Assembly (NCBI GenBank): GCA_014879675.1
Contig: JACSRQ010000055.1
Span: 1 to 58,699, forward strand
DNA from: Ignavibacteria bacterium
Lineage (GTDB): Bacteria; Bacteroidota; Ignavibacteria; Tepidaquicellales; OLB5
DNA: 58,699 bases
Direction: 5' to 3'
Below are positions 1 to 58,699 of this stretch, piece by piece. The translations under genes and the position numbers were made by a program. Below the pieces are notes generated by a model. It saw only the letters and a program-made list of their open reading frames with translations, was not told the DNA's origin and did not search any database. Within the stretch, counting starts at the first letter, position 1. Every line of letters starts with the position of its first letter.

Positions 1-19
1 AAATATGGTACCTTAATTC

Positions 20-108
20 GGAATGCATCTTGAAGCTTGACCGCTTGCTCAAAGTTTGTTCAATCCAAACACATTTCACTCATTACAAAAATAGCGGAGA
101 TGCATTCC
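20..108. repeat. MITE-like dispersed repeat copy 1 (89 bp, 11-bp terminal inverted repeats)
   Basis: ggaatgcatct ... agatgcattcc termini; similar interior at 410-498 and 4033-4120. Confidence 0.7.
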
Positions 109-273
109 CTACAGGATGTTGCCAATTATTGCGTCCGTTCATTTCTCCCTGGAAGGGGGAACACAAGGGGGTCACTTTCACAAAATTCTATTTAACGGTT
201 AGCCCAATATTACCATCGCCAGTCAACTGATGTTGGTGTGGTTTGGTCTTGTTAAGGGATGCATCCTTCCTCT

Positions 274-299
274 CATTCCCAAACTCCAGTTTGGGAATG
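274..299. repeat. 26-bp palindromic repeat cattcccaaact-cc-agtttgggaatg, copy 1
   Basis: perfect 12-bp arms; identical copy at 523-548. Confidence 0.8.
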
Positions 300-409
300 C
301 TCATCAAAAGACCTCCCCTAAATCCCCTCCAAAGGAGGGGACTTTTATCGGATGCACTTTTGCGCCTTTGCGTCTTCGCGTGAGCTAAAAAGTGGGTCGT
401 CTTGATATC

Positions 410-498
410 GGAATGCATTGTGAAACTTCACTGATTTCCCAAATCTTGTTTAATCCAAATTCATTTCATTCATTGCAAAAATAGCTTAGATGCATTCC
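410..498. repeat. MITE-like dispersed repeat copy 2 (89 bp)
   Basis: ggaatgcat ... atgcattcc termini, interior similar to 20-108. Confidence 0.7.
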
Positions 499-522
499 CT
501 ACAGGATGATACCGTCATACCT

Positions 523-548
523 CATTCCCAAACTCCAGTTTGGGAATG
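523..548. repeat. 26-bp palindromic repeat, copy 2
   Basis: identical to 274-299. Confidence 0.8.
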
Positions 549-669
549 CAGAAATACAGTTGGATTTCCTTCGGGATGATTTTCTTGTATCCCGCAGCCC
601 ACACAATTTTGTATTATATGTCATTTATTTTTATTAATTTAGCGCAAATAAACTTTTCGGTGAAACGAA

Positions 670-1323
670 ATGGCGAAAATAGTATTTACAATTATAGTAT
701 TAGTGCTGACCCTGCAGGTAAATGCTCAAATCATTACGAGTTGGGGCATAAAAACAGGCTTAACATCCACCGGTTACTCCGAGTGGGATCCCGCAGATTC
801 ATCCCTTAAAAAATTGTTCACAACTAAACCAACCAGAAGGGCGCTCTTTAGCATTGGTATGTTTGCAGAAGGGTTAACCACAAAATATCTCAGCACTGTT
901 TTGGAGATGTCTTACAACCCGAAAAGTGTTTCATTCAGCTACCCAACACGCAATGGCAGCGGAGAGGTTACCGGCGAAGAATATATCGATAACCGGATCG
1001 GCTACCTTTCAGTGATGTTGTGCCAAAAGGCAAGGATCGGGTGGAACAAAACGAACCTCTATGTTTTTGCCGGTCCCAGATTGGATTTGCAGATAAATGA
1101 AAATGTTGATATCGATTTTTCACCTACATATAAAAAATTTGACGCAACGATCTTTGGTCTATCCGCCGGTGGTGGTTTGCAGTTCGTTGGCAGAAAGGTC
1201 ACTGCCTTTTTTGAATTTCAATATGAACCCGATCTTTCATATACCATTAACAATTCATACGGCAAAGTTAAAAAAAATACGTGGCTTGCCAGAATAGGAG
1301 TGAGTTTTAATGCAAAGAAATAA
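670..1323 (+). CDS. Secreted outer-membrane beta-barrel-like protein (PorT-like)
   Basis: 217 aa, N-terminal signal peptide, alternating amphipathic strands. Confidence 0.6.
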   Translation: MAKIVFTIIVLVLTLQVNAQIITSWGIKTGLTSTGYSEWDPADSSLKKLFTTKPTRRALFSIGMFAEGLTTKYLSTVLEMSYNPKSVSFSYPTRNGSGEVTGEEYIDNRIGYLSVMLCQKARIGWNKTNLYVFAGPRLDLQINENVDIDFSPTYKKFDATIFGLSAGGGLQFVGRKVTAFFEFQYEPDLSYTINNSYGKVKKNTWLARIGVSFNAKK

Positions 1324-1729
1324 GATATTCTACTGGTTTATGCCGCCGGCAGTAATTGCAGCGGCTATAATATTCTCATCATGCTGGTTTCTGGATCCCT
1401 CAAGCGAGATTTACCGCGTTAAAATAGACAGCTTTTTTGTGCCAAACTCGATAGTGAGCGGGAATCCTGTTACAATAAAGCTATGGGGGAAGATTGGTGA
1501 TGATACATGCCACTCGTTTTCGCACTTCCAGTCGGTGCAGGATTCATCCGGGCTGGAGCTTGCCGTGTGGGGCTTCTACAATCCCGCATATCGAAAAGGC
1601 TGCCCCGGGGCAGATGTTCAGCTTGGGGGAAAAGAATACAGTGTTACGCCTTACAAGCGAGGCATTTTTACAGTTACCATAAGACAACCAGACGGATCAT
1701 ATTGGAAAAAATATGTTGAGGTGAATTGA
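1310..1729 (+). CDS. Hypothetical lipoprotein
   Basis: lipobox-like IFSSC; start overlaps the previous CDS by 14 nt. Confidence 0.6.
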   Translation: MQRNKIFYWFMPPAVIAAAIIFSSCWFLDPSSEIYRVKIDSFFVPNSIVSGNPVTIKLWGKIGDDTCHSFSHFQSVQDSSGLELAVWGFYNPAYRKGCPGADVQLGGKEYSVTPYKRGIFTVTIRQPDGSYWKKYVEVN

Positions 1730-1918
1730 CTCTCTCATTACAGTAAAACTGAAATTGCCGACGGTATAAGAAGTTACCAGCAAGAACAGTTGTTTTAATT
1801 TGCGCCAAAATGTTTTACTTTTATGTATTAGAGATTAAGTATGTATAAGAGATAAAGCGAAGCCTACAAAACATTCGCATTTTTTATTATATTAAATATA
1901 ACTTTTATCTCTCACTAC

Positions 1919-3988
1919 ATGAACCTGAAAATTATATCTATATCTCTTCTTATTTTACTTATCTCGATTAGCAGCATAAATTCACAACAATGGCAGCAGC
2001 TAAATGGACCCTATGGGGGCAGCGTTAGGGCGTTTTTGAGTGATGGCCCATTTATCTATGCGGGCTGTTCACCGGGCGGCGTTTACCGCAGCTCTAACAA
2101 CGGAAGTTCATGGCAGCCAGTTAATGATGGAATTGACCGGTCCGAGCTTGATATAAGGTCACTTGTATCAAATAATGGCAAGATCTATGCAGGCAGTATT
2201 GGCGGTTTATATACTTCGACCAATAGCGGGATAAACTGGAATAAAGATTTGTTGTTTCCAAATTCATCAGTAAGTTCGCTGATGTCCTCCGGGGATCATA
2301 TTTTTGCCGGAACCCCAAGTGGAGTTTATATATCTGCTAATAGCGGTGCATCATGGATACTTTCTACAAATGGTTTGACAAATACCGACATAAACTGCAT
2401 TGCACTAAAAGGAACAGATATTTTGGCAGGTACTATTTATGGATTATTCCGGTCAACAAATAACGGGAATTCATGGAACAGAACCGATAACGGGATAACT
2501 CACTTCTGGATAAATGACATTGCGGTTTTAGGAAATGATATCTACGCAGCTACCGCCGGTGGTAGAATTTTCCGTTCTACCAATAATGGCGCAAGCTGGT
2601 TCAGCTCTTCTGAGGGAATTATTTCTCAAAATGTAACTGCTTTGGAAGTATATGGAGATACACTGATATCGGGGGATCATGGCAATAGTATATATTATTC
2701 TTCTAATAACGGAACTGATTGGGAGTTTTCATCAATCAATAATGAGCTAAACCAGGCGCCCATTATTTTAGAAATAAAAAAAATAGGGAATATCTTGTTC
2801 GCCGGACTATTCGGTGATGGTGTGTTGAAATCCACTGACGCAGGAATGATATTTGATACAACTAATGCAGGGCTGAATGCGAATACTGTTTCATCGGTAG
2901 TTTTTTTCCAGGACATGATGTTTGCAGGTACCGATAAACGTATTTTCTCTTCAACCAATCGCGGTTTGATATGGCAATTATCAACAATTGGGATACAGTG
3001 TACTTACATTACTTCATTCGTTGTTGAGGATTCCGATCTTTTTGCAGGTGCAGGAGGTGGCTGCGGGGTTTATCATTCTTCCGACGGCGGAAGTTTATGG
3101 AATACTATAAACAATGGATTGGAAAATACTTATGTAAAAGCGCTGACTTCATACGGGGGCTGTCTTTTCGCCGGTACGGAAGGCGGAATCTTTAAAACCA
3201 CAAACAAAGGCCAGTTATGGATGCCTGCGAATAGTGGAATCGGGGACCTGAACATAACTTGCCTGGATCTGATTGACGGAGTGATTTTTGCTGCAAATCC
3301 ATCCGGAATTTACAGATCGACTAACTTAGGCAGCAATTGGATCTACAGCAGTTCGGGAATTCAGCAAAACGTCTTTATCCGCAAAGTGTTAAAGCACAAT
3401 ACCAGCCTGTTTGCTGCAACGGCAGTAGGAGTATTCATGTCTTCCAATAATGGAACAAGCTGGGTGGCAAGAAATTCAGGTATTCAGATCCCCTCTGCCG
3501 ATGCAATAGCAAGCATAGGTTCAAATCTGGTGGTAGCAGCAATTAATGGTATTTACTTTTCGTCAAATAATGGAACAAACTGGTTTCCGATGAACAACGG
3601 AATAAGTGCTTTATCGCAGGTTTTTGCTGCCACGGATAGTATCTTATTTGCAGGAACGTATGGATCCGGAATGTACAGGTTTGAGAGTAACCTTATTGCG
3701 GTTAGCGGTGAAAGTGAAGTTGTGCCGAAAGAATTCAGATTGTATAATAATTATCCAAACCCGTTCAATCCGGCAACGATAATAAAGTTCGATATACCCA
3801 AAGATGCATTGGTGAAGGTCCGGGTATATGACATTATTGGCAAACAGGTATTCAGTTTGAATGAATTTAAAAAAGCCGGGAGTTATGATCTGCAGTTTAA
3901 TGGCACGGCCCTTGCAAGCGGAATGTATTTTTATTCTGTTGAAGCGAATGGATTTAAAGAAACGAAGAAGATGGTCCTTCTGAAGTAG
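1919..3988 (+). CDS. BNR/YCF48-like beta-propeller protein with T9SS C-terminal sorting domain
   Basis: signal peptide; repeated 'YRSSNNGSSW' blades; NYPNPFNPATIIKF...SGMYFYSVEANGFKETKKMVLLK. Confidence 0.9.
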   Translation: MNLKIISISLLILLISISSINSQQWQQLNGPYGGSVRAFLSDGPFIYAGCSPGGVYRSSNNGSSWQPVNDGIDRSELDIRSLVSNNGKIYAGSIGGLYTSTNSGINWNKDLLFPNSSVSSLMSSGDHIFAGTPSGVYISANSGASWILSTNGLTNTDINCIALKGTDILAGTIYGLFRSTNNGNSWNRTDNGITHFWINDIAVLGNDIYAATAGGRIFRSTNNGASWFSSSEGIISQNVTALEVYGDTLISGDHGNSIYYSSNNGTDWEFSSINNELNQAPIILEIKKIGNILFAGLFGDGVLKSTDAGMIFDTTNAGLNANTVSSVVFFQDMMFAGTDKRIFSSTNRGLIWQLSTIGIQCTYITSFVVEDSDLFAGAGGGCGVYHSSDGGSLWNTINNGLENTYVKALTSYGGCLFAGTEGGIFKTTNKGQLWMPANSGIGDLNITCLDLIDGVIFAANPSGIYRSTNLGSNWIYSSSGIQQNVFIRKVLKHNTSLFAATAVGVFMSSNNGTSWVARNSGIQIPSADAIASIGSNLVVAAINGIYFSSNNGTNWFPMNNGISALSQVFAATDSILFAGTYGSGMYRFESNLIAVSGESEVVPKEFRLYNNYPNPFNPATIIKFDIPKDALVKVRVYDIIGKQVFSLNEFKKAGSYDLQFNGTALASGMYFYSVEANGFKETKKMVLLK

Positions 3989-4032
3989 AGAAATAGCGAG
4001 TTGGTGAAATAGGGGCGGTTTGGTCTTATTAA

Positions 4033-4120
4033 GGAATGCTTCTCAAAACTTCACCGTTTGCATAAATTCCGTTCAATTCAAATACATTTCATTCATTACA
4101 AAATAGCGGAGATGTATTCC
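4033..4120. repeat. MITE-like dispersed repeat copy 3 (88 bp)
   Basis: similar to 20-108 and 410-498, including the 3' flank ctacaggatgttgcc. Confidence 0.65.
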
Positions 4121-4150
4121 CTACAGGATGTTGCCGTCACACCTCGTATC

Positions 4151-4177
4151 AGCCCCGAATTTCGGGGCTTTTTTATT
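4151..4177 (+). terminator. Rho-independent terminator
   Basis: agccccgaa-t-ttcggggct followed by a T-rich tract. Confidence 0.7.
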
Positions 4178-4218
4178 TTATATAAACCCTATATTTGCAG
4201 ATAAATTATTTTTAACAA

Positions 4219-5679
4219 ATGAACTTCTCATATATTGATCTGGTAATTGTGGTATTATACCTGGGCGGCATTACCGCTTATGGAATCATAAAAGGCGGCA
4301 AGCAGAAATCTGCCCGTGATTATTTTGTGAGCGATAAAGCCATACCCTGGTGGGCTGTATGCTTCGCCATTGTTGCGACAGAAACCAGCGCACTTACTTT
4401 CATTAGCGTTCCCGGTTTAGCTTATGTTGGCAATCTTAACTTCCTGCAAATTGCAATAGGCTACATACTAGGCAGGATCGTTGTCAGTTGGTTTATGCTC
4501 CCGAAATATTACGAAGGCGAGCTGCTGACCGCTTACGCATATCTCGGCAAAAGATTCGGTGCTAAAACAAAAAACACCGCATCAACAGTATTTATGGTTA
4601 CACGTGTGTTCGCTGATGGTGTAAGATTGTATGCAACGGCTATTCCGCTTGCTTTGCTGCTGAAAGGCTGGAATTTATTCCCAACTGCGCCTGATTGGCA
4701 GATATATACATACTCTATAATAATAATCGCGGTAATTACCCTGGCTTATACTTATTTAGGCGGTGTGAGGGCAGTTATATGGACCGATGTTATACAGATG
4801 TTCATTTATATCGGCGGCGGCATACTTGCCGTTTATGTGCTGAGCGAAAAAATGACAATGGGTTTCGGTGAAGCAATTTCACAGCTCGGCGCAAAAGGTA
4901 AACTAAACTTCTTTGACTTCTCGTTGGATTTTACCAAGCCCTATACAATTCTTGCCAGTGTGATTGGCGGCGGATTCCTTTCAATGGCTTCGCATGGTAC
5001 CGATCAGTTAATTGTGCAAAGATTGTTAACCACCGATTCACTCAAATCTTCACAAAAAGCGCTTATAACAAGCGGGTTTATTGTATTCCTTCAGTTTGCG
5101 CTCTTTTTGTTTATAGGTTCACTGCTGTTCATATTTTTTAACGGCGAAGTAATGAAATCTGATGAAGTTTTCCCGAAGTTCATTATTAACTATATGCCGA
5201 GCGGTATATCGGGTATAATAATTGCGGGATTGCTTGCCGCGGCGATGTCAACCCTATCCGGTTCAATTTCCGCGCTGTCATCAACACTGGTTGAAGATAT
5301 TTACAAGCCGTATTTCGGTAAGGGTAAATCAGATGTTCAGCTTCTCAAGGTTTCAAAAGTTGTAGCTCTGATTTGGTGCGGTGTGCTGATACTCTCGGCA
5401 TTCCTCTTTATGAATTCATCGCAGGCAGTAGTTGTACTGGGTTTATCGATCGCATCATTCACATACGGCGGTCTGCTGGGTACATTTTTGCTTGGCGTAT
5501 TTTTCAAACGCATGAGCCAGGTTCCCGCCATAGTTGGATTTTTGTGCGGTATAACCGGAATGATATTTATAATATACTTCACAAAAATTGCATGGACGTG
5601 GTACACTATAATAGGGGTGATAATAACTCTTGTTGTGGCTAATATTGCGGCTTTGTTCACAAAAAAGAAGGCAGTGTAG
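4219..5679 (+). CDS. Sodium:solute symporter (SSS) family transporter
   Basis: 486 aa, ~13 TM segments, 'ARDYFVSDKAIPWWAVCFAIVATETSALTFISVPG' SSS signature. Confidence 0.9.
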   Translation: MNFSYIDLVIVVLYLGGITAYGIIKGGKQKSARDYFVSDKAIPWWAVCFAIVATETSALTFISVPGLAYVGNLNFLQIAIGYILGRIVVSWFMLPKYYEGELLTAYAYLGKRFGAKTKNTASTVFMVTRVFADGVRLYATAIPLALLLKGWNLFPTAPDWQIYTYSIIIIAVITLAYTYLGGVRAVIWTDVIQMFIYIGGGILAVYVLSEKMTMGFGEAISQLGAKGKLNFFDFSLDFTKPYTILASVIGGGFLSMASHGTDQLIVQRLLTTDSLKSSQKALITSGFIVFLQFALFLFIGSLLFIFFNGEVMKSDEVFPKFIINYMPSGISGIIIAGLLAAAMSTLSGSISALSSTLVEDIYKPYFGKGKSDVQLLKVSKVVALIWCGVLILSAFLFMNSSQAVVVLGLSIASFTYGGLLGTFLLGVFFKRMSQVPAIVGFLCGITGMIFIIYFTKIAWTWYTIIGVIITLVVANIAALFTKKKAV

Positions 5680-5705
5680 AAATACATTTTCAGAAGAATC
5701 TTAAT

Positions 5706-5733
5706 AAAGCAGGCCTCAAAAGCCTGCTTTTTT
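5706..5733 (+). terminator. Rho-independent terminator
   Basis: aaagcaggc/gcctgcttt hairpin plus T tract. Confidence 0.75.
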
Positions 5734-5804
5734 ATTGCTCAAAATCGCCCCCACATGCTTAAACAATTAATCATTATGATGTTACAGAGTACCGAAAAAG
5801 TGCA

Positions 5805-5858
5805 TTGATTTCGCTAAACTAGAGCGATATTTTTGTCGTACCTTAAATATACGACAAA
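5805..5858 (+). promoter_or_regulatory. Bacteroidota-type promoter overlapped by a perfect 9-bp inverted repeat
   Basis: TTG(5805-5807)-N20-TATTTTTG(5828-5835); TTTGTCGTA-N9-TACGACAAA (5832-5858). Confidence 0.7.
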
Positions 5859-6727
5859 TGAAGTCAAATGAGATAATCGAGAGATTCAAAGAGATTGGTT
5901 TCAAGGAATACGAAGCCAAGATATTCCTGGTGCTGCTGAAGGGCCTTCCCCTGAGCGCATCTGAAATTGCAAAAGAAGCAGGCCTTATAAGGACTTCGAT
6001 ATATGACTCCCTTAAAACTTTTGTGGAAAAAGGTTACTGCAACGAGATCGAAACAGCCTCAATACTTAAGTACCGGATAATTGATCCGCAGGTAATTGTA
6101 GATAAAGTTGAAAAAGAGTTCAACGAGCTCAATACAAAAAAAATATCATCCCTTAAGAACACATTCCAGGATGCAGCAGAGCTTACCGGCTATGGGAAGA
6201 ACGAAGACCCTGCCAAAGAAGATAACATTGAGCTTATCCGCGGATTCAACAAGCACAGGGTGGTAAAATACACCGAGCTTGTAAAAAACGCGAAGAAACA
6301 GATCCTCGGAATGAACAGGCTTCGCGGAATAGTTACAGATGAGCTGCAAAGCTCCGCAAGCGAACTGATAAAAAACGGCGGCGCGGTGAAATACATTTAT
6401 AAGATCAGTCTTGATTTCAAGATCAAAAAAGACGGGAAGCTTCTGCCTGCAAAAAAAGAAGACCTGGTAAGGATCTGCAGGGAGTTTGAATCACTTGGTG
6501 AAGAAGTGAGATTAACGGATAAAAACATTCCAAACGCCGCCATTTTTGATGAAGAAACGGTTTACATAAACGTTACCAGCACAAACCCCAATGCTAAGAA
6601 TAAACAATCCGATATCATAATCAAAAGATCAGACTTTGTAGAAAATATGCGGGAGATATTCAGCTACTACTGGAACAATTCAATTTCAATAGACGAATAC
6701 GAATCACAAAACAGGAAAGAAGATTAA
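5858..6727 (+). CDS. TrmB-family transcriptional regulator
   Basis: N-terminal winged-HTH 'GFKEYEAKIFLVLLKGLPLSASEIAKEAGLIRTSIYDSLKTFVEKGY' plus TrmB-like C-terminal domain. Confidence 0.85.
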   Translation: MKSNEIIERFKEIGFKEYEAKIFLVLLKGLPLSASEIAKEAGLIRTSIYDSLKTFVEKGYCNEIETASILKYRIIDPQVIVDKVEKEFNELNTKKISSLKNTFQDAAELTGYGKNEDPAKEDNIELIRGFNKHRVVKYTELVKNAKKQILGMNRLRGIVTDELQSSASELIKNGGAVKYIYKISLDFKIKKDGKLLPAKKEDLVRICREFESLGEEVRLTDKNIPNAAIFDEETVYINVTSTNPNAKNKQSDIIIKRSDFVENMREIFSYYWNNSISIDEYESQNRKED

Positions 6728-6748
6728 CCTTAACTATCAATCAATAAT

Positions 6749-9406
6749 ATGAAAACTACAGCAATCGCTATTTGTTTACTCCTATTTACAGTGTACGGCT
6801 CACACAGCCAGTGGGTTTGGCAAAATCCGCTTCCGCAGGGAAGCACCCTTAACGATGTTCAGTTTCCCAACAGCAATACCGGTTATGCCGGCGGCTCGCA
6901 GGGGCGCCTGCTGAAAACCACGAACTCCGGGGCAAACTGGAGCCTGATATACACGGGATACCCGGCTGATATAAACGCACTCTATTTCTTTGATGCGAAC
7001 ACAGGATTTATCTGTTCCGGCGGTGAACTGTTAAAGACCCTGAACGGCGGAAGCAGCTGGCAGCTTACCTATACTTTTCCTGAAGCCGGAAACACCGCAC
7101 TCGATCTTATTTTTCTTGATCAGAACACAGGTTTTGCGACACTTGCAAACGGCAAGATCATGAAAACCATAAACGGTGGCTTGACATGGAGCCAGTACAA
7201 CACTCCGTATGATCTTTATAACATTGCATTTGCCAACAGCAATACCGGTGTTGCAGCAGGAGACTGGGGTGCGGTTATGAGAACAACCAACGGCGGAATC
7301 TCCTGGGTATATCAGCAGGTGGGCGGGGATATCCCGTTAAAATCCGTTTGGTTCACAGATAATAACACAGGATTCATAACCGGTACAAGCGGCATATTAA
7401 GGAAAACCACGAATGCCGGCCTTAACTGGAATATCACAATACCCTTAAGTACTACGGTGGAGTTAAACGCGATCAGATTTTTAAATCCATCAACAGGTAT
7501 AATAACCGGCGGCAGCGGGGTTGTTCTCAAAACCACCGATGCAGGCGATACCTGGATAGTAAACTATACAGCGAATTATAATAAACTAAATTCTGCAGTC
7601 TTTGCAGATGCAAACACGGTGTTTGCAGTTGGTGATGCAGGAACAATAGTTAAATCAACCAATACAGGCACATCCTGGAACTTGAGCTCTATAGGACCAA
7701 CCAACACTCTAAATGCTATAAAGTTTGTTGATCCAAACACGGGCTTTGCTGTTGGCGACTCAGGCACGGTAATGAAAACAACTAATGGCGGCTCGCTTTG
7801 GCAGAAACAAACCATTTCGCTTACTAGCAAATACAGCTCGATATACTTTTTGGATCAGAATACCGGTGTTGCGGTCGGACTGAATGTAATCAGAACGACT
7901 AACGCGGGAACAACATGGTCAACAACTACAGCAGGAACAAACTGGCTTGTCGGGGTTCAGTTTGTTGACCAGAATACCGGTTATGCAGTTGGTTATGCAA
8001 ATGCATTTCAGAAATCAACCAATGGCGGAGTTAGCTGGTTCGCGATCAATCCGTTAATTAATGTCAGTTACTCCTCCTTATATTTTGTTAATCCAAACAC
8101 CGGCTATGTGGTTGGAATAAACGGATTACTGGCAAAAACAACAAATGCCGCCGCAAACTGGAGTACTATTAACCTTGGTATCAATACAAATTTAAACTGT
8201 GTTTACTTCACGGGTCCAACCAGCGGTTACATATGCGGAGATAACGGGCAAATTCATAAGACCACCAATGGCGGCAATAGCTGGATATCGCAAAACGTAA
8301 CAGCATCAATCGGTCTGCTCTCAATGGTATTTGTGAACGATAACACCGGTTTTGTTTCCGGAAGGACCGGTTTAGTTTTTAAAACCACCAACGCCGGAAA
8401 TTCATGGACTCCGGAGAATACCGGCGCCTCGGGCGACCTGCGAAGCATGTGTTCAGATCCTGCGGGCGGCATTTATGCTGCAGGAGTAAGCGGCAACATC
8501 CTGAAAACTTTCCAATTCCAAACGCATACGGTTGCTGGTTTTGTCAGGTTTTCAGATAACAGCCAGCCGGTAACGGCTGGAAGGGTGCAGGCGGTGAAGA
8601 TAGATCCATTCACGCAGCAGAGAATTGTGGTTGATTCGGCGGTAATACAGCCAAACGGATCCTACCTGCTGCCAAATGTGCCGCAGGATAGCATTGATAT
8701 CATGGCTTTCCAGGATGATGAAGATAATGCAGCTTATGTGCCAACTTATTATTCATCAACCATTTTCTGGCAAAGCTCAAACACGCTGTATCCAACAGGA
8801 AATCTTTCAGATATAAATATCAATGTATTCCGCAATAGCTTAAGCAATGAGAACTTCACGGTATCCGGCAATGTGAGCAGCATGTCTGCCGCCGCATCTT
8901 CACTGGTGAAAGCTATAGTTTACTTTAAACAGGGAAATGTTTTCCGCGGATACGGATTTACCAATAACGCGGGCAACTATATGGCAAACCGACTTGCGCC
9001 CGGCAGCTACGAAGTGATCGCCGACTGTATGGGTCACAACGGGCAAACCGCAAATTGCGTGATCACAAATTCAAACATCAGTAATTTCAATTTCGTACTG
9101 CAGTCGGTAATAGCGGTAGATCCGCCCGGAACAGAAATTCCCGCAGCGTTTACGTTGGGACAAAACTACCCTAACCCATTCAACCCGGTGACAACAATTA
9201 CATATTCATTGCCGCGGACTGCCTTTGTTAAGCTTACGGTATACGATGTACTGGGCAGGCAGGTAGAGAGCCTGGTGAATGAACAGAAATTTGCAGGCAC
9301 TTATGATGCGAGATGGAATGCTGAAAGATACTCTAGCGGTATATACTTTTACTCCGTAGAAGCCGGTGATTTTAGGGAAGTGAAAAAAATGGTACTACTT
9401 AAGTAG
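6749..9406 (+). CDS. Large YCF48/BNR-like beta-propeller protein with carboxypeptidase-regulatory-like region and T9SS sorting domain
   Basis: 'D.NTGFAVGDSGTVMKTTNGGSLW' repeats; NYPNPFNPVTTITYSL...SGIYFYSVEAGDFREVKKMVLLK. Confidence 0.9.
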   Translation: MKTTAIAICLLLFTVYGSHSQWVWQNPLPQGSTLNDVQFPNSNTGYAGGSQGRLLKTTNSGANWSLIYTGYPADINALYFFDANTGFICSGGELLKTLNGGSSWQLTYTFPEAGNTALDLIFLDQNTGFATLANGKIMKTINGGLTWSQYNTPYDLYNIAFANSNTGVAAGDWGAVMRTTNGGISWVYQQVGGDIPLKSVWFTDNNTGFITGTSGILRKTTNAGLNWNITIPLSTTVELNAIRFLNPSTGIITGGSGVVLKTTDAGDTWIVNYTANYNKLNSAVFADANTVFAVGDAGTIVKSTNTGTSWNLSSIGPTNTLNAIKFVDPNTGFAVGDSGTVMKTTNGGSLWQKQTISLTSKYSSIYFLDQNTGVAVGLNVIRTTNAGTTWSTTTAGTNWLVGVQFVDQNTGYAVGYANAFQKSTNGGVSWFAINPLINVSYSSLYFVNPNTGYVVGINGLLAKTTNAAANWSTINLGINTNLNCVYFTGPTSGYICGDNGQIHKTTNGGNSWISQNVTASIGLLSMVFVNDNTGFVSGRTGLVFKTTNAGNSWTPENTGASGDLRSMCSDPAGGIYAAGVSGNILKTFQFQTHTVAGFVRFSDNSQPVTAGRVQAVKIDPFTQQRIVVDSAVIQPNGSYLLPNVPQDSIDIMAFQDDEDNAAYVPTYYSSTIFWQSSNTLYPTGNLSDININVFRNSLSNENFTVSGNVSSMSAAASSLVKAIVYFKQGNVFRGYGFTNNAGNYMANRLAPGSYEVIADCMGHNGQTANCVITNSNISNFNFVLQSVIAVDPPGTEIPAAFTLGQNYPNPFNPVTTITYSLPRTAFVKLTVYDVLGRQVESLVNEQKFAGTYDARWNAERYSSGIYFYSVEAGDFREVKKMVLLK

Positions 9407-9486
9407 TGATACGCCGGATATAAAGAAATTAACTACACCCTTTGACTGCGGGACCAAACTCTAATGAGTATGGTCCTGCGGTGTTA

Positions 9487-10962
9487 TTATTCACATTTCG
9501 CAAGAAGCTGGTCGGCTTTATTCAGCAGCCAGCCTTTATGATTAACCATTGGGTACGATAGAAGCTTTTCTTTTGTCTTGAGGAGTATCTCACTTCCTTT
9601 ATTGCCGCTTGTGATTGCGCGGATGTATGATGTAACTGTGTTAATGAAGCGGATATTAACTTCCCTGAAGATCGCCGAAAATTCCTCACGGCTTGTTAAC
9701 ATGTGGCGGAATGAATCGAGTACACTGGCGCATGGATCATAATGCCCCTGCTCGAAATACATTATGGCAAGGTGAGTTTTGACATCCGAGGCGTAAAAAG
9801 GATTTTCGAGATCCACATTGCTAAGCAGCTTTATCGCTGTATCATAATCTTTTTTTACATATGCAATAATTCCCCGTGCGTGGTTGTAAATACTTTCCTT
9901 TGATTCTTTATTAACGAGGTCAATATATTTTTCTATAAATTCCTCAACCCAGTCCAACTGTTTCAGCCTAACGGTCGTGAATATTACATTCCGGAAGTTA
10001 AGCAGGCTGATCACTCCCCCGGTTCTTAATGTTATTGTACCATACTCGAGTTTCATTTTCACTACTTCAAACTCATCCCATATCGCATTTTCGACGCCAT
10101 CGTTGACACGCTGAATTGCTATGTTGTGAAGCGATTCTATTAGTGACGCAAGCTCATAAATGCTGAATCTACCTGCATTATCAATGATGCTCTGCCGGTA
10201 CCGGTGATAGTTCTCTCCGCTGCCAACAAGCATAGCATTGAGCCTGTGGTAATATACTTCTATCATTTCACTGTAAGGATAATTGTTCATCTTCAGGTAT
10301 TCCAGCAGGTGAGCGAAGTCGAGCTTGTCAAGGACTTCCTGAACAAGGTCTGTTTTATGCTGAATGTTGAATGAAGTCATGTTCGCGTTCAGGTCAATCG
10401 CTATCCGGGTAAGCTCGGTTATAAAGAAGTAAATGAGGTAATCGCCGGCTTTCATCACGTTATCAGCGGCATATTTCTGTTTATCGCGCGAAAGCAGGTA
10501 TTGGGTTTTTATGGTTTCCAGCTTGTGCAGGTGGAAAAAAAGCGGGTGTATCATATGGGTTGTATCAAGCAGATCTTTCTCAAGCTTCTTCAGCCTGCTT
10601 TGAAATATGTTATCCAGTCTTTTAGTATTTAGTTCACTCAGTATATCAAGCTCTTTATCGTTGGCGTTCCTGCTGCGGTATTTGTTTATAGCAAGGAACT
10701 CAAGCAATAACTGCAGCAGCTCTGATGAGAGGTTTTTCATTATCTGCTCATTGTAGGGCTTCAACGGAAACAGCTTGTTAAAGAGCAGTTCCTTCTCAAT
10801 TTTTGCCCCATCGAACCCGGGGTATTGTTTCTTCAGCAGCCCAAACAGCCTGATAATATTGCTGTTGGAGTTGAAATATGGCGAGTTAATGAAATTATCC
10901 AGCTCCTTCAATTCACATTCGCTAAGCACACTGATAATTTGAACGGCCTTCGAAGTTTTCAT
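9487..10962 (-). CDS. Helical-repeat hypothetical protein, paralogue A (subfamily I)
   Basis: 491 aa; SPYFN near the N-terminus, 'LDSFRHML' TPR-like region, C-terminal 'WLLNKADQLL'; no signal peptide. Confidence 0.8.
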   Translation of the reverse strand: MKTSKAVQIISVLSECELKELDNFINSPYFNSNSNIIRLFGLLKKQYPGFDGAKIEKELLFNKLFPLKPYNEQIMKNLSSELLQLLLEFLAINKYRSRNANDKELDILSELNTKRLDNIFQSRLKKLEKDLLDTTHMIHPLFFHLHKLETIKTQYLLSRDKQKYAADNVMKAGDYLIYFFITELTRIAIDLNANMTSFNIQHKTDLVQEVLDKLDFAHLLEYLKMNNYPYSEMIEVYYHRLNAMLVGSGENYHRYRQSIIDNAGRFSIYELASLIESLHNIAIQRVNDGVENAIWDEFEVVKMKLEYGTITLRTGGVISLLNFRNVIFTTVRLKQLDWVEEFIEKYIDLVNKESKESIYNHARGIIAYVKKDYDTAIKLLSNVDLENPFYASDVKTHLAIMYFEQGHYDPCASVLDSFRHMLTSREEFSAIFREVNIRFINTVTSYIRAITSGNKGSEILLKTKEKLLSYPMVNHKGWLLNKADQLLAKCE

Positions 10963-11178
10963 TTTTTTATTACTTATTTCTGAAACTTACCTGAATTTTA
11001 CTACAAAATCAACATAAACCCGAGAATTTTACATTATCGAGTTATTACTTTTGGCAATCATTTTCAACTCCTGGAAATTGTATTACTTTATTAACCAATT
11101 TTGTGCGAAAAATCACTAAAATGTAACTTTATTACCAGAAACGTTCTCTAGCGGTTGTTACTTCAGGGATTGATACTC

Positions 11179-11210
11179 TTTGAAATCCCAGCGAGACGCT
11201 TATATCTTTG
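11179..11210 (+). promoter_or_regulatory. Bacteroidota-type promoter
   Basis: TTTG(11179-11182)-N20-TATCTTTG(11203-11210). Confidence 0.65.
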
Positions 11211-11217
11211 TAGCAGA

Positions 11218-11448
11218 ATGAAAGATGGCAAGAGGGAAATGAAAAGGGGAAAAAAAGCAGAGGGTGAGATCGAAGTGAACAGTTTTTATAACTTTGAACT
11301 TGAATTCAAAATGATGGAAAATCAAATGTACAGCTGGCTTATCAGCAGTGCATATCCGCAAATAAACACAAAACCAGAAAGATCTAAAAATAAAAAAAAT
11401 AAAACAATATCAAATAATAATAAATCAAAAGGAGACCAAAAAAAATGA
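11218..11448 (+). CDS. Candidate 76-codon Lys/Asn-rich leader ORF
   Basis: internal ATG of the 11155-11448 ORF, 7 nt after the -7 box; stop overlaps the downstream ATG at 11445. Confidence 0.4.
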   Translation: MKDGKREMKRGKKAEGEIEVNSFYNFELEFKMMENQMYSWLISSAYPQINTKPERSKNKKNKTISNNNKSKGDQKK

Positions 11449-12671
11449 AATCACTTAAATTACTTCTGCTGTGCCTCGCCTTCACCACTTCGGTTTTTTC
11501 GCAGTGGCAGCAGCAAAACACACCGGATAATACAAGTTCGTATTACGATCTTGAAGCAATTAGTCAGCAGACCGTTTATTGCGCCGGCCAGATAGTATTA
11601 AAAACAGTAAACGGCGGTACAACATGGACGCCGCTGACTATTGCGGGCTATTTTCAAATCGTCTTCGGAATTTCATTCTACAGCGCCACTACAGGATGGG
11701 GATGCGGATACGACGGCAAGATATTTAAAACGACAAACGGCGGAACGGCGTGGACAACACAAACTGCAGGTACCGAATCTTTCTGGGATATTCTGTTTGT
11801 AAACGCATCTACCGGGCTTGTATGCGGAGGTTCTGGCAAACTTTATAAATCAACGAACGCAGGCGCAAACTGGATAGCCAAAAACCCGGGAACTTCTCTG
11901 GAATTGAGAAGTATTGCGAATTACAATGCGAGTATTATATGGATAGGCGGAGGTGAATCACAAGATGGAATTATTCTAAAGTCAACCAACAGCGGCGATA
12001 GCTGGCAGACAATGCAAACCTTTGACAGGCCAATTCAAAAAATTCAATTCCTTAATGCCTCGACGGGATTTGCTTCAAGTGACAGCAGGGTATTCAAATC
12101 AACCAACGGCGGCGCTAACTGGGTTGATGTAAACCTTCCTACCTCGGGATATTTTCTGACCTTTTATATGGCGAATGAAAATGTTGGTTACGCCTCCAAT
12201 TGGGATAATACTTACAAAACCCTCGATGGCGGCATGACATGGGGTGAACAAAACACCATTTTGCCGAATGTTTCTATGAAGGATATAGAATTCGCGCCGG
12301 GCAGCACCTCAATTGGATGGATGTGCGGATCAAACGGGGCGATAGTTAGTACAACCAACAGTGGCGGCGGATTCATAGGTATCGAGCCTATCTCCGGAAA
12401 CGTGCCGGAAAAATATTCGCTCAGCCAAAACTATCCGAATCCGTTTAACCCCACAACTAACATTAAGCTTCAAATTCCTGAATCAGGTTTGGTAAAGCTG
12501 GTTGTGTTTGATGTAACAGGCAGGGAAGTTGCTGAGCTTGTGAATGAAACATTAACGGCAGGTGAATACAAAGTTGATTTTAACGCATCGGGTCTTACAA
12601 GCGGTGTATATTTTTACAGACTGACTACAGAAGGTTTTAGTGAAGTTAAAAAAATGATATTAGTTAAATAA
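11445..12671 (+). CDS. YCF48/BNR-like propeller protein with T9SS sorting domain
   Basis: signal peptide; 'FKTTNGGTAW' blades; NYPNPFNPTTNIKLQIPESGLVKLVVFDVTGREVAEL...KKMILVK. Confidence 0.9.
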   Translation: MKSLKLLLLCLAFTTSVFSQWQQQNTPDNTSSYYDLEAISQQTVYCAGQIVLKTVNGGTTWTPLTIAGYFQIVFGISFYSATTGWGCGYDGKIFKTTNGGTAWTTQTAGTESFWDILFVNASTGLVCGGSGKLYKSTNAGANWIAKNPGTSLELRSIANYNASIIWIGGGESQDGIILKSTNSGDSWQTMQTFDRPIQKIQFLNASTGFASSDSRVFKSTNGGANWVDVNLPTSGYFLTFYMANENVGYASNWDNTYKTLDGGMTWGEQNTILPNVSMKDIEFAPGSTSIGWMCGSNGAIVSTTNSGGGFIGIEPISGNVPEKYSLSQNYPNPFNPTTNIKLQIPESGLVKLVVFDVTGREVAELVNETLTAGEYKVDFNASGLTSGVYFYRLTTEGFSEVKKMILVK

Positions 12672-12705
12672 CTGCCTTTATAAAATAAACTGATCATATA
12701 AAAAA

Positions 12706-14343
12706 ATGAAAACAATAAATAAAATGTCTTTAAAAATTGTTACCATTATCATGATGTTCCTCTGTATTTCAACCGGTCTCATATCGCAGCCTGCTCAAAT
12801 GTGGGTAAATTCATACAACGGGATAAATAACACGAATGACCGCGCATTCAGATCTGTTGTGGATGCTGCCGGAAACCTATATGTTCTTGGAACAACATTT
12901 AACGCACAGACAAAAGATGATATTGTACTGATAAAGTATAACCAGGCAGGGGTGCAGCAGTGGGCAAAAATATATGCTGGTGAAGTGGATGCTGACGATA
13001 TGCCTGAAGATATTGTAATTGATGCGCAGGGGAATGTATTTTGCGCAGTTTATAATCAATCATCGGTTGGGCAGAATCCGCACAGGATAATTGTATTAAA
13101 ATACAACCCTTCAGGCACTCTTGTGTGGATATTTGAAAACACCCCGATAGATAACTATAAGATTCCAACATGCCTGACGGTTGCAAATGACGGATATATT
13201 TATGTTGCAGGCAAATTCTTAAACGGTAACCAGATTCAGCCTTATTTTGTAAAAATAAACCCAAACGGCACTCTTAACAACCTGGGCTATCTTCCATTTA
13301 CAGCAGATAATTATAGCTCGTTCTTTGATATTATCGCCGATAATTTCGGGAATGTATATTTAACCGGTTCATATAAGAATAACATTGTTACTTGCAAATT
13401 TAACACTGCATGCGATACTGTGTGGACAAGGTCGTACAAAGGTACAGCAAATGGTATTATCGCAGGTGATAAAATATGTTTTGATGAATCTTTCAATATA
13501 CTTGTGGGCGGTTCGGTTATGAATACCGGGACATCATATGACTTCTGCGTAATAAAATACAATAATTTCGGTGTTCAGCAATGGGTACGCACTTACAACG
13601 GATCCGGAAGCGGGGCGGATATATTAAAAGACATGGTTGTTGGAAGTGATGGCAGCGTGTATTTGACAGGAAGAGTTTATAACGGTGTAGCCGGCAACGA
13701 TATCGCAACATGCAGAATAAACCAGGCAGGTAATCTTTTTTGGACAAACCTTTATAACGGCGCAGGCAATGGCAATGACTGGGCTTCATCAATTGCACTA
13801 GATAATGCCGGAGCTTTATATGTCGGGGGCACTTCAAATGAAGGTTCCAACGGCACAGATTATACCGTGATAAAATATTCAACTCTCCTTGGAAACATGC
13901 ATTGGGCAGCGCATTACAGCCTTTCAACATCAGACACCCTGACCTCAATGGTTCTTGATAATAATTATAATGTATTAATAAGCGGACATCATAAAAGGTT
14001 TTTGAACAGTGACAGGGATTTTGGTATATATAAGCTTGGCAGTACAATAGGCATTCAGCAGATGTCAAATGAGATACCGGCACAATTTGAACTCTATCAA
14101 AACTACCCGAATCCGTTTAACCCCACAACAAACATCAAGCTTCAAATTCCTGAATCAGGTTTGGTGAAGCTGGTTGTGTTTGATGTAACAGGCAGGGAAG
14201 TTGCTGAGCTTGTGAATGAAACACTTGGTGCAGGGGAATATAAGGTCGATTTCAACGCATCGGGCCTCACCAGCGGCGTGTATTTTTACAGGCTTGAAGC
14301 CGAAGGATTTTCTGAAATTAAAAAAATGATATTAGTAAAGTAA
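12706..14343 (+). CDS. SBBP-like beta-propeller protein with T9SS sorting domain
   Basis: 'VLKYNPSGTLVW', 'YVAGKF' repeats; CTD nearly identical to 11445-12671. Confidence 0.88.
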   Translation: MKTINKMSLKIVTIIMMFLCISTGLISQPAQMWVNSYNGINNTNDRAFRSVVDAAGNLYVLGTTFNAQTKDDIVLIKYNQAGVQQWAKIYAGEVDADDMPEDIVIDAQGNVFCAVYNQSSVGQNPHRIIVLKYNPSGTLVWIFENTPIDNYKIPTCLTVANDGYIYVAGKFLNGNQIQPYFVKINPNGTLNNLGYLPFTADNYSSFFDIIADNFGNVYLTGSYKNNIVTCKFNTACDTVWTRSYKGTANGIIAGDKICFDESFNILVGGSVMNTGTSYDFCVIKYNNFGVQQWVRTYNGSGSGADILKDMVVGSDGSVYLTGRVYNGVAGNDIATCRINQAGNLFWTNLYNGAGNGNDWASSIALDNAGALYVGGTSNEGSNGTDYTVIKYSTLLGNMHWAAHYSLSTSDTLTSMVLDNNYNVLISGHHKRFLNSDRDFGIYKLGSTIGIQQMSNEIPAQFELYQNYPNPFNPTTNIKLQIPESGLVKLVVFDVTGREVAELVNETLGAGEYKVDFNASGLTSGVYFYRLEAEGFSEIKKMILVK

Positions 14344-14389
14344 CTGAAGTACAAAATATAAACCATAAAGGAAAAATTTTTAAGAAAGT

Positions 14390-15544
14390 ATGAAACGAAT
14401 AAAAGCGAATAAACTTATCTATTTAGTAACACTGATCTTAGCCGCGTTCTTAACTTCATGCGGCGAAGAGGGAATTAATAACATTCAGTCAAACGATCCG
14501 CAATTTAATATGGATAAGTTTGAAGAGAATCTCAGGGATTCACTTGATGGTGCTACGGTAGGCTATGTTTATGCAATAAATCTAAACGGGCAGCTTAACC
14601 GGTCGGGTGATTCAGGATTTGCAAGGACATCACTTGACGGGCAGATATTGCAGTCAACCACAAAAAGAATGAACATTGCATCAATAACCAAGACCATCAC
14701 AGCAGCCGCAGTATTACAGTTGCTTGAAAGACGCGGACTGACAATTGATTCACTAATAGCGCCATGGCTGCCGGCTGACTGGAATTTAGGAACCGGGGTA
14801 GGCAGTTTGACATTCAAGAGCCTGCTTACTCACCGAACAGGATTCAATTCCGCCAACTCAAACTTTGACGCGACACTTTCGTTTAACGCGTTAAGAGATT
14901 CAGTGGCGACAGGCTGCATAAATCCGCAGACTCATTTGTATCAAAATATGAATTACGCCTTATGCAGGGTAATTGTTCCGGCTTTATGGAAAGGGTTACC
15001 CGGCTCGCCTTCTATTGGAGAGATGAACGCAACATCTGCAAGCTTCTTCTATAGGCTCTACATTCAACAGGAAATTTTCGATAAGATAGGTGTGTTGAAT
15101 GCGGATTGTATAAGCCCGGCGGGTGAACAGCCGACATTGTTCTACACAAACGCCGCAAATACACCCGGCGTTGATTATGGTGACTGGTATATGATATGCG
15201 GCGGCGGCGGTTATTATTTATCAGCAATCGATCTTGCGAACTTTCTGGCAAATATCAGGTACAACAACGATATACTCTCAGCCGTAAACAGGAATATTAT
15301 GAGGGATAATTACATTGGCTGGTCAGAAAACGGAACGCTTAATGGAGCGCATGGCGAGTATTTCAATCACGGCGGTTCAATAAATAATACCGGACCCGCA
15401 GGCGGAAACCAGGGGAATATGCGCGGACTTATCATCCAGTTTCCAAATGATGTTGATCTGGCGTTAATGACTAATTCAGAAATTGGCGCTGATGTAAGCA
15501 TAAGGACAGTTGTATTCAATGCATATGAAAATGCATGGGAATAG
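14390..15544 (+). CDS. Serine hydrolase / class C beta-lactamase-like lipoprotein
   Basis: lipobox LTSC; SITK (SxxK), YQNMNYAL, HGG near the C-terminus. Confidence 0.85.
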   Translation: MKRIKANKLIYLVTLILAAFLTSCGEEGINNIQSNDPQFNMDKFEENLRDSLDGATVGYVYAINLNGQLNRSGDSGFARTSLDGQILQSTTKRMNIASITKTITAAAVLQLLERRGLTIDSLIAPWLPADWNLGTGVGSLTFKSLLTHRTGFNSANSNFDATLSFNALRDSVATGCINPQTHLYQNMNYALCRVIVPALWKGLPGSPSIGEMNATSASFFYRLYIQQEIFDKIGVLNADCISPAGEQPTLFYTNAANTPGVDYGDWYMICGGGGYYLSAIDLANFLANIRYNNDILSAVNRNIMRDNYIGWSENGTLNGAHGEYFNHGGSINNTGPAGGNQGNMRGLIIQFPNDVDLALMTNSEIGADVSIRTVVFNAYENAWE

Positions 15545-15606
15545 TATTTTAGAAGATTAAAAAATTTACCTGTATATAACCCCCAATTGTAAAATAGGTA
15601 AATCGG

Positions 15607-15649
15607 TTGCAGGACTTACTCGCTTGAGAGGTCCTGCAATTGTTTTTTT
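15607..15649 (+). terminator. Rho-independent terminator
   Basis: ttgcaggac...gtcctgcaa hairpin followed by ttgttttttt. Confidence 0.75.
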
Positions 15650-15658
15650 CAGAAAATG

Positions 15659-15732
15659 CTATTTGTTCAGGTAAGCAAGCTCGAAGCTGCCATCGGGGTA
15701 AATAACCGGGTGTTCGGCATCGCGGGAGTATT
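15659..15732 (-). pseudogene. 3' remnant of a transglutaminase-like gene
   Basis: about 90% identical by eye to 20997-21071, the 3' end of the full transglutaminase-like gene; encodes ...IYPDGSFELAYLNK*. Confidence 0.75.
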
Positions 15733-15736
15733 TTGT

Positions 15737-17191
15737 TTAAAGATTCTCGATCATTTCCAGCAGCCACTGCCTGCTGTGCAGATTGGGAGATACGGCATCA
15801 ATTTTATTTTTCACCTCATTCGGGTCTGCCTTCTTTTCACCTGATTTCATCTTCAGCAGCTCGTAATATATTGCCGTAAAGTTCAGGTATAAATTTCTGT
15901 AAGTGTCGTTCATGTTTTTATTTTTATACAGGAATTGTTTATATGAATCAAGCGCAAACCCGGCAGACTGGAAATCGCCTTTTTCATAGTATATCCTTAA
16001 ATAGAATGATTTCATTGAAAGCTTGAACAGGAACTGGCTAAGCTTGGTTTTATTCAGCATCTCAAGCGCCTTATCATATTCTTTCCGTTTATAAAGAATA
16101 ATTGCCCGCGCGAAATTTATGGCTCCTTCCCTGATCTCAGGCTCAAGATCAGCATGGTGCTTTTCTGCAAACTCCTCAGCCCAATTTACCTGGTTAATTT
16201 CAACCGAGTTTATAAAGATGTTCCAAAACTTCAGAAGATGCAGAGTTCCTTCTTCGTAAAGCTTCAGCAGGTTCAGCTCAATTGACTTTCTGTGAATTGT
16301 GTTCAGCTCTGCCCTGAATTTTGCAGAATCTATCTTTATGTTATCGATACAAAAGGTCTCAAGGGTGGTGATGAAGTTATAGTTGGTTGACCTGTTGAAC
16401 AGCGAAATATTATCGAGCAGTAATTTTTTGAACTTCACGTAATCTTCTTCTTTTCCGTTGAGCGAGAGCATTGCCCTGTAATAAAAGATAAGCAGCACGG
16501 AATGCTCTTTTTCCGAGGAAACCTTAAGCTTGTTAAGTATCGAATCCATATCAAGCCCTTCAAAAAGCTTCAGGGTGAATGAATTACTATCCTTCATGCT
16601 ATAGTATCTTTCGTTCACCTTCATATCGATTATGTGGTTAATCAGCTTCGAGATATAATCGTAAGTAAGCAGCTCACCCTGCCTTACAACAACGGGGTAA
16701 ACGCCTTCCTGCCGGTTGTGCGTTATCTCGTTGAGAAAAACCTCGCCTTCAAGCTTGTAAAGATTTTCGAAATATAAAAAATCGAAGGAGTGATCCTTTT
16801 GCACCGCCGCGTATGCAGCCTTAAGATTCTTATCATACTGTGCGTCAAGGTTTCTCGTCCTCAACGCATGCAGGATAGATCTCATTTTCAAATTTTGATC
16901 TTTGAGCAGGCTTTCGGATACGAGAAAATCATAGCAAAGCTGTAAAGCATCGCTCATTAGATTCCTCATTACCTGGTCATTATACACTTCAGAGGAAAAT
17001 ACCTTTGCATAGATCTTTTCTTTTGTGAAATTCCTGTTCTCAAAATCAGGGTGATATTTCTTCACAAGCTCTACCAGCTTCTTCACAGACTTTGATGAAT
17101 TATGATAAGGGGAATTGGCAAAATCAGAGAACTTTTTCATTTCCTCCTTTGATAGAGTTTTGATCACATCTATGAAGTTGGTTTTGAGCAT
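15737..17191 (-). CDS. Helical-repeat hypothetical protein, paralogue B (subfamily I)
   Basis: 484 aa; 'FIDVIKTLSKEEMKKFSDFANSPYHN', 'LDSYKQFL', 'QWLLEMIENL'. Confidence 0.85.
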   Translation of the reverse strand: MLKTNFIDVIKTLSKEEMKKFSDFANSPYHNSSKSVKKLVELVKKYHPDFENRNFTKEKIYAKVFSSEVYNDQVMRNLMSDALQLCYDFLVSESLLKDQNLKMRSILHALRTRNLDAQYDKNLKAAYAAVQKDHSFDFLYFENLYKLEGEVFLNEITHNRQEGVYPVVVRQGELLTYDYISKLINHIIDMKVNERYYSMKDSNSFTLKLFEGLDMDSILNKLKVSSEKEHSVLLIFYYRAMLSLNGKEEDYVKFKKLLLDNISLFNRSTNYNFITTLETFCIDNIKIDSAKFRAELNTIHRKSIELNLLKLYEEGTLHLLKFWNIFINSVEINQVNWAEEFAEKHHADLEPEIREGAINFARAIILYKRKEYDKALEMLNKTKLSQFLFKLSMKSFYLRIYYEKGDFQSAGFALDSYKQFLYKNKNMNDTYRNLYLNFTAIYYELLKMKSGEKKADPNEVKNKIDAVSPNLHSRQWLLEMIENL

Positions 17192-17465
17192 ATCTAGATT
17201 ACAAAAGTAGTTACTTCTTAGTGAATAATATATTGAAAACTATGAGTTTATTGCCTGCTAAGACATTTTACTGTAATAGGCAGCAGGTTACAAGTTAATA
17301 AAACTTTTAATCTAAAAAAAAGTTATTACAAATCAGTTTTTTTTACTCCGGATAATTGCCTAAAGGATGCCGGAATCGAGATAAAAGTGATCTACTGACC
17401 GGTTAATAAGCGGTTATAGTGCAAAATATTGCGCTGATTCAGGTTACACCGGCAAATAGTTCTAA

Positions 17466-17497
17466 TTGAAGAGCATACCGGGCAGATGCTATTTTTG
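17466..17497 (+). promoter_or_regulatory. Bacteroidota-type promoter
   Basis: TTG(17466-17468)-N21-TATTTTTG(17490-17497). Confidence 0.6.
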
Positions 17498-17504
17498 AAG
17501 AGTA

Positions 17505-17735
17505 ATGAAAATCAAAAAAAAGGTTGAGGGCGATGGTAAGAAGCAAAGAGATACAGACCGTGTAAGCACAGAGACCATGATGGATAAACTCTATTATTCA
17601 CATCTTTCAGAGCTGCTGTTTGAGTGCGGAACGAACGGCAAGGACGGAAAAACCAACAGCATGAGCACCAAAAATGATTCAGAAAAAAAGAAGAACAATA
17701 ACAAAACATACATCAATAAATTAAACAAAAAATAA
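17505..17735 (+). CDS. Candidate 76-codon Lys/Asn-rich leader ORF
   Basis: ATG 7 nt after the -7 box; stop 1 nt before the ATG of 17737; same length and position as 11218-11448. Confidence 0.45.
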   Translation: MKIKKKVEGDGKKQRDTDRVSTETMMDKLYYSHLSELLFECGTNGKDGKTNSMSTKNDSEKKKNNNKTYINKLNKK

Positions 17736-17736
17736 T

Positions 17737-19437
17737 ATGAAAGACAAACACTACACAACTTCCTCAGCAGGATCGGGAATTTCATTCACGGCAAAGCTAA
17801 TTTTTATGTTTGCCATTTTCTTCGTTTTCGCGGGTACATTTGTTTATGCCCAGCCATCAGAAATATGGTCCAGAACCTATAACAATCCAAACGGAACAGG
17901 AGATGACTATGGCGACAAATCAATAGTTGATGCCGATGGCAACACCTACATTTCAGCCAGCACCAGAACGGCAAGTACAAGCGATGACATCATGCTGGTT
18001 AAATATAATTCTTCCGGCGCACGTTTATGGACCAAAATCTACAACTACAGCTACAACGGCATAGAGCAGCCCAACGATATTTGTTTTGACGGCAGTGGGA
18101 ATATTTACGTTACGGGGACAAGCACAAGGGGCCCCGGAGGTGTGCATGACGCGATACTTTTAAAATATGATACGAACGGGAATATTCTCTGGGTGAAAAG
18201 AATAAACAGGACGAATTTTGCTGACCGTGAAGCCGAAGGTGTTTCGCTGGTTGCAAGAGACGGAATTTATGTAGGCATGACATTGCAATATAACGGGTAT
18301 ACGGAATGCGGCATAGCAAAGTATGCTTTTACCGGCGACTCACTTTCGTATATATCACTGGGTGTTGCAAACAATTTCTCGTACCGGATGATAAAAATGG
18401 TAAAAGATAATTCGCTCAATATTTATGCGGTTTGCGCAGGTGATCTGATTGCGAATGAAGAGCAGGATTTTATAGTAAGAAAGATAAATACAAACGGCAG
18501 CTTTACGATAGAATGGAGCAAAACATATACCGGCGCTTCGCATATGGATGACAATCCCCGTGATATTGCAGTTGGCCCCGATGGCAACATATTTATCGCA
18601 GGAAGTACAACGGTTTCCAACCAGGGAACCAACTCGCTGCTTCTGAAGTATGGCAGGGATGACGGCTCATTGATATTTCAGAAAACATACAACGACCCTG
18701 TTTCGAACCAGAGTGACTATGCGAGTCATATTTCTTTTGATTTGAGTGCAAATATCATTCTAGGCGGAGCTACAACACCATTGAACACATCTTCAAATCT
18801 GCTGTTAATTAAATACTCTCCGGCCGGTTCACAGTTGTGGGTAAAAACGTATGAACATCCCGGAAACAGGCCCGAGGGAATCCGCGATATGAAATTAGAC
18901 GGTTCTGATAATATATATGTTATCGCCGATATGTTTGACCCGATTGCTCAAACCGTAAGTCTTTTGACAGCTAAGTTCAGCTCAGCGGGTGATTTAGACT
19001 GGAACATAGAAAGACCCGGCCTGAACAGTTCACAGGGATTCAAATCACTCCATATTTTACAGGATGGAAGCCTTATTGTTTCAGGAAACACAGACTCTGC
19101 GGGTATCAGAAAAACATTGCTGATAAAATATGGATCTACCATAGGAATAGAGCCGATCTCCGGCAATCTGCCTGAGAAATATTCCCTTGGTCAAAACTAC
19201 CCGAATCCGTTCAACCCGACAACCAATATTAAGCTGCAAATTCCTGAATCGGGTTTGGTAAAGCTGGTAGTGTTTGATGTAACAGGCAGGCAAGTTGCAG
19301 AGCTTGTGAATGAGACATTGATGGCAGGTGAATACAAGGTCGATTTCAACGCATCGGGTCTTACAAGCGGTGTTTATTTCTACAAGCTAACTTCAGCAGG
19401 ATTCACGGAAACTAAACGTATGGTACTGGTTAAATAA
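17737..19437 (+). CDS. SBBP-like beta-propeller protein with T9SS sorting domain
   Basis: 'LLKYDTNGNILWVKRI' repeats; NYPNPFNPTTNIKLQIPESGLVKLVVFDVTGRQVAEL...KRMVLVK. Confidence 0.88.
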   Translation: MKDKHYTTSSAGSGISFTAKLIFMFAIFFVFAGTFVYAQPSEIWSRTYNNPNGTGDDYGDKSIVDADGNTYISASTRTASTSDDIMLVKYNSSGARLWTKIYNYSYNGIEQPNDICFDGSGNIYVTGTSTRGPGGVHDAILLKYDTNGNILWVKRINRTNFADREAEGVSLVARDGIYVGMTLQYNGYTECGIAKYAFTGDSLSYISLGVANNFSYRMIKMVKDNSLNIYAVCAGDLIANEEQDFIVRKINTNGSFTIEWSKTYTGASHMDDNPRDIAVGPDGNIFIAGSTTVSNQGTNSLLLKYGRDDGSLIFQKTYNDPVSNQSDYASHISFDLSANIILGGATTPLNTSSNLLLIKYSPAGSQLWVKTYEHPGNRPEGIRDMKLDGSDNIYVIADMFDPIAQTVSLLTAKFSSAGDLDWNIERPGLNSSQGFKSLHILQDGSLIVSGNTDSAGIRKTLLIKYGSTIGIEPISGNLPEKYSLGQNYPNPFNPTTNIKLQIPESGLVKLVVFDVTGRQVAELVNETLMAGEYKVDFNASGLTSGVYFYKLTSAGFTETKRMVLVK

Positions 19438-19557
19438 CGGGTTCCGGAATGAACACATGGAACACCAAGCCTCGCGCTGCAGGTATAAATCTGAAGCGGA
19501 AATTAAGGCTTCACAGAAATAGTAAAAATAAATCTAATAAAATTAATAACAAGAATT

Positions 19558-20805
19558 TTGAAAACAAAAGTACTTATATCTTTATTTACACTTGTATTAC
19601 TAACAACTGCTGCGAATTCACAGTGGACTGAATATGATCTGCCCGGAACATATGGCAACTCTAACGATATTGTTTCGGTTACGAACCAGATTATCTTTTC
19701 CGCCGGCCACGATATTCATAAATCAACCAATGGCGGCATTAACTGGGTCAAACAAACAAATCTTGCGTATGAGAACCAGCGCACTGAAATACAGTTTTAT
19801 AATTCATCTACAGGATGGTCTTGCGGAGCCGATGGCAGCTTCATGAAGACCACCAATGGAGGGACAAACTGGGTGGAAACATTTGCGGGATTTGAAACTT
19901 TAACCGGATTGGACTTTATCAACTCCAACACAGGGTACCTTTCAACCGAAACCGGGAAAGTTTTAAAAACAACCAACGGAGGAAGTAACTGGACATCTTA
20001 CTCGCCTTCACAGATATCATATCTTACTTCAGTATTCTTTCTAAATGATCAAACAGGATGGGCAAGCGGAAGCCAGGGAACTACCGGAAAAGTCATCAGA
20101 ACAACCAATGGCGGCTTGAACTGGGTTATACAGCTTAATAATGTTTTTAATGCGGTTGATCATGTATATTTCAGGAATGCCGAAACCGGATTTGCAGGAT
20201 GTTATAAAAAAATGTACAGAACCACCAATGGCGGAAACTCATGGGATACCGTAAATATCCATTCTGATGTGAACGATATTAAGTGCGTTCTAATGGTGAG
20301 TGTTACAACGGGCTACGCAACTGGAAGTTTTTTCGGCAACTCGGGCGGAGTGATAAAAACTTTTGATGGCGGTTTAAACTGGTATCTTCAGTGGGCCGGA
20401 TCTCCCAACAGCGCCAATTCAATTTCATTTGCCCCGGGAAGCACAGCTAACGGCTGGGTTTCAACTAATTCAGGGGTTTTACGGACAACAAACAGCGGAG
20501 GTGAGTTAATTGGGATCCAGCCGGTTTCAAATATCATACTTGAGAAGTATGAGTTAAGCCAGAATTATCCGAACCCGTTCAACCCTACAACCAATATCAA
20601 GCTGCAAATCCCTGAATCAGGTTTGGTGAAGCTGGTTGTGTTTGATGTAACAGGCAGGCAAGTTGCTGAGCTTGTGAATGAAACATTAATGGCAGGTGAA
20701 TACAAGGTTGATTTCAACGCATCGGGGCTCACAAGCGGTGTGTATTTTTACAGGATCACAACTGCGGGTTTCAGTGATGCTAAGAAAATGATATTGGTTA
20801 AATGA
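19558..20805 (+). CDS. YCF48/BNR-like propeller protein with T9SS sorting domain (TTG start)
   Basis: 'MKTTNGGTNW' blades; CTD nearly identical to the three preceding CTDs. Confidence 0.88.
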   Translation: MKTKVLISLFTLVLLTTAANSQWTEYDLPGTYGNSNDIVSVTNQIIFSAGHDIHKSTNGGINWVKQTNLAYENQRTEIQFYNSSTGWSCGADGSFMKTTNGGTNWVETFAGFETLTGLDFINSNTGYLSTETGKVLKTTNGGSNWTSYSPSQISYLTSVFFLNDQTGWASGSQGTTGKVIRTTNGGLNWVIQLNNVFNAVDHVYFRNAETGFAGCYKKMYRTTNGGNSWDTVNIHSDVNDIKCVLMVSVTTGYATGSFFGNSGGVIKTFDGGLNWYLQWAGSPNSANSISFAPGSTANGWVSTNSGVLRTTNSGGELIGIQPVSNIILEKYELSQNYPNPFNPTTNIKLQIPESGLVKLVVFDVTGRQVAELVNETLMAGEYKVDFNASGLTSGVYFYRITTAGFSDAKKMILVK

Positions 20806-20919
20806 TCTTTCAACGGTTAAAAGAAATAAAGTATAATTACTTTCTGTTTTAATAAATCCCCCAAAGGACAGGAGAGTTAATTATCTGCATGGTATGTTTT
20901 CCGGACCGTGCACGATCTC

Positions 20920-20957
20920 AAACAGAAAAGAGGGCTATGACCCTCTTTTCTGTTTTC
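20920..20957. terminator. Bidirectional terminator between convergent genes
   Basis: aaacagaaaagaggg-ctatga-ccctcttttctgttt, 15-bp perfect arms. Confidence 0.75.
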
Positions 20958-20996
20958 ACCCTAAATGAAATATGACTTAAGATAATGTACCGGCTG

Positions 20997-21656
20997 CTAT
21001 TTGTTCAGGTAAGCAAGCTCAAAGCTGCCATCGGAGTAAATAACAAGGTGTTCGGCATTGCGGGAATACTCAACGAACCTGCCGCCGGGGTAACGATCCT
21101 GGTAATCCAGATTAAGCCACACTGTTCGGTTAGCGTCTGTGTGATAATTCAAAAAATTGGCGCGTGTTCTCGAGCCCTTGTTTTCATAATACCGGTTAAT
21201 ACTGTTTTGCACGGATTCAAGTTCATCCTCAGTCATATCTCTGCCAAGGTAAATCTCGGGGTACGCATGCCCGGAAACGCACACAACCCTTCCTTCGCCG
21301 CCAATTGATTTAATAAGCGATATCATAAGCGTGGCGTAGTCATCACAATCACCTGTATATGTATAAACCGATACACCGGCCTTTTCAAAGTACTCCATTC
21401 CGCCGGGGTCGCGCTGGTAGTTCCAGTTCCTGAAAACATCATCAAATATGGCGCATACATTCTGAATATAATCGCCCTCTTTAAAAGGCTCAGTTATCTC
21501 GTTAGCACGCCTTATAACTGAAGTATTTTTCGGCTCTATGGCTTCAGATATCCCAATCGCAGTCAGCTCTTCCATTTGTGTCTTGGTGAACTGCGAGTAC
21601 GTTGAAGTATAACCGGCACTCAACATGGTAATAAATAGCAGTATAATTTTTTTCAT
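20997..21656 (-). CDS. Transglutaminase-like secreted protein
   Basis: 'YTGDCDDYATLMISLIKSIGGEGRVVCVSGHAYPE'; signal peptide if the start is MKKIILLF (21656). Confidence 0.75.
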   Translation of the reverse strand: MKKIILLFITMLSAGYTSTYSQFTKTQMEELTAIGISEAIEPKNTSVIRRANEITEPFKEGDYIQNVCAIFDDVFRNWNYQRDPGGMEYFEKAGVSVYTYTGDCDDYATLMISLIKSIGGEGRVVCVSGHAYPEIYLGRDMTEDELESVQNSINRYYENKGSRTRANFLNYHTDANRTVWLNLDYQDRYPGGRFVEYSRNAEHLVIYSDGSFELAYLNK

Positions 21657-21760
21657 ATTCATCCCTATCAGCATTATGGTAACTGTGCCTTGTTACCATA
21701 TGGTTCCGGAGGTGATGTTACAATATGTTACCGCTCTGATAAACTGCGGCTTAATTCTGC

Positions 21761-23206
21761 TTACTTTAGCAGGATCATCCTTTTAGTTGCAGTAAACTCA
21801 TCGGTTTGGAGTCTGTAGAAATACACTCCCGAAGGCAGCTCCGAGGCATCAAAATCTATCTTATATGTACCTGCATTCAGTTCCTCATTTACCGGCAAGC
21901 CAACTTCTTTCCCGGCTACATCAAAAACTGAAAGTTTCACAAATCCGCTTTTTGGCAATTGAATAGTTATGTTGGTCATCGGATTAAACGGGTTAGGGTA
22001 ATTTTGCCCAAGTGAATAATCCGAGGGTACAATTGTGGAAACCGGCGTAATGCCGATCGGATTTCCGGTGGGATTCTTTTTGTAATATATCTCGGTGTTG
22101 CCATCACGGTTATCATTCCAAACAACATGCAGCGCCGAGCCGGAAATATTTATTGAAGGGAACCCTGAAGCACTGCCATTATTTGTCAGCCTTGAATCCG
22201 CCAACCAGGTTGTTCCGCCATCGGTCGATAATTTGTAATAGATCTCATTGTTGCCGTCCCTTGCATCCTGCCAGCAGATATGAATGAATGAGTCATAACT
22301 TATTATAGAGGGATACCATGAATTCCCCGCTGCATTTGTCAGCCTTTGGTCAGAGCTGAAACTTGCCCCGCCATTGACAGAGTACTTGTAATATATTTCC
22401 CAATTTCCGTCTCTCTGGTCAGACCACGAGAGGTCCACAAAATCACCTTCCGAAGTAACGGAGACCGAAGTTGAAGATGATGAGTTATTAGTCAGCCGGT
22501 TCTCTCCGCTCCATGTTAAACCGCCATCATTGGAATAACGGTTATAGATCTCCCTGTTGCCGTTGCGGTTATCTTCCCATGCAATGTTAACTTTTGATCC
22601 TGATATTGTAACTGAGGGATATTGTGAAAACGCGGTGTTATTGGAAATTCTCTGATCGGCCCCCCAGCTATTACCGCCATCGGTTGAGCGTTTGAAGTAT
22701 ATTTCGTAATCCGTATCACGCAGATCCTGCCATACAATGATTACAATACTTCCCGAAGCTGCTATTGAGGGATAGTCAGATCCGGAGGTATTGGAGGTTA
22801 ACCTTGTATCTGCGCTCCATGTGCTGCCGCCATCTTCTGACCTTTTGAAATATATCTCGAAATTGCCGTCACGGTTATCTGACCATGCCACCAAAATCAT
22901 GTTTCCCGAAACATGAATAGCCGGGAAGTATGATGATCCGGTGCTGTTGGTTAACCTTAAATCCGCTTCCCAGCTTACTCCTGAATTGAGAGATCTCTTA
23001 TAATAGACTTCGGCATTTCCGTCTCTTTCATCCGCCCACACAGTATGCAGAACTGCTCCGTTCGAGCCAATGGTTTTTGCATTATTGTATGCGGGAAATG
23101 AATTGTTATTGTTGTTTGTAAGCCTTGTATCACTTTCCCACTGCGAAAACAGGGAAACCTGAAGAGCGATGATACAGAAGATAAATAATATTATTGTATT
23201 TCTCAT
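21761..23206 (-). CDS. Seven-repeat sialidase/BNR-like propeller with T9SS sorting domain
   Basis: seven ~48-aa repeats 'W.ADxRLTNN...VWxDNRDGNxEIYYKRSxDGG'; NYPNPFNPMTNITIQL CTD. Confidence 0.9.
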   Translation of the reverse strand: MRNTIILFIFCIIALQVSLFSQWESDTRLTNNNNNSFPAYNNAKTIGSNGAVLHTVWADERDGNAEVYYKRSLNSGVSWEADLRLTNSTGSSYFPAIHVSGNMILVAWSDNRDGNFEIYFKRSEDGGSTWSADTRLTSNTSGSDYPSIAASGSIVIIVWQDLRDTDYEIYFKRSTDGGNSWGADQRISNNTAFSQYPSVTISGSKVNIAWEDNRNGNREIYNRYSNDGGLTWSGENRLTNNSSSSTSVSVTSEGDFVDLSWSDQRDGNWEIYYKYSVNGGASFSSDQRLTNAAGNSWYPSIISYDSFIHICWQDARDGNNEIYYKLSTDGGTTWLADSRLTNNGSASGFPSINISGSALHVVWNDNRDGNTEIYYKKNPTGNPIGITPVSTIVPSDYSLGQNYPNPFNPMTNITIQLPKSGFVKLSVFDVAGKEVGLPVNEELNAGTYKIDFDASELPSGVYFYRLQTDEFTATKRMILLK

Positions 23207-23218
23207 GGGTTTTATTCT

Positions 23219-25327
23219 CTATTTGATTAGTACCATTTTTCTTGTGGACACGAAATTTCCGCTGCTGAGCCGGTAAAAATACACTCCCGAAGGCAAACCT
23301 GAGGCATCGAATTCTACTTTATGAGTACCTGCGTTTAGTTCTCCATTAACAAGAACCTCCACTTCTTTGCCGGTTACATCATATACAGCAAGCTTTACAA
23401 ATCCGCCGGTTGGTATATGTATCTTCAGGCTTGTCACCGGATTGAACGGATTGGGATAGTTCTGTTCCAGCCTGTAATTATCGGGAGTTGTGTTTTCATT
23501 CTGCCCGAAACCTGTTATTGAGCCGTTGGTGCTTTTCAATATCATTCCTCCGGCCCCGAGCAGGTAAGTAGTCCCTGTATTATTGTTGTGATACATTGTT
23601 CTTATTGCGTAATCAACGGGGGTAGTTAGCTGCACCCAGTTTGTTCCGCTGTTTGTGGTGCGGTAAAAATTTCCAAACAGGCTTACTGTATATCCAATGT
23701 TTTCATTCACAAAATACATGTCATTTATATACGGTGTTACCGGTGTACCCGCAATCCAGTTAACCCCGCCATTTGTAGTTCTGTAGAAATTCTGCCCGCT
23801 GGAGTTTGAGCCGGCAAATCCTGTATTGCTGTTCACGAACCAAAGGGTTGTCATGGCAAGTGGTGAGCTGAGTGTTTGTTCTGTCCAGTTTAATCCTGCA
23901 TTGGTTGTTTTTTTGATGAGTGCACCGGCAGGCGAGTTTTTGTAACCGGATAGATACCCTGTTTGCGGATCTGTAAAAGTCATATCGGCATAATAGGCAT
24001 TATCAGTTGAATCTATTTGCTGCCAGTTTGCGCCCGCGTTCGTTGTTTTGAGAGTTTTCGCATTTGAAGTAACCAAGTAACCGGTGTTATCATCTGTGAA
24101 ATTGATACTGCGGAAAGGTGACGGATAACCGGTTATCAGCGGGGTGAAGTTTGCTCCGCCATTCGTTGTTTTGTAAAGTAAGCCCGAGTTCATAGCTGCG
24201 TGGTAACCTGTGCTTGGATTCCTATAGTAAACGGGTCCGCCAAATGCTATCGAACTCAGCTTTATCCAGTTAACCCCGCCGTTTGTAGTCTTAATAACAC
24301 TGTTGAAAGAAGAGGCATAGCCGTTGTTATCATCAGTGAAGTGCGAGTAGTACAGTTCATTGTTTACGCTGCCGAAAAGCTGGAGCCAGTTAGTGCCGCC
24401 GTTCGAGGATCTTGTTATGGTGCCAAATGCGCCTGACATAAAAATATCATTGGCATTTAATGGCTGAATGCATTGCAGTGTATTGAAGTAGGTTTCGCCG
24501 GGGTAGGTAACTATCCAGTTCAGCCCGCCATTAGTGCTTTTACCAACTGCGCCGCCCTGGCCGCATGCAAACACGGTTGAGGCATTCTGGTATCTCAGCA
24601 TATAGATGTCATACATTCCGCTTACAGTGATCGTATTCCAGTTCGATCCGCCGTTGGATGTTCGCAGCATTAATCCGTTCCTTCCGGCTGCCAATCCGTT
24701 ATCGGTATCGGTGAAACAGATAGAAAGAATATCGCCTGAGTTGGTTGTTTGCGTGATCCAGTTACCGCCGCCATCTGTTGATTTAGAAATACTTGTTGAG
24801 CCTGCCGAGTATATTACGGAAGGAGAGCATTGCCAAACGCCGGCATTGTAACTTATGCTTGTATTTACAGATATCCAGTTCACCCCGCTGTTCGTGGTTT
24901 TGAGAATATCACCTTGCTGGTGAGCGGCAACACCAGTGGCGGCATTAATGAAGTTTATAGACCGCGGCCCGTATTGCAATCCCAGGTTTTGTTCCGTCCA
25001 GTTCAATCCGCCATTCGTAGTCTTAAACATAAGGCACTGGAACCTGCCGGCTCCCATATATCCTGTGTTGGCATCTGTAAAACAGATGGATTGAATGGTT
25101 TCGGTTGTCGCCAGCGTGATCCTGTTCCAATCAGCGCCCGAGTTGGTAGTTCTGTAAAGCTCGCCGTTAGCTCCGCCCAGAAATCCGGTGCTGCTGTTGA
25201 TGAAGCAAACAGCATTCATATCATACCCGCTTGGTTTGGGGTTCTGCCATACCCATGCCGGCTGTGAATACAGAGTATTTACAACGAGAATAAATAAAAC
25301 TGCGGTCAAAAATTTAATTGTTTTCAT
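23219..25327 (-). CDS. YCF48/BNR-like propeller protein with T9SS sorting domain
   Basis: 'TTNGGVNW' repeats; NYPNPFNPVTSLKIHI...KKMVLIK-type tail (TRKMVLIK). Confidence 0.9.
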   Translation of the reverse strand: MKTIKFLTAVLFILVVNTLYSQPAWVWQNPKPSGYDMNAVCFINSSTGFLGGANGELYRTTNSGADWNRITLATTETIQSICFTDANTGYMGAGRFQCLMFKTTNGGLNWTEQNLGLQYGPRSINFINAATGVAAHQQGDILKTTNSGVNWISVNTSISYNAGVWQCSPSVIYSAGSTSISKSTDGGGNWITQTTNSGDILSICFTDTDNGLAAGRNGLMLRTSNGGSNWNTITVSGMYDIYMLRYQNASTVFACGQGGAVGKSTNGGLNWIVTYPGETYFNTLQCIQPLNANDIFMSGAFGTITRSSNGGTNWLQLFGSVNNELYYSHFTDDNNGYASSFNSVIKTTNGGVNWIKLSSIAFGGPVYYRNPSTGYHAAMNSGLLYKTTNGGANFTPLITGYPSPFRSINFTDDNTGYLVTSNAKTLKTTNAGANWQQIDSTDNAYYADMTFTDPQTGYLSGYKNSPAGALIKKTTNAGLNWTEQTLSSPLAMTTLWFVNSNTGFAGSNSSGQNFYRTTNGGVNWIAGTPVTPYINDMYFVNENIGYTVSLFGNFYRTTNSGTNWVQLTTPVDYAIRTMYHNNNTGTTYLLGAGGMILKSTNGSITGFGQNENTTPDNYRLEQNYPNPFNPVTSLKIHIPTGGFVKLAVYDVTGKEVEVLVNGELNAGTHKVEFDASGLPSGVYFYRLSSGNFVSTRKMVLIK

Positions 25328-25505
25328 GTTTTGGAATAGTAATATTTGATCTTTGATTTATTTGCAGGCTGTAATGTTTTAGTGCTTCTGATATTACCTC
25401 TTCCTGGCTTCCCTTAAGCTGTTTCTGTATCTTTTTTATAAGCTTATGTGTTTGAGGTTTAAGGCGGTAACCTTTTGCTACAGTAGTATTCTTTCTGATG
25501 TTCAT
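25314..25505 (-). CDS. Small ribbon-helix-helix-like protein
   Basis: 63 aa 'TTVAKGYRLKPQTHKLIKKIQKQLKGSQEEVISEALKHYS'; overlaps the start of 23219-25327; paralogue at 31386-31550. Confidence 0.6.
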   Translation of the reverse strand: MNIRKNTTVAKGYRLKPQTHKLIKKIQKQLKGSQEEVISEALKHYSLQINQRSNITIPKHENN

Positions 25506-25526
25506 TTACACGGTTTCTGTTTTATG

Positions 25527-25555
25527 TGTGCACAATTTAAATGTGCACAAAACTA
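25527..25555 (-). promoter_or_regulatory. Two TGTGCACA palindromes next to a -7 box (TAGTTTTG on minus)
   Basis: TGTGCACA at 25527-25534 and 25542-25549; CAAAACTA at 25548-25555. Confidence 0.5.
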
Positions 25556-25692
25556 CAAAACAATTGCTGTCATATAAAATCTTTTTAATGTCATAAATTA
25601 GTTTTCAATTTAGTCCTAACTGGATAATTATTTGATTTCATAGCAAGAATCGCTATTATTGTGAGTAAAATTATATAAAAACTTAGTGTTCA

Positions 25693-27228
25693 ATGAAAAC
25701 TCCAAGTAATGATCTGTTTGACCTGATAAAGACTCTTGCCAAATCAGAAAAAACATATTTCAAACGTTCTGCTTATGATACCGGTGAGGGCAAAATATAT
25801 ATCAAGCTTTTTGATGAAATTGATAAACAAAGTGTATACGATGAAAAAAAGCTGAAACAGAAATTCAGCCATATAAAACAATTTTCAGTACTGAAAAACC
25901 AGCTATATGATGCAGTACTGGATGCATTAGGAAGACTTGCAAACAGGCTCAATTATACTTACAAAGTATCTGTAATGGTAAAAAAATCAGACCAGTTATA
26001 CAACAGGGGACTCTACGGTCAATCTGAAAAACTGCTTCTAAAAGCAAAAAAAGCAGCATACCAATCAGAGGATTTTACAGCGCTGCTTCAGATTGTTGCC
26101 GTCGAAAAAAAACTGATCTTAAAACAATTAAAACGCGACGAGAAGAAGATCAGGGAACTGCACAAAGAAGAAAGCAATATTATGTTACTGCTGAAAAATC
26201 TATCAGAGTATAATGAGATATTCACAAAAACTTACCTGTATTTTTTAATGTATGGATATATCAGGAATAAAGATGAAGATAAGAGGTTCATAAAAAACAC
26301 TTTTGTGCTAAGCTATGAGAAATTGTTCAAAAACACAAAGTCTAAAAGGGCAGAGCAGTTTTTGATGGAAACTTTTCACCTGTATCATACATCAAAATTT
26401 AATACAGAGAACGCAATGAAGTTTAACAGGGCTTCGTTAAAGATCATGGAAGATAATTCAGCATTATTAAGATCGAACGTTGAAAGATATCTTGCTACAT
26501 TTCAGAACTATGTTTTGCAATATTTTTACAAAGGAGATATTGAAAACCTGGAAATATCAGCAGACAGGCTAAAAAACTTTTTGGAAACCACAAAAATACA
26601 CATCCCGCGGCTTGTCAGGGTGACAGCCCAGGGTAAAATTTACGATATTTTACTCTCAGCATATCACACCTCCTGTAAGTTTGATAAAGCAATTGATGTT
26701 CTTGTTAAAGCTGAAATGCTGGTAGAGGAGAATTTTTCTGTAATTGATAAGTCAGTAAAAAATGTAACTTATCAAATGGGTACATTTATTTATTTTACCA
26801 CAGAAGACTACGATAACGCTTTGAGGCTTTCAAACAAATTGTTAAACGACCCGGATTCGCTTAAATTCCTGGAAGTGTATTGTTTTATCTTATTGCTGCA
26901 GTTACTTATACATTATGAATTGGGGAATTATGACTTGATAGAATATATTACCAAATCAACAAAAAGATATCTTTCAAAATCAGAGAAGCTGTACAAAATA
27001 GAGAGAATAATGCTAACATTCTTCAATAAAGTGATCAGATCTGAAAAAGAGGATAAATCGGAATTATTTAAAACACTGGAAGGCAATCTGAATGAATTAA
27101 GAAACGACAAGGATGAAGGAGTTTTTGAATATTATGATTTTTCTTCATGGTGTGAAAGCAAGTTAAGAAAAATGAAAATTAAGGATGTACTTACAGAAAA
27201 ATATATTAAGAGCCTCAAACAGCAATAA
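25693..27228 (+). CDS. Helical-repeat hypothetical protein, paralogue C (subfamily II)
   Basis: 511 aa; 'NDLFDLIKTLAKSEKTYFKR...YIKLFDEIDKQSVYDEKKLKQKF'; C-terminal 'SSWCESKLRKM'. Confidence 0.8.
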   Translation: MKTPSNDLFDLIKTLAKSEKTYFKRSAYDTGEGKIYIKLFDEIDKQSVYDEKKLKQKFSHIKQFSVLKNQLYDAVLDALGRLANRLNYTYKVSVMVKKSDQLYNRGLYGQSEKLLLKAKKAAYQSEDFTALLQIVAVEKKLILKQLKRDEKKIRELHKEESNIMLLLKNLSEYNEIFTKTYLYFLMYGYIRNKDEDKRFIKNTFVLSYEKLFKNTKSKRAEQFLMETFHLYHTSKFNTENAMKFNRASLKIMEDNSALLRSNVERYLATFQNYVLQYFYKGDIENLEISADRLKNFLETTKIHIPRLVRVTAQGKIYDILLSAYHTSCKFDKAIDVLVKAEMLVEENFSVIDKSVKNVTYQMGTFIYFTTEDYDNALRLSNKLLNDPDSLKFLEVYCFILLLQLLIHYELGNYDLIEYITKSTKRYLSKSEKLYKIERIMLTFFNKVIRSEKEDKSELFKTLEGNLNELRNDKDEGVFEYYDFSSWCESKLRKMKIKDVLTEKYIKSLKQQ

Positions 27229-27380
27229 AAGTGATGCAATATTTCCGGGAATTACATTAAACCTTTTTAATATGCTTTTGTCTTATAAGTACAAAAGGGT
27301 TATAACCACCTGAAAATTGTTCAAAAACACGCAAAAAACGAAATAAACAGATAATTTCATAAATAAAGGAGAAATCACAA

Positions 27381-28367
27381 ATGAAATTCTTAAAACCATC
27401 AAAAAAACTGCTATTACTTGCCGCAATTCCCGTATTAGCAATTTATTTTGCGGCATGCTCAGATAACAGTGTATCTGATAACCAGACCGATGATGAATTC
27501 ATACAGGAAGTGATCACCAGGGGTTACTCAGGCGTTAACGGCGAAGAAGATGACCTGATGAACAGCGAAGTAACCGATCTTGATGACGGCGGAGCTGTTG
27601 GTAACAACGGCGGCGATACACCGATCGATTCACTCATCAGGTGGGGCAGAAAGATCACCGGAAGCAGCGTTACGGTCACAATTACATCAGAAGGCGATAC
27701 AATAAAGTATGCCAACATTACAAGAACTATAACCGGAAATTATATAATTATCGGTGTAGTAAACGGCGTTGTTGATTCAATAACTAAACCTTATACAGAA
27801 GTTTTCCACAGGACAGCAACATTCAAAAGAATTGCACGTAATCCAAGACCAAGAAGTAACTGGAGGTTATACCAGGTATCAATGGTTGATGGCGGCACAA
27901 CAACACCGCAGAACAGTGAACAGTATATACAGATGCAGCAGATCCAGGTTTACAGGAACGGCACGCTTGTAAGCACCTATACAGGTCCTGATTTCACACA
28001 GAATGTATTCACAGTTAACAGGCCTCCTCACTGGAGCGGCAGCGGTATAAACGAGTTCGCTATAGGCGACCAGATCAGGTTAGTTGTAAATACATATTCA
28101 ACCCAGCCGGAGCAGGATATAGTTGCATGGCACTGGGGAAAGAGAAACTTCGGATTCCACAGGGAACCGTTCGCTATGACATCCGAGACAGTTAACGGCT
28201 CAGGATGGGACAGAGTTTACGAGAAAACATTTACGATCGGCGGCCAGCATCATCACGGAAGATTCAACGCGTTCATCAGTGCATCTACACATAAATCACT
28301 GTATGATGATTCATCTTCGGAATTCGCATCTGATATTGCGGGCGCACCGTATAAACTGGATCACTAA
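27381..28367 (+). CDS. Hypothetical lipoprotein
   Basis: lipobox-like YFAACSD; 328 aa, Trp/His-rich C-terminal half. Confidence 0.65.
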   Translation: MKFLKPSKKLLLLAAIPVLAIYFAACSDNSVSDNQTDDEFIQEVITRGYSGVNGEEDDLMNSEVTDLDDGGAVGNNGGDTPIDSLIRWGRKITGSSVTVTITSEGDTIKYANITRTITGNYIIIGVVNGVVDSITKPYTEVFHRTATFKRIARNPRPRSNWRLYQVSMVDGGTTTPQNSEQYIQMQQIQVYRNGTLVSTYTGPDFTQNVFTVNRPPHWSGSGINEFAIGDQIRLVVNTYSTQPEQDIVAWHWGKRNFGFHREPFAMTSETVNGSGWDRVYEKTFTIGGQHHHGRFNAFISASTHKSLYDDSSSEFASDIAGAPYKLDH

Positions 28368-28430
28368 TACTGATCCAAAGATGACCAATATGGCAGTGCT
28401 GGTTTAAGAACTGCTTAGCAACAATAAACT

Positions 28431-28463
28431 AGCCTTCCGGTATCCCCCCGGAAGGCTTTTTTT
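28431..28463 (+). terminator. Rho-independent terminator
   Basis: agccttccgg...ccggaaggct plus T7. Confidence 0.8.
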
Positions 28464-28584
28464 ATGTTACTCGGGCTATATCTGCAGGGAGAGAGAGCAA
28501 CCTGTGTTTTACCCGGTAGAAAACTAAATTGCAAAGCTATTATAAATATTTATAACCGAAAACTGATTCTGGATGAAGCTGTAA

Positions 28585-31356
28585 TTACTTAACGATCAGC
28601 ATTTTTTTAGTATTAATAAATTTCTGACCTTCTCCTTCGGCAGTGATGCGGTAAAAGTATACACCTGATGAAAGGTTTGAACCGTCAAATTCAATTGTAT
28701 AATAGTCAGCGGTTTTGATCTCGTTTACTATGGTTGCAACTTCCTTTCCCAGGACATCGTAAATCCTGACAGAGACTTTTCCTTCAAAAGGCATCTGGAA
28801 ATCTATTTTACTTATCGGATTGCCGGGGTTGGGGTAGTTCTGACTTACCTTAAATTCAAAAGGTCTTGCAATATCTACGGTATTATTCAGATCGTAGTAT
28901 TCAAACAAACCGTTATAATCGATCTGCTTCAGTCTGTATTTATACTTTCCGGTATTAAGTTTCTTATCTTCAAAAGAATAGGTTTGGGGTTCATTTGTTG
29001 TTCCGGATCCGCGAACGAAGCCAACCTTAGACCAAGGAGATAACTCTCCCCCGGAAATTACATTACATCTTTCCACATCATAACCTGAGTTGTTCAGTTC
29101 CCATGTTGATTCCCACCGCAGGATTACGCTGTTTATTGAAGATGTGGAGCTAAAGTAATTCAACTGAACCGGAAGGGCATCATCCTGGTAATGAGCAATA
29201 TAATCAGAAGCATTACCGCCGGCTAAAGTAAAATCTCCGCCCGCATATAAATTGGAACCGTTAACAGCAACAGCCGAGACAGTACCAAGAGCAAGACCAC
29301 TTCCCATGGTACTCCATGATGTACCATCCCATTTGGCAATTCTGTTTACGGGTAAGCCGTTTACCTTTGTAAAGTTACCCCCAATAATCAGATTACCATC
29401 AGTGTTTGTTAATGAATAAACTGATGAATTTGGTCCCGTTCCGGAACCAAGCGCTGACCATGTTGTACCATTCCATTTGGCGACCTTGTTAGCGGTTACG
29501 CCGCCGGCAATTGAAAAAAATCCACCGGCAAAAACATCATTTCCAATCGAAGTAAGAGCAAAGACGAAGCCGTTTGTACCTGAATCTAAGGCTGTCCATA
29601 CAGCACCATCCCATTTTGCAACATGGTTTACCGTTATATCGCCCGCTGTTGTAAATGTGCCTCCGGCGTATAGATCCGTTCCTATAGCAGTAAGTGTATA
29701 AATTACATTATTTGTACCTGTACCCAGTGCTGACCATGTTGTACCATTCCATTTGGCGATCTTGTTAACGGTTACACCGCCTGCTGTTGCAAATGAGCCT
29801 GCGGCATATAAGTCTGTTCCGATGGCAATTAATGATTGTACCTGACCGTCCGTTCCGGAACCAAGCGCTGACCATGTTGTACCGTTCCATTTAGCAATAT
29901 TGTTTACCGTTACACCGCCTGCCGTGTTAAAATCGCCCCCTGCATAAACATCATTTCCAATAACAACAATTGCACGTACAGAACCATTTGTTCCTGTACC
30001 AAGAGTGCTGTATGTTGAACCGCTAAGTTTTGCAATACTGCGGGCATATTTATCACCGGCTGTTCCGAAGTTACCTCCCAGGTACAGGTCGTTGCCCGAA
30101 ACTGCAAAACAACGGACGATACCGTTTACTCCCAGGCCGGTTGGGTTTGAAAACGGAGTAAAAGCAGAGCCATCCCATTTAACGATCCCTTTATAATAAA
30201 ACTGCAAGTATCCATAACTTCCGCCAATGATAAGATTTGAACCCATTGCTGCCAGCGAATAGATATATGAACCCAGTCCTGTATTGAGCGTGCTCCAAGA
30301 AGTTCCATTCCATTTAGCAATAGCATTCACTGTTATTCCGCCCATTTTGATGAAATCACCGGCAGCATAAATATCTGTACCAATGTTTGTAATAGCATAA
30401 ACAGTGCCGGTTACTGTTCCCGTACCCAAAGCGCTCCACGAAGCACCATTCCATTTTGCAATCCTGTTAACCGTTACGCCGCCCGCTGTTGAGAAAAATC
30501 CTCCCGCAAACAGGTCGGAACCCGAAACAGCAAGTGAATATACAACTGCATTAGTACCTGTACCCAATGCACCCCAGGAAGCCCCATCCCACTTCGAAAT
30601 GTTGCTGCACGCCAAACCACCGGCAGTAGTGAACTGGCCTCCTGCGTAAAGATCGTTGCCCATAGCAACAAGCGCATAAACAGAATTATTTATGCCTGCA
30701 CCTAGCGCGGACCAGTTTGCCCCGTCCCATTTGGCAATGCGGTTTGCAGTTATTCCGCCCGCAGTTGTAAAATTCCCGCCAAAATACACATCGGTTCCAA
30801 TTACTGCGATGGAGTTAACGTTATTGTTTAAACCTGTTCCCAATGCGCTCCATGTTGTTCCATTCCACTTAGCGGCAAAACGTAAATTAGTAGAACCAGA
30901 ACCGCTGAAATATCCTCCTGCATATATGTCAGTGCCAATTGAAACTATAGATTTAACGGCATCATTAAGTCCGGCACCCAGTGCGCTCCAGCTTGTCCCA
31001 TTCCATTTAGCAATACAAATTGCTCTGATACCGCCAATTCTTTGAAAAAATCCTCCTACATAAATTTCATTTCCAACAACGCAAACAGTTTGTATTCCGC
31101 CCTCGGAGCCTACTACTCCATTGGGATCAATATAATCAGTATCCCACCCGGCAGATGGCATATCACTTCTGATAAACTTCGGAGATCCTGAATTTGTGTA
31201 CCCCATTTGATATCCAAGGGTGCTGTAACTTCCGTTTATACCCTGCAGCAAAGAACCATCTTTTTGCAGTACCCCTGATATTGAAGGCTGACCGTTTTCA
31301 AATCCAAAGGTAATTACAGAATTGAACAGCAGTATAGCAAGTATTAAATTTTTCAT
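28585..31356 (-). CDS. Multi-repeat 'AKWNGTxWSALG' propeller protein with C-terminal sorting domain
   Basis: about 13 repeats of ~45 aa; NYPNPGNPISKIDFQMP...SGVYFYRITAEGEGQKFINTKKMLIVK. Confidence 0.9.
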   Translation of the reverse strand: MKNLILAILLFNSVITFGFENGQPSISGVLQKDGSLLQGINGSYSTLGYQMGYTNSGSPKFIRSDMPSAGWDTDYIDPNGVVGSEGGIQTVCVVGNEIYVGGFFQRIGGIRAICIAKWNGTSWSALGAGLNDAVKSIVSIGTDIYAGGYFSGSGSTNLRFAAKWNGTTWSALGTGLNNNVNSIAVIGTDVYFGGNFTTAGGITANRIAKWDGANWSALGAGINNSVYALVAMGNDLYAGGQFTTAGGLACSNISKWDGASWGALGTGTNAVVYSLAVSGSDLFAGGFFSTAGGVTVNRIAKWNGASWSALGTGTVTGTVYAITNIGTDIYAAGDFIKMGGITVNAIAKWNGTSWSTLNTGLGSYIYSLAAMGSNLIIGGSYGYLQFYYKGIVKWDGSAFTPFSNPTGLGVNGIVRCFAVSGNDLYLGGNFGTAGDKYARSIAKLSGSTYSTLGTGTNGSVRAIVVIGNDVYAGGDFNTAGGVTVNNIAKWNGTTWSALGSGTDGQVQSLIAIGTDLYAAGSFATAGGVTVNKIAKWNGTTWSALGTGTNNVIYTLTAIGTDLYAGGTFTTAGDITVNHVAKWDGAVWTALDSGTNGFVFALTSIGNDVFAGGFFSIAGGVTANKVAKWNGTTWSALGSGTGPNSSVYSLTNTDGNLIIGGNFTKVNGLPVNRIAKWDGTSWSTMGSGLALGTVSAVAVNGSNLYAGGDFTLAGGNASDYIAHYQDDALPVQLNYFSSTSSINSVILRWESTWELNNSGYDVERCNVISGGELSPWSKVGFVRGSGTTNEPQTYSFEDKKLNTGKYKYRLKQIDYNGLFEYYDLNNTVDIARPFEFKVSQNYPNPGNPISKIDFQMPFEGKVSVRIYDVLGKEVATIVNEIKTADYYTIEFDGSNLSSGVYFYRITAEGEGQKFINTKKMLIVK

Positions 31357-31385
31357 TTGGTGAGTAATAATTTTTTTTAAAAAGT

Positions 31386-31550
31386 CTATTTTGCGGTTTG
31401 CATCTTTTTACTGAAATCTTTGCATGCCAGCCAAAGAACATTATCTATGTTGCTCTTTGTCCGCTTCGATAGTACGCTTATCAGTTTGTGTGTTTTTGGC
31501 TGCAGCCGGTACCCCTTTGCGATTGAGTTTTCTCTTGTGAGTGTTTTCAT
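31386..31550 (-). CDS. Small ribbon-helix-helix-like protein
   Basis: 54 aa from the internal Met of ORF 31386-31784: 'NSIAKGYRLQPKTHKLISVLSKRTKSNIDNVLWLACKDFS', aligns with 25314-25505. Confidence 0.6.
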   Translation of the reverse strand: MKTLTRENSIAKGYRLQPKTHKLISVLSKRTKSNIDNVLWLACKDFSKKMQTAK

Positions 31551-31581
31551 AATTTGTATTTTTATTTCGTGTAAACTTCTG

Positions 31582-31640
31582 TGTGCACCTTTGTGCACAA
31601 ACGAGGACAAATATATACCACAGATACCGGCCGGAGCAAA
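31582..31640 (-). promoter_or_regulatory. Promoter (TTTG-N21-TATATTTG on minus) with two TGTGCAC sites downstream
   Basis: CAAA 31637-31640, CAAATATA 31608-31615; TGTGCACC 31582-31589, TGTGCACA 31592-31599. Confidence 0.6.
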
Positions 31641-31747
31641 GAAAAATCCGGTTGATTGTGAAAGATATTGAGGGTGGGCACTTGAATTTAATGCAAAAAA
31701 TGATAATTTTATTGCAAATATTACAGAAAGAGAGTGAATGAAAACAG

Positions 31748-33199
31748 ATGCTAAGTACTTCGTTGACTGACATTTTGAGTTCATTTTCTAAAAAGGAAAT
31801 TAAAGAGTTCGGTTTGTTTGTTGAATCACCTTACTATAATACAAGCGAAGCAACAACGAAACTTTACTATGAGATAATCAAGTTTTATCCCGGTTTCAGC
31901 AGCAGAAATTTTGAGAAAGAGTATTTATTCAACAGGGTTTACCCGGGCGCAATACTGAAAGAGGATCTGCTGAGAAAATTGCTCTCGAATCTGATAAAGC
32001 TGACAAATGAATTTATGAAACAGGAATCTGTTAAGAAAATGAATGATCAGGAATTGTTGGTATTGAAAGAATATTCAAAACGCGGATTAGCCGGTATGTT
32101 CGAAAAAAAGGCCGATGAGATATTAAAGATGGCAAATCTGAGAACGGGCATATCCGCGCAGAAGTTTGATCTGATATCTAAGACAGAACTTGTGAGATCC
32201 GAATTTTACGCCGGTATTAATCAAACGGAAAAGTATTTGTCATCGTATCAAAATCATACAGAAAACTTACTTGTTTTTTATATGACCGATCTTTTGTATG
32301 CAGCCATGCAGATAAAAATAAACTCAGGTTATCATAAAAAAACTGAACCTTCGTCACTATTGGGTTTTATTCAATCACTTAACCTGAGCTTGGTGCCGGA
32401 CCAATTTCAAAATGAACATCAGCGTCAGCTGGTAGATGTATATATAAGGATATATAAGTTGTATTTTGATCAGGTTAACGATGATAATTTCTTTTATTTA
32501 TTTAGTCGTCTTCAAATTTTCAAGAAAAAGTTTGATAAACCGCTGGTGAAAGTTGTTTTAACGGGCCTGGAGTATTATTGCATTTCAAAATATGAAAGAA
32601 TTAAAGACCGGGTTGTATTAGGCTCTCTTGCCGATGTTTACAGATTTGAATTAAGCGAAGATCTGTTTGAAAGGTCCCATGACGATTATATGTTTGTAAC
32701 AAATTTCAGAAATTACCTGATAGTTTTTTTGGCCGTCAATATTGAATATGCCGAGGAATTGCTGGAAAAGCATATTTGCCAAATTAACCCTGATATTAGA
32801 GAAGCTCTGGTGCATTTTGCGAAGATGATGATTTATTTTAAGAAAAAGGAATTTAAGCAATCACTGTTTCATATTAACAAAATAGATTTGATCTATTTTG
32901 CATTCAAATATGACGTGAAAGCGTTCCAGGTTAAGCTTCATTTTGAGCTTGGCAATTATGAACAGGTACTATCGCAGATAGATACGTTTAAACACTATAT
33001 CAGGGATGAAGATAAATTAGAACGTTATACTTTAGAGATCAAAGAGTTTCTTGATTGTTCACTCAGGCTAACCAAAGCAGTTTCCGGGGGTAACATTGAA
33101 GAGCTGGAATTGCTCAGAAATTATGTAACAAAAGGAAGCTTTGTATATGAAAGCAACTGGCTTCTGGAAAAATTGAATGACTTCTTAAAACCACATTAA
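31748..33199 (+). CDS. Helical-repeat hypothetical protein, paralogue D (subfamily I)
   Basis: 483 aa; 'LTDILSSFSKKEIKEFGLFVESPYYN', 'IDTFKHYI', 'NWLLEKLNDFL'. Confidence 0.85.
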   Translation: MLSTSLTDILSSFSKKEIKEFGLFVESPYYNTSEATTKLYYEIIKFYPGFSSRNFEKEYLFNRVYPGAILKEDLLRKLLSNLIKLTNEFMKQESVKKMNDQELLVLKEYSKRGLAGMFEKKADEILKMANLRTGISAQKFDLISKTELVRSEFYAGINQTEKYLSSYQNHTENLLVFYMTDLLYAAMQIKINSGYHKKTEPSSLLGFIQSLNLSLVPDQFQNEHQRQLVDVYIRIYKLYFDQVNDDNFFYLFSRLQIFKKKFDKPLVKVVLTGLEYYCISKYERIKDRVVLGSLADVYRFELSEDLFERSHDDYMFVTNFRNYLIVFLAVNIEYAEELLEKHICQINPDIREALVHFAKMMIYFKKKEFKQSLFHINKIDLIYFAFKYDVKAFQVKLHFELGNYEQVLSQIDTFKHYIRDEDKLERYTLEIKEFLDCSLRLTKAVSGGNIEELELLRNYVTKGSFVYESNWLLEKLNDFLKPH

Positions 33200-33318
33200 C
33201 TTGAACAGAGCATACGGTATTTTTGAGCGAAATTATCCGGTAGCAGTCTATTGAATTGTTTTGTATTTTTGTATTACACAACGCCTGTATTTCCGCAGGT
33301 TATAAAACATGCAATCCA

Positions 33319-34722
33319 ATGAGAACCAAAACTATACTTGCAGCTTTTCTTTTGATCACTTCATTCACCTTTAGCCAATCTGAAATAGATACAACTTGGA
33401 ACGGCGCGATCGATATCATGGGCACAAAGCTTGGGTTTGCCGTTAAGTTCACAACCACCGGCAGCGAAGTGAAGGCTGTTATGGATATTCCCGAGCAGGG
33501 CGCTATGGGGCTTGTGCTTGATAAGGTATCGTTCAAAAATCCTAAGATACATTTCGAGCTTCCCGCTGAAAGCCGCACTGCGGTATTCGATGGCATCTAT
33601 TATTTAGATTCCATGGGCGGTACATTTTCTCAATCCGGTATTAACGGCAGGTTCCATCTCGTGCGGGGTGAACTGACCGATCAAACCGCGCCCGATACCA
33701 CCGAAAAAACATTCAACAGCGAAGAGGTAACATTCTACAATGACGGGAATACATTTGCCGGAACTATCACATATCCCAAAAAGGAAGGCAAGTTCCCCGC
33801 TGTAGTGCTTATAACAGGCAGCGGCGCACAGAACAGGGATGAAGATATTTACGGATTTAAGATATTCAAAATAATTGCTGAATATCTTTCTAACAACGGT
33901 ATCGCAGTTTTGAGATATGACGACCGCGGCGTGGGAGGCTCTAAGGGCAAGACCGTGAATGAATCCACCACCATGGATTTTGCCGGTGATGTTGGCGCGG
34001 CCATTGACCTGCTGAAAACCAAAGATTATATCTTCGCGGGCTCTATCGGGCTGCTTGGCCACAGCGAAGGCGGAATAGTCGCACCTTTAGTTGCGATCCA
34101 AAGAGATGATGTTTCATATATCATTCTGATGGCAGGCACAGGCGTGAAGGGAATCGATATAATTAAGGAGCAATCTAAGTTGATAATGAAAGCTGAGAAC
34201 GCTACCGAAAACGAGATAACAGGTTATACGATGGTGATGGATCTTATCTACGCCAATATTGTGAAGAACGGCGATATGAAGGAGCTTAAAGAACAGCTCG
34301 CACAGAATGTTGAAGACAGCTTTGATAAAATGTCAGCGGAAGAAAAGAAAGCTATTAAGAATAAAGATGAGTATATAGAGAAAACCGTTGATGAAACTAT
34401 CAGCCAGTTCAGCAGCAAGTGGATGAAGTATTTCCTGAGCTATGACCCGGCCAAAGCTTTGGAAAAAGTGACAATCCCTGTACTAATGCTTTTCGGCGGA
34501 AAAGACCTGCAGGTGCCGGTAAGCCAAAACCGCCCGCCGATGGAAGACGCTTTGAAAAAAGCAGGCAACCAGGAGTACCTGGTAAAGGTGTTCCCTGATG
34601 CGAATCACCTGTTCCAGGAAGCAGGTACAGGGAGTCCGAATGAATATCCGCAGCTCCCAAAAGCATTTGTACCGGGATTCCTTGAAGAGATCCTGGAGTG
34701 GATAAGGGTGAAGACGCAGTAG
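33319..34722 (+). CDS. Secreted alpha/beta hydrolase (S33/dienelactone hydrolase-like)
   Basis: signal peptide from MRTKTILAAF; 'LITGSGAQNRDE', 'GLLGHSEGG', 'VFPDANHLF'. Confidence 0.85.
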   Translation: MRTKTILAAFLLITSFTFSQSEIDTTWNGAIDIMGTKLGFAVKFTTTGSEVKAVMDIPEQGAMGLVLDKVSFKNPKIHFELPAESRTAVFDGIYYLDSMGGTFSQSGINGRFHLVRGELTDQTAPDTTEKTFNSEEVTFYNDGNTFAGTITYPKKEGKFPAVVLITGSGAQNRDEDIYGFKIFKIIAEYLSNNGIAVLRYDDRGVGGSKGKTVNESTTMDFAGDVGAAIDLLKTKDYIFAGSIGLLGHSEGGIVAPLVAIQRDDVSYIILMAGTGVKGIDIIKEQSKLIMKAENATENEITGYTMVMDLIYANIVKNGDMKELKEQLAQNVEDSFDKMSAEEKKAIKNKDEYIEKTVDETISQFSSKWMKYFLSYDPAKALEKVTIPVLMLFGGKDLQVPVSQNRPPMEDALKKAGNQEYLVKVFPDANHLFQEAGTGSPNEYPQLPKAFVPGFLEEILEWIRVKTQ

Positions 34723-34730
34723 ATGGCGAA

Positions 34731-34795
34731 ATAGTGAGATAGAGAAATAGTGGAATGGTGAAATAGTGGAATAGCGAAATAGTGAGATAGAAGTA
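34731..34795. repeat. Degenerate 9-bp tandem repeat (gaaatagtg-like)
   Basis: gaaatag/gtgagatag/gtggaatag units in tandem. Confidence 0.65.
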
Positions 34796-34851
34796 GAAAA
34801 CTGAAGTTTTATAAACACATAGAAATAACACAAAGATTTGAGTATTTTTGA

Positions 34852-35163
34852 ATGATGAATAGCAGGATAAGAAATATAATAGAAAGCAATCTGAACGGAT
34901 ATACTCTTGAAAAGATTATTTTGTTTGGCTCAAGAGCAAATGGAAGTTATGATTCGGACAGTGATTATGATGTTTTAGTTATAATCAAAGAAGAACCTGA
35001 TTGGATCACCAGGGAAAACTTGTGTTCTGAAATCAGGAAAATAATGGCAAGAGAAGATATAAATATAGATCTGTTGGTAAGGTCCTCGAGTTACGTGGAA
35101 ACAATACAGTATGAACAGGGAAATGTGATTAATACTGCTATCGAAGAAGGAATTGAAATGTGA
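34852..35163 (+). CDS. Minimal nucleotidyltransferase (MNT-type)
   Basis: 'LEKIILFGSRANGSYDSDSDYDVLV' GSxA...DxD motif. Confidence 0.85.
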   Translation: MMNSRIRNIIESNLNGYTLEKIILFGSRANGSYDSDSDYDVLVIIKEEPDWITRENLCSEIRKIMAREDINIDLLVRSSSYVETIQYEQGNVINTAIEEGIEM

Positions 35164-35576
35164 CTGATGAAAGAATAAAAAAGTGGCTCATTTCCGCAAA
35201 TAATGATTTCATGGCGGCCGGAAATCTGCTTTTTGTCACTGCGGAAAAAATTATAACAAATGTAATTTGTTATCTATCGCAGCAATCAAGTGAAAAGTTT
35301 CTCAAAGCATTTTTATTGTCCAAATCCGAATCCTTTTCCAAAACACACAATCTGGAACTGCTTATTGAAAAATGTAAGAAGGCTGACATAGAATTTCCGC
35401 AGCTTGATGCAGGAAGGCTAACATCATACAATATAGCCATGAGATATCCTGATGAATTCAGAATACCTTCAATTCAGGAAGCGCGTGAAAGTTATGAAAC
35501 AGCAAAGTTGGTCCGTGGTGTTATACTGAGCAGATTGAACATCTCGGAAAAAGAGATAACATTATTCAATAATTGA
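35160..35576 (+). CDS. HEPN domain protein
   Basis: 'QQSSEKFLKAFLL...KTHNLELLIEKC...RYPDEF'; GTG start overlapping the MNT stop. Confidence 0.85.
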   Translation: MTDERIKKWLISANNDFMAAGNLLFVTAEKIITNVICYLSQQSSEKFLKAFLLSKSESFSKTHNLELLIEKCKKADIEFPQLDAGRLTSYNIAMRYPDEFRIPSIQEARESYETAKLVRGVILSRLNISEKEITLFNN

Positions 35577-35594
35577 TCTTTACGTAACATTTAA

Positions 35595-37142
35595 ATGATA
35601 AAGCCACGCTTAGCGGCAATTGATATTGGAACAAACTCATTTCACCTTGTGATAGTTGAAGTGGATACGAATACCGGCAAGTTTAATATACTTGGCCGTG
35701 AGAAGGAAAGCGTAAGGCTGGGCTCCGGCTCAACCGATATGAAGCACCTGGGCAAAGATGCGATGAACAGGGGAATCGATGCGCTTAAAAAATTCGCCGC
35801 ACTGGCTGATTCAGCCGGCGCGCCGGTGCGCGCCATCGCGACAAGCGCAGTACGTGAAGCAGTAAACCAGCAGGAATTTATTATGCGCGCACGCACTGAA
35901 GCGGGCATACGTGTTGAAGTTGCCTCCGGTATTGAAGAAGCGCGGTTCATCTACCTCGGCATCCTGCAATCACTACCAGTATTCGATAAGCGCATATTGA
36001 TGATAGATATCGGCGGCGGCAGCACAGAGTTCCTTATTGGGCGCGGAAGGGATATCGCGTTCGATAACTCGCTGAAGCTTGGCGCGATCAGGCTTACCGA
36101 AAGATTTTTCGGTGATAAGGATACCGAAAGCAAATCGGTTAAGGCATGCAGGGAGTATATTAAAGGGTTCATGTCAACCGTTACCAGGGAAAGCGCACAG
36201 CATAAGTTCGATATAGCGGTCGGTTCCTCGGGTACTATAATGAACATTGCCAATATTATAAACATTGATCGCGGCGGGGCAACGGACGCAAAGCTGAACA
36301 ATTTTATTTTCACAAGGGAAGAGCTCTTCGGAGTTGTAGGGCGGATACTTGAGGCTAAATCAGTTAAGCAAAGACTAAAAATTCCGGGGCTCGATCCTTC
36401 AAGGGCCGATATAATTACTGCGGGTGCGATCCTGCTGGAACAGATATTCAAAGAGCTGAAACTGAAGGAAATGATGGTGAGCGAGTTTGCACTGAGGGAA
36501 GGCATAATACTTGATACGATTGAAAAAGAGTTCACGCTGAAGGAGGAAAATCATCTCGGCAATCTCAGGCTGAACAGCGTAATGCACATTGCGGAAAACT
36601 TCAGGATAGAAAAAGAGCACTCCGAACATGTTACCGGACTTGCATTAAAAATATTCGACCTCACCGGCAATCTGCATAAGCTGGGAAAGACTGAAAGGTT
36701 ATACCTGGAAGCTGCGACATTGCTGCATGAAGTTGGCGGATTTGTATCGCACTCGCAGCATCACCGCCATTCATACTATATTATCCGTAATGCGGAAATG
36801 CTTGGCTTCACTGAAAACGAGAAGGAAATTATTGCAAACGTTGCGCGTTACCACAGGAAGTCGCACCCGAAAGCTAAACACCCTGATTTTGCCAAGCTGG
36901 GTTTTGATGACCAGCAGGTTGTGAGGAAGCTGGCTTCTATACTGCGGGTAGCCGATGGCCTGGACCGCAGCCACACATCTTCTATAAATGATATTGAGTT
37001 AAAGCAGGATGGAAGGAGTATAACTTTTTTTCTTCACGGCGATAGTGCGAATATTGAGCTCGAGATCTGGGGCGCTGAAAGCAAGAAGAAGCTGTTTGAA
37101 GAAGTTTTCGGAGTTACCGCCGAATTTAAAAGGGCAGATTGA
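35595..37142 (+). CDS. Ppx/GppA exopolyphosphatase family protein with C-terminal HD region
   Basis: 'AAIDIGTNSFHLVIVEV', 'LMIDIGGGSTEFLIG', 'ATLLHEVGGFVSHSQHHRHSYYI'. Confidence 0.9.
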   Translation: MIKPRLAAIDIGTNSFHLVIVEVDTNTGKFNILGREKESVRLGSGSTDMKHLGKDAMNRGIDALKKFAALADSAGAPVRAIATSAVREAVNQQEFIMRARTEAGIRVEVASGIEEARFIYLGILQSLPVFDKRILMIDIGGGSTEFLIGRGRDIAFDNSLKLGAIRLTERFFGDKDTESKSVKACREYIKGFMSTVTRESAQHKFDIAVGSSGTIMNIANIINIDRGGATDAKLNNFIFTREELFGVVGRILEAKSVKQRLKIPGLDPSRADIITAGAILLEQIFKELKLKEMMVSEFALREGIILDTIEKEFTLKEENHLGNLRLNSVMHIAENFRIEKEHSEHVTGLALKIFDLTGNLHKLGKTERLYLEAATLLHEVGGFVSHSQHHRHSYYIIRNAEMLGFTENEKEIIANVARYHRKSHPKAKHPDFAKLGFDDQQVVRKLASILRVADGLDRSHTSSINDIELKQDGRSITFFLHGDSANIELEIWGAESKKKLFEEVFGVTAEFKRAD

Positions 37143-37307
37143 TACTGAAATAAAACGATCCTGCCTCTTCTTTTAAAACCGGGCAGTTAGCCCAAAACGG
37201 AGATGCGCAGAAAGACAGGATCGTATTGTTCAGCTTTAACCAATTCAAGCTATTTCTATTTTATGCTTCTCCGTTTTATAATTCTTAAGCCCGCTTATGA
37301 TTTGATG

Positions 37308-37817
37308 TTACAGCCCGCAATACTTTTCTTCTATTACCCGGAAGTGCCAGCGCTGGTGGCCCGGCAATACAAATCCGATGGCTGCTGCAGATAGATGTGG
37401 TAAACTTCCGGTTTTGTTCAGCATTTCAGGGGTAAATGAGCCGTACAGCGCGAAGAGTGATTCCCGAACTATCTTCAGTTCATCAATAAGATCTTCAACA
37501 GTGCGGTTGTTTGCGTTTGAGGCTGCTGCATAATCATCCTGGGGAAAGGGAAGTGCAGGCTGGTTAATTCCCCTTGCAAATGCCAGCGCCCGGAACATGA
37601 ATACCCTTTCAGTATCGATCAAATGCTGTATTATTTCTTTTACAGTCCACTTTCCGGGTTCATATGTTTTATTGCCGGTTTGTTCCCATTTTTTTACAGG
37701 TACTTTTTTTAGTTCATCAATGCTCGTTTGGATCGCCTGCATCAGCTCGGTATCATCGCATTTGTTCATGTACCTTTCATAGTACTCAGGCTTCGGTGAA
37801 ATTTCAGAAAGTTTCAT
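37308..37817 (-). CDS. DinB-like family protein
   Basis: 169 aa, 'GKWTVKEIIQHLIDTERVF', 'PGHQRWHFRVIEEKY'. Confidence 0.8.
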   Translation of the reverse strand: MKLSEISPKPEYYERYMNKCDDTELMQAIQTSIDELKKVPVKKWEQTGNKTYEPGKWTVKEIIQHLIDTERVFMFRALAFARGINQPALPFPQDDYAAASNANNRTVEDLIDELKIVRESLFALYGSFTPEMLNKTGSLPHLSAAAIGFVLPGHQRWHFRVIEEKYCGL

Positions 37818-37869
37818 TTTTGTTTGTATAGATTCAGGTTAATGATCTTGTGTATATACTGCAATTGCT

Positions 37870-38409
37870 CTAAATATTCAGAAGCTTTATTATTTCCTTT
37901 TCAAAAAGCATACACCGCACTTTATCTTTTGTTACCGCTCCGAGCTTTTTGTAGAATTCTATGGCCGCTGTATTAAATTCTGGTGTTTGCCATTGAATTT
38001 CTTTGATCCCGTTCAGCAATCCTTCCTTCGCAACTTCTCTCATCAAAGCCAGCCCTGTTCCCGAACCGCGCGCATACTCTCTGAGGTAAAGGCAGTCCAG
38101 GTGAAGGTAGTACGCAGCATTCCATGTTGAGAAGTCATAAGTATAAGCTGCATATCCCGCTAACCTGCTTCCTGCCGCCGCAACCAGGCAATGCAAAACA
38201 GGTTCCTCCGCAAAAAGGAAATGTTTCAGCATTTCAGATTTTCCTTTAACGGAATAGCTGCATTTTTCAAATTCAGCATGCTCACGGCACATTTCAACAA
38301 TTTCATCAATATCACCGGGAGTGCATTTTCTTATCAAACAGACTGTATTGGAATTTACTTTCAATCTTTGGTTTGTACTTTCTTTCAGGTCCATATTATA
38401 CGTCTTCAT
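37870..38409 (-). CDS. GNAT family N-acetyltransferase
   Basis: 'LHLDCLYLREYARGSGTGLALMREVAKEG', 'AIEFYKKLGAV'. Confidence 0.85.
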   Translation of the reverse strand: MKTYNMDLKESTNQRLKVNSNTVCLIRKCTPGDIDEIVEMCREHAEFEKCSYSVKGKSEMLKHFLFAEEPVLHCLVAAAGSRLAGYAAYTYDFSTWNAAYYLHLDCLYLREYARGSGTGLALMREVAKEGLLNGIKEIQWQTPEFNTAAIEFYKKLGAVTKDKVRCMLFEKEIIKLLNI

Positions 38410-38863
38410 TCAAAACAGAAGACAAATATGCTTCAAAATCAGGGCGGCTGCTATTTTTTATAACATGCTCCACCCATGCATTCCTTTCGTGCCACATAAC
38501 AGCCAGTTCCCATACACAGAACGTGATCCCTTTATCGGAAAACAATGTAAACTGACCGGGGTTCTCATATGCGGAAAAATAAACGTAATGCTGTAGCATG
38601 TTTTCGCCTATCCACCAGTTTATCAGCGCAAACACACCTTCATTGCCTTCGTGCAGTATCAGCGTTGCTATATTATATGTCTCAAGCTGATGAATGCTGC
38701 TGAGTTTTAACCAGCCGGGAATCTGTTCTTTAACCTGCGCTATGGTTTCCTGCGAAACGCGCTCGTTCAAAACTGATATACTGTATATTTTGATCTTCCA
38801 GCCGTTGGTTTCGTACAGATCAATAAATCTAACCGGTCTTTTTTTATATTCTGTATTCAGCAT
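38396..38863 (-). CDS. Conserved hypothetical protein
   Basis: 155 aa, overlaps the GNAT gene start by 14 nt. Confidence 0.55.
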   Translation of the reverse strand: MLNTEYKKRPVRFIDLYETNGWKIKIYSISVLNERVSQETIAQVKEQIPGWLKLSSIHQLETYNIATLILHEGNEGVFALINWWIGENMLQHYVYFSAYENPGQFTLFSDKGITFCVWELAVMWHERNAWVEHVIKNSSRPDFEAYLSSVLNEDV

Positions 38864-39215
38864 CTGTTTCGTGTTATTCTCCGGATGTTTTTATTCAATA
38901 ATTTTTCAGTTCGGCAGCATACCGCACCCGCTTGATCTGCAGCGCGGCACGCTTGCCGGAACTAATGAAAGACTTATAGCAGCAGCTGCGGGCTGCAAAA
39001 GCCTATCGTTGTGGATTAGATCTCTGAATGAATTTACCATCTGTATTTTTTTCCGGTATAGGAGCACCGTTGATTCAGAGATTCAAAAAACGCAGGTCTT
39101 TTATGCTTACATTCAAAACACATGCAAAATTAACCATGAATTTCAGAATTCTCAGGACAACATGTGGACAATTTGAGCCTTAAAAAGTAGTGGCGCAATT
39201 TGTCCGCTGATTGGC

Positions 39216-39246
39216 TTTGAATACCATGCCCAATTTGCTATTTTTG
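39216..39246 (+). promoter_or_regulatory. Bacteroidota-type promoter
   Basis: TTTG(39216-39219)-N19-TATTTTTG(39239-39246). Confidence 0.65.
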
Positions 39247-39263
39247 TAAATAATAACAAAAAT

Positions 39264-40184
39264 ATGGCAATTAATTTCGTTTTTTTAATACTTCCCGAGA
39301 TACATTTAATGGACCTTGCAGGTCCGGACCAGGTGTTTCTGGAATCAATAGGCTATGGTGCGGATTTTGAGATAAGGTACTGCGCGCTGAGGAAGGGAGC
39401 TGTCACCTCGGCCGGACTTCCGTTCGGGGAAGTACCTTCTTATACCGCTGAAAAGCTGAATCCGGGTGATTTTCTTTTTGTGCCGGGCGCAAATGTAAGC
39501 TACCTTCTTTCGGATGATTTCAAAAAAGAGACCGCTCTGTTTGAGTGGCTGAATAAAATGTATGAGGCAGGTGTTAATATCTGCAGTATATGTTCGGGAG
39601 CTTTTGCGCTGGCACAAAGCGGCCTGCTGGATGGCGTTCCCTGTACAACACATTTTAAACGGACAGCACAGCTTCAGAAATGTTTTCCGTTCACACGCGT
39701 TACGGAAAACACGCTGTTCACCGAACATAACGGGATATATACAAGCGCGGGAATTGCCTCGGGTATTGATATGGCTTTGCATATTGTTGAAAAGCTGAAG
39801 GGCAGCTACTTCGCGCATAAGGTAGCAAGAGAGCTTGTTGTGTATAGCAGGCGCAAAGGAGATCAAAGCCAGTACAGCGCGTTAATGGAATTCCGCAACC
39901 ATATTCACTCCGGCATTCATAAAGCGCAGGATTGGATTCACGAAAACCTTGATTCAAAATTCACGCTGATAGATCTTGCGGAAACCGCGAACATGAGCGA
40001 CAGGAATTTCACACGGATATTTAAAAAAGAAACAGGCGTAACGGTGAGCGACTATATCCGCATGCTGCGCAAAGAAAGAATTAACGAGCTGCTGAAGAAT
40101 CCGGATATAACAAGGATAGAGATCGCGCGCAAGTGCGGCTTGAAAAGCGAAAGGCATTTAAGAAGGATAATGAAGCATGCGTAG
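39264..40184 (+). CDS. GlxA-type regulator (DJ-1/PfpI-like domain plus AraC HTH)
   Basis: 'NICSICSGAFALAQSGLLDG', C-terminal 'DLAETANMSDRNFTRIFKKETGVTVSDYIRMLR'. Confidence 0.9.
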   Translation: MAINFVFLILPEIHLMDLAGPDQVFLESIGYGADFEIRYCALRKGAVTSAGLPFGEVPSYTAEKLNPGDFLFVPGANVSYLLSDDFKKETALFEWLNKMYEAGVNICSICSGAFALAQSGLLDGVPCTTHFKRTAQLQKCFPFTRVTENTLFTEHNGIYTSAGIASGIDMALHIVEKLKGSYFAHKVARELVVYSRRKGDQSQYSALMEFRNHIHSGIHKAQDWIHENLDSKFTLIDLAETANMSDRNFTRIFKKETGVTVSDYIRMLRKERINELLKNPDITRIEIARKCGLKSERHLRRIMKHA

Positions 40185-40310
40185 CGATGTGAGTACAGCG
40201 ACCCCACCCCGAGCTTCAGCATTGATCCCGCTTATAGCGGGACTGCGAAAGTCACTTCGGACTTTCTTGAGGGGAGAAGTAAACAAGTAGTTTGCTGCTT
40301 TCCGAATTGA

Positions 40311-41168
40311 TCAGTACTCAATTTTTTCGAGGAAGAGACCCGATGGCGGCGCGGTGAATTCAGCGATGGTTTTGACCTCACCCCTAAACGCACCAGTGGT
40401 GCGTTTATTCCCCCTCTCCTGTGAGGAGAGGGGGAGAAGTAAACCTGCAATTCTCTGTTTATCCATTTTGCCCCTGCCAACTTCTACCAATACACCAACA
40501 ATGCGCCTTACCATCTTCCACAAAAAGTGAGAGGCTTTGATGCGGATGTAAATTTTCATTTTATCTTCGGTGATCTCGAGTGACTCTACAAGGCATTTGG
40601 TTGATTTATCTATCAACTGATTTCCCCTCTCCTTTGGGGAGGGGTTAGGGGTGGGGTCATATTCTGAAAACGCTTTGAAATCATGCATACCCTCGAATAG
40701 CTTAGATGCTTCCTTCATTTTTTTAACATCAAGCTTATCTTTAATCCACCATACAAAGCGTTTTTCAAACGCCGTCCGGCGTTTTGAGATCACATACAGG
40801 TATTGCCTCGACTTTGCATCATGCCGCGCGTGGAATCCGGGGTGCGCTTTTTCTATTTCCAGAATATTGATATCGCCGGGCAGCTCGTCATTGAGCTTAA
40901 TCTTCAATATTTCAGGCGCGAGCATTGTTTCGCACTCAAGGTGCGCAACCTGTTCAATAGCATGCACTCCTGCATCAGTACGGCCTGAGCCCTGCAGATC
41001 CATGAACCGGTTCATGCCCTTATTTTTGCTGAATACGGTATTTACGGCTTTGATTAGCGTTCCCTGTACGGTTTTGACGGAGGTTTCTTTTGGCTGCTTC
41101 TGCCAGCCGGAGTAGTTTGCGCCGGCATATTCGAGGTACATTTTGAATTTCATAGTTTTATTATACAA
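40311..41168 (-). CDS. truA: tRNA pseudouridine(38-40) synthase
   Basis: 'GSGRTDAGVHAIEQVAH' catalytic motif, 'FHARHDAKSRQYLYVI', 'FLWKMVRRIVGVLVEVGRGK'; carries two repeat-derived insertions. Confidence 0.92.
   Translation of the reverse strand: MYNKTMKFKMYLEYAGANYSGWQKQPKETSVKTVQGTLIKAVNTVFSKNKGMNRFMDLQGSGRTDAGVHAIEQVAHLECETMLAPEILKIKLNDELPGDINILEIEKAHPGFHARHDAKSRQYLYVISKRRTAFEKRFVWWIKDKLDVKKMKEASKLFEGMHDFKAFSEYDPTPNPSPKERGNQLIDKSTKCLVESLEITEDKMKIYIRIKASHFLWKMVRRIVGVLVEVGRGKMDKQRIAGLLLPLSSQERGNKRTTGAFRGEVKTIAEFTAPPSGLFLEKIEY
40379..40442. repeat. Palindromic repeat inside truA (insertion 2)
   Basis: aaacgcacca-g-tggtgcgttt and ccccctctcc-tgtga-ggagaggggg hairpins. Confidence 0.75.
40620..40659. 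repeat. REP-like repeat inside truA encoding DPTPNPSPKERGN (insertion 1)
   Basis: tttcccctctcctttggggaggggttaggggtggggtc. Confidence 0.8.
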
Positions 41169-41254
41169 AGATACAAAATTGTGGGGGAAGTTAGCGTTTT
41201 TTAGGTGCTATGATAAGATTCAAGGCTTGTTTCCAGCTAATCGGAATTAAAGAG

Positions 41255-42718
41255 TCAATTCAGAGTACTGCCCTGTAAATCTGAGATCTTTTCAAGCAGC
41301 CATACTTTAGAAGATGTCGGTTGTGATGCCATCACTTCTTCTTTAACTTTTTCCGCCAGCTCCGGATCCGGATCTGCTTTGAGCATTAAAATGTTTTTAA
41401 CAAAAGTGAGAAAGAGCCTCAAACCTGTTTTATTTTTGTCGTTGATATCAGACGCGTTATCAAGAAAGCGTTTGAAAGAATCAATCGCGCTGATCGTTGT
41501 TTCCATATGGCTCAGCTCGTAATATGATTTTAACTGGAGCAATTTTACATCACATTTAAAGAAAAAATTAACATTGTTCTGTTCCCAAAAATCCTTGAAG
41601 TTGATCCGGGAGCAGAGCGATAAACACTCTTCAAACTTTTTTTCGGCAAAACTCAAAGTTGCATCAGAGTACATCACGACTATTTCCGGGTTTTCACAAA
41701 TAACCTTGTGCTTGTTCGCATTTATGAAATCTTTCATTATCAGGTATTCATTTGTATTGGCTGCAAGTTTAACAATGTTCCGGTATGCTTCAAGCTCTAT
41801 AGAGCCGTCTTTTCGGTGTGAAAATATTCTCCTGTTAAGTACTTCTATGTTAAGCTCAAGCTGAATCCGCCTGTATTCATCCTTGCCTTCGTGTTTTTTG
41901 AAAAGGCACAAAAGGATAAGTATGTTATAAATGTTCTTTGATTCATTTACCGGAAGTATATCTATTATGGAATAGAAGAGCTTTCTTGCCCGGTCAAAAT
42001 AGTCGTCTTCCATGATCTCAAAGAATGAGAGCATGAGGTAATATAAAATTCTCAGTAAAGGTGAGCCGCTAAATGCTTCTTCATCTTCCCTAAAATAATT
42101 AAGCAGGTATTCCAGGAACCTGAGATCATGCTTGTTCGTGGTCTTCTGCATTTCAACCGCCAGGTGAAAATTATTGAGAAGGTAGTGCAGCATGAACGAC
42201 TCGAGTATAAGTTCGTTAGTCTTTGTCCTTGCTTCATCTGACATTTTGCGGTTCATGTAATATTCGTCAATAAGAGTCTGCACGGTGAATTTTTCAGTGT
42301 AATAAAACTGGTCTTTTACTTTGGTGTTTTCAATCTTGTTGTTGAAAGCATTAGCCTTCTTTAAGAAAATGTCAAATGCTTTTCTATCCCAGAGCTCATT
42401 TATTAATGATCTATCGTAAGTTGTAGTTCTTTTCCAATTGGAATAACTTAAGTAGTCTTCGGCTAATTTTTTAAGCTCGAAAATCAGGTTTTTCATTATT
42501 CCGTAATTGTATTTCTTGCCCTTGTAGATCTGTTCCCATAAAGATTCCTTCTCAAGCCCTTTATCATCAAAATCCGGCGCGTATTTTTTAATTGCCCTGT
42601 AAAGAGTTACCACAATTGTATTTTTGTTATGATACCCGGAAGAAATAAAGCGATCAAAATCAGAAAACTCTTCTTTTGTGAACGTTTTTAGAACTTCGAT
42701 GAGTGAAGATTTTAACAT
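41255..42718 (-). CDS. Helical-repeat hypothetical protein, paralogue E (subfamily I)
   Basis: 'LIEVLKTFTKEEFSDFDRFISSGYHN', 'IDSFKRFL', 'VWLLEKISDL'; start placed at the internal Met aligning with paralogue B. Confidence 0.83.
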   Translation of the reverse strand: MLKSSLIEVLKTFTKEEFSDFDRFISSGYHNKNTIVVTLYRAIKKYAPDFDDKGLEKESLWEQIYKGKKYNYGIMKNLIFELKKLAEDYLSYSNWKRTTTYDRSLINELWDRKAFDIFLKKANAFNNKIENTKVKDQFYYTEKFTVQTLIDEYYMNRKMSDEARTKTNELILESFMLHYLLNNFHLAVEMQKTTNKHDLRFLEYLLNYFREDEEAFSGSPLLRILYYLMLSFFEIMEDDYFDRARKLFYSIIDILPVNESKNIYNILILLCLFKKHEGKDEYRRIQLELNIEVLNRRIFSHRKDGSIELEAYRNIVKLAANTNEYLIMKDFINANKHKVICENPEIVVMYSDATLSFAEKKFEECLSLCSRINFKDFWEQNNVNFFFKCDVKLLQLKSYYELSHMETTISAIDSFKRFLDNASDINDKNKTGLRLFLTFVKNILMLKADPDPELAEKVKEEVMASQPTSSKVWLLEKISDLQGSTLN

Positions 42719-42761
42719 TATGGTGTATGAATGATTAAGTGGCGCTAGCAATAAAAGTGAA

Positions 42762-42799
42762 AAAAGAATAAAAAAACAAGGGGCTCATGCCCCTTGTTT
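42762..42799 (-). terminator. Rho-independent terminator (minus strand)
   Basis: aaacaaggggc-tcat-gccccttgttt with A-rich tract on plus. Confidence 0.7.
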
Positions 42800-42809
42800 A
42801 ATTTTCTGT

Positions 42810-44231
42810 TTACTCGCCCCATTTCCGGAGGCTGGGCGCAATGCGCTGGCCGCCTGTGTTGCCGGGGGCTGCAGCTTTTTTGTTCGGATTGGGTTTGCGC
42901 GGCGTATCATCATCATCACATGAGCCGCCTGCAAGCTGGTTGGATGAACAGTTCCACCAGTCCTTAACATAATCCAGATGCCTGCTTATCCAGCTTGCCT
43001 TCTTTTTGAAGTCTGTTGGATTTTTAACCGCGTCCATTGCATCCTTCATGTGTTTATCGGAATTGAATTCACCGCTGAGGCTGTTTTCAGAGCCCTTGCC
43101 GGGATTATTGGAATCCTTTTTATACTTGGCTATTTTTTTGAAGAAATCATTAGCCGTAGTTAAGCGCGCTTTGTAAAGTGCTGCAGTCGGATCCTGCGGG
43201 TAGCTTTTGAACTCGGTTACATTCTTAAGCTCTTTGCCGTCGCCGCGAATCATCCACCCGAAATCTTCAATAAGCTCTTCTTCACCGGGATTTGTGCCGG
43301 TGAACTTAACCGATTTAAACCTGTAAACAGGATAAAACTTTCCGTCATCACCCTTCAGTACATCGCTTCCGGGTTCATCAATATAGCTGATCTCAATTTT
43401 ATCGCCGCCTTTTTCATACATTGTGATCCTGCCCTGTGCATCTCTTGTAACATTTACTGCCTGCGGGCGGTAAAGCTCCAATATCGATTTCTGGTAGCCC
43501 TCGGGCATCATACGCATATAAAATCCATCGCCGATATATGCCCAGTTACCCGGGTTAACCTGCTTCTTCAGCAGGTCTGAAGGCGGATCGCCAGGCAGTA
43601 CTGCCATGCTTTCGATCTCCTCAAAAGATGAACCGGGATCGGTGATCTTACCTCGCAGGTCTTTGTAGAATTTCGCTGTGCTTTTGACCTCGTCGGGGAG
43701 TATATCAAGAGGTACATCGCTTATGCCGATACTCAGCTCTGTAATTTCCGAAGGAGTAAGAAGCGGCTTCACGCGAAGCTGAAGCTCGGGGCTTAGATCG
43801 GTAAACTTTGCGCCGTAGATTATTGACCACAGCAAAAGCTGGATATCCTTCTGCGCAACTTCGGGGTGTTCTGCTGAACGGGTTAATATGTTCGTTACCA
43901 GGTTATCAAGCTTTCCTTTTATTGGCGCGATCAAATGTCCGCTGCCTTTTGTTGGGCCGTGAGTGCCTGCTTTGAGGCAATAGCTTTGAATGGTAAGCCT
44001 GTAATAGCCGGGTCCGAGCGGCGCATTGTAATCAGCCGGCTCAACCGGGTCTCTCAATTCTTCAATGTCATCTATCCAGAATGACACAGGGTATGCGTCA
44101 TCAATAGATGTTGTAATATTTTTTTCCTCCAGCAGGTCGGGTGCCGCGGTCTTTTTGATAATATCTTCAAACTGTGCCTGCAATACAGCGGGAGCCAGCA
44201 GCAGAAGAAATACCAGTAATTTGTTTAACAT
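42810..44231 (-). CDS. Secreted hypothetical protein
   Basis: 473 aa, signal peptide 'MLNKLLVFLLLLAPAVLQAQ'. Confidence 0.65.
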   Translation of the reverse strand: MLNKLLVFLLLLAPAVLQAQFEDIIKKTAAPDLLEEKNITTSIDDAYPVSFWIDDIEELRDPVEPADYNAPLGPGYYRLTIQSYCLKAGTHGPTKGSGHLIAPIKGKLDNLVTNILTRSAEHPEVAQKDIQLLLWSIIYGAKFTDLSPELQLRVKPLLTPSEITELSIGISDVPLDILPDEVKSTAKFYKDLRGKITDPGSSFEEIESMAVLPGDPPSDLLKKQVNPGNWAYIGDGFYMRMMPEGYQKSILELYRPQAVNVTRDAQGRITMYEKGGDKIEISYIDEPGSDVLKGDDGKFYPVYRFKSVKFTGTNPGEEELIEDFGWMIRGDGKELKNVTEFKSYPQDPTAALYKARLTTANDFFKKIAKYKKDSNNPGKGSENSLSGEFNSDKHMKDAMDAVKNPTDFKKKASWISRHLDYVKDWWNCSSNQLAGGSCDDDDTPRKPNPNKKAAAPGNTGGQRIAPSLRKWGE

Positions 44232-44443
44232 GATTTTGCTCCTGAAACGTTTAATTTATATATACAAAAATATACAATTTTTTGAATTATAAATAACGTA
44301 AATCATGAGACTCAAAACAAATGTAATTTTGATCTTCTAAAAATAAGAGGATAGTGTTAAAAATGAAGCAGTGTTCACCGGGTTAGCCCCCGGCGAACAC
44401 AATAGAGAATCTTCTGAGAATTAAACCAAATTAAGATTGGCGA

Positions 44444-44920
44444 TCAAACTCTTTCTTTTTTTCTGAATAGCAGATTATCAAGGCTGTACTTGCCTGCGCC
44501 GATAAACAGCAATGCCATGAAAACAGCGAACATTTCCATCGGGTAAATAGCCCTGTTCCAGGGATCAAGCTTGGAAGTATGCTGCATAAAAGCGACAAAC
44601 ATTGTGAATGCCATGAACGCTGACGCCGGACGGGTGAAGAGTCCAAGCAGAATTAATATGCCGCCGCCGAATTCTGAAACAGAAGCCATGAAGCCCCAGA
44701 ATGTTGGCGCGAAGGTTATACCGAGATTAGCCATTGAGCCGCCAAGCTTTGTCCAAAGCTCGGGACCGCCGAACATTTTGCCCCAGCCGTGTGTGAAAAT
44801 AAAAGCAATTCCGATACCGATTCGCAGAAACAGAATTCCTGCATCCTTATGTTTATCAAGAAAATTAGTTATCATATTGTTTTTAGAATTAGTTGATTGG
44901 TCAATTATGTGTTGTAACAC
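44444..44920 (-). CDS. DoxX family membrane protein
   Basis: 'LFLRIGIGIAFIFTHGWGKMFGGPELW', four TM segments. Confidence 0.85.
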   Translation of the reverse strand: MLQHIIDQSTNSKNNMITNFLDKHKDAGILFLRIGIGIAFIFTHGWGKMFGGPELWTKLGGSMANLGITFAPTFWGFMASVSEFGGGILILLGLFTRPASAFMAFTMFVAFMQHTSKLDPWNRAIYPMEMFAVFMALLFIGAGKYSLDNLLFRKKERV

Positions 44921-45105
44921 TCATATGGGGGTTTAAGTTTCATGGATTGGAGGAAACCGGTGTTTAAGGCTACTATTGGCATTAAGACGGCATGCTTAAA
45001 CCTAAAAAAATTGAAAATTAGCCTGATAAATCATGATCATATGAGTTACATATATATTGTATATTGAAAATTTGATATTATTAGTTTAATTTCACAAAAA
45101 ACAAT

Positions 45106-45343
45106 ATGAAACAACCTAAAAAAACTTTTTAATGCTGATGTAACAATTGCTCCGGTTATAAGTGTAAATGATAAAGAAGTTAAAACATACGATACGGTGG
45201 CAGAAGCAATTGCAGATTTAGAAAATGATCCAAATATCTCAAAGGAAAAACTTGATAAATTGAAAATTACATTAAGTGAGCTCAAACTCACAGGAAAAGT
45301 GAGTATTAAGAACGGGGAAATATTTACGGAGGAAACAAAATGA
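45106..45343 (+). pseudogene. Frameshifted (or recoded) small ORF, paralogue of 49796-49975
   Basis: ATG at 45106; +1 shift at the A7CT5 run needed to reach LFNADVTIAPVISVNDKEVKTYDT...; stop overlaps the ATG of 45340. Confidence 0.55.
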
Positions 45344-48300
45344 GAACATTTAAAACACTGGCGGTAATATTCATGTTATTTGCGGCAGTTACAAGCTTGC
45401 ACGCAGGGGATAAAGTAAAAATTATACTTCACCAGCCTCCGCCGCATCAGTTGGGCATTGGTGATATGTGGAATCTTTCACTTGAAAACACGACCAAGAG
45501 TGATCTTAAGATATATTTAACCGGCACAGCAACAGAGGAAAAAGACGGGCTTATTATAGAGGGTAAATCGAAAGTGTTTACTATTAAACCCGGAAAGACC
45601 AATTACAAGTACAATGACTTTCCCGGCGCGGAAATTAAGTACAATAATGGTAAGTATAAAGAAGTTATACTCCGCACAGGCAATGCGCCTGAAGGCAGCT
45701 ATACTATCTGCGTAACTGCATTTGAGGAGAGCGGTGAAATTGCCGGAATGGAAAATTGCATAATGCAAACCGTGCAGCAATTGGGAAGCATATCGCTTAT
45801 CAGCCCCGAAGACGGCGCGGAAATAGACCCTAAGCAGCCGATAGTATTTACATGGACACCGCTGCCAAAAGGCGGGCCGTATTCAATTAAAATAGTTGAA
45901 ATTAAGGGTGATCAATCGCCTGACGTAGCGATAAAAGAGAACAGGCCAATCTTAGATAAAGAGGGCGTCAAAGTTAATACATATCAGTATGGACTCACAG
46001 ATCCTAAGTTGGTTGCAGGTAAAAAATATGCATGGCAGGTAACGAGTGGAGAAGTGGAGAGTGAAGCGTGGACTTTCAGGATGATGAGCAGCCAGTATCA
46101 AATAATAGTGGATACTGTTATAATAAAGTGTGACACATTAACTTTTAATCCTAATAAATTTTTTTATCAAATTAAAATACGTAACAACAATTCTGCAGGG
46201 ACTTCAGGACCTTCAAACACAGCAAAAGCTTATATAACTTCAACAAATCCGATAGTTACAAGTATAATTCCTGATTTTAATACACCAATTACAATTTCAT
46301 ATAACAATACAGGTATAATTTCAGGTTCAATTAATTTTTTAATCGCACCTTCAAGCATCCAGTTTGTTGCAAAGTTGGAGGATAATACTCAACCTGAGGT
46401 TTATAATGCTACTGCGCCATACACTATTAGTTTACCTATTTGCAATATATCAGAAGGCAAATGCGATTGTGGCAGAATTGACTTTCAAAACAATAAGATA
46501 ACATATACGTCTTCAGGGGAATTAAGAACTGTTTCAATTCAATGTGATGCAACTTACAGAGTTGATCCGGGTAGCATGGTTTTATTCTCGCCCGCATTTA
46601 ACTGCGGTGGCAACTGCCAGGCGAGATATGAATATACCGTGAACGGAATTCCCAAGGGAATTCAGGCTTCACCATATGCTATCGGACCTGTGAATTTTCT
46701 TACAAATGTGAAGATACGGTATTGGTGCGGAGACAATATTTGTGATTCATGTATTGTTATACTTGACACTTTGAGTAAGAAAGAGCTGGGAGATTGCGGT
46801 TGTAACATTGGCGGTCTTGTATTCGTTAATTATAATAACAGCAGCGAAACTTATCCCTGCCCTTGTGGAGCTACAATAAATGTTAATTCTAACACCCTTA
46901 TTACATTTACACCTAAAAATCCCTGTTCAGGAGATTCCTTATGTTTTAAAGGTTCTTCATATCAAATATTAGATAGCAATTACATAGTAGTTGGACAAAG
47001 CCAGTTAAATATTCCGCCTCAGGGAAGTTTCTCGTATAATTTTTACCTCGGGAATTACACTGTAAAAATTAAATCAATTTGCGGCAGCGATACCTGCGAG
47101 TGTATTATCTATATTGCCACTGGCAAGCCTGATTGCGATTGCGGCAGATGGGAAAACAATAATTCAGGAATTGGATATACGACTAAACCCCCGATTCCCG
47201 ACATAAACAGAGTTCCGAAATCGAATAATAAGCAGGAAAACGAAGACATAAGAAAACTAAAAATTATTCCTGATACAGGAATTGTAAATTCCAATCAAAA
47301 TGCAAATTCGGTAAATTGTAATGATACTTTATCAAATTTCGAAAAAAACACTGAATTCAGGTTCACGAGTGCAACTTATTTGTGCTCCTCTCCCGGATGT
47401 ACTCCGCAATATATCTGGACGATTAAACACCCAGCGCCATCAACTTTAGTACAGGATGTAAATGTAAAATCTTTTACTACTACACTTAGTGAATCAGGTA
47501 TTTACACTATAACGCGTAAGATAACTTGCGGTGGTAAAATCTGCGATGAATGTGTATTTTATGTTAAGGTAGATGATGTTAATACAGGACATAATACAGG
47601 CAATTGCAACTGCGGCGGATGGCAAAGAGAAAAAAAGGTCACATTTTCAGACAACCAGAGAAGCTGGACAAAAAACATTGAGTGTTTTATGCCGAATGTA
47701 TTAGGTCCTGTAAAACCAGGTCTTCCTATTACATTCGTCGCTTCATATCTGTGCGTTCCAAACTGCCCCACAAAATACAACTGGATATTGTATAACATGA
47801 CGGATAATACAATCGAATCATTTGCTGATAATGTTACCGGCATGCCTATTCAATTTACACCTGCCGGTTCATTAACAAATTACAGATTCGTTTTATATCC
47901 GAATTGCGGAGGAAAAATATGCGACTCCTGCGGATTTAATTTTAAAACACTTGAGAAAAAACAAACCTGCGATTGCGGTAGATGGTTTTCGCGGAGTTTA
48001 ACAGCAATACATGATGGTAAAGATACTTTGTACAATGATTATATAAATTGCAAAGATACAATAAAAATAAGTAAATTGAATACGGCTATCAACCTCTTTG
48101 GCAGCTATGCATGTGGGTCAAGTGATACAGGGCACTGCAGAGCTAAGTATCAATTTGATTGGAAAACACCATCCAATCAATATAATACATCCGGGAATCT
48201 GGTAATCGGCGAATACTCATTTCCCGCAGCAACACAAGGAATATATTCAGTTACTCTGTATTCTTTATGTGATTCAAAGAAATGCGATTCCTGTAATATC

Positions 48301-49218
48301 TTTATTAAATTAGATACAAATTATATTAATGATAATTCTTGCAAAACAAAAACCCTTAACATTAGTTCGGGAATCAATGGAATGTGGTATGTGGTTAGTG
48401 ATCCGAACATTTCTACTATCGAACCAAGAGAAGTCACTACAGTTGATATATATGGATATAAAGGATGGAATGATCCTTTCCCTCAAACAAAGTGGATAAA
48501 TGCAAATATTGAGGAAAAAGGAATCTATACATATCAATGCTGTTTTTGTTTAGAGAATACTGATAATGCTTCAATTTCGTTGAAATATTATGTAGATAAT
48601 GAAGCACGGTTTTTTCTTAATGGTTACGAACTTCCTGATTATAAAGTTGATTTCCCAGGTAACTTTAATAAACCATTCAAACAGGTTTCCATTTCAAATG
48701 AATTATTAAATAATGGTAATAACTGCCTAATTTTTATTGTAAAGAATTACAATGCTTTCGGTCATGGAACACCAACTGGCTTAAATGTTCAAGGTGTAGT
48801 TTTAGGAAATGTTCTCAAGCAAAATTGCTGTAATAAGGCAGTCTTACCCGCAAATTGTTCTTGCGGTGACAATGTTATTCCAAAAATAATAGTAACAAAC
48901 AGGAATTCAATGTCTCCTAAAACCGAAGAGCTTTCAGACGATGAAGGAACTTCATTAAATTCATTTTATTCATTATCAACTGGAAACGAATTGTCCTTTT
49001 CTTGCGATTATTTCTGTTCAAATCAGTATTGTCCTCCTCAATTCAAATGGGAAGTTTTAAACGATAATGACTTAGTAATCTTCGAAACAACCGAACAAAT
49101 ATTCCGATATGCATTCAGTTTCCAAGGATTCCCAAAACCTGTTTATTATAAATTACGGTTGACCATAAAATGTTTAGATAACACTTGTAAAACATTAACA
49201 ATAAGAATAAACCAATAA
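45340..49218 (+). CDS. Secreted Cys-rich multi-repeat protein
   Basis: 1292 aa; signal peptide; ~6 repeats bounded by CxCG... and C(G)GKxCDxC; no T9SS CTD. Confidence 0.85.
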   Translation: MRTFKTLAVIFMLFAAVTSLHAGDKVKIILHQPPPHQLGIGDMWNLSLENTTKSDLKIYLTGTATEEKDGLIIEGKSKVFTIKPGKTNYKYNDFPGAEIKYNNGKYKEVILRTGNAPEGSYTICVTAFEESGEIAGMENCIMQTVQQLGSISLISPEDGAEIDPKQPIVFTWTPLPKGGPYSIKIVEIKGDQSPDVAIKENRPILDKEGVKVNTYQYGLTDPKLVAGKKYAWQVTSGEVESEAWTFRMMSSQYQIIVDTVIIKCDTLTFNPNKFFYQIKIRNNNSAGTSGPSNTAKAYITSTNPIVTSIIPDFNTPITISYNNTGIISGSINFLIAPSSIQFVAKLEDNTQPEVYNATAPYTISLPICNISEGKCDCGRIDFQNNKITYTSSGELRTVSIQCDATYRVDPGSMVLFSPAFNCGGNCQARYEYTVNGIPKGIQASPYAIGPVNFLTNVKIRYWCGDNICDSCIVILDTLSKKELGDCGCNIGGLVFVNYNNSSETYPCPCGATINVNSNTLITFTPKNPCSGDSLCFKGSSYQILDSNYIVVGQSQLNIPPQGSFSYNFYLGNYTVKIKSICGSDTCECIIYIATGKPDCDCGRWENNNSGIGYTTKPPIPDINRVPKSNNKQENEDIRKLKIIPDTGIVNSNQNANSVNCNDTLSNFEKNTEFRFTSATYLCSSPGCTPQYIWTIKHPAPSTLVQDVNVKSFTTTLSESGIYTITRKITCGGKICDECVFYVKVDDVNTGHNTGNCNCGGWQREKKVTFSDNQRSWTKNIECFMPNVLGPVKPGLPITFVASYLCVPNCPTKYNWILYNMTDNTIESFADNVTGMPIQFTPAGSLTNYRFVLYPNCGGKICDSCGFNFKTLEKKQTCDCGRWFSRSLTAIHDGKDTLYNDYINCKDTIKISKLNTAINLFGSYACGSSDTGHCRAKYQFDWKTPSNQYNTSGNLVIGEYSFPAATQGIYSVTLYSLCDSKKCDSCNIFIKLDTNYINDNSCKTKTLNISSGINGMWYVVSDPNISTIEPREVTTVDIYGYKGWNDPFPQTKWINANIEEKGIYTYQCCFCLENTDNASISLKYYVDNEARFFLNGYELPDYKVDFPGNFNKPFKQVSISNELLNNGNNCLIFIVKNYNAFGHGTPTGLNVQGVVLGNVLKQNCCNKAVLPANCSCGDNVIPKIIVTNRNSMSPKTEELSDDEGTSLNSFYSLSTGNELSFSCDYFCSNQYCPPQFKWEVLNDNDLVIFETTEQIFRYAFSFQGFPKPVYYKLRLTIKCLDNTCKTLTIRINQ

Positions 49219-49778
49219 TTAAATATGAGAGATAACACTAGTAAAATATTATTTACATTTGTATTGATGGCTTTAATAGTTCCATAGAAAACATAATATT
49301 ACGGTTATATCAATTTGAACCATAAGTAACAGTTGGGCTATTAACTATGATACAATAACAAGCGATACGAATAATCGGTGCATTAATTTAATGGTTCCTG
49401 TATCAGTGTTTTATAAAGTTTTCAATGCGGATAAATCCGTAATGTGTGATCACAAAAATGTTAAGATACCAAGACCGTAGTAAGAGTAATATAAAAAACA
49501 AAATTGCTTCAAATCTAAAGGAGAAACAAAATGTTGAACCCAGGGAAATCCCGGTATTTATCGGGTAAAACAACAATTTAATTTTTATTACTCATCTTTA
49601 TCATTTCATTATTTGCAAATCTTCAGGCAGTGCAATGGCGATACTAGTTAATGAAGAACTGCGGCCTGGTAAATACGAAGTTGATTGGGATGCTTCGCAC
49701 AGGGCAAGTGGAGTGTATTATTACAAATTGGAGACTGAAAGTTATACAGAAACAAAGAAGATGGTACTTATCAAATAA
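49219..49778 (+). pseudogene. Decayed gene remnants ending in an orphan T9SS sorting domain
   Basis: 49635-49778 encodes MAILVNEELRPGKYEVDWDASHRASGVYYYKLETESYTETKKMVLIK*; signal-peptide-like FLLLIFIISLFANLQA just upstream in another frame. Confidence 0.75.
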
Positions 49779-49795
49779 ATAAATGTAGTTCTATA

Positions 49796-49975
49796 ATGCT
49801 GAAATTCCTGAAAAAACTGTTTAATGCAGATGTAACGATCGCTCCGGTTGTGAGTGTAATAGAAGACGAAGTTAACACTTTCGATACTTTAGACGACGCA
49901 ATATCAGGCAATGAAAATGATCCGAATAAGCAAAATGCATTAGAGGATAAATCTGCGGATAAAGATAAAGAGTAA
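49796..49975 (+). CDS. 59-aa small protein, paralogue of the ORF at 45106-45343
   Basis: MLKFLKKLFNADVTIAPVVSVIEDEVNTFDTLDDAISGNENDPNKQNALEDKSADKDKE; below the ORF-track cutoff. Confidence 0.6.
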   Translation: MLKFLKKLFNADVTIAPVVSVIEDEVNTFDTLDDAISGNENDPNKQNALEDKSADKDKE

Positions 49976-50046
49976 AAGCGTAATATATCTTTCCCGGTAT
50001 CCGGAGATTACAGTGGGCAAAAAGAGTTAGTCTCAAAATTCAATAG

Positions 50047-50069
50047 GAGACGACCCACCGGGTCGTCTC
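50047..50069. repeat. Palindromic repeat gagacgaccc-acc-gggtcgtctc
   Basis: perfect 10-bp arms. Confidence 0.75.
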
Positions 50070-50170
50070 TACACGATAATCCTAAAAAAACCAAAACATC
50101 TTGTTTTGAAACATTTCAAAATGTTTGATTTGAGACAAACTCATAAAGCCACTTTTGGGGTAGAATAGGT

Positions 50171-50944
50171 TTATTTCACAAACTCATACTTCAGTGAATC
50201 GTTAACCATATACAACCGGAGGCTTTTTGTACTATCGGCATTGATCTTAACGGTTTGGTATAATTTGCCTACTGAAATTGAGGCATTATGAAATCCGGGT
50301 GAGAGCTTTACATTTTTTATGATATCATCATCGCTGCTGATATCGCTTACAAGTATGCCCTTCTTAAATACGACATCACGGTTTATCTGCATATAGACTT
50401 CTTTTCCGAACAAAGTGCCGTTAAACTTTATCTCATATGGTTTCTTCTGAGCTTCCATATGATCTTTGCCGATCTTTTCTATGGCATTACTGCAGGCGGA
50501 CCATTCTTTCTTCCAGGAATCTTTGATGAAAGTCATTCCGGAGTTGCTTACGTTAATTTGTTTGCCTGGTTTCCAGCTAAGAGAAATACTTTCACCGCCG
50601 CGGTCATAAACTTTCTCTTCGTATGATTCAATTTCATCGAATTTGTTTTCAAGAAACACCGAATACAGTTTATCAAGCTCATCAGGAGTCAACCGGAAGT
50701 TAACACGCGTAACTGCGCCGCCATCGTTGATCTTGTAGTAACAAGAATCTTTTGAAATGAAAATATTTTCACTGTAATACATCATACCGCCGCTTTGTGA
50801 ATAACTGAAATACAGGTCATCGGGGCGTTTATCAGGCAGGGGAGAGTTATTGGAGCTGCCCGAACTTTTTGCGCAGATGAATCCGCTTGAAATAAACGAT
50901 AGACAAATTATCAGTATTGACAGATATTTCATTTTCAATTTCAT
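50171..50944 (-). CDS. Secreted/lipoprotein-like hypothetical protein
   Basis: signal peptide 'YLSILIICLSFISSGFICAKSSG'. Confidence 0.6.
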   Translation of the reverse strand: MKLKMKYLSILIICLSFISSGFICAKSSGSSNNSPLPDKRPDDLYFSYSQSGGMMYYSENIFISKDSCYYKINDGGAVTRVNFRLTPDELDKLYSVFLENKFDEIESYEEKVYDRGGESISLSWKPGKQINVSNSGMTFIKDSWKKEWSACSNAIEKIGKDHMEAQKKPYEIKFNGTLFGKEVYMQINRDVVFKKGILVSDISSDDDIIKNVKLSPGFHNASISVGKLYQTVKINADSTKSLRLYMVNDSLKYEFVK

Positions 50945-51073
50945 AAAATTATCAGTTAATTATGTTACTGAAATTACGGGAGTTTTGTTCCGATTGTACA
51001 AAATTAGGGAATTAATTTTATTTTTCAACTAAACACAGACAGGAATGTCTGTGCTACTATTAACTTTTTAAAA

Positions 51074-51583
51074 ATGAAAAAGGCAGAATATTATATAAGC
51101 AAGTTTGGACTCAAGAAACATCCCGAAGGCGGATGGTTTAAAGAAGTGTATAGGTCAGATGAATTGACAGCGGCTGAACATTTGCCGGAGAGGTATTCCG
51201 GAAGCAGGCATCACTCAACATCAATCTATTTTCTGCTGACAAGCGATACGTTTTCAGCGTTTCACTGCATCCGGTCAGATGAGCTGTGGCACTTTTATGA
51301 AGGCTCGCCGGTAACGATATATATGATCGATGACGAAGGAAAATATTCCGAGATCACTTTAGGTCGGAATATTGATGCGGGTGAAGTGTATCAATGTGTG
51401 ATACCGCAAGGAGCTTGGTTCGGTGCAAAGGTAAACGCGGCTGATTCGTTTTGCCTTGTTGGCTGCACCGTCGCGCCGGGATTCCACTTTGATGATTTTG
51501 AGCTGGCAAGCCGTGATAAGTTAATCAGTGACTACCCGCAGCATGGAGCAGTAATAGAAAAGCTGACGAGGAGTTTAGATTAG
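51074..51583 (+). CDS. Cupin (DUF985-like) protein
   Basis: 'HPEGGWFKEVYRS', 'STSIYFLLTSDTFSAFHCIRSDELWHFYEGSPVTIYMI'. Confidence 0.88.
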   Translation: MKKAEYYISKFGLKKHPEGGWFKEVYRSDELTAAEHLPERYSGSRHHSTSIYFLLTSDTFSAFHCIRSDELWHFYEGSPVTIYMIDDEGKYSEITLGRNIDAGEVYQCVIPQGAWFGAKVNAADSFCLVGCTVAPGFHFDDFELASRDKLISDYPQHGAVIEKLTRSLD

Positions 51584-51891
51584 ATCCTGTGTTTCCAGAT
51601 ATTCGGGTTTCTGCTATTATGTAAAACTGATACAACTCTTATTGAATAGTCCGTTTCATCAACAAAGAAATATACACAGTATGGAAACTTTCTAATTAAA
51701 TGCTTTCTGATGTCTAAATAAACGAGAGGATATAAGTGAGGATTTCGCTTTATCTTCTGAAAGGCTGAACTTAGGCTTCGAATAAAGGAATCACCAAGCG
51801 TTTTCTTTTGAAGCTCGTACCATGTATATGCGTCATCAATATCAGATTCAGCTTCTTCGGATACTAATAACTTAAATCTGGGGTTTTTCAA
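51580..51891 (-). CDS. RelE/ParE family toxin
   Basis: 'EEAESDIDDAYTWYELQKKTLGDSFIRSL...FPYCVYFFVDETDYSIRVVSVLHNSRNP'. Confidence 0.88.
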   Translation of the reverse strand: MKNPRFKLLVSEEAESDIDDAYTWYELQKKTLGDSFIRSLSSAFQKIKRNPHLYPLVYLDIRKHLIRKFPYCVYFFVDETDYSIRVVSVLHNSRNPNIWKHRI

Positions 51892-52099
51892 TGTATTTAT
51901 TTTTCAATGTTTCCCAGTTCTTGAATTTTGTCTTACCGCTTCTGATCTTCTTTAGTCTTTTTTTGATAACCTCGATGTGTTCCGGATAAGTAGTTCCCTG
52001 GACTTTTTCTTTGGCAATATTATCCCATAAAGTATGGACAATCTTTAATTTCTCGTTACGTGGTAAGTTGAGAAGTTTTTTCAGTTCGGTGTTAGTCAT
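51872..52099 (-). CDS. Addiction-module antitoxin component
   Basis: 75 aa immediately upstream of and overlapping the toxin; 'LPRNEKLKIVHTLWDNIA'. Confidence 0.8.
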   Translation of the reverse strand: MTNTELKKLLNLPRNEKLKIVHTLWDNIAKEKVQGTTYPEHIEVIKKRLKKIRSGKTKFKNWETLKNKYIEKPQI

Positions 52100-52250
52100 G
52101 TTTGATCTCTTTCAGTAAAATATATCAATTTAATTAATTATTCAACTAAAATATCAGAACCTTTCGAGCTGACTAAAGAGAAGCGTTATTAATGATTTAC
52201 ATAAGAATGAAGAGATAATAAAGAGGCTGACGAGGATTTGGTTCTCTGTA

Positions 52251-53021
52251 TTACTTCTTCTTCTGCAGGACATCAAAATTAAAGCCTATACTTGCGATCG
52301 GGTAAAACGGCAGCGGAAAATCTTTGCTTGGAACAAATACCGCAAGCAGATCGAAATTGATAAACTCGTAAAAGGCCCTGAATCCGGCGGATAATATTGG
52401 AATTGTTTCGCCAACAATTACCCAGTTCTCAGAGATCAGCTTAAATCCTTTGCCTAAACGAACATCGCCTCCAACCTGGACTATTGTTTTTTTATCAAAC
52501 AGGTCTTCAGTGAAATTGTAGCCAACACCAATATTCAGCGAAGCATCCTGGTTGCCTATAGAAGAAGCAATGTAAGCAATAGAAAATGATTCAAATGAAG
52601 AGCTCTCCTGTTTCGGGCACCATAACATTCCTGCGCTCATACTGATCGCTTCCGATTTCAAAAAGCGTACTTTGGGTGCGAAGTAATACAATCCAACAGG
52701 TACTGAAATTCCAACACCAACATTTATGTAATCTGTAATTCCAACGTGAACAGTAGGCAATGCCAGGAAGGGAATCACCACCATTGTAGCTATCTGCACC
52801 TGTCCCTGTTTAATAGTCCTGCCTGTTGGGGCAAGTATCATCCGGTTATCATTTTTGTCTTCCGGCAGGCGGATTGGCTGGTCAAACAGACTATCGGAAT
52901 GTTTTTCCCTGAGCGTCCAATTTATTTTATGTGTAATGATATTTTCCTGTGAGAGCAGTAATAAATTGCCCGGAAGAAGTGAGCAAATAACTGATAAGAG
53001 AATAATGTATGTTTTCATTTT
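52251..53021 (-). CDS. Secreted/outer-membrane beta-barrel-like hypothetical protein
   Basis: signal peptide from MKTYIILLSVICSL; repeated Gly/aromatic strands. Confidence 0.6.
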   Translation of the reverse strand, partial: KMKTYIILLSVICSLLPGNLLLLSQENIITHKINWTLREKHSDSLFDQPIRLPEDKNDNRMILAPTGRTIKQGQVQIATMVVIPFLALPTVHVGITDYINVGVGISVPVGLYYFAPKVRFLKSEAISMSAGMLWCPKQESSSFESFSIAYIASSIGNQDASLNIGVGYNFTEDLFDKKTIVQVGGDVRLGKGFKLISENWVIVGETIPILSAGFRAFYEFINFDLLAVFVPSKDFPLPFYPIASIGFNFDVLQKKK

Positions 53022-53133
53022 ACATGGAATTTGTTTCAATCCTTAGTGCAAAATAAGCCGTATGGAAACCAAATAAAATGATTTTTATCATAAAAAAGTT
53101 CAGTTATATTTGTAGAAATAAATCTATACTGAT

Positions 53134-53406
53134 ATGATAGAAACTTGGTTGTTGGTGGTTACATTGGTCCTGCCCAGGATCGCTTTGCTGATTGCATACT
53201 TTTCTCACCAGATACCCAATAATAATATTCCTTTTATTGGTGACATATTATTGTATGCATTCCTGCCCCGGCTGCTGATGATAATTTACATTTACGATAA
53301 CATGGGATGGCAGAATCCCTGGTTCTGGATACACATAGTTGTGGCAATTATTGTCTGGTCGAAAGGTTCGCAGGAAACTTATAAGCGTAAGTTCAGAAGA
53401 AGATGA
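53134..53406 (+). CDS. Small membrane protein
   Basis: 90 aa, three hydrophobic segments. Confidence 0.55.
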   Translation: MIETWLLVVTLVLPRIALLIAYFSHQIPNNNIPFIGDILLYAFLPRLLMIIYIYDNMGWQNPWFWIHIVVAIIVWSKGSQETYKRKFRRR

Positions 53407-53420
53407 ATACGTGAAACGTC

Positions 53421-53566
53421 AAAACTTCCAAAAAGCGGAAGTCAGGCGTGAAATGTGAAATGTGAAGCTTCCATAAAGCGGAAGGCAGGCGTGAAAACTT
53501 CCAAAAAGCGGAAGTCAGGCGTCAAATGTGAAATGTGAAGCTTCCATAAAGCGGAAGGCAGGCGTG
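53421..53566. repeat. 73-bp tandem duplication containing cttcc-N7-ggaag hairpins
   Basis: 53421-53493 and 53494-53566 differ by about one base. Confidence 0.85.
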
Positions 53567-53606
53567 AAATGGAGCTGTGATTAAAAATCACTTAAGAGTA
53601 AATCAG

Positions 53607-53633
53607 GACGGGTCAATTGGCCCGTCTTTTTTA
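53607..53633 (+). terminator. Rho-independent terminator
   Basis: gacggg...cccgtc plus T6. Confidence 0.7.
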
Positions 53634-53744
53634 TTGCCGGTCATTAGTTGTAAATCCAAAACAGGGCAGACTTCGTATGATGGTTAAAGGCGAATTATAT
53701 CAATTAATTAACTTTTAACTATAAACCATCTTAAAGGAGAGAAC

Positions 53745-54242
53745 ATGCGAAAGATATTTAGTTTTATGCTGCCGATTGCATTAGTGGCGGTAATTTCACT
53801 GCAAAGCTGCGGAGATAATACAACTACTAACAGTACACCCTCAACACAATCATTATATACAAGACTTGGCGGCTCTGCAGCTATTGATACAGTTGTTGCT
53901 GTGTTCATAAACAATGTTGCCGCTGATCCGCAGATTAACTTTTTCTTCGCGCCCGTGCTTGCAGATACAACAGGTGTAAGATACAGGCTGCTGAGGCAAA
54001 ACCTGGTGCAGCAGATTTGTATGGTAACAGCGGGACCGTGTTTATACCTTGGCAAAGATATGCGCAAGGCGCACTCGGGAATGGGAATAACTGCAGCTCA
54101 GTTCAATGCGCTGGTTAACGATCTCGTAGCTGCTATGACAACACTTGGCGTGGCAACAACAGAACAAAATGACCTGCTTGCAATTCTGGGTCCGCTGTGC
54201 GGAGATATTGTTGATAACGGTGCCGGTACGGGATGTCCGTAA
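53745..54242 (+). CDS. Truncated haemoglobin (group I-like) lipoprotein
   Basis: lipobox SLQSC; 'LYTRLGGSAAIDTVVAVFINNVAADPQI...GKDMRKAHSGMGITAAQFNALV'. Confidence 0.88.
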   Translation: MRKIFSFMLPIALVAVISLQSCGDNTTTNSTPSTQSLYTRLGGSAAIDTVVAVFINNVAADPQINFFFAPVLADTTGVRYRLLRQNLVQQICMVTAGPCLYLGKDMRKAHSGMGITAAQFNALVNDLVAAMTTLGVATTEQNDLLAILGPLCGDIVDNGAGTGCP

Positions 54243-54620
54243 GATGTGAAATAGCGAAATGTAAAACGTGAAACGTCAAATGTCAAACGTCAAACGAAAG
54301 GCGTGAAAATTTCCCAAAAAAGCGGAAGTCAGGCATGCAATGTGAAACGTCAGACGTAAAACGAGAGGCGTGAAATTATTCACAACGTCGTTTGAGAAGG
54401 CAGAGTGAAAATCGAGAATAGCTAAATTGAGACGAAAAGTTATCGGAATATTGAAACATAGACTGTAACATTAAATTACAAATTAATTCGGGGTTTAATT
54501 CTCATTTTCGGGAACTTTAGGTGCTGTAAGTGAAGTTAAACTCTGAAATAGCCGATACAATTACCTCCGTAAACGCTATGAATTACGTCCTTCAAATCAG
54601 ATTGGAACGTAGAATACAGA

Positions 54621-54648
54621 AAAAAAGGGCTATTTCCAGCCCTTTTTT
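54621..54648. terminator. Bidirectional terminator
   Basis: aaaaaagggct...agcccttttttat. Confidence 0.65.
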
Positions 54649-54714
54649 ATTTATACACATAAGTCATTGCAAATTAACAGTAGTTAGGAGTTTTAACACT
54701 ACTGAAAATTAGCT

Positions 54715-55956
54715 TTATTTGATCAATATCATTTTTTTAACTTCATTAAATCCGCCTGCAGTTATCCTGTAAAAATAAGTACCGCTGGGTAATGCCGATG
54801 CATCAAAAGTGACAGAGTAGTTTCCTGCTTGTAAATTTTCATTAACCAGCATAACTGCTTCTTTGCCAAGCAGGTCATAAACTCTAAGCTGCACATATTC
54901 CTGTTTACTTATGCTGAAGCTGAAAGTTGTTTGCGGATTGAACGGGTTTGGATAGTTCTGCCCCAGCGAGAAGCTCTGCGGAATTTCATTTCCTGTTTGA
55001 ACAAATGAAGTAATGCCGCCGTTGGTTGTCCGTAATATTGTTCCGCCAGCCCCAACAATTATTCCGTTATCATCAGCCGAGAAAACATGGATCGCCCTGA
55101 GGTTAGCCGTAACCGGGCATGTTTGTGTAAACCAGTTTACCCCCGCATTAGTTGATTTAAGTATTTTGCCACCTGAGCCAACCATATAAAATATATTGGA
55201 CGAAGCAAAATGCATCCCGGAAAGATCAGTTGATACTGATGTGGTTATAGTATTCCATGAAGTTCCGCCATTAGTTGTTCTTTTGATTAGAGCATTATTG
55301 CCGCACATCATCCCGGTATTTAAATTTACAAACTTCATATCAAAAAAAACTCCGGGTGTCTTAAAGATCTGAGTCCATGTATCACCCAGATTTGTTGATT
55401 TAAAAACAAATGTAGTATCATTTGCGTTATCAACACCAAGTATCATTACAGTTTGACCGGTTACATATATAATTCTGTTTGCGGTAATAGCTGAGTTAGA
55501 TGTATAGTTAATATTAGTAAAATTTGTGCCGCCATTTGTTGTTTTGCTTACTATTGTTGATCTTACGGCAAAACCCGTGTTAAGATCAACAAAAGCAAGA
55601 TCGCTGAATGATCCTGTTGCTATCTGCTGAACCCAGTTAATACCGCCGTTTGTTGATTTAAAAACCCCAACACTTGCAACCCAGCCCGTTGTAGCATTGC
55701 CGGTTGGCGGGAAAAATATTTTATTTATGTTACTTGCCGAAGGGCTTGTAAGTGATTGCCACGTCCCGCCGCCGTTGGTTGACTTAAGCACAGTGCCCCC
55801 AAATCCTGCTGCATAATTGGTTACTGTAGATATACACTGTATGCTTGTGAGAAAATTGGAAGTTCCCGATGTTGTTTGCACCCACTGCGAGCTGGTGAAA
55901 CTGTTAAAAAGTGAAATGGTGAATATGATTATTAATAACTTTGAAATTGTTTTCAT
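54715..55956 (-). CDS. YCF48/BNR-like propeller protein with T9SS sorting domain
   Basis: start moved to MKTISKLL (signal peptide); 'KSTNGGINW' blades; NYPNPFNPQTTFSFSI...KKMILIK. Confidence 0.9.
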   Translation of the reverse strand: MKTISKLLIIIFTISLFNSFTSSQWVQTTSGTSNFLTSIQCISTVTNYAAGFGGTVLKSTNGGGTWQSLTSPSASNINKIFFPPTGNATTGWVASVGVFKSTNGGINWVQQIATGSFSDLAFVDLNTGFAVRSTIVSKTTNGGTNFTNINYTSNSAITANRIIYVTGQTVMILGVDNANDTTFVFKSTNLGDTWTQIFKTPGVFFDMKFVNLNTGMMCGNNALIKRTTNGGTSWNTITTSVSTDLSGMHFASSNIFYMVGSGGKILKSTNAGVNWFTQTCPVTANLRAIHVFSADDNGIIVGAGGTILRTTNGGITSFVQTGNEIPQSFSLGQNYPNPFNPQTTFSFSISKQEYVQLRVYDLLGKEAVMLVNENLQAGNYSVTFDASALPSGTYFYRITAGGFNEVKKMILIK

Positions 55957-56263
55957 TTCTATTTGTCCTTTCTGAGACTTGTTTGAGTTGTATTTTTTTA
56001 AGCAGGACCTTAGGGTAAGCTCTCCGGATGAACTTACCTGTATCAGCCCTTCCCATGTCGTCTCAGATTGGGAGAACAATTCTTGGGGGAATTAACCTTA
56101 CTGCAACGACATGATTTAAAGACTTCACGAAGATAGGTTTTGAAACCCTGGCTGACAAAACAATTAGTGAAGCGGATTAATTCAGAATATTTCTTATATT
56201 TGCAGTGTATTTTGTAATAATAAGCTGTAAATCATAACAAAAACCAGTCAGGATTAATTCAGA

Positions 56264-57781
56264 ATGCCTGTATCAAATGATATTTTTGAACTTGTAAGGG
56301 TAATGACGCGGAAGGAAAAGTCCTTCTTTAGGAGATATTCCAGGCTTAATTCAGCCGGAAAAGATGGAGCTATGATAAAATTATTCGAAAAGCTCGTGGA
56401 ATATTCAGCGGAAAGGGATACATATGACGAAGAAGTATTAAAGAATGGGCTTGACGCAAAAACAATAAAACATTTTCCGGTAGTAAAGAATAACCTTTAC
56501 AAGCTATTATTAAAGAGCATGAACGTATGCAGGGAAGATAACAACAATACTGAAAGGGTAAAGAACCTGCTTGAACAGTATGATATACTATTCTCAAAAT
56601 CGTTATTAAAGCAGTGTGAAAGTATTTTAAGAAAAGCCAGGAAGATCTCTGAAGAAAACGAAATGTTCTTTCACCTGCAGGATATCATGAATAAAGAAAG
56701 AGTGCTGGCACGTTATATGCTTGACGCAGATAGTTACGAAAAAGTGATAGAAAAAGTTTACCGTGAGCAAATAATTAACCTTGAGAAGATAAGGAACCTG
56801 ACAGATATGAATGACCTGGGGAACAGGTTAACAATATTGAGCCAGAAAAACCCAACCGCCAAAGCACGCGATGAGAGCCTGATGGCAGAGTTGAAGTATA
56901 TCACTGAGCACCCGCTTCTTAAGGATGAATCAAAAATGCTGAGCTCAACAACACTCAAAAGGTTTTATAACCTAAATACTGTTACTTCCGAGTGGAGAAG
57001 TGATCATTCATCAGCAATGGTATTTGCCAGGAAATATTCCGAGCTTGTTGAAAAAGAAGTTGAGATCGGCAAATCGACCATACATGAATACATTATTTCT
57101 TTGTATGCAAATGCTACAGCATGTACACGGGTAGATAATTTTGATGAGTACGAGATAGTGTATGAGAAGCTTGCCGGGATCCATGAAAGGTTTGAATATA
57201 TTACAGAGCGCGATAAGCTTGAAGCCTTTTATTACCTTGGCTTAGATGTCTTTTCTGCAAGCGCATCTAACTATCACCCTGAAAGGGGACTGAAGATCCT
57301 TGAAGAAGCAGAGTTAAATCACGAGCAGATGGGTAGATGGCTCAGCGTTCAGCAGAAGATAGTCTGGTATTTTGTAATTGCCAGGTTTTGTTTTTCTAAA
57401 GGTACCTATAACGATGCCGGCAGGTGGCTAAACAGGCTGATCCAGATCCCTAATATAGATGTATCGCAGGATTACCAGTGTTACGCGAGGATAATGAATC
57501 TTGTGGTTGCATATGAATCGGGTAACCCTGACAGGATAGAACATGAACTAAGAAGATCGTATTACTTCCTTACAAAAAGGAACAAGATATATAAATATGA
57601 AAGAATTATTCTTGAATATACCAGGCAGGCATTCAAGGTGAGGTCACAAAAAGAAATAAACGAGATGCTTGAGTTCATGCACCGTGATCTAAGCTCCATA
57701 TCTAATGATCCGTTTGAGAAAAATGCGTTCGATGCATTCAATATGATACCCTGGCTCGAGGAAAAATTACTTAAAACTTAG
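56264..57781 (+). CDS. Helical-repeat hypothetical protein, paralogue F (subfamily II)
   Basis: 505 aa; 'NDIFELVRVMTRKEKSFFRRYS...IKLFEKLVEY...YDEEVLKNGL'; C-terminal 'PWLEEKLLKT'. Confidence 0.8.
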   Translation: MPVSNDIFELVRVMTRKEKSFFRRYSRLNSAGKDGAMIKLFEKLVEYSAERDTYDEEVLKNGLDAKTIKHFPVVKNNLYKLLLKSMNVCREDNNNTERVKNLLEQYDILFSKSLLKQCESILRKARKISEENEMFFHLQDIMNKERVLARYMLDADSYEKVIEKVYREQIINLEKIRNLTDMNDLGNRLTILSQKNPTAKARDESLMAELKYITEHPLLKDESKMLSSTTLKRFYNLNTVTSEWRSDHSSAMVFARKYSELVEKEVEIGKSTIHEYIISLYANATACTRVDNFDEYEIVYEKLAGIHERFEYITERDKLEAFYYLGLDVFSASASNYHPERGLKILEEAELNHEQMGRWLSVQQKIVWYFVIARFCFSKGTYNDAGRWLNRLIQIPNIDVSQDYQCYARIMNLVVAYESGNPDRIEHELRRSYYFLTKRNKIYKYERIILEYTRQAFKVRSQKEINEMLEFMHRDLSSISNDPFEKNAFDAFNMIPWLEEKLLKT

Positions 57782-58125
57782 ATTTATATTTATATAAAAC
57801 AAACAGTTAACCACCATGCTTGGCTCCTTATGTTTATAGACTTATATCAAGCACGCCCCGGCGCTTCGCTTTGGGGCGGCTGATAAGATTCCCCCCGTGG
57901 ACAGCCTGAACCGGACAGCGGGGCGGCGATAGCAGGTAGTGCAGGGCAAGGCGGAAGAACCGCGCAGCCTGTCAGACACGGCCTTATCCCCTTCCCGAAC
58001 CGGGCGACGCGGGCGGAAGCGGCTAGGTGGCAGAACCATCGGCCCCAACCCCCAAACGCAACCCCGGCCTACCGTATCAAGGCTGTCCCCAGTGAAGACC
58101 CGGAACTCGAACCCCTGGGGGGATT

Positions 58126-58320
58126 ATGGAACTCGACATTGAAGCTCTCGACTCGCTATCGGATACGGAACTAGCGGAACTCGCGCAACGCTTGCGGAAT
58201 GAAGCCCTGGCGGCAGACTTGCACGCTTACGCCTTGCTGGGCTACTTGAACGACCTGCGGCGCGGCGTTAATCCAGCGAACGACAGCCCGGAAACCGACC
58301 ACGCCCCGCAAGCGGCATAA
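58126..58320 (+). CDS. Small hypothetical protein in GC-rich region
   Basis: 64 aa; codon usage unlike the rest of the window. Confidence 0.5.
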   Translation: MELDIEALDSLSDTELAELAQRLRNEALAADLHAYALLGYLNDLRRGVNPANDSPETDHAPQAA

Positions 58321-58332
58321 GGGGCTGTCCGC

Positions 58333-58512
58333 ATGAACGACCTTTTCGGGGAAGACGAACGCGACCTATGCCCGAATTGTGGCGTCAATTCGCAAGCAAC
58401 CCATGCGCCCTGGTGCGAAGAACGGGACGGAACCCCGGTTGACGCTACCGACCCGGTTTATTTTGCGGGGAAGCTGGTAGTAGCGGTTGTTGCGCCGCAT
58501 GGCCGAGGTTGA
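58333..58512 (+). CDS. Small putative zinc-binding protein
   Basis: 59 aa MNDLFGEDERDLCPNCGVNSQATHAPWCEERDG...; CxxC...HxxxxC. Confidence 0.45.
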   Translation: MNDLFGEDERDLCPNCGVNSQATHAPWCEERDGTPVDATDPVYFAGKLVVAVVAPHGRG

Positions 58513-58517
58513 ACGCG

Positions 58518-58699
58518 ATGAAGACATTTAAGGAATTGAAAGCGGAACTGCTACAAAACCCGGAAGTCCGGGCCGAATACGAACGGTTACGCCCGGAGTT
58601 TGAACTGGCGGAAACGATTATCACCGCCCGCGCCTTACACGGGTTGACGCAAGCGGAATTGGCCGCCCGTATGGAAACATCCCAGTCCTATATTGCCCG
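58518..58699 (+). CDS. XRE/HigA-like HTH antitoxin (truncated by window end)
   Basis: MKTFKELKAELLQNPEVRAEYERLRPEFELAETIITARALHGLTQAELAARMETSQSYIA. Confidence 0.8.
   Translation, partial: MKTFKELKAELLQNPEVRAEYERLRPEFELAETIITARALHGLTQAELAARMETSQSYIA

Follow-up and report, generated by a model that had tools for sequence, protein, structure and literature searches.

A conserved small basic leader gene between a divergent solenoid gene and type IX-secreted cargo genes in Ignavibacteria

Layout of the leader modules

The window analyzed here is the whole 58,699-nt stretch of contig JACSRQ010000055.1 (assembly GCA_014879675.1, Ignavibacteria bacterium), in which a small open reading frame, leader B, separates a divergent helical gene from a propeller gene (Table 1). 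Module B reads TTG (17466-17468), 21 nt, the box TATTTTTG (17490-17497), 7 nt and ATG 17505; after 76 codons the leader ends with a TAA (17733-17735), and a single base (17736) separates it from the cargo ATG at 17737. These letters and coordinates had been given correctly in the initial annotation. Module A reads TTG (11180-11182), 20 nt, the box TATCTTTG (11203-11210), 7 nt, ATG 11218 and 76 codons, and its stop TGA (11446-11448) overlaps the cargo ATG at 11445 as ATGA. The same geometry had been claimed for module A: the 7-nt distance from box to ATG and the 76 codons are indeed present in the letters, but the TTG spacer is 20 nt and not 21, and the first ATG is probably unused.

Table 1. 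Positions of the features of modules A and B and of two further small first cistrons, numbered along the window
Feature	Position	Strand	Basis and context
Helical gene A, 491 aa, divergent partner in module A	9487..10962	-	26% identical to helical B; orthologues in G012, G003
-7 box TATCTTTG, module A	11203..11210	+	Sequence
Leader gene A (KN family), read from the second ATG as the probable 69-aa frame; frame of the initial annotation starts at 11218	11239..11448	+	Orthologue starts; 3/3 orthologous loci intact
First secreted cargo of module A, YCF48-like with Por_Secre_tail, overlaps leader stop	11445..12671	+	Sequence; Pfam
Helical gene B, divergent partner in module B; TPR-like solenoid of 484 aa, all helices	15737..17191	-	AlphaFold2; weak PDB fold matches; sub-cut-off TPR Pfam; >50 genome matches
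Near-invariant non-coding block (TTACAAGTTAATAAAACTTTTAATCTAAAAAAAAGTTATTACAAATC), putative operator or helical-gene promoter region	17285..17336	.	Column invariance; TTAC at fixed positions
GGTTACA...GTTCTAATTGAA element, takes in the -33 TTG (17466-17468)	17441..17472	.	66% invariant columns across B orthologues
-7 box TATTTTTG (TAnnTTTG class)	17490..17497	+	Identical in 5/5 B orthologues, always 7 nt 5′ of ATG
Leader gene B of the KN family; small basic protein of 76 aa with Lys/Asn-rich tails and a helix predicted at residues 22-40	17505..17735	+	Intact in 5/5 orthologous loci; codon-position pattern; model
First secreted cargo of module B, SBBP/DUF5122 propeller with Por_Secre_tail	17737..19437	+	Pfam
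Second secreted cargo of module B, YCF48-like with Por_Secre_tail	19558..20805	+	Pfam
GYRLKP-type first cistron of a further pair	25314..25505	-	Distant helical gene 25693-27228 (+); cargo 23219-25327 (-); PHROG 2e-4, CopG-like 0.009
GYRLKP-type first cistron of another pair	31389..31550	-	Helical gene 31748-33199 (+); cargo 28585-31356 (-)

Leaders A and B are 28% identical in a gapped pairwise alignment and belong to what we call the KN family, characterized by alignment, model and charge as a short conserved helical core between Lys/Asn-rich basic tails. The core of about 20 residues is conserved at the protein level and the tails diverge fast; the full-length members counted all fall between +8 and +12 in net charge. 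Leader B is modelled with one helix that coincides with the core, no other structure and no beta strand (pLDDT 61, low confidence overall), and inspection of the leader translations revealed Lys/Asn-rich sequences without a hydrophobic signal sequence. The product is presumably a basic cytosolic protein with one short helix between disordered tails.

Helical B was modelled by AlphaFold2 as an all-helical solenoid (pLDDT 84); its PDB fold matches are weak, the best being mostly TPR-like repeat proteins, and its TPR Pfam matches are weak and under the cut-off. Neither the KN nor the helical proteins gave a family match above the cut-off in Pfam, NCBIfam or PDB sequences. More than 50 matches to the helical family were obtained in this 3.8-Mb genome. 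Within the class, two families of the order carry it in many copies and it is almost absent elsewhere; the contigs carrying close relatives of helical B are, where named, Ignavibacteria MAGs. Solenoids of about 485 aa are found in the window at 9487-10962, 15737-17191, 31748-33199 and 41255-42751 and at over 40 loci elsewhere in the genome, mostly divergent from genes for type IX-secreted proteins, and have no family name in the libraries searched.

In group B the box, the 7-nt spacing and the ATG are invariant in 5/5 genomes. A TAnnTTTG box is located at -12 to -5 in Flavobacterium (PMC9723704), and the two together predict a near-leaderless leader B mRNA, with the ATG about 3 nt from the 5′ end. 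Leaderless mRNAs make up 5.5% in that Flavobacterium species (PMC9723704), and about 3.7% of 5′ UTRs in Bacteroides thetaiotaomicron are shorter than 10 nt (PMC7366714).

The divergent spacer carries further conserved elements. Over four species, 87% of the columns of the B block at 17285-17336 are invariant, compared to 16-18% in the flanking spacer. The 260 nt adjoining each complete B helical gene contain 5-8 copies of TTAC, against 1.3-3.0 expected, with five at fixed positions; the excess is similar in A and is mixed and variable in C. One operator motif common to all pairs was rejected, the TTAC excess being confined to A, B and part of C, and the box common to most spacers is the promoter-like TTCTTTG. 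TCTTTG/TTCTTTG is strongly enriched in the spacers of 22 of 47 helical genes in this genome, and in some cases it precedes a TAnnTTTG-like box by about 20 nt; this enrichment and distance suggest a candidate extended -33 element in this lineage.

Conservation and coding capacity of the leader

The leader ORF is kept at every orthologous locus recovered within the same Ignavibacteria genus, in each case between the divergent helical gene and the operon and behind a TAnnTTTG box: at 5/5 B loci (this genome and G002, G005, on a neighbouring contig, G008 and G010), 3/3 A loci (this genome, G003 and G012) and 9/9 loci of a third group, C (nine genomes, this one included). The helical B orthologues are 71-80% identical in four same-genus genomes and those of helical A 61-72% in two. 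Sixteen of the 17 orthologous loci have an intact separate leader ORF, the 17th (G011) is joined in frame to the cargo, and no in-frame stop was found at any of them. The C group includes a GTG start in G005 (G005_C308) and a TTG start in G007; these two leaders had seemed truncated in an ATG-only search, but the reading of them as broken was discarded, both being intact with their GTG and TTG starts.

In the core blocks of A and B, changes by codon position were 35/16/46, with a position-3 excess of p = 0.003 when columns are treated as independent, which is the pattern of purifying selection on a protein. Pairwise dN/dS, calculated on protein-guided codon alignments with unsaturated dS and taken as supporting only, was 0.16-0.43 in A and B and 0.22-0.73 in C. 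In dinucleotide shuffles, an ORF of such length arose with a frequency of 0.025% (B) and 0.2% (A), and in dinucleotide-preserving shuffles the frame was open in 0.05-2% of trials per locus (P 0.0005-0.02). It could be argued that the leader is a chance ORF in an A-rich leader sequence, or a structured RNA element, as such a composition favours Lys/Asn codons and removes stops and the tails are of low complexity. The shuffle probabilities, the open frame at 17/17 loci, the position-3 bias and the lack of any Rfam match at the family gathering score all speak against this alternative, which we consider extremely improbable; a chance origin is excluded in practice by the comparative data. Leader B is almost certainly a genuine small-protein gene, as had been proposed in the initial annotation, which placed a real leader gene, exceeding chance expectation and related in A and B, between divergent helical and propeller genes. 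Small genes can hide in AT-rich leaders, as leader B shows.

The initial annotation had also held that the matching length and placement of A and B were hard to explain as chance, and this did not survive comparison with the orthologues. Their lengths range from 62 to 80 aa, varying by whole codons, and the A orthologues have their start codons 28 and 31 nt after the box. Since the in-frame second ATG of A, at 11239, is located at 28 nt, the first ATG of leader A is probably not its start and the product would be about 69 aa. In group C the start typically follows the box by 21 nt. The equal length of 76 codons was therefore rejected as a signal, and, given the orthologue lengths and the probable start of A at 11239, the matches 76 = 76 and 7 = 7 between A and B are coincidence.

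The third KN paralogue of this genome lies on contig C45, and profile searches of the genome gave just these three (A, B and C); the upstream region of each helical paralogue was taken where the contig allowed, and the genome was read in the stretches around helical genes. KN leaders thus stand beside 3 of about 50 helical paralogues. A universal leader in all pairs was rejected on this count, and with it the view of the leader as a general feature of helical/propeller pairs. In a profile search of 99 related genomes, the KN family was found only in this genus and only at A, B and C loci, bar one weak match (E 0.005) in another family; an early three-row profile search had been too weak and missed true orthologues.

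Linkage of the leader and other small first cistrons

In the tree of helical proteins A, B and C each form one clade at 100/100; A and C group together at 91/83, and the placement of B is weak. The first cargo behind the B leader is an SBBP propeller in G000 and G008 and a YCF48-like propeller in G002, G005 and G010, and the A loci likewise differ in cargo order. G002 has an intact C leader (L154, G002:C6) upstream of the helical gene 54469-55911, and lacks a cargo gene after it on that strand. The leader is linked to the helical gene and the spacer while the type IX-secreted cargo is exchanged. A and B are present side by side in this genome alone among the genus genomes searched, other species having one or the other, and the A and B neighbourhoods can have related downstream genes in common. 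Judging from few genomes, helical gene, spacer and leader may move together as one unit, with the cargo drawn from a common pool.

The exchange of cargo bears on the possibility that the leader acts in the cytosol as a small chaperone, or as a targeting factor, of the secreted protein encoded directly behind it, to which the first-cistron position, the tight cargo junction and the in-frame fusion in G011 would lend themselves. In this fusion (L155, G011:C25, ORF 285-2343 from the helical gene start), a C-type leader is joined to a secreted cargo, which puts the basic leader before a signal sequence; it is possibly a sequencing error or has an internal start. However, the chaperone reading is weakened because the cargo type (SBBP or YCF48-like) changes behind a conserved B leader; moreover, one C leader has no cargo and many Por_Secre_tail proteins of the genome have no leader. 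We regard it as very unlikely.

The junctions between leader and cargo are tight: stop and next start overlap as ATGA in 9 of the 14 leaders tabulated and are 1-2 nt apart in two more. Stop/start overlaps of the ATGA kind can couple translation (PMC6728339). The strongest rival to a regulatory role is that the leader matters only for translation, starting the operon and handing ribosomes to the cargo by termination-reinitiation, its sequence being irrelevant beyond an open frame. These junctions, the quickly diverging tails and the predicted near-leaderless B mRNA are in line with it. Nevertheless, the core of about 20 residues is conserved as protein, the charge is conserved too, and most pairs have cargo without a leader ORF. 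The conserved core and the C leader kept without cargo in G002 mean that translation is not a complete account, and we judge this explanation unlikely on the whole. In its narrower form, a leader serving merely as translation control of the propeller gene, it was rejected, the leader staying with the helical gene while the propeller gene changes.

In most helical pairs of this genome a small first cistron is absent. Those found in other pairs belong to the GYRLKP family or encode fn3-like proteins or a coiled-coil-like protein; fn3-like small cistrons occupy the first position at C4 (L066), C207:26116 (L038) and C234 (L040) of this genome. The GYRLKP family is present in 20 of 43 related genomes; it occurs in all genomes of the genus and also in a second family of the order. 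Its cistrons (54-75 aa; loci L187-L216) have a divergent helical-family gene about 75-460 nt away in 27 of the 30 loci fetched. In the window, the copy at 25314-25505 is faced by a 511-aa protein without a Pfam match (25693-27228, +), probably a distant helical-family relative by a weak profile match. A PHROG transcriptional regulator is matched by 3 of 20 GYRLKP members, the best at 2e-4; the member with this best match also matches a CopG-like family at 0.009, and no Pfam ribbon-helix-helix match above the cut-off was found for the family. A DNA-binding role for the GYRLKP family is plausible from these sequence matches. That a weakly CopG-like family is divergent to the helical gene in 27/30 loci suggests that the first-cistron position is used for small regulators.

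Proposed role and comparison with known systems

We tentatively propose, at slightly less than even confidence for the mechanism alone, that the leader is a small basic regulator paired with its cognate solenoid at the divergent promoter and translationally coupled to the cargo; confidence in the best explanation as a whole is evenly balanced. Leader and solenoid would be made from opposite sides of one promoter region with repeated TTAC elements, the solenoid would bind the conserved helix of the leader, and the basic leader protein, or its complex with the solenoid, would act on the promoter region or the mRNA. The operon would in this way be sensed and set by its own first product, the leader level tracking operon expression. 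Cargo translation is probably coupled to leader translation, because the leader stop and the cargo start touch or overlap. We infer solenoid binding, nucleic-acid binding, regulation and coupling alike.

Several observations stand against a regulator. Neither the KN nor the helical proteins match a known regulator family; the solenoid cannot need a small first cistron in every case, most pairs being without one; the small cistrons of some pairs are fn3-like and not obviously regulators; the link from GYRLKP to CopG is weak; and G011 carries its leader as a fusion with the cargo. Alternatively, the leader might control the activity of the solenoid, as an inhibitor or antitoxin-like ligand, and have no part in operon transcription. 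The strict pairing with cognate helical clades would agree with this, and one conserved helix with disordered tails is what a peptide binding in a TPR-like groove could look like, but the leader has the operon's own promoter and first-cistron position, a position occupied elsewhere by the weakly CopG-like family. This alternative seems to us quite unlikely.

Extending the proposed regulator to the order, one could envisage, with considerable doubt, an order-specific Ignavibacteria regulatory system of dozens of units per genome, in which a solenoid gene is divergent from a type IX-secreted surface-protein operon, many units have, as first cistron, a small protein of their own (KN, GYRLKP or another) that pairs with the cognate solenoid, and regulator and cargo halves recombine independently. 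If true, the result would be a repertoire of surface-protein programmes that can be exchanged. Through the small first cistrons, an unnamed solenoid family is linked to surface-protein operons, and the short helix, the cognate pairing and the defined elements of the spacer offer a first handle on solenoid function. The literature searched contained no description of this arrangement.

Among known arrangements, the termination-reinitiation of uORFs and leader peptides, as treated in PMC6728339, resembles the modules in the ATGA overlaps and the 1-2 nt stop/start junctions, and the stop and next start of the leaders do overlap or lie within a few nt. The KN leaders differ in having a conserved protein core and in going with the divergent gene instead of the coupled one.

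The CopG/Arc-type ribbon-helix-helix autoregulators are small first cistrons beside their own promoter. Like them, the first gene of the operon here encodes a small basic protein and lies close to the promoter that drives it, and this analogy fits best the GYRLKP cistrons, with their weak CopG-like and transcriptional-regulator matches. In contrast, the KN leaders are predicted to have a single helix and no beta strand, unlike a beta-alpha-alpha domain; they gave no ribbon-helix-helix match in Pfam or PHROG, and they have a divergent solenoid partner.

In the RRNPP systems (Rap/Phr, PlcR/PapR), a TPR-like solenoid protein is paired with a small adjacent gene. No sequence relation to these receptors and no recognized N-terminal HTH was found in the helical protein in Pfam, NCBIfam or PDB sequences. 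The leaders also differ from exported and processed signalling peptides: by inspection of their translations they have no export signal, they are 62-80 aa long and highly basic, and they are divergent from the solenoid gene instead of downstream. The likeness lies in the TPR-like solenoid, which the all-helical model supports with weak TPR-like fold matches, next to a small neighbouring gene whose short helix could sit in the solenoid groove.
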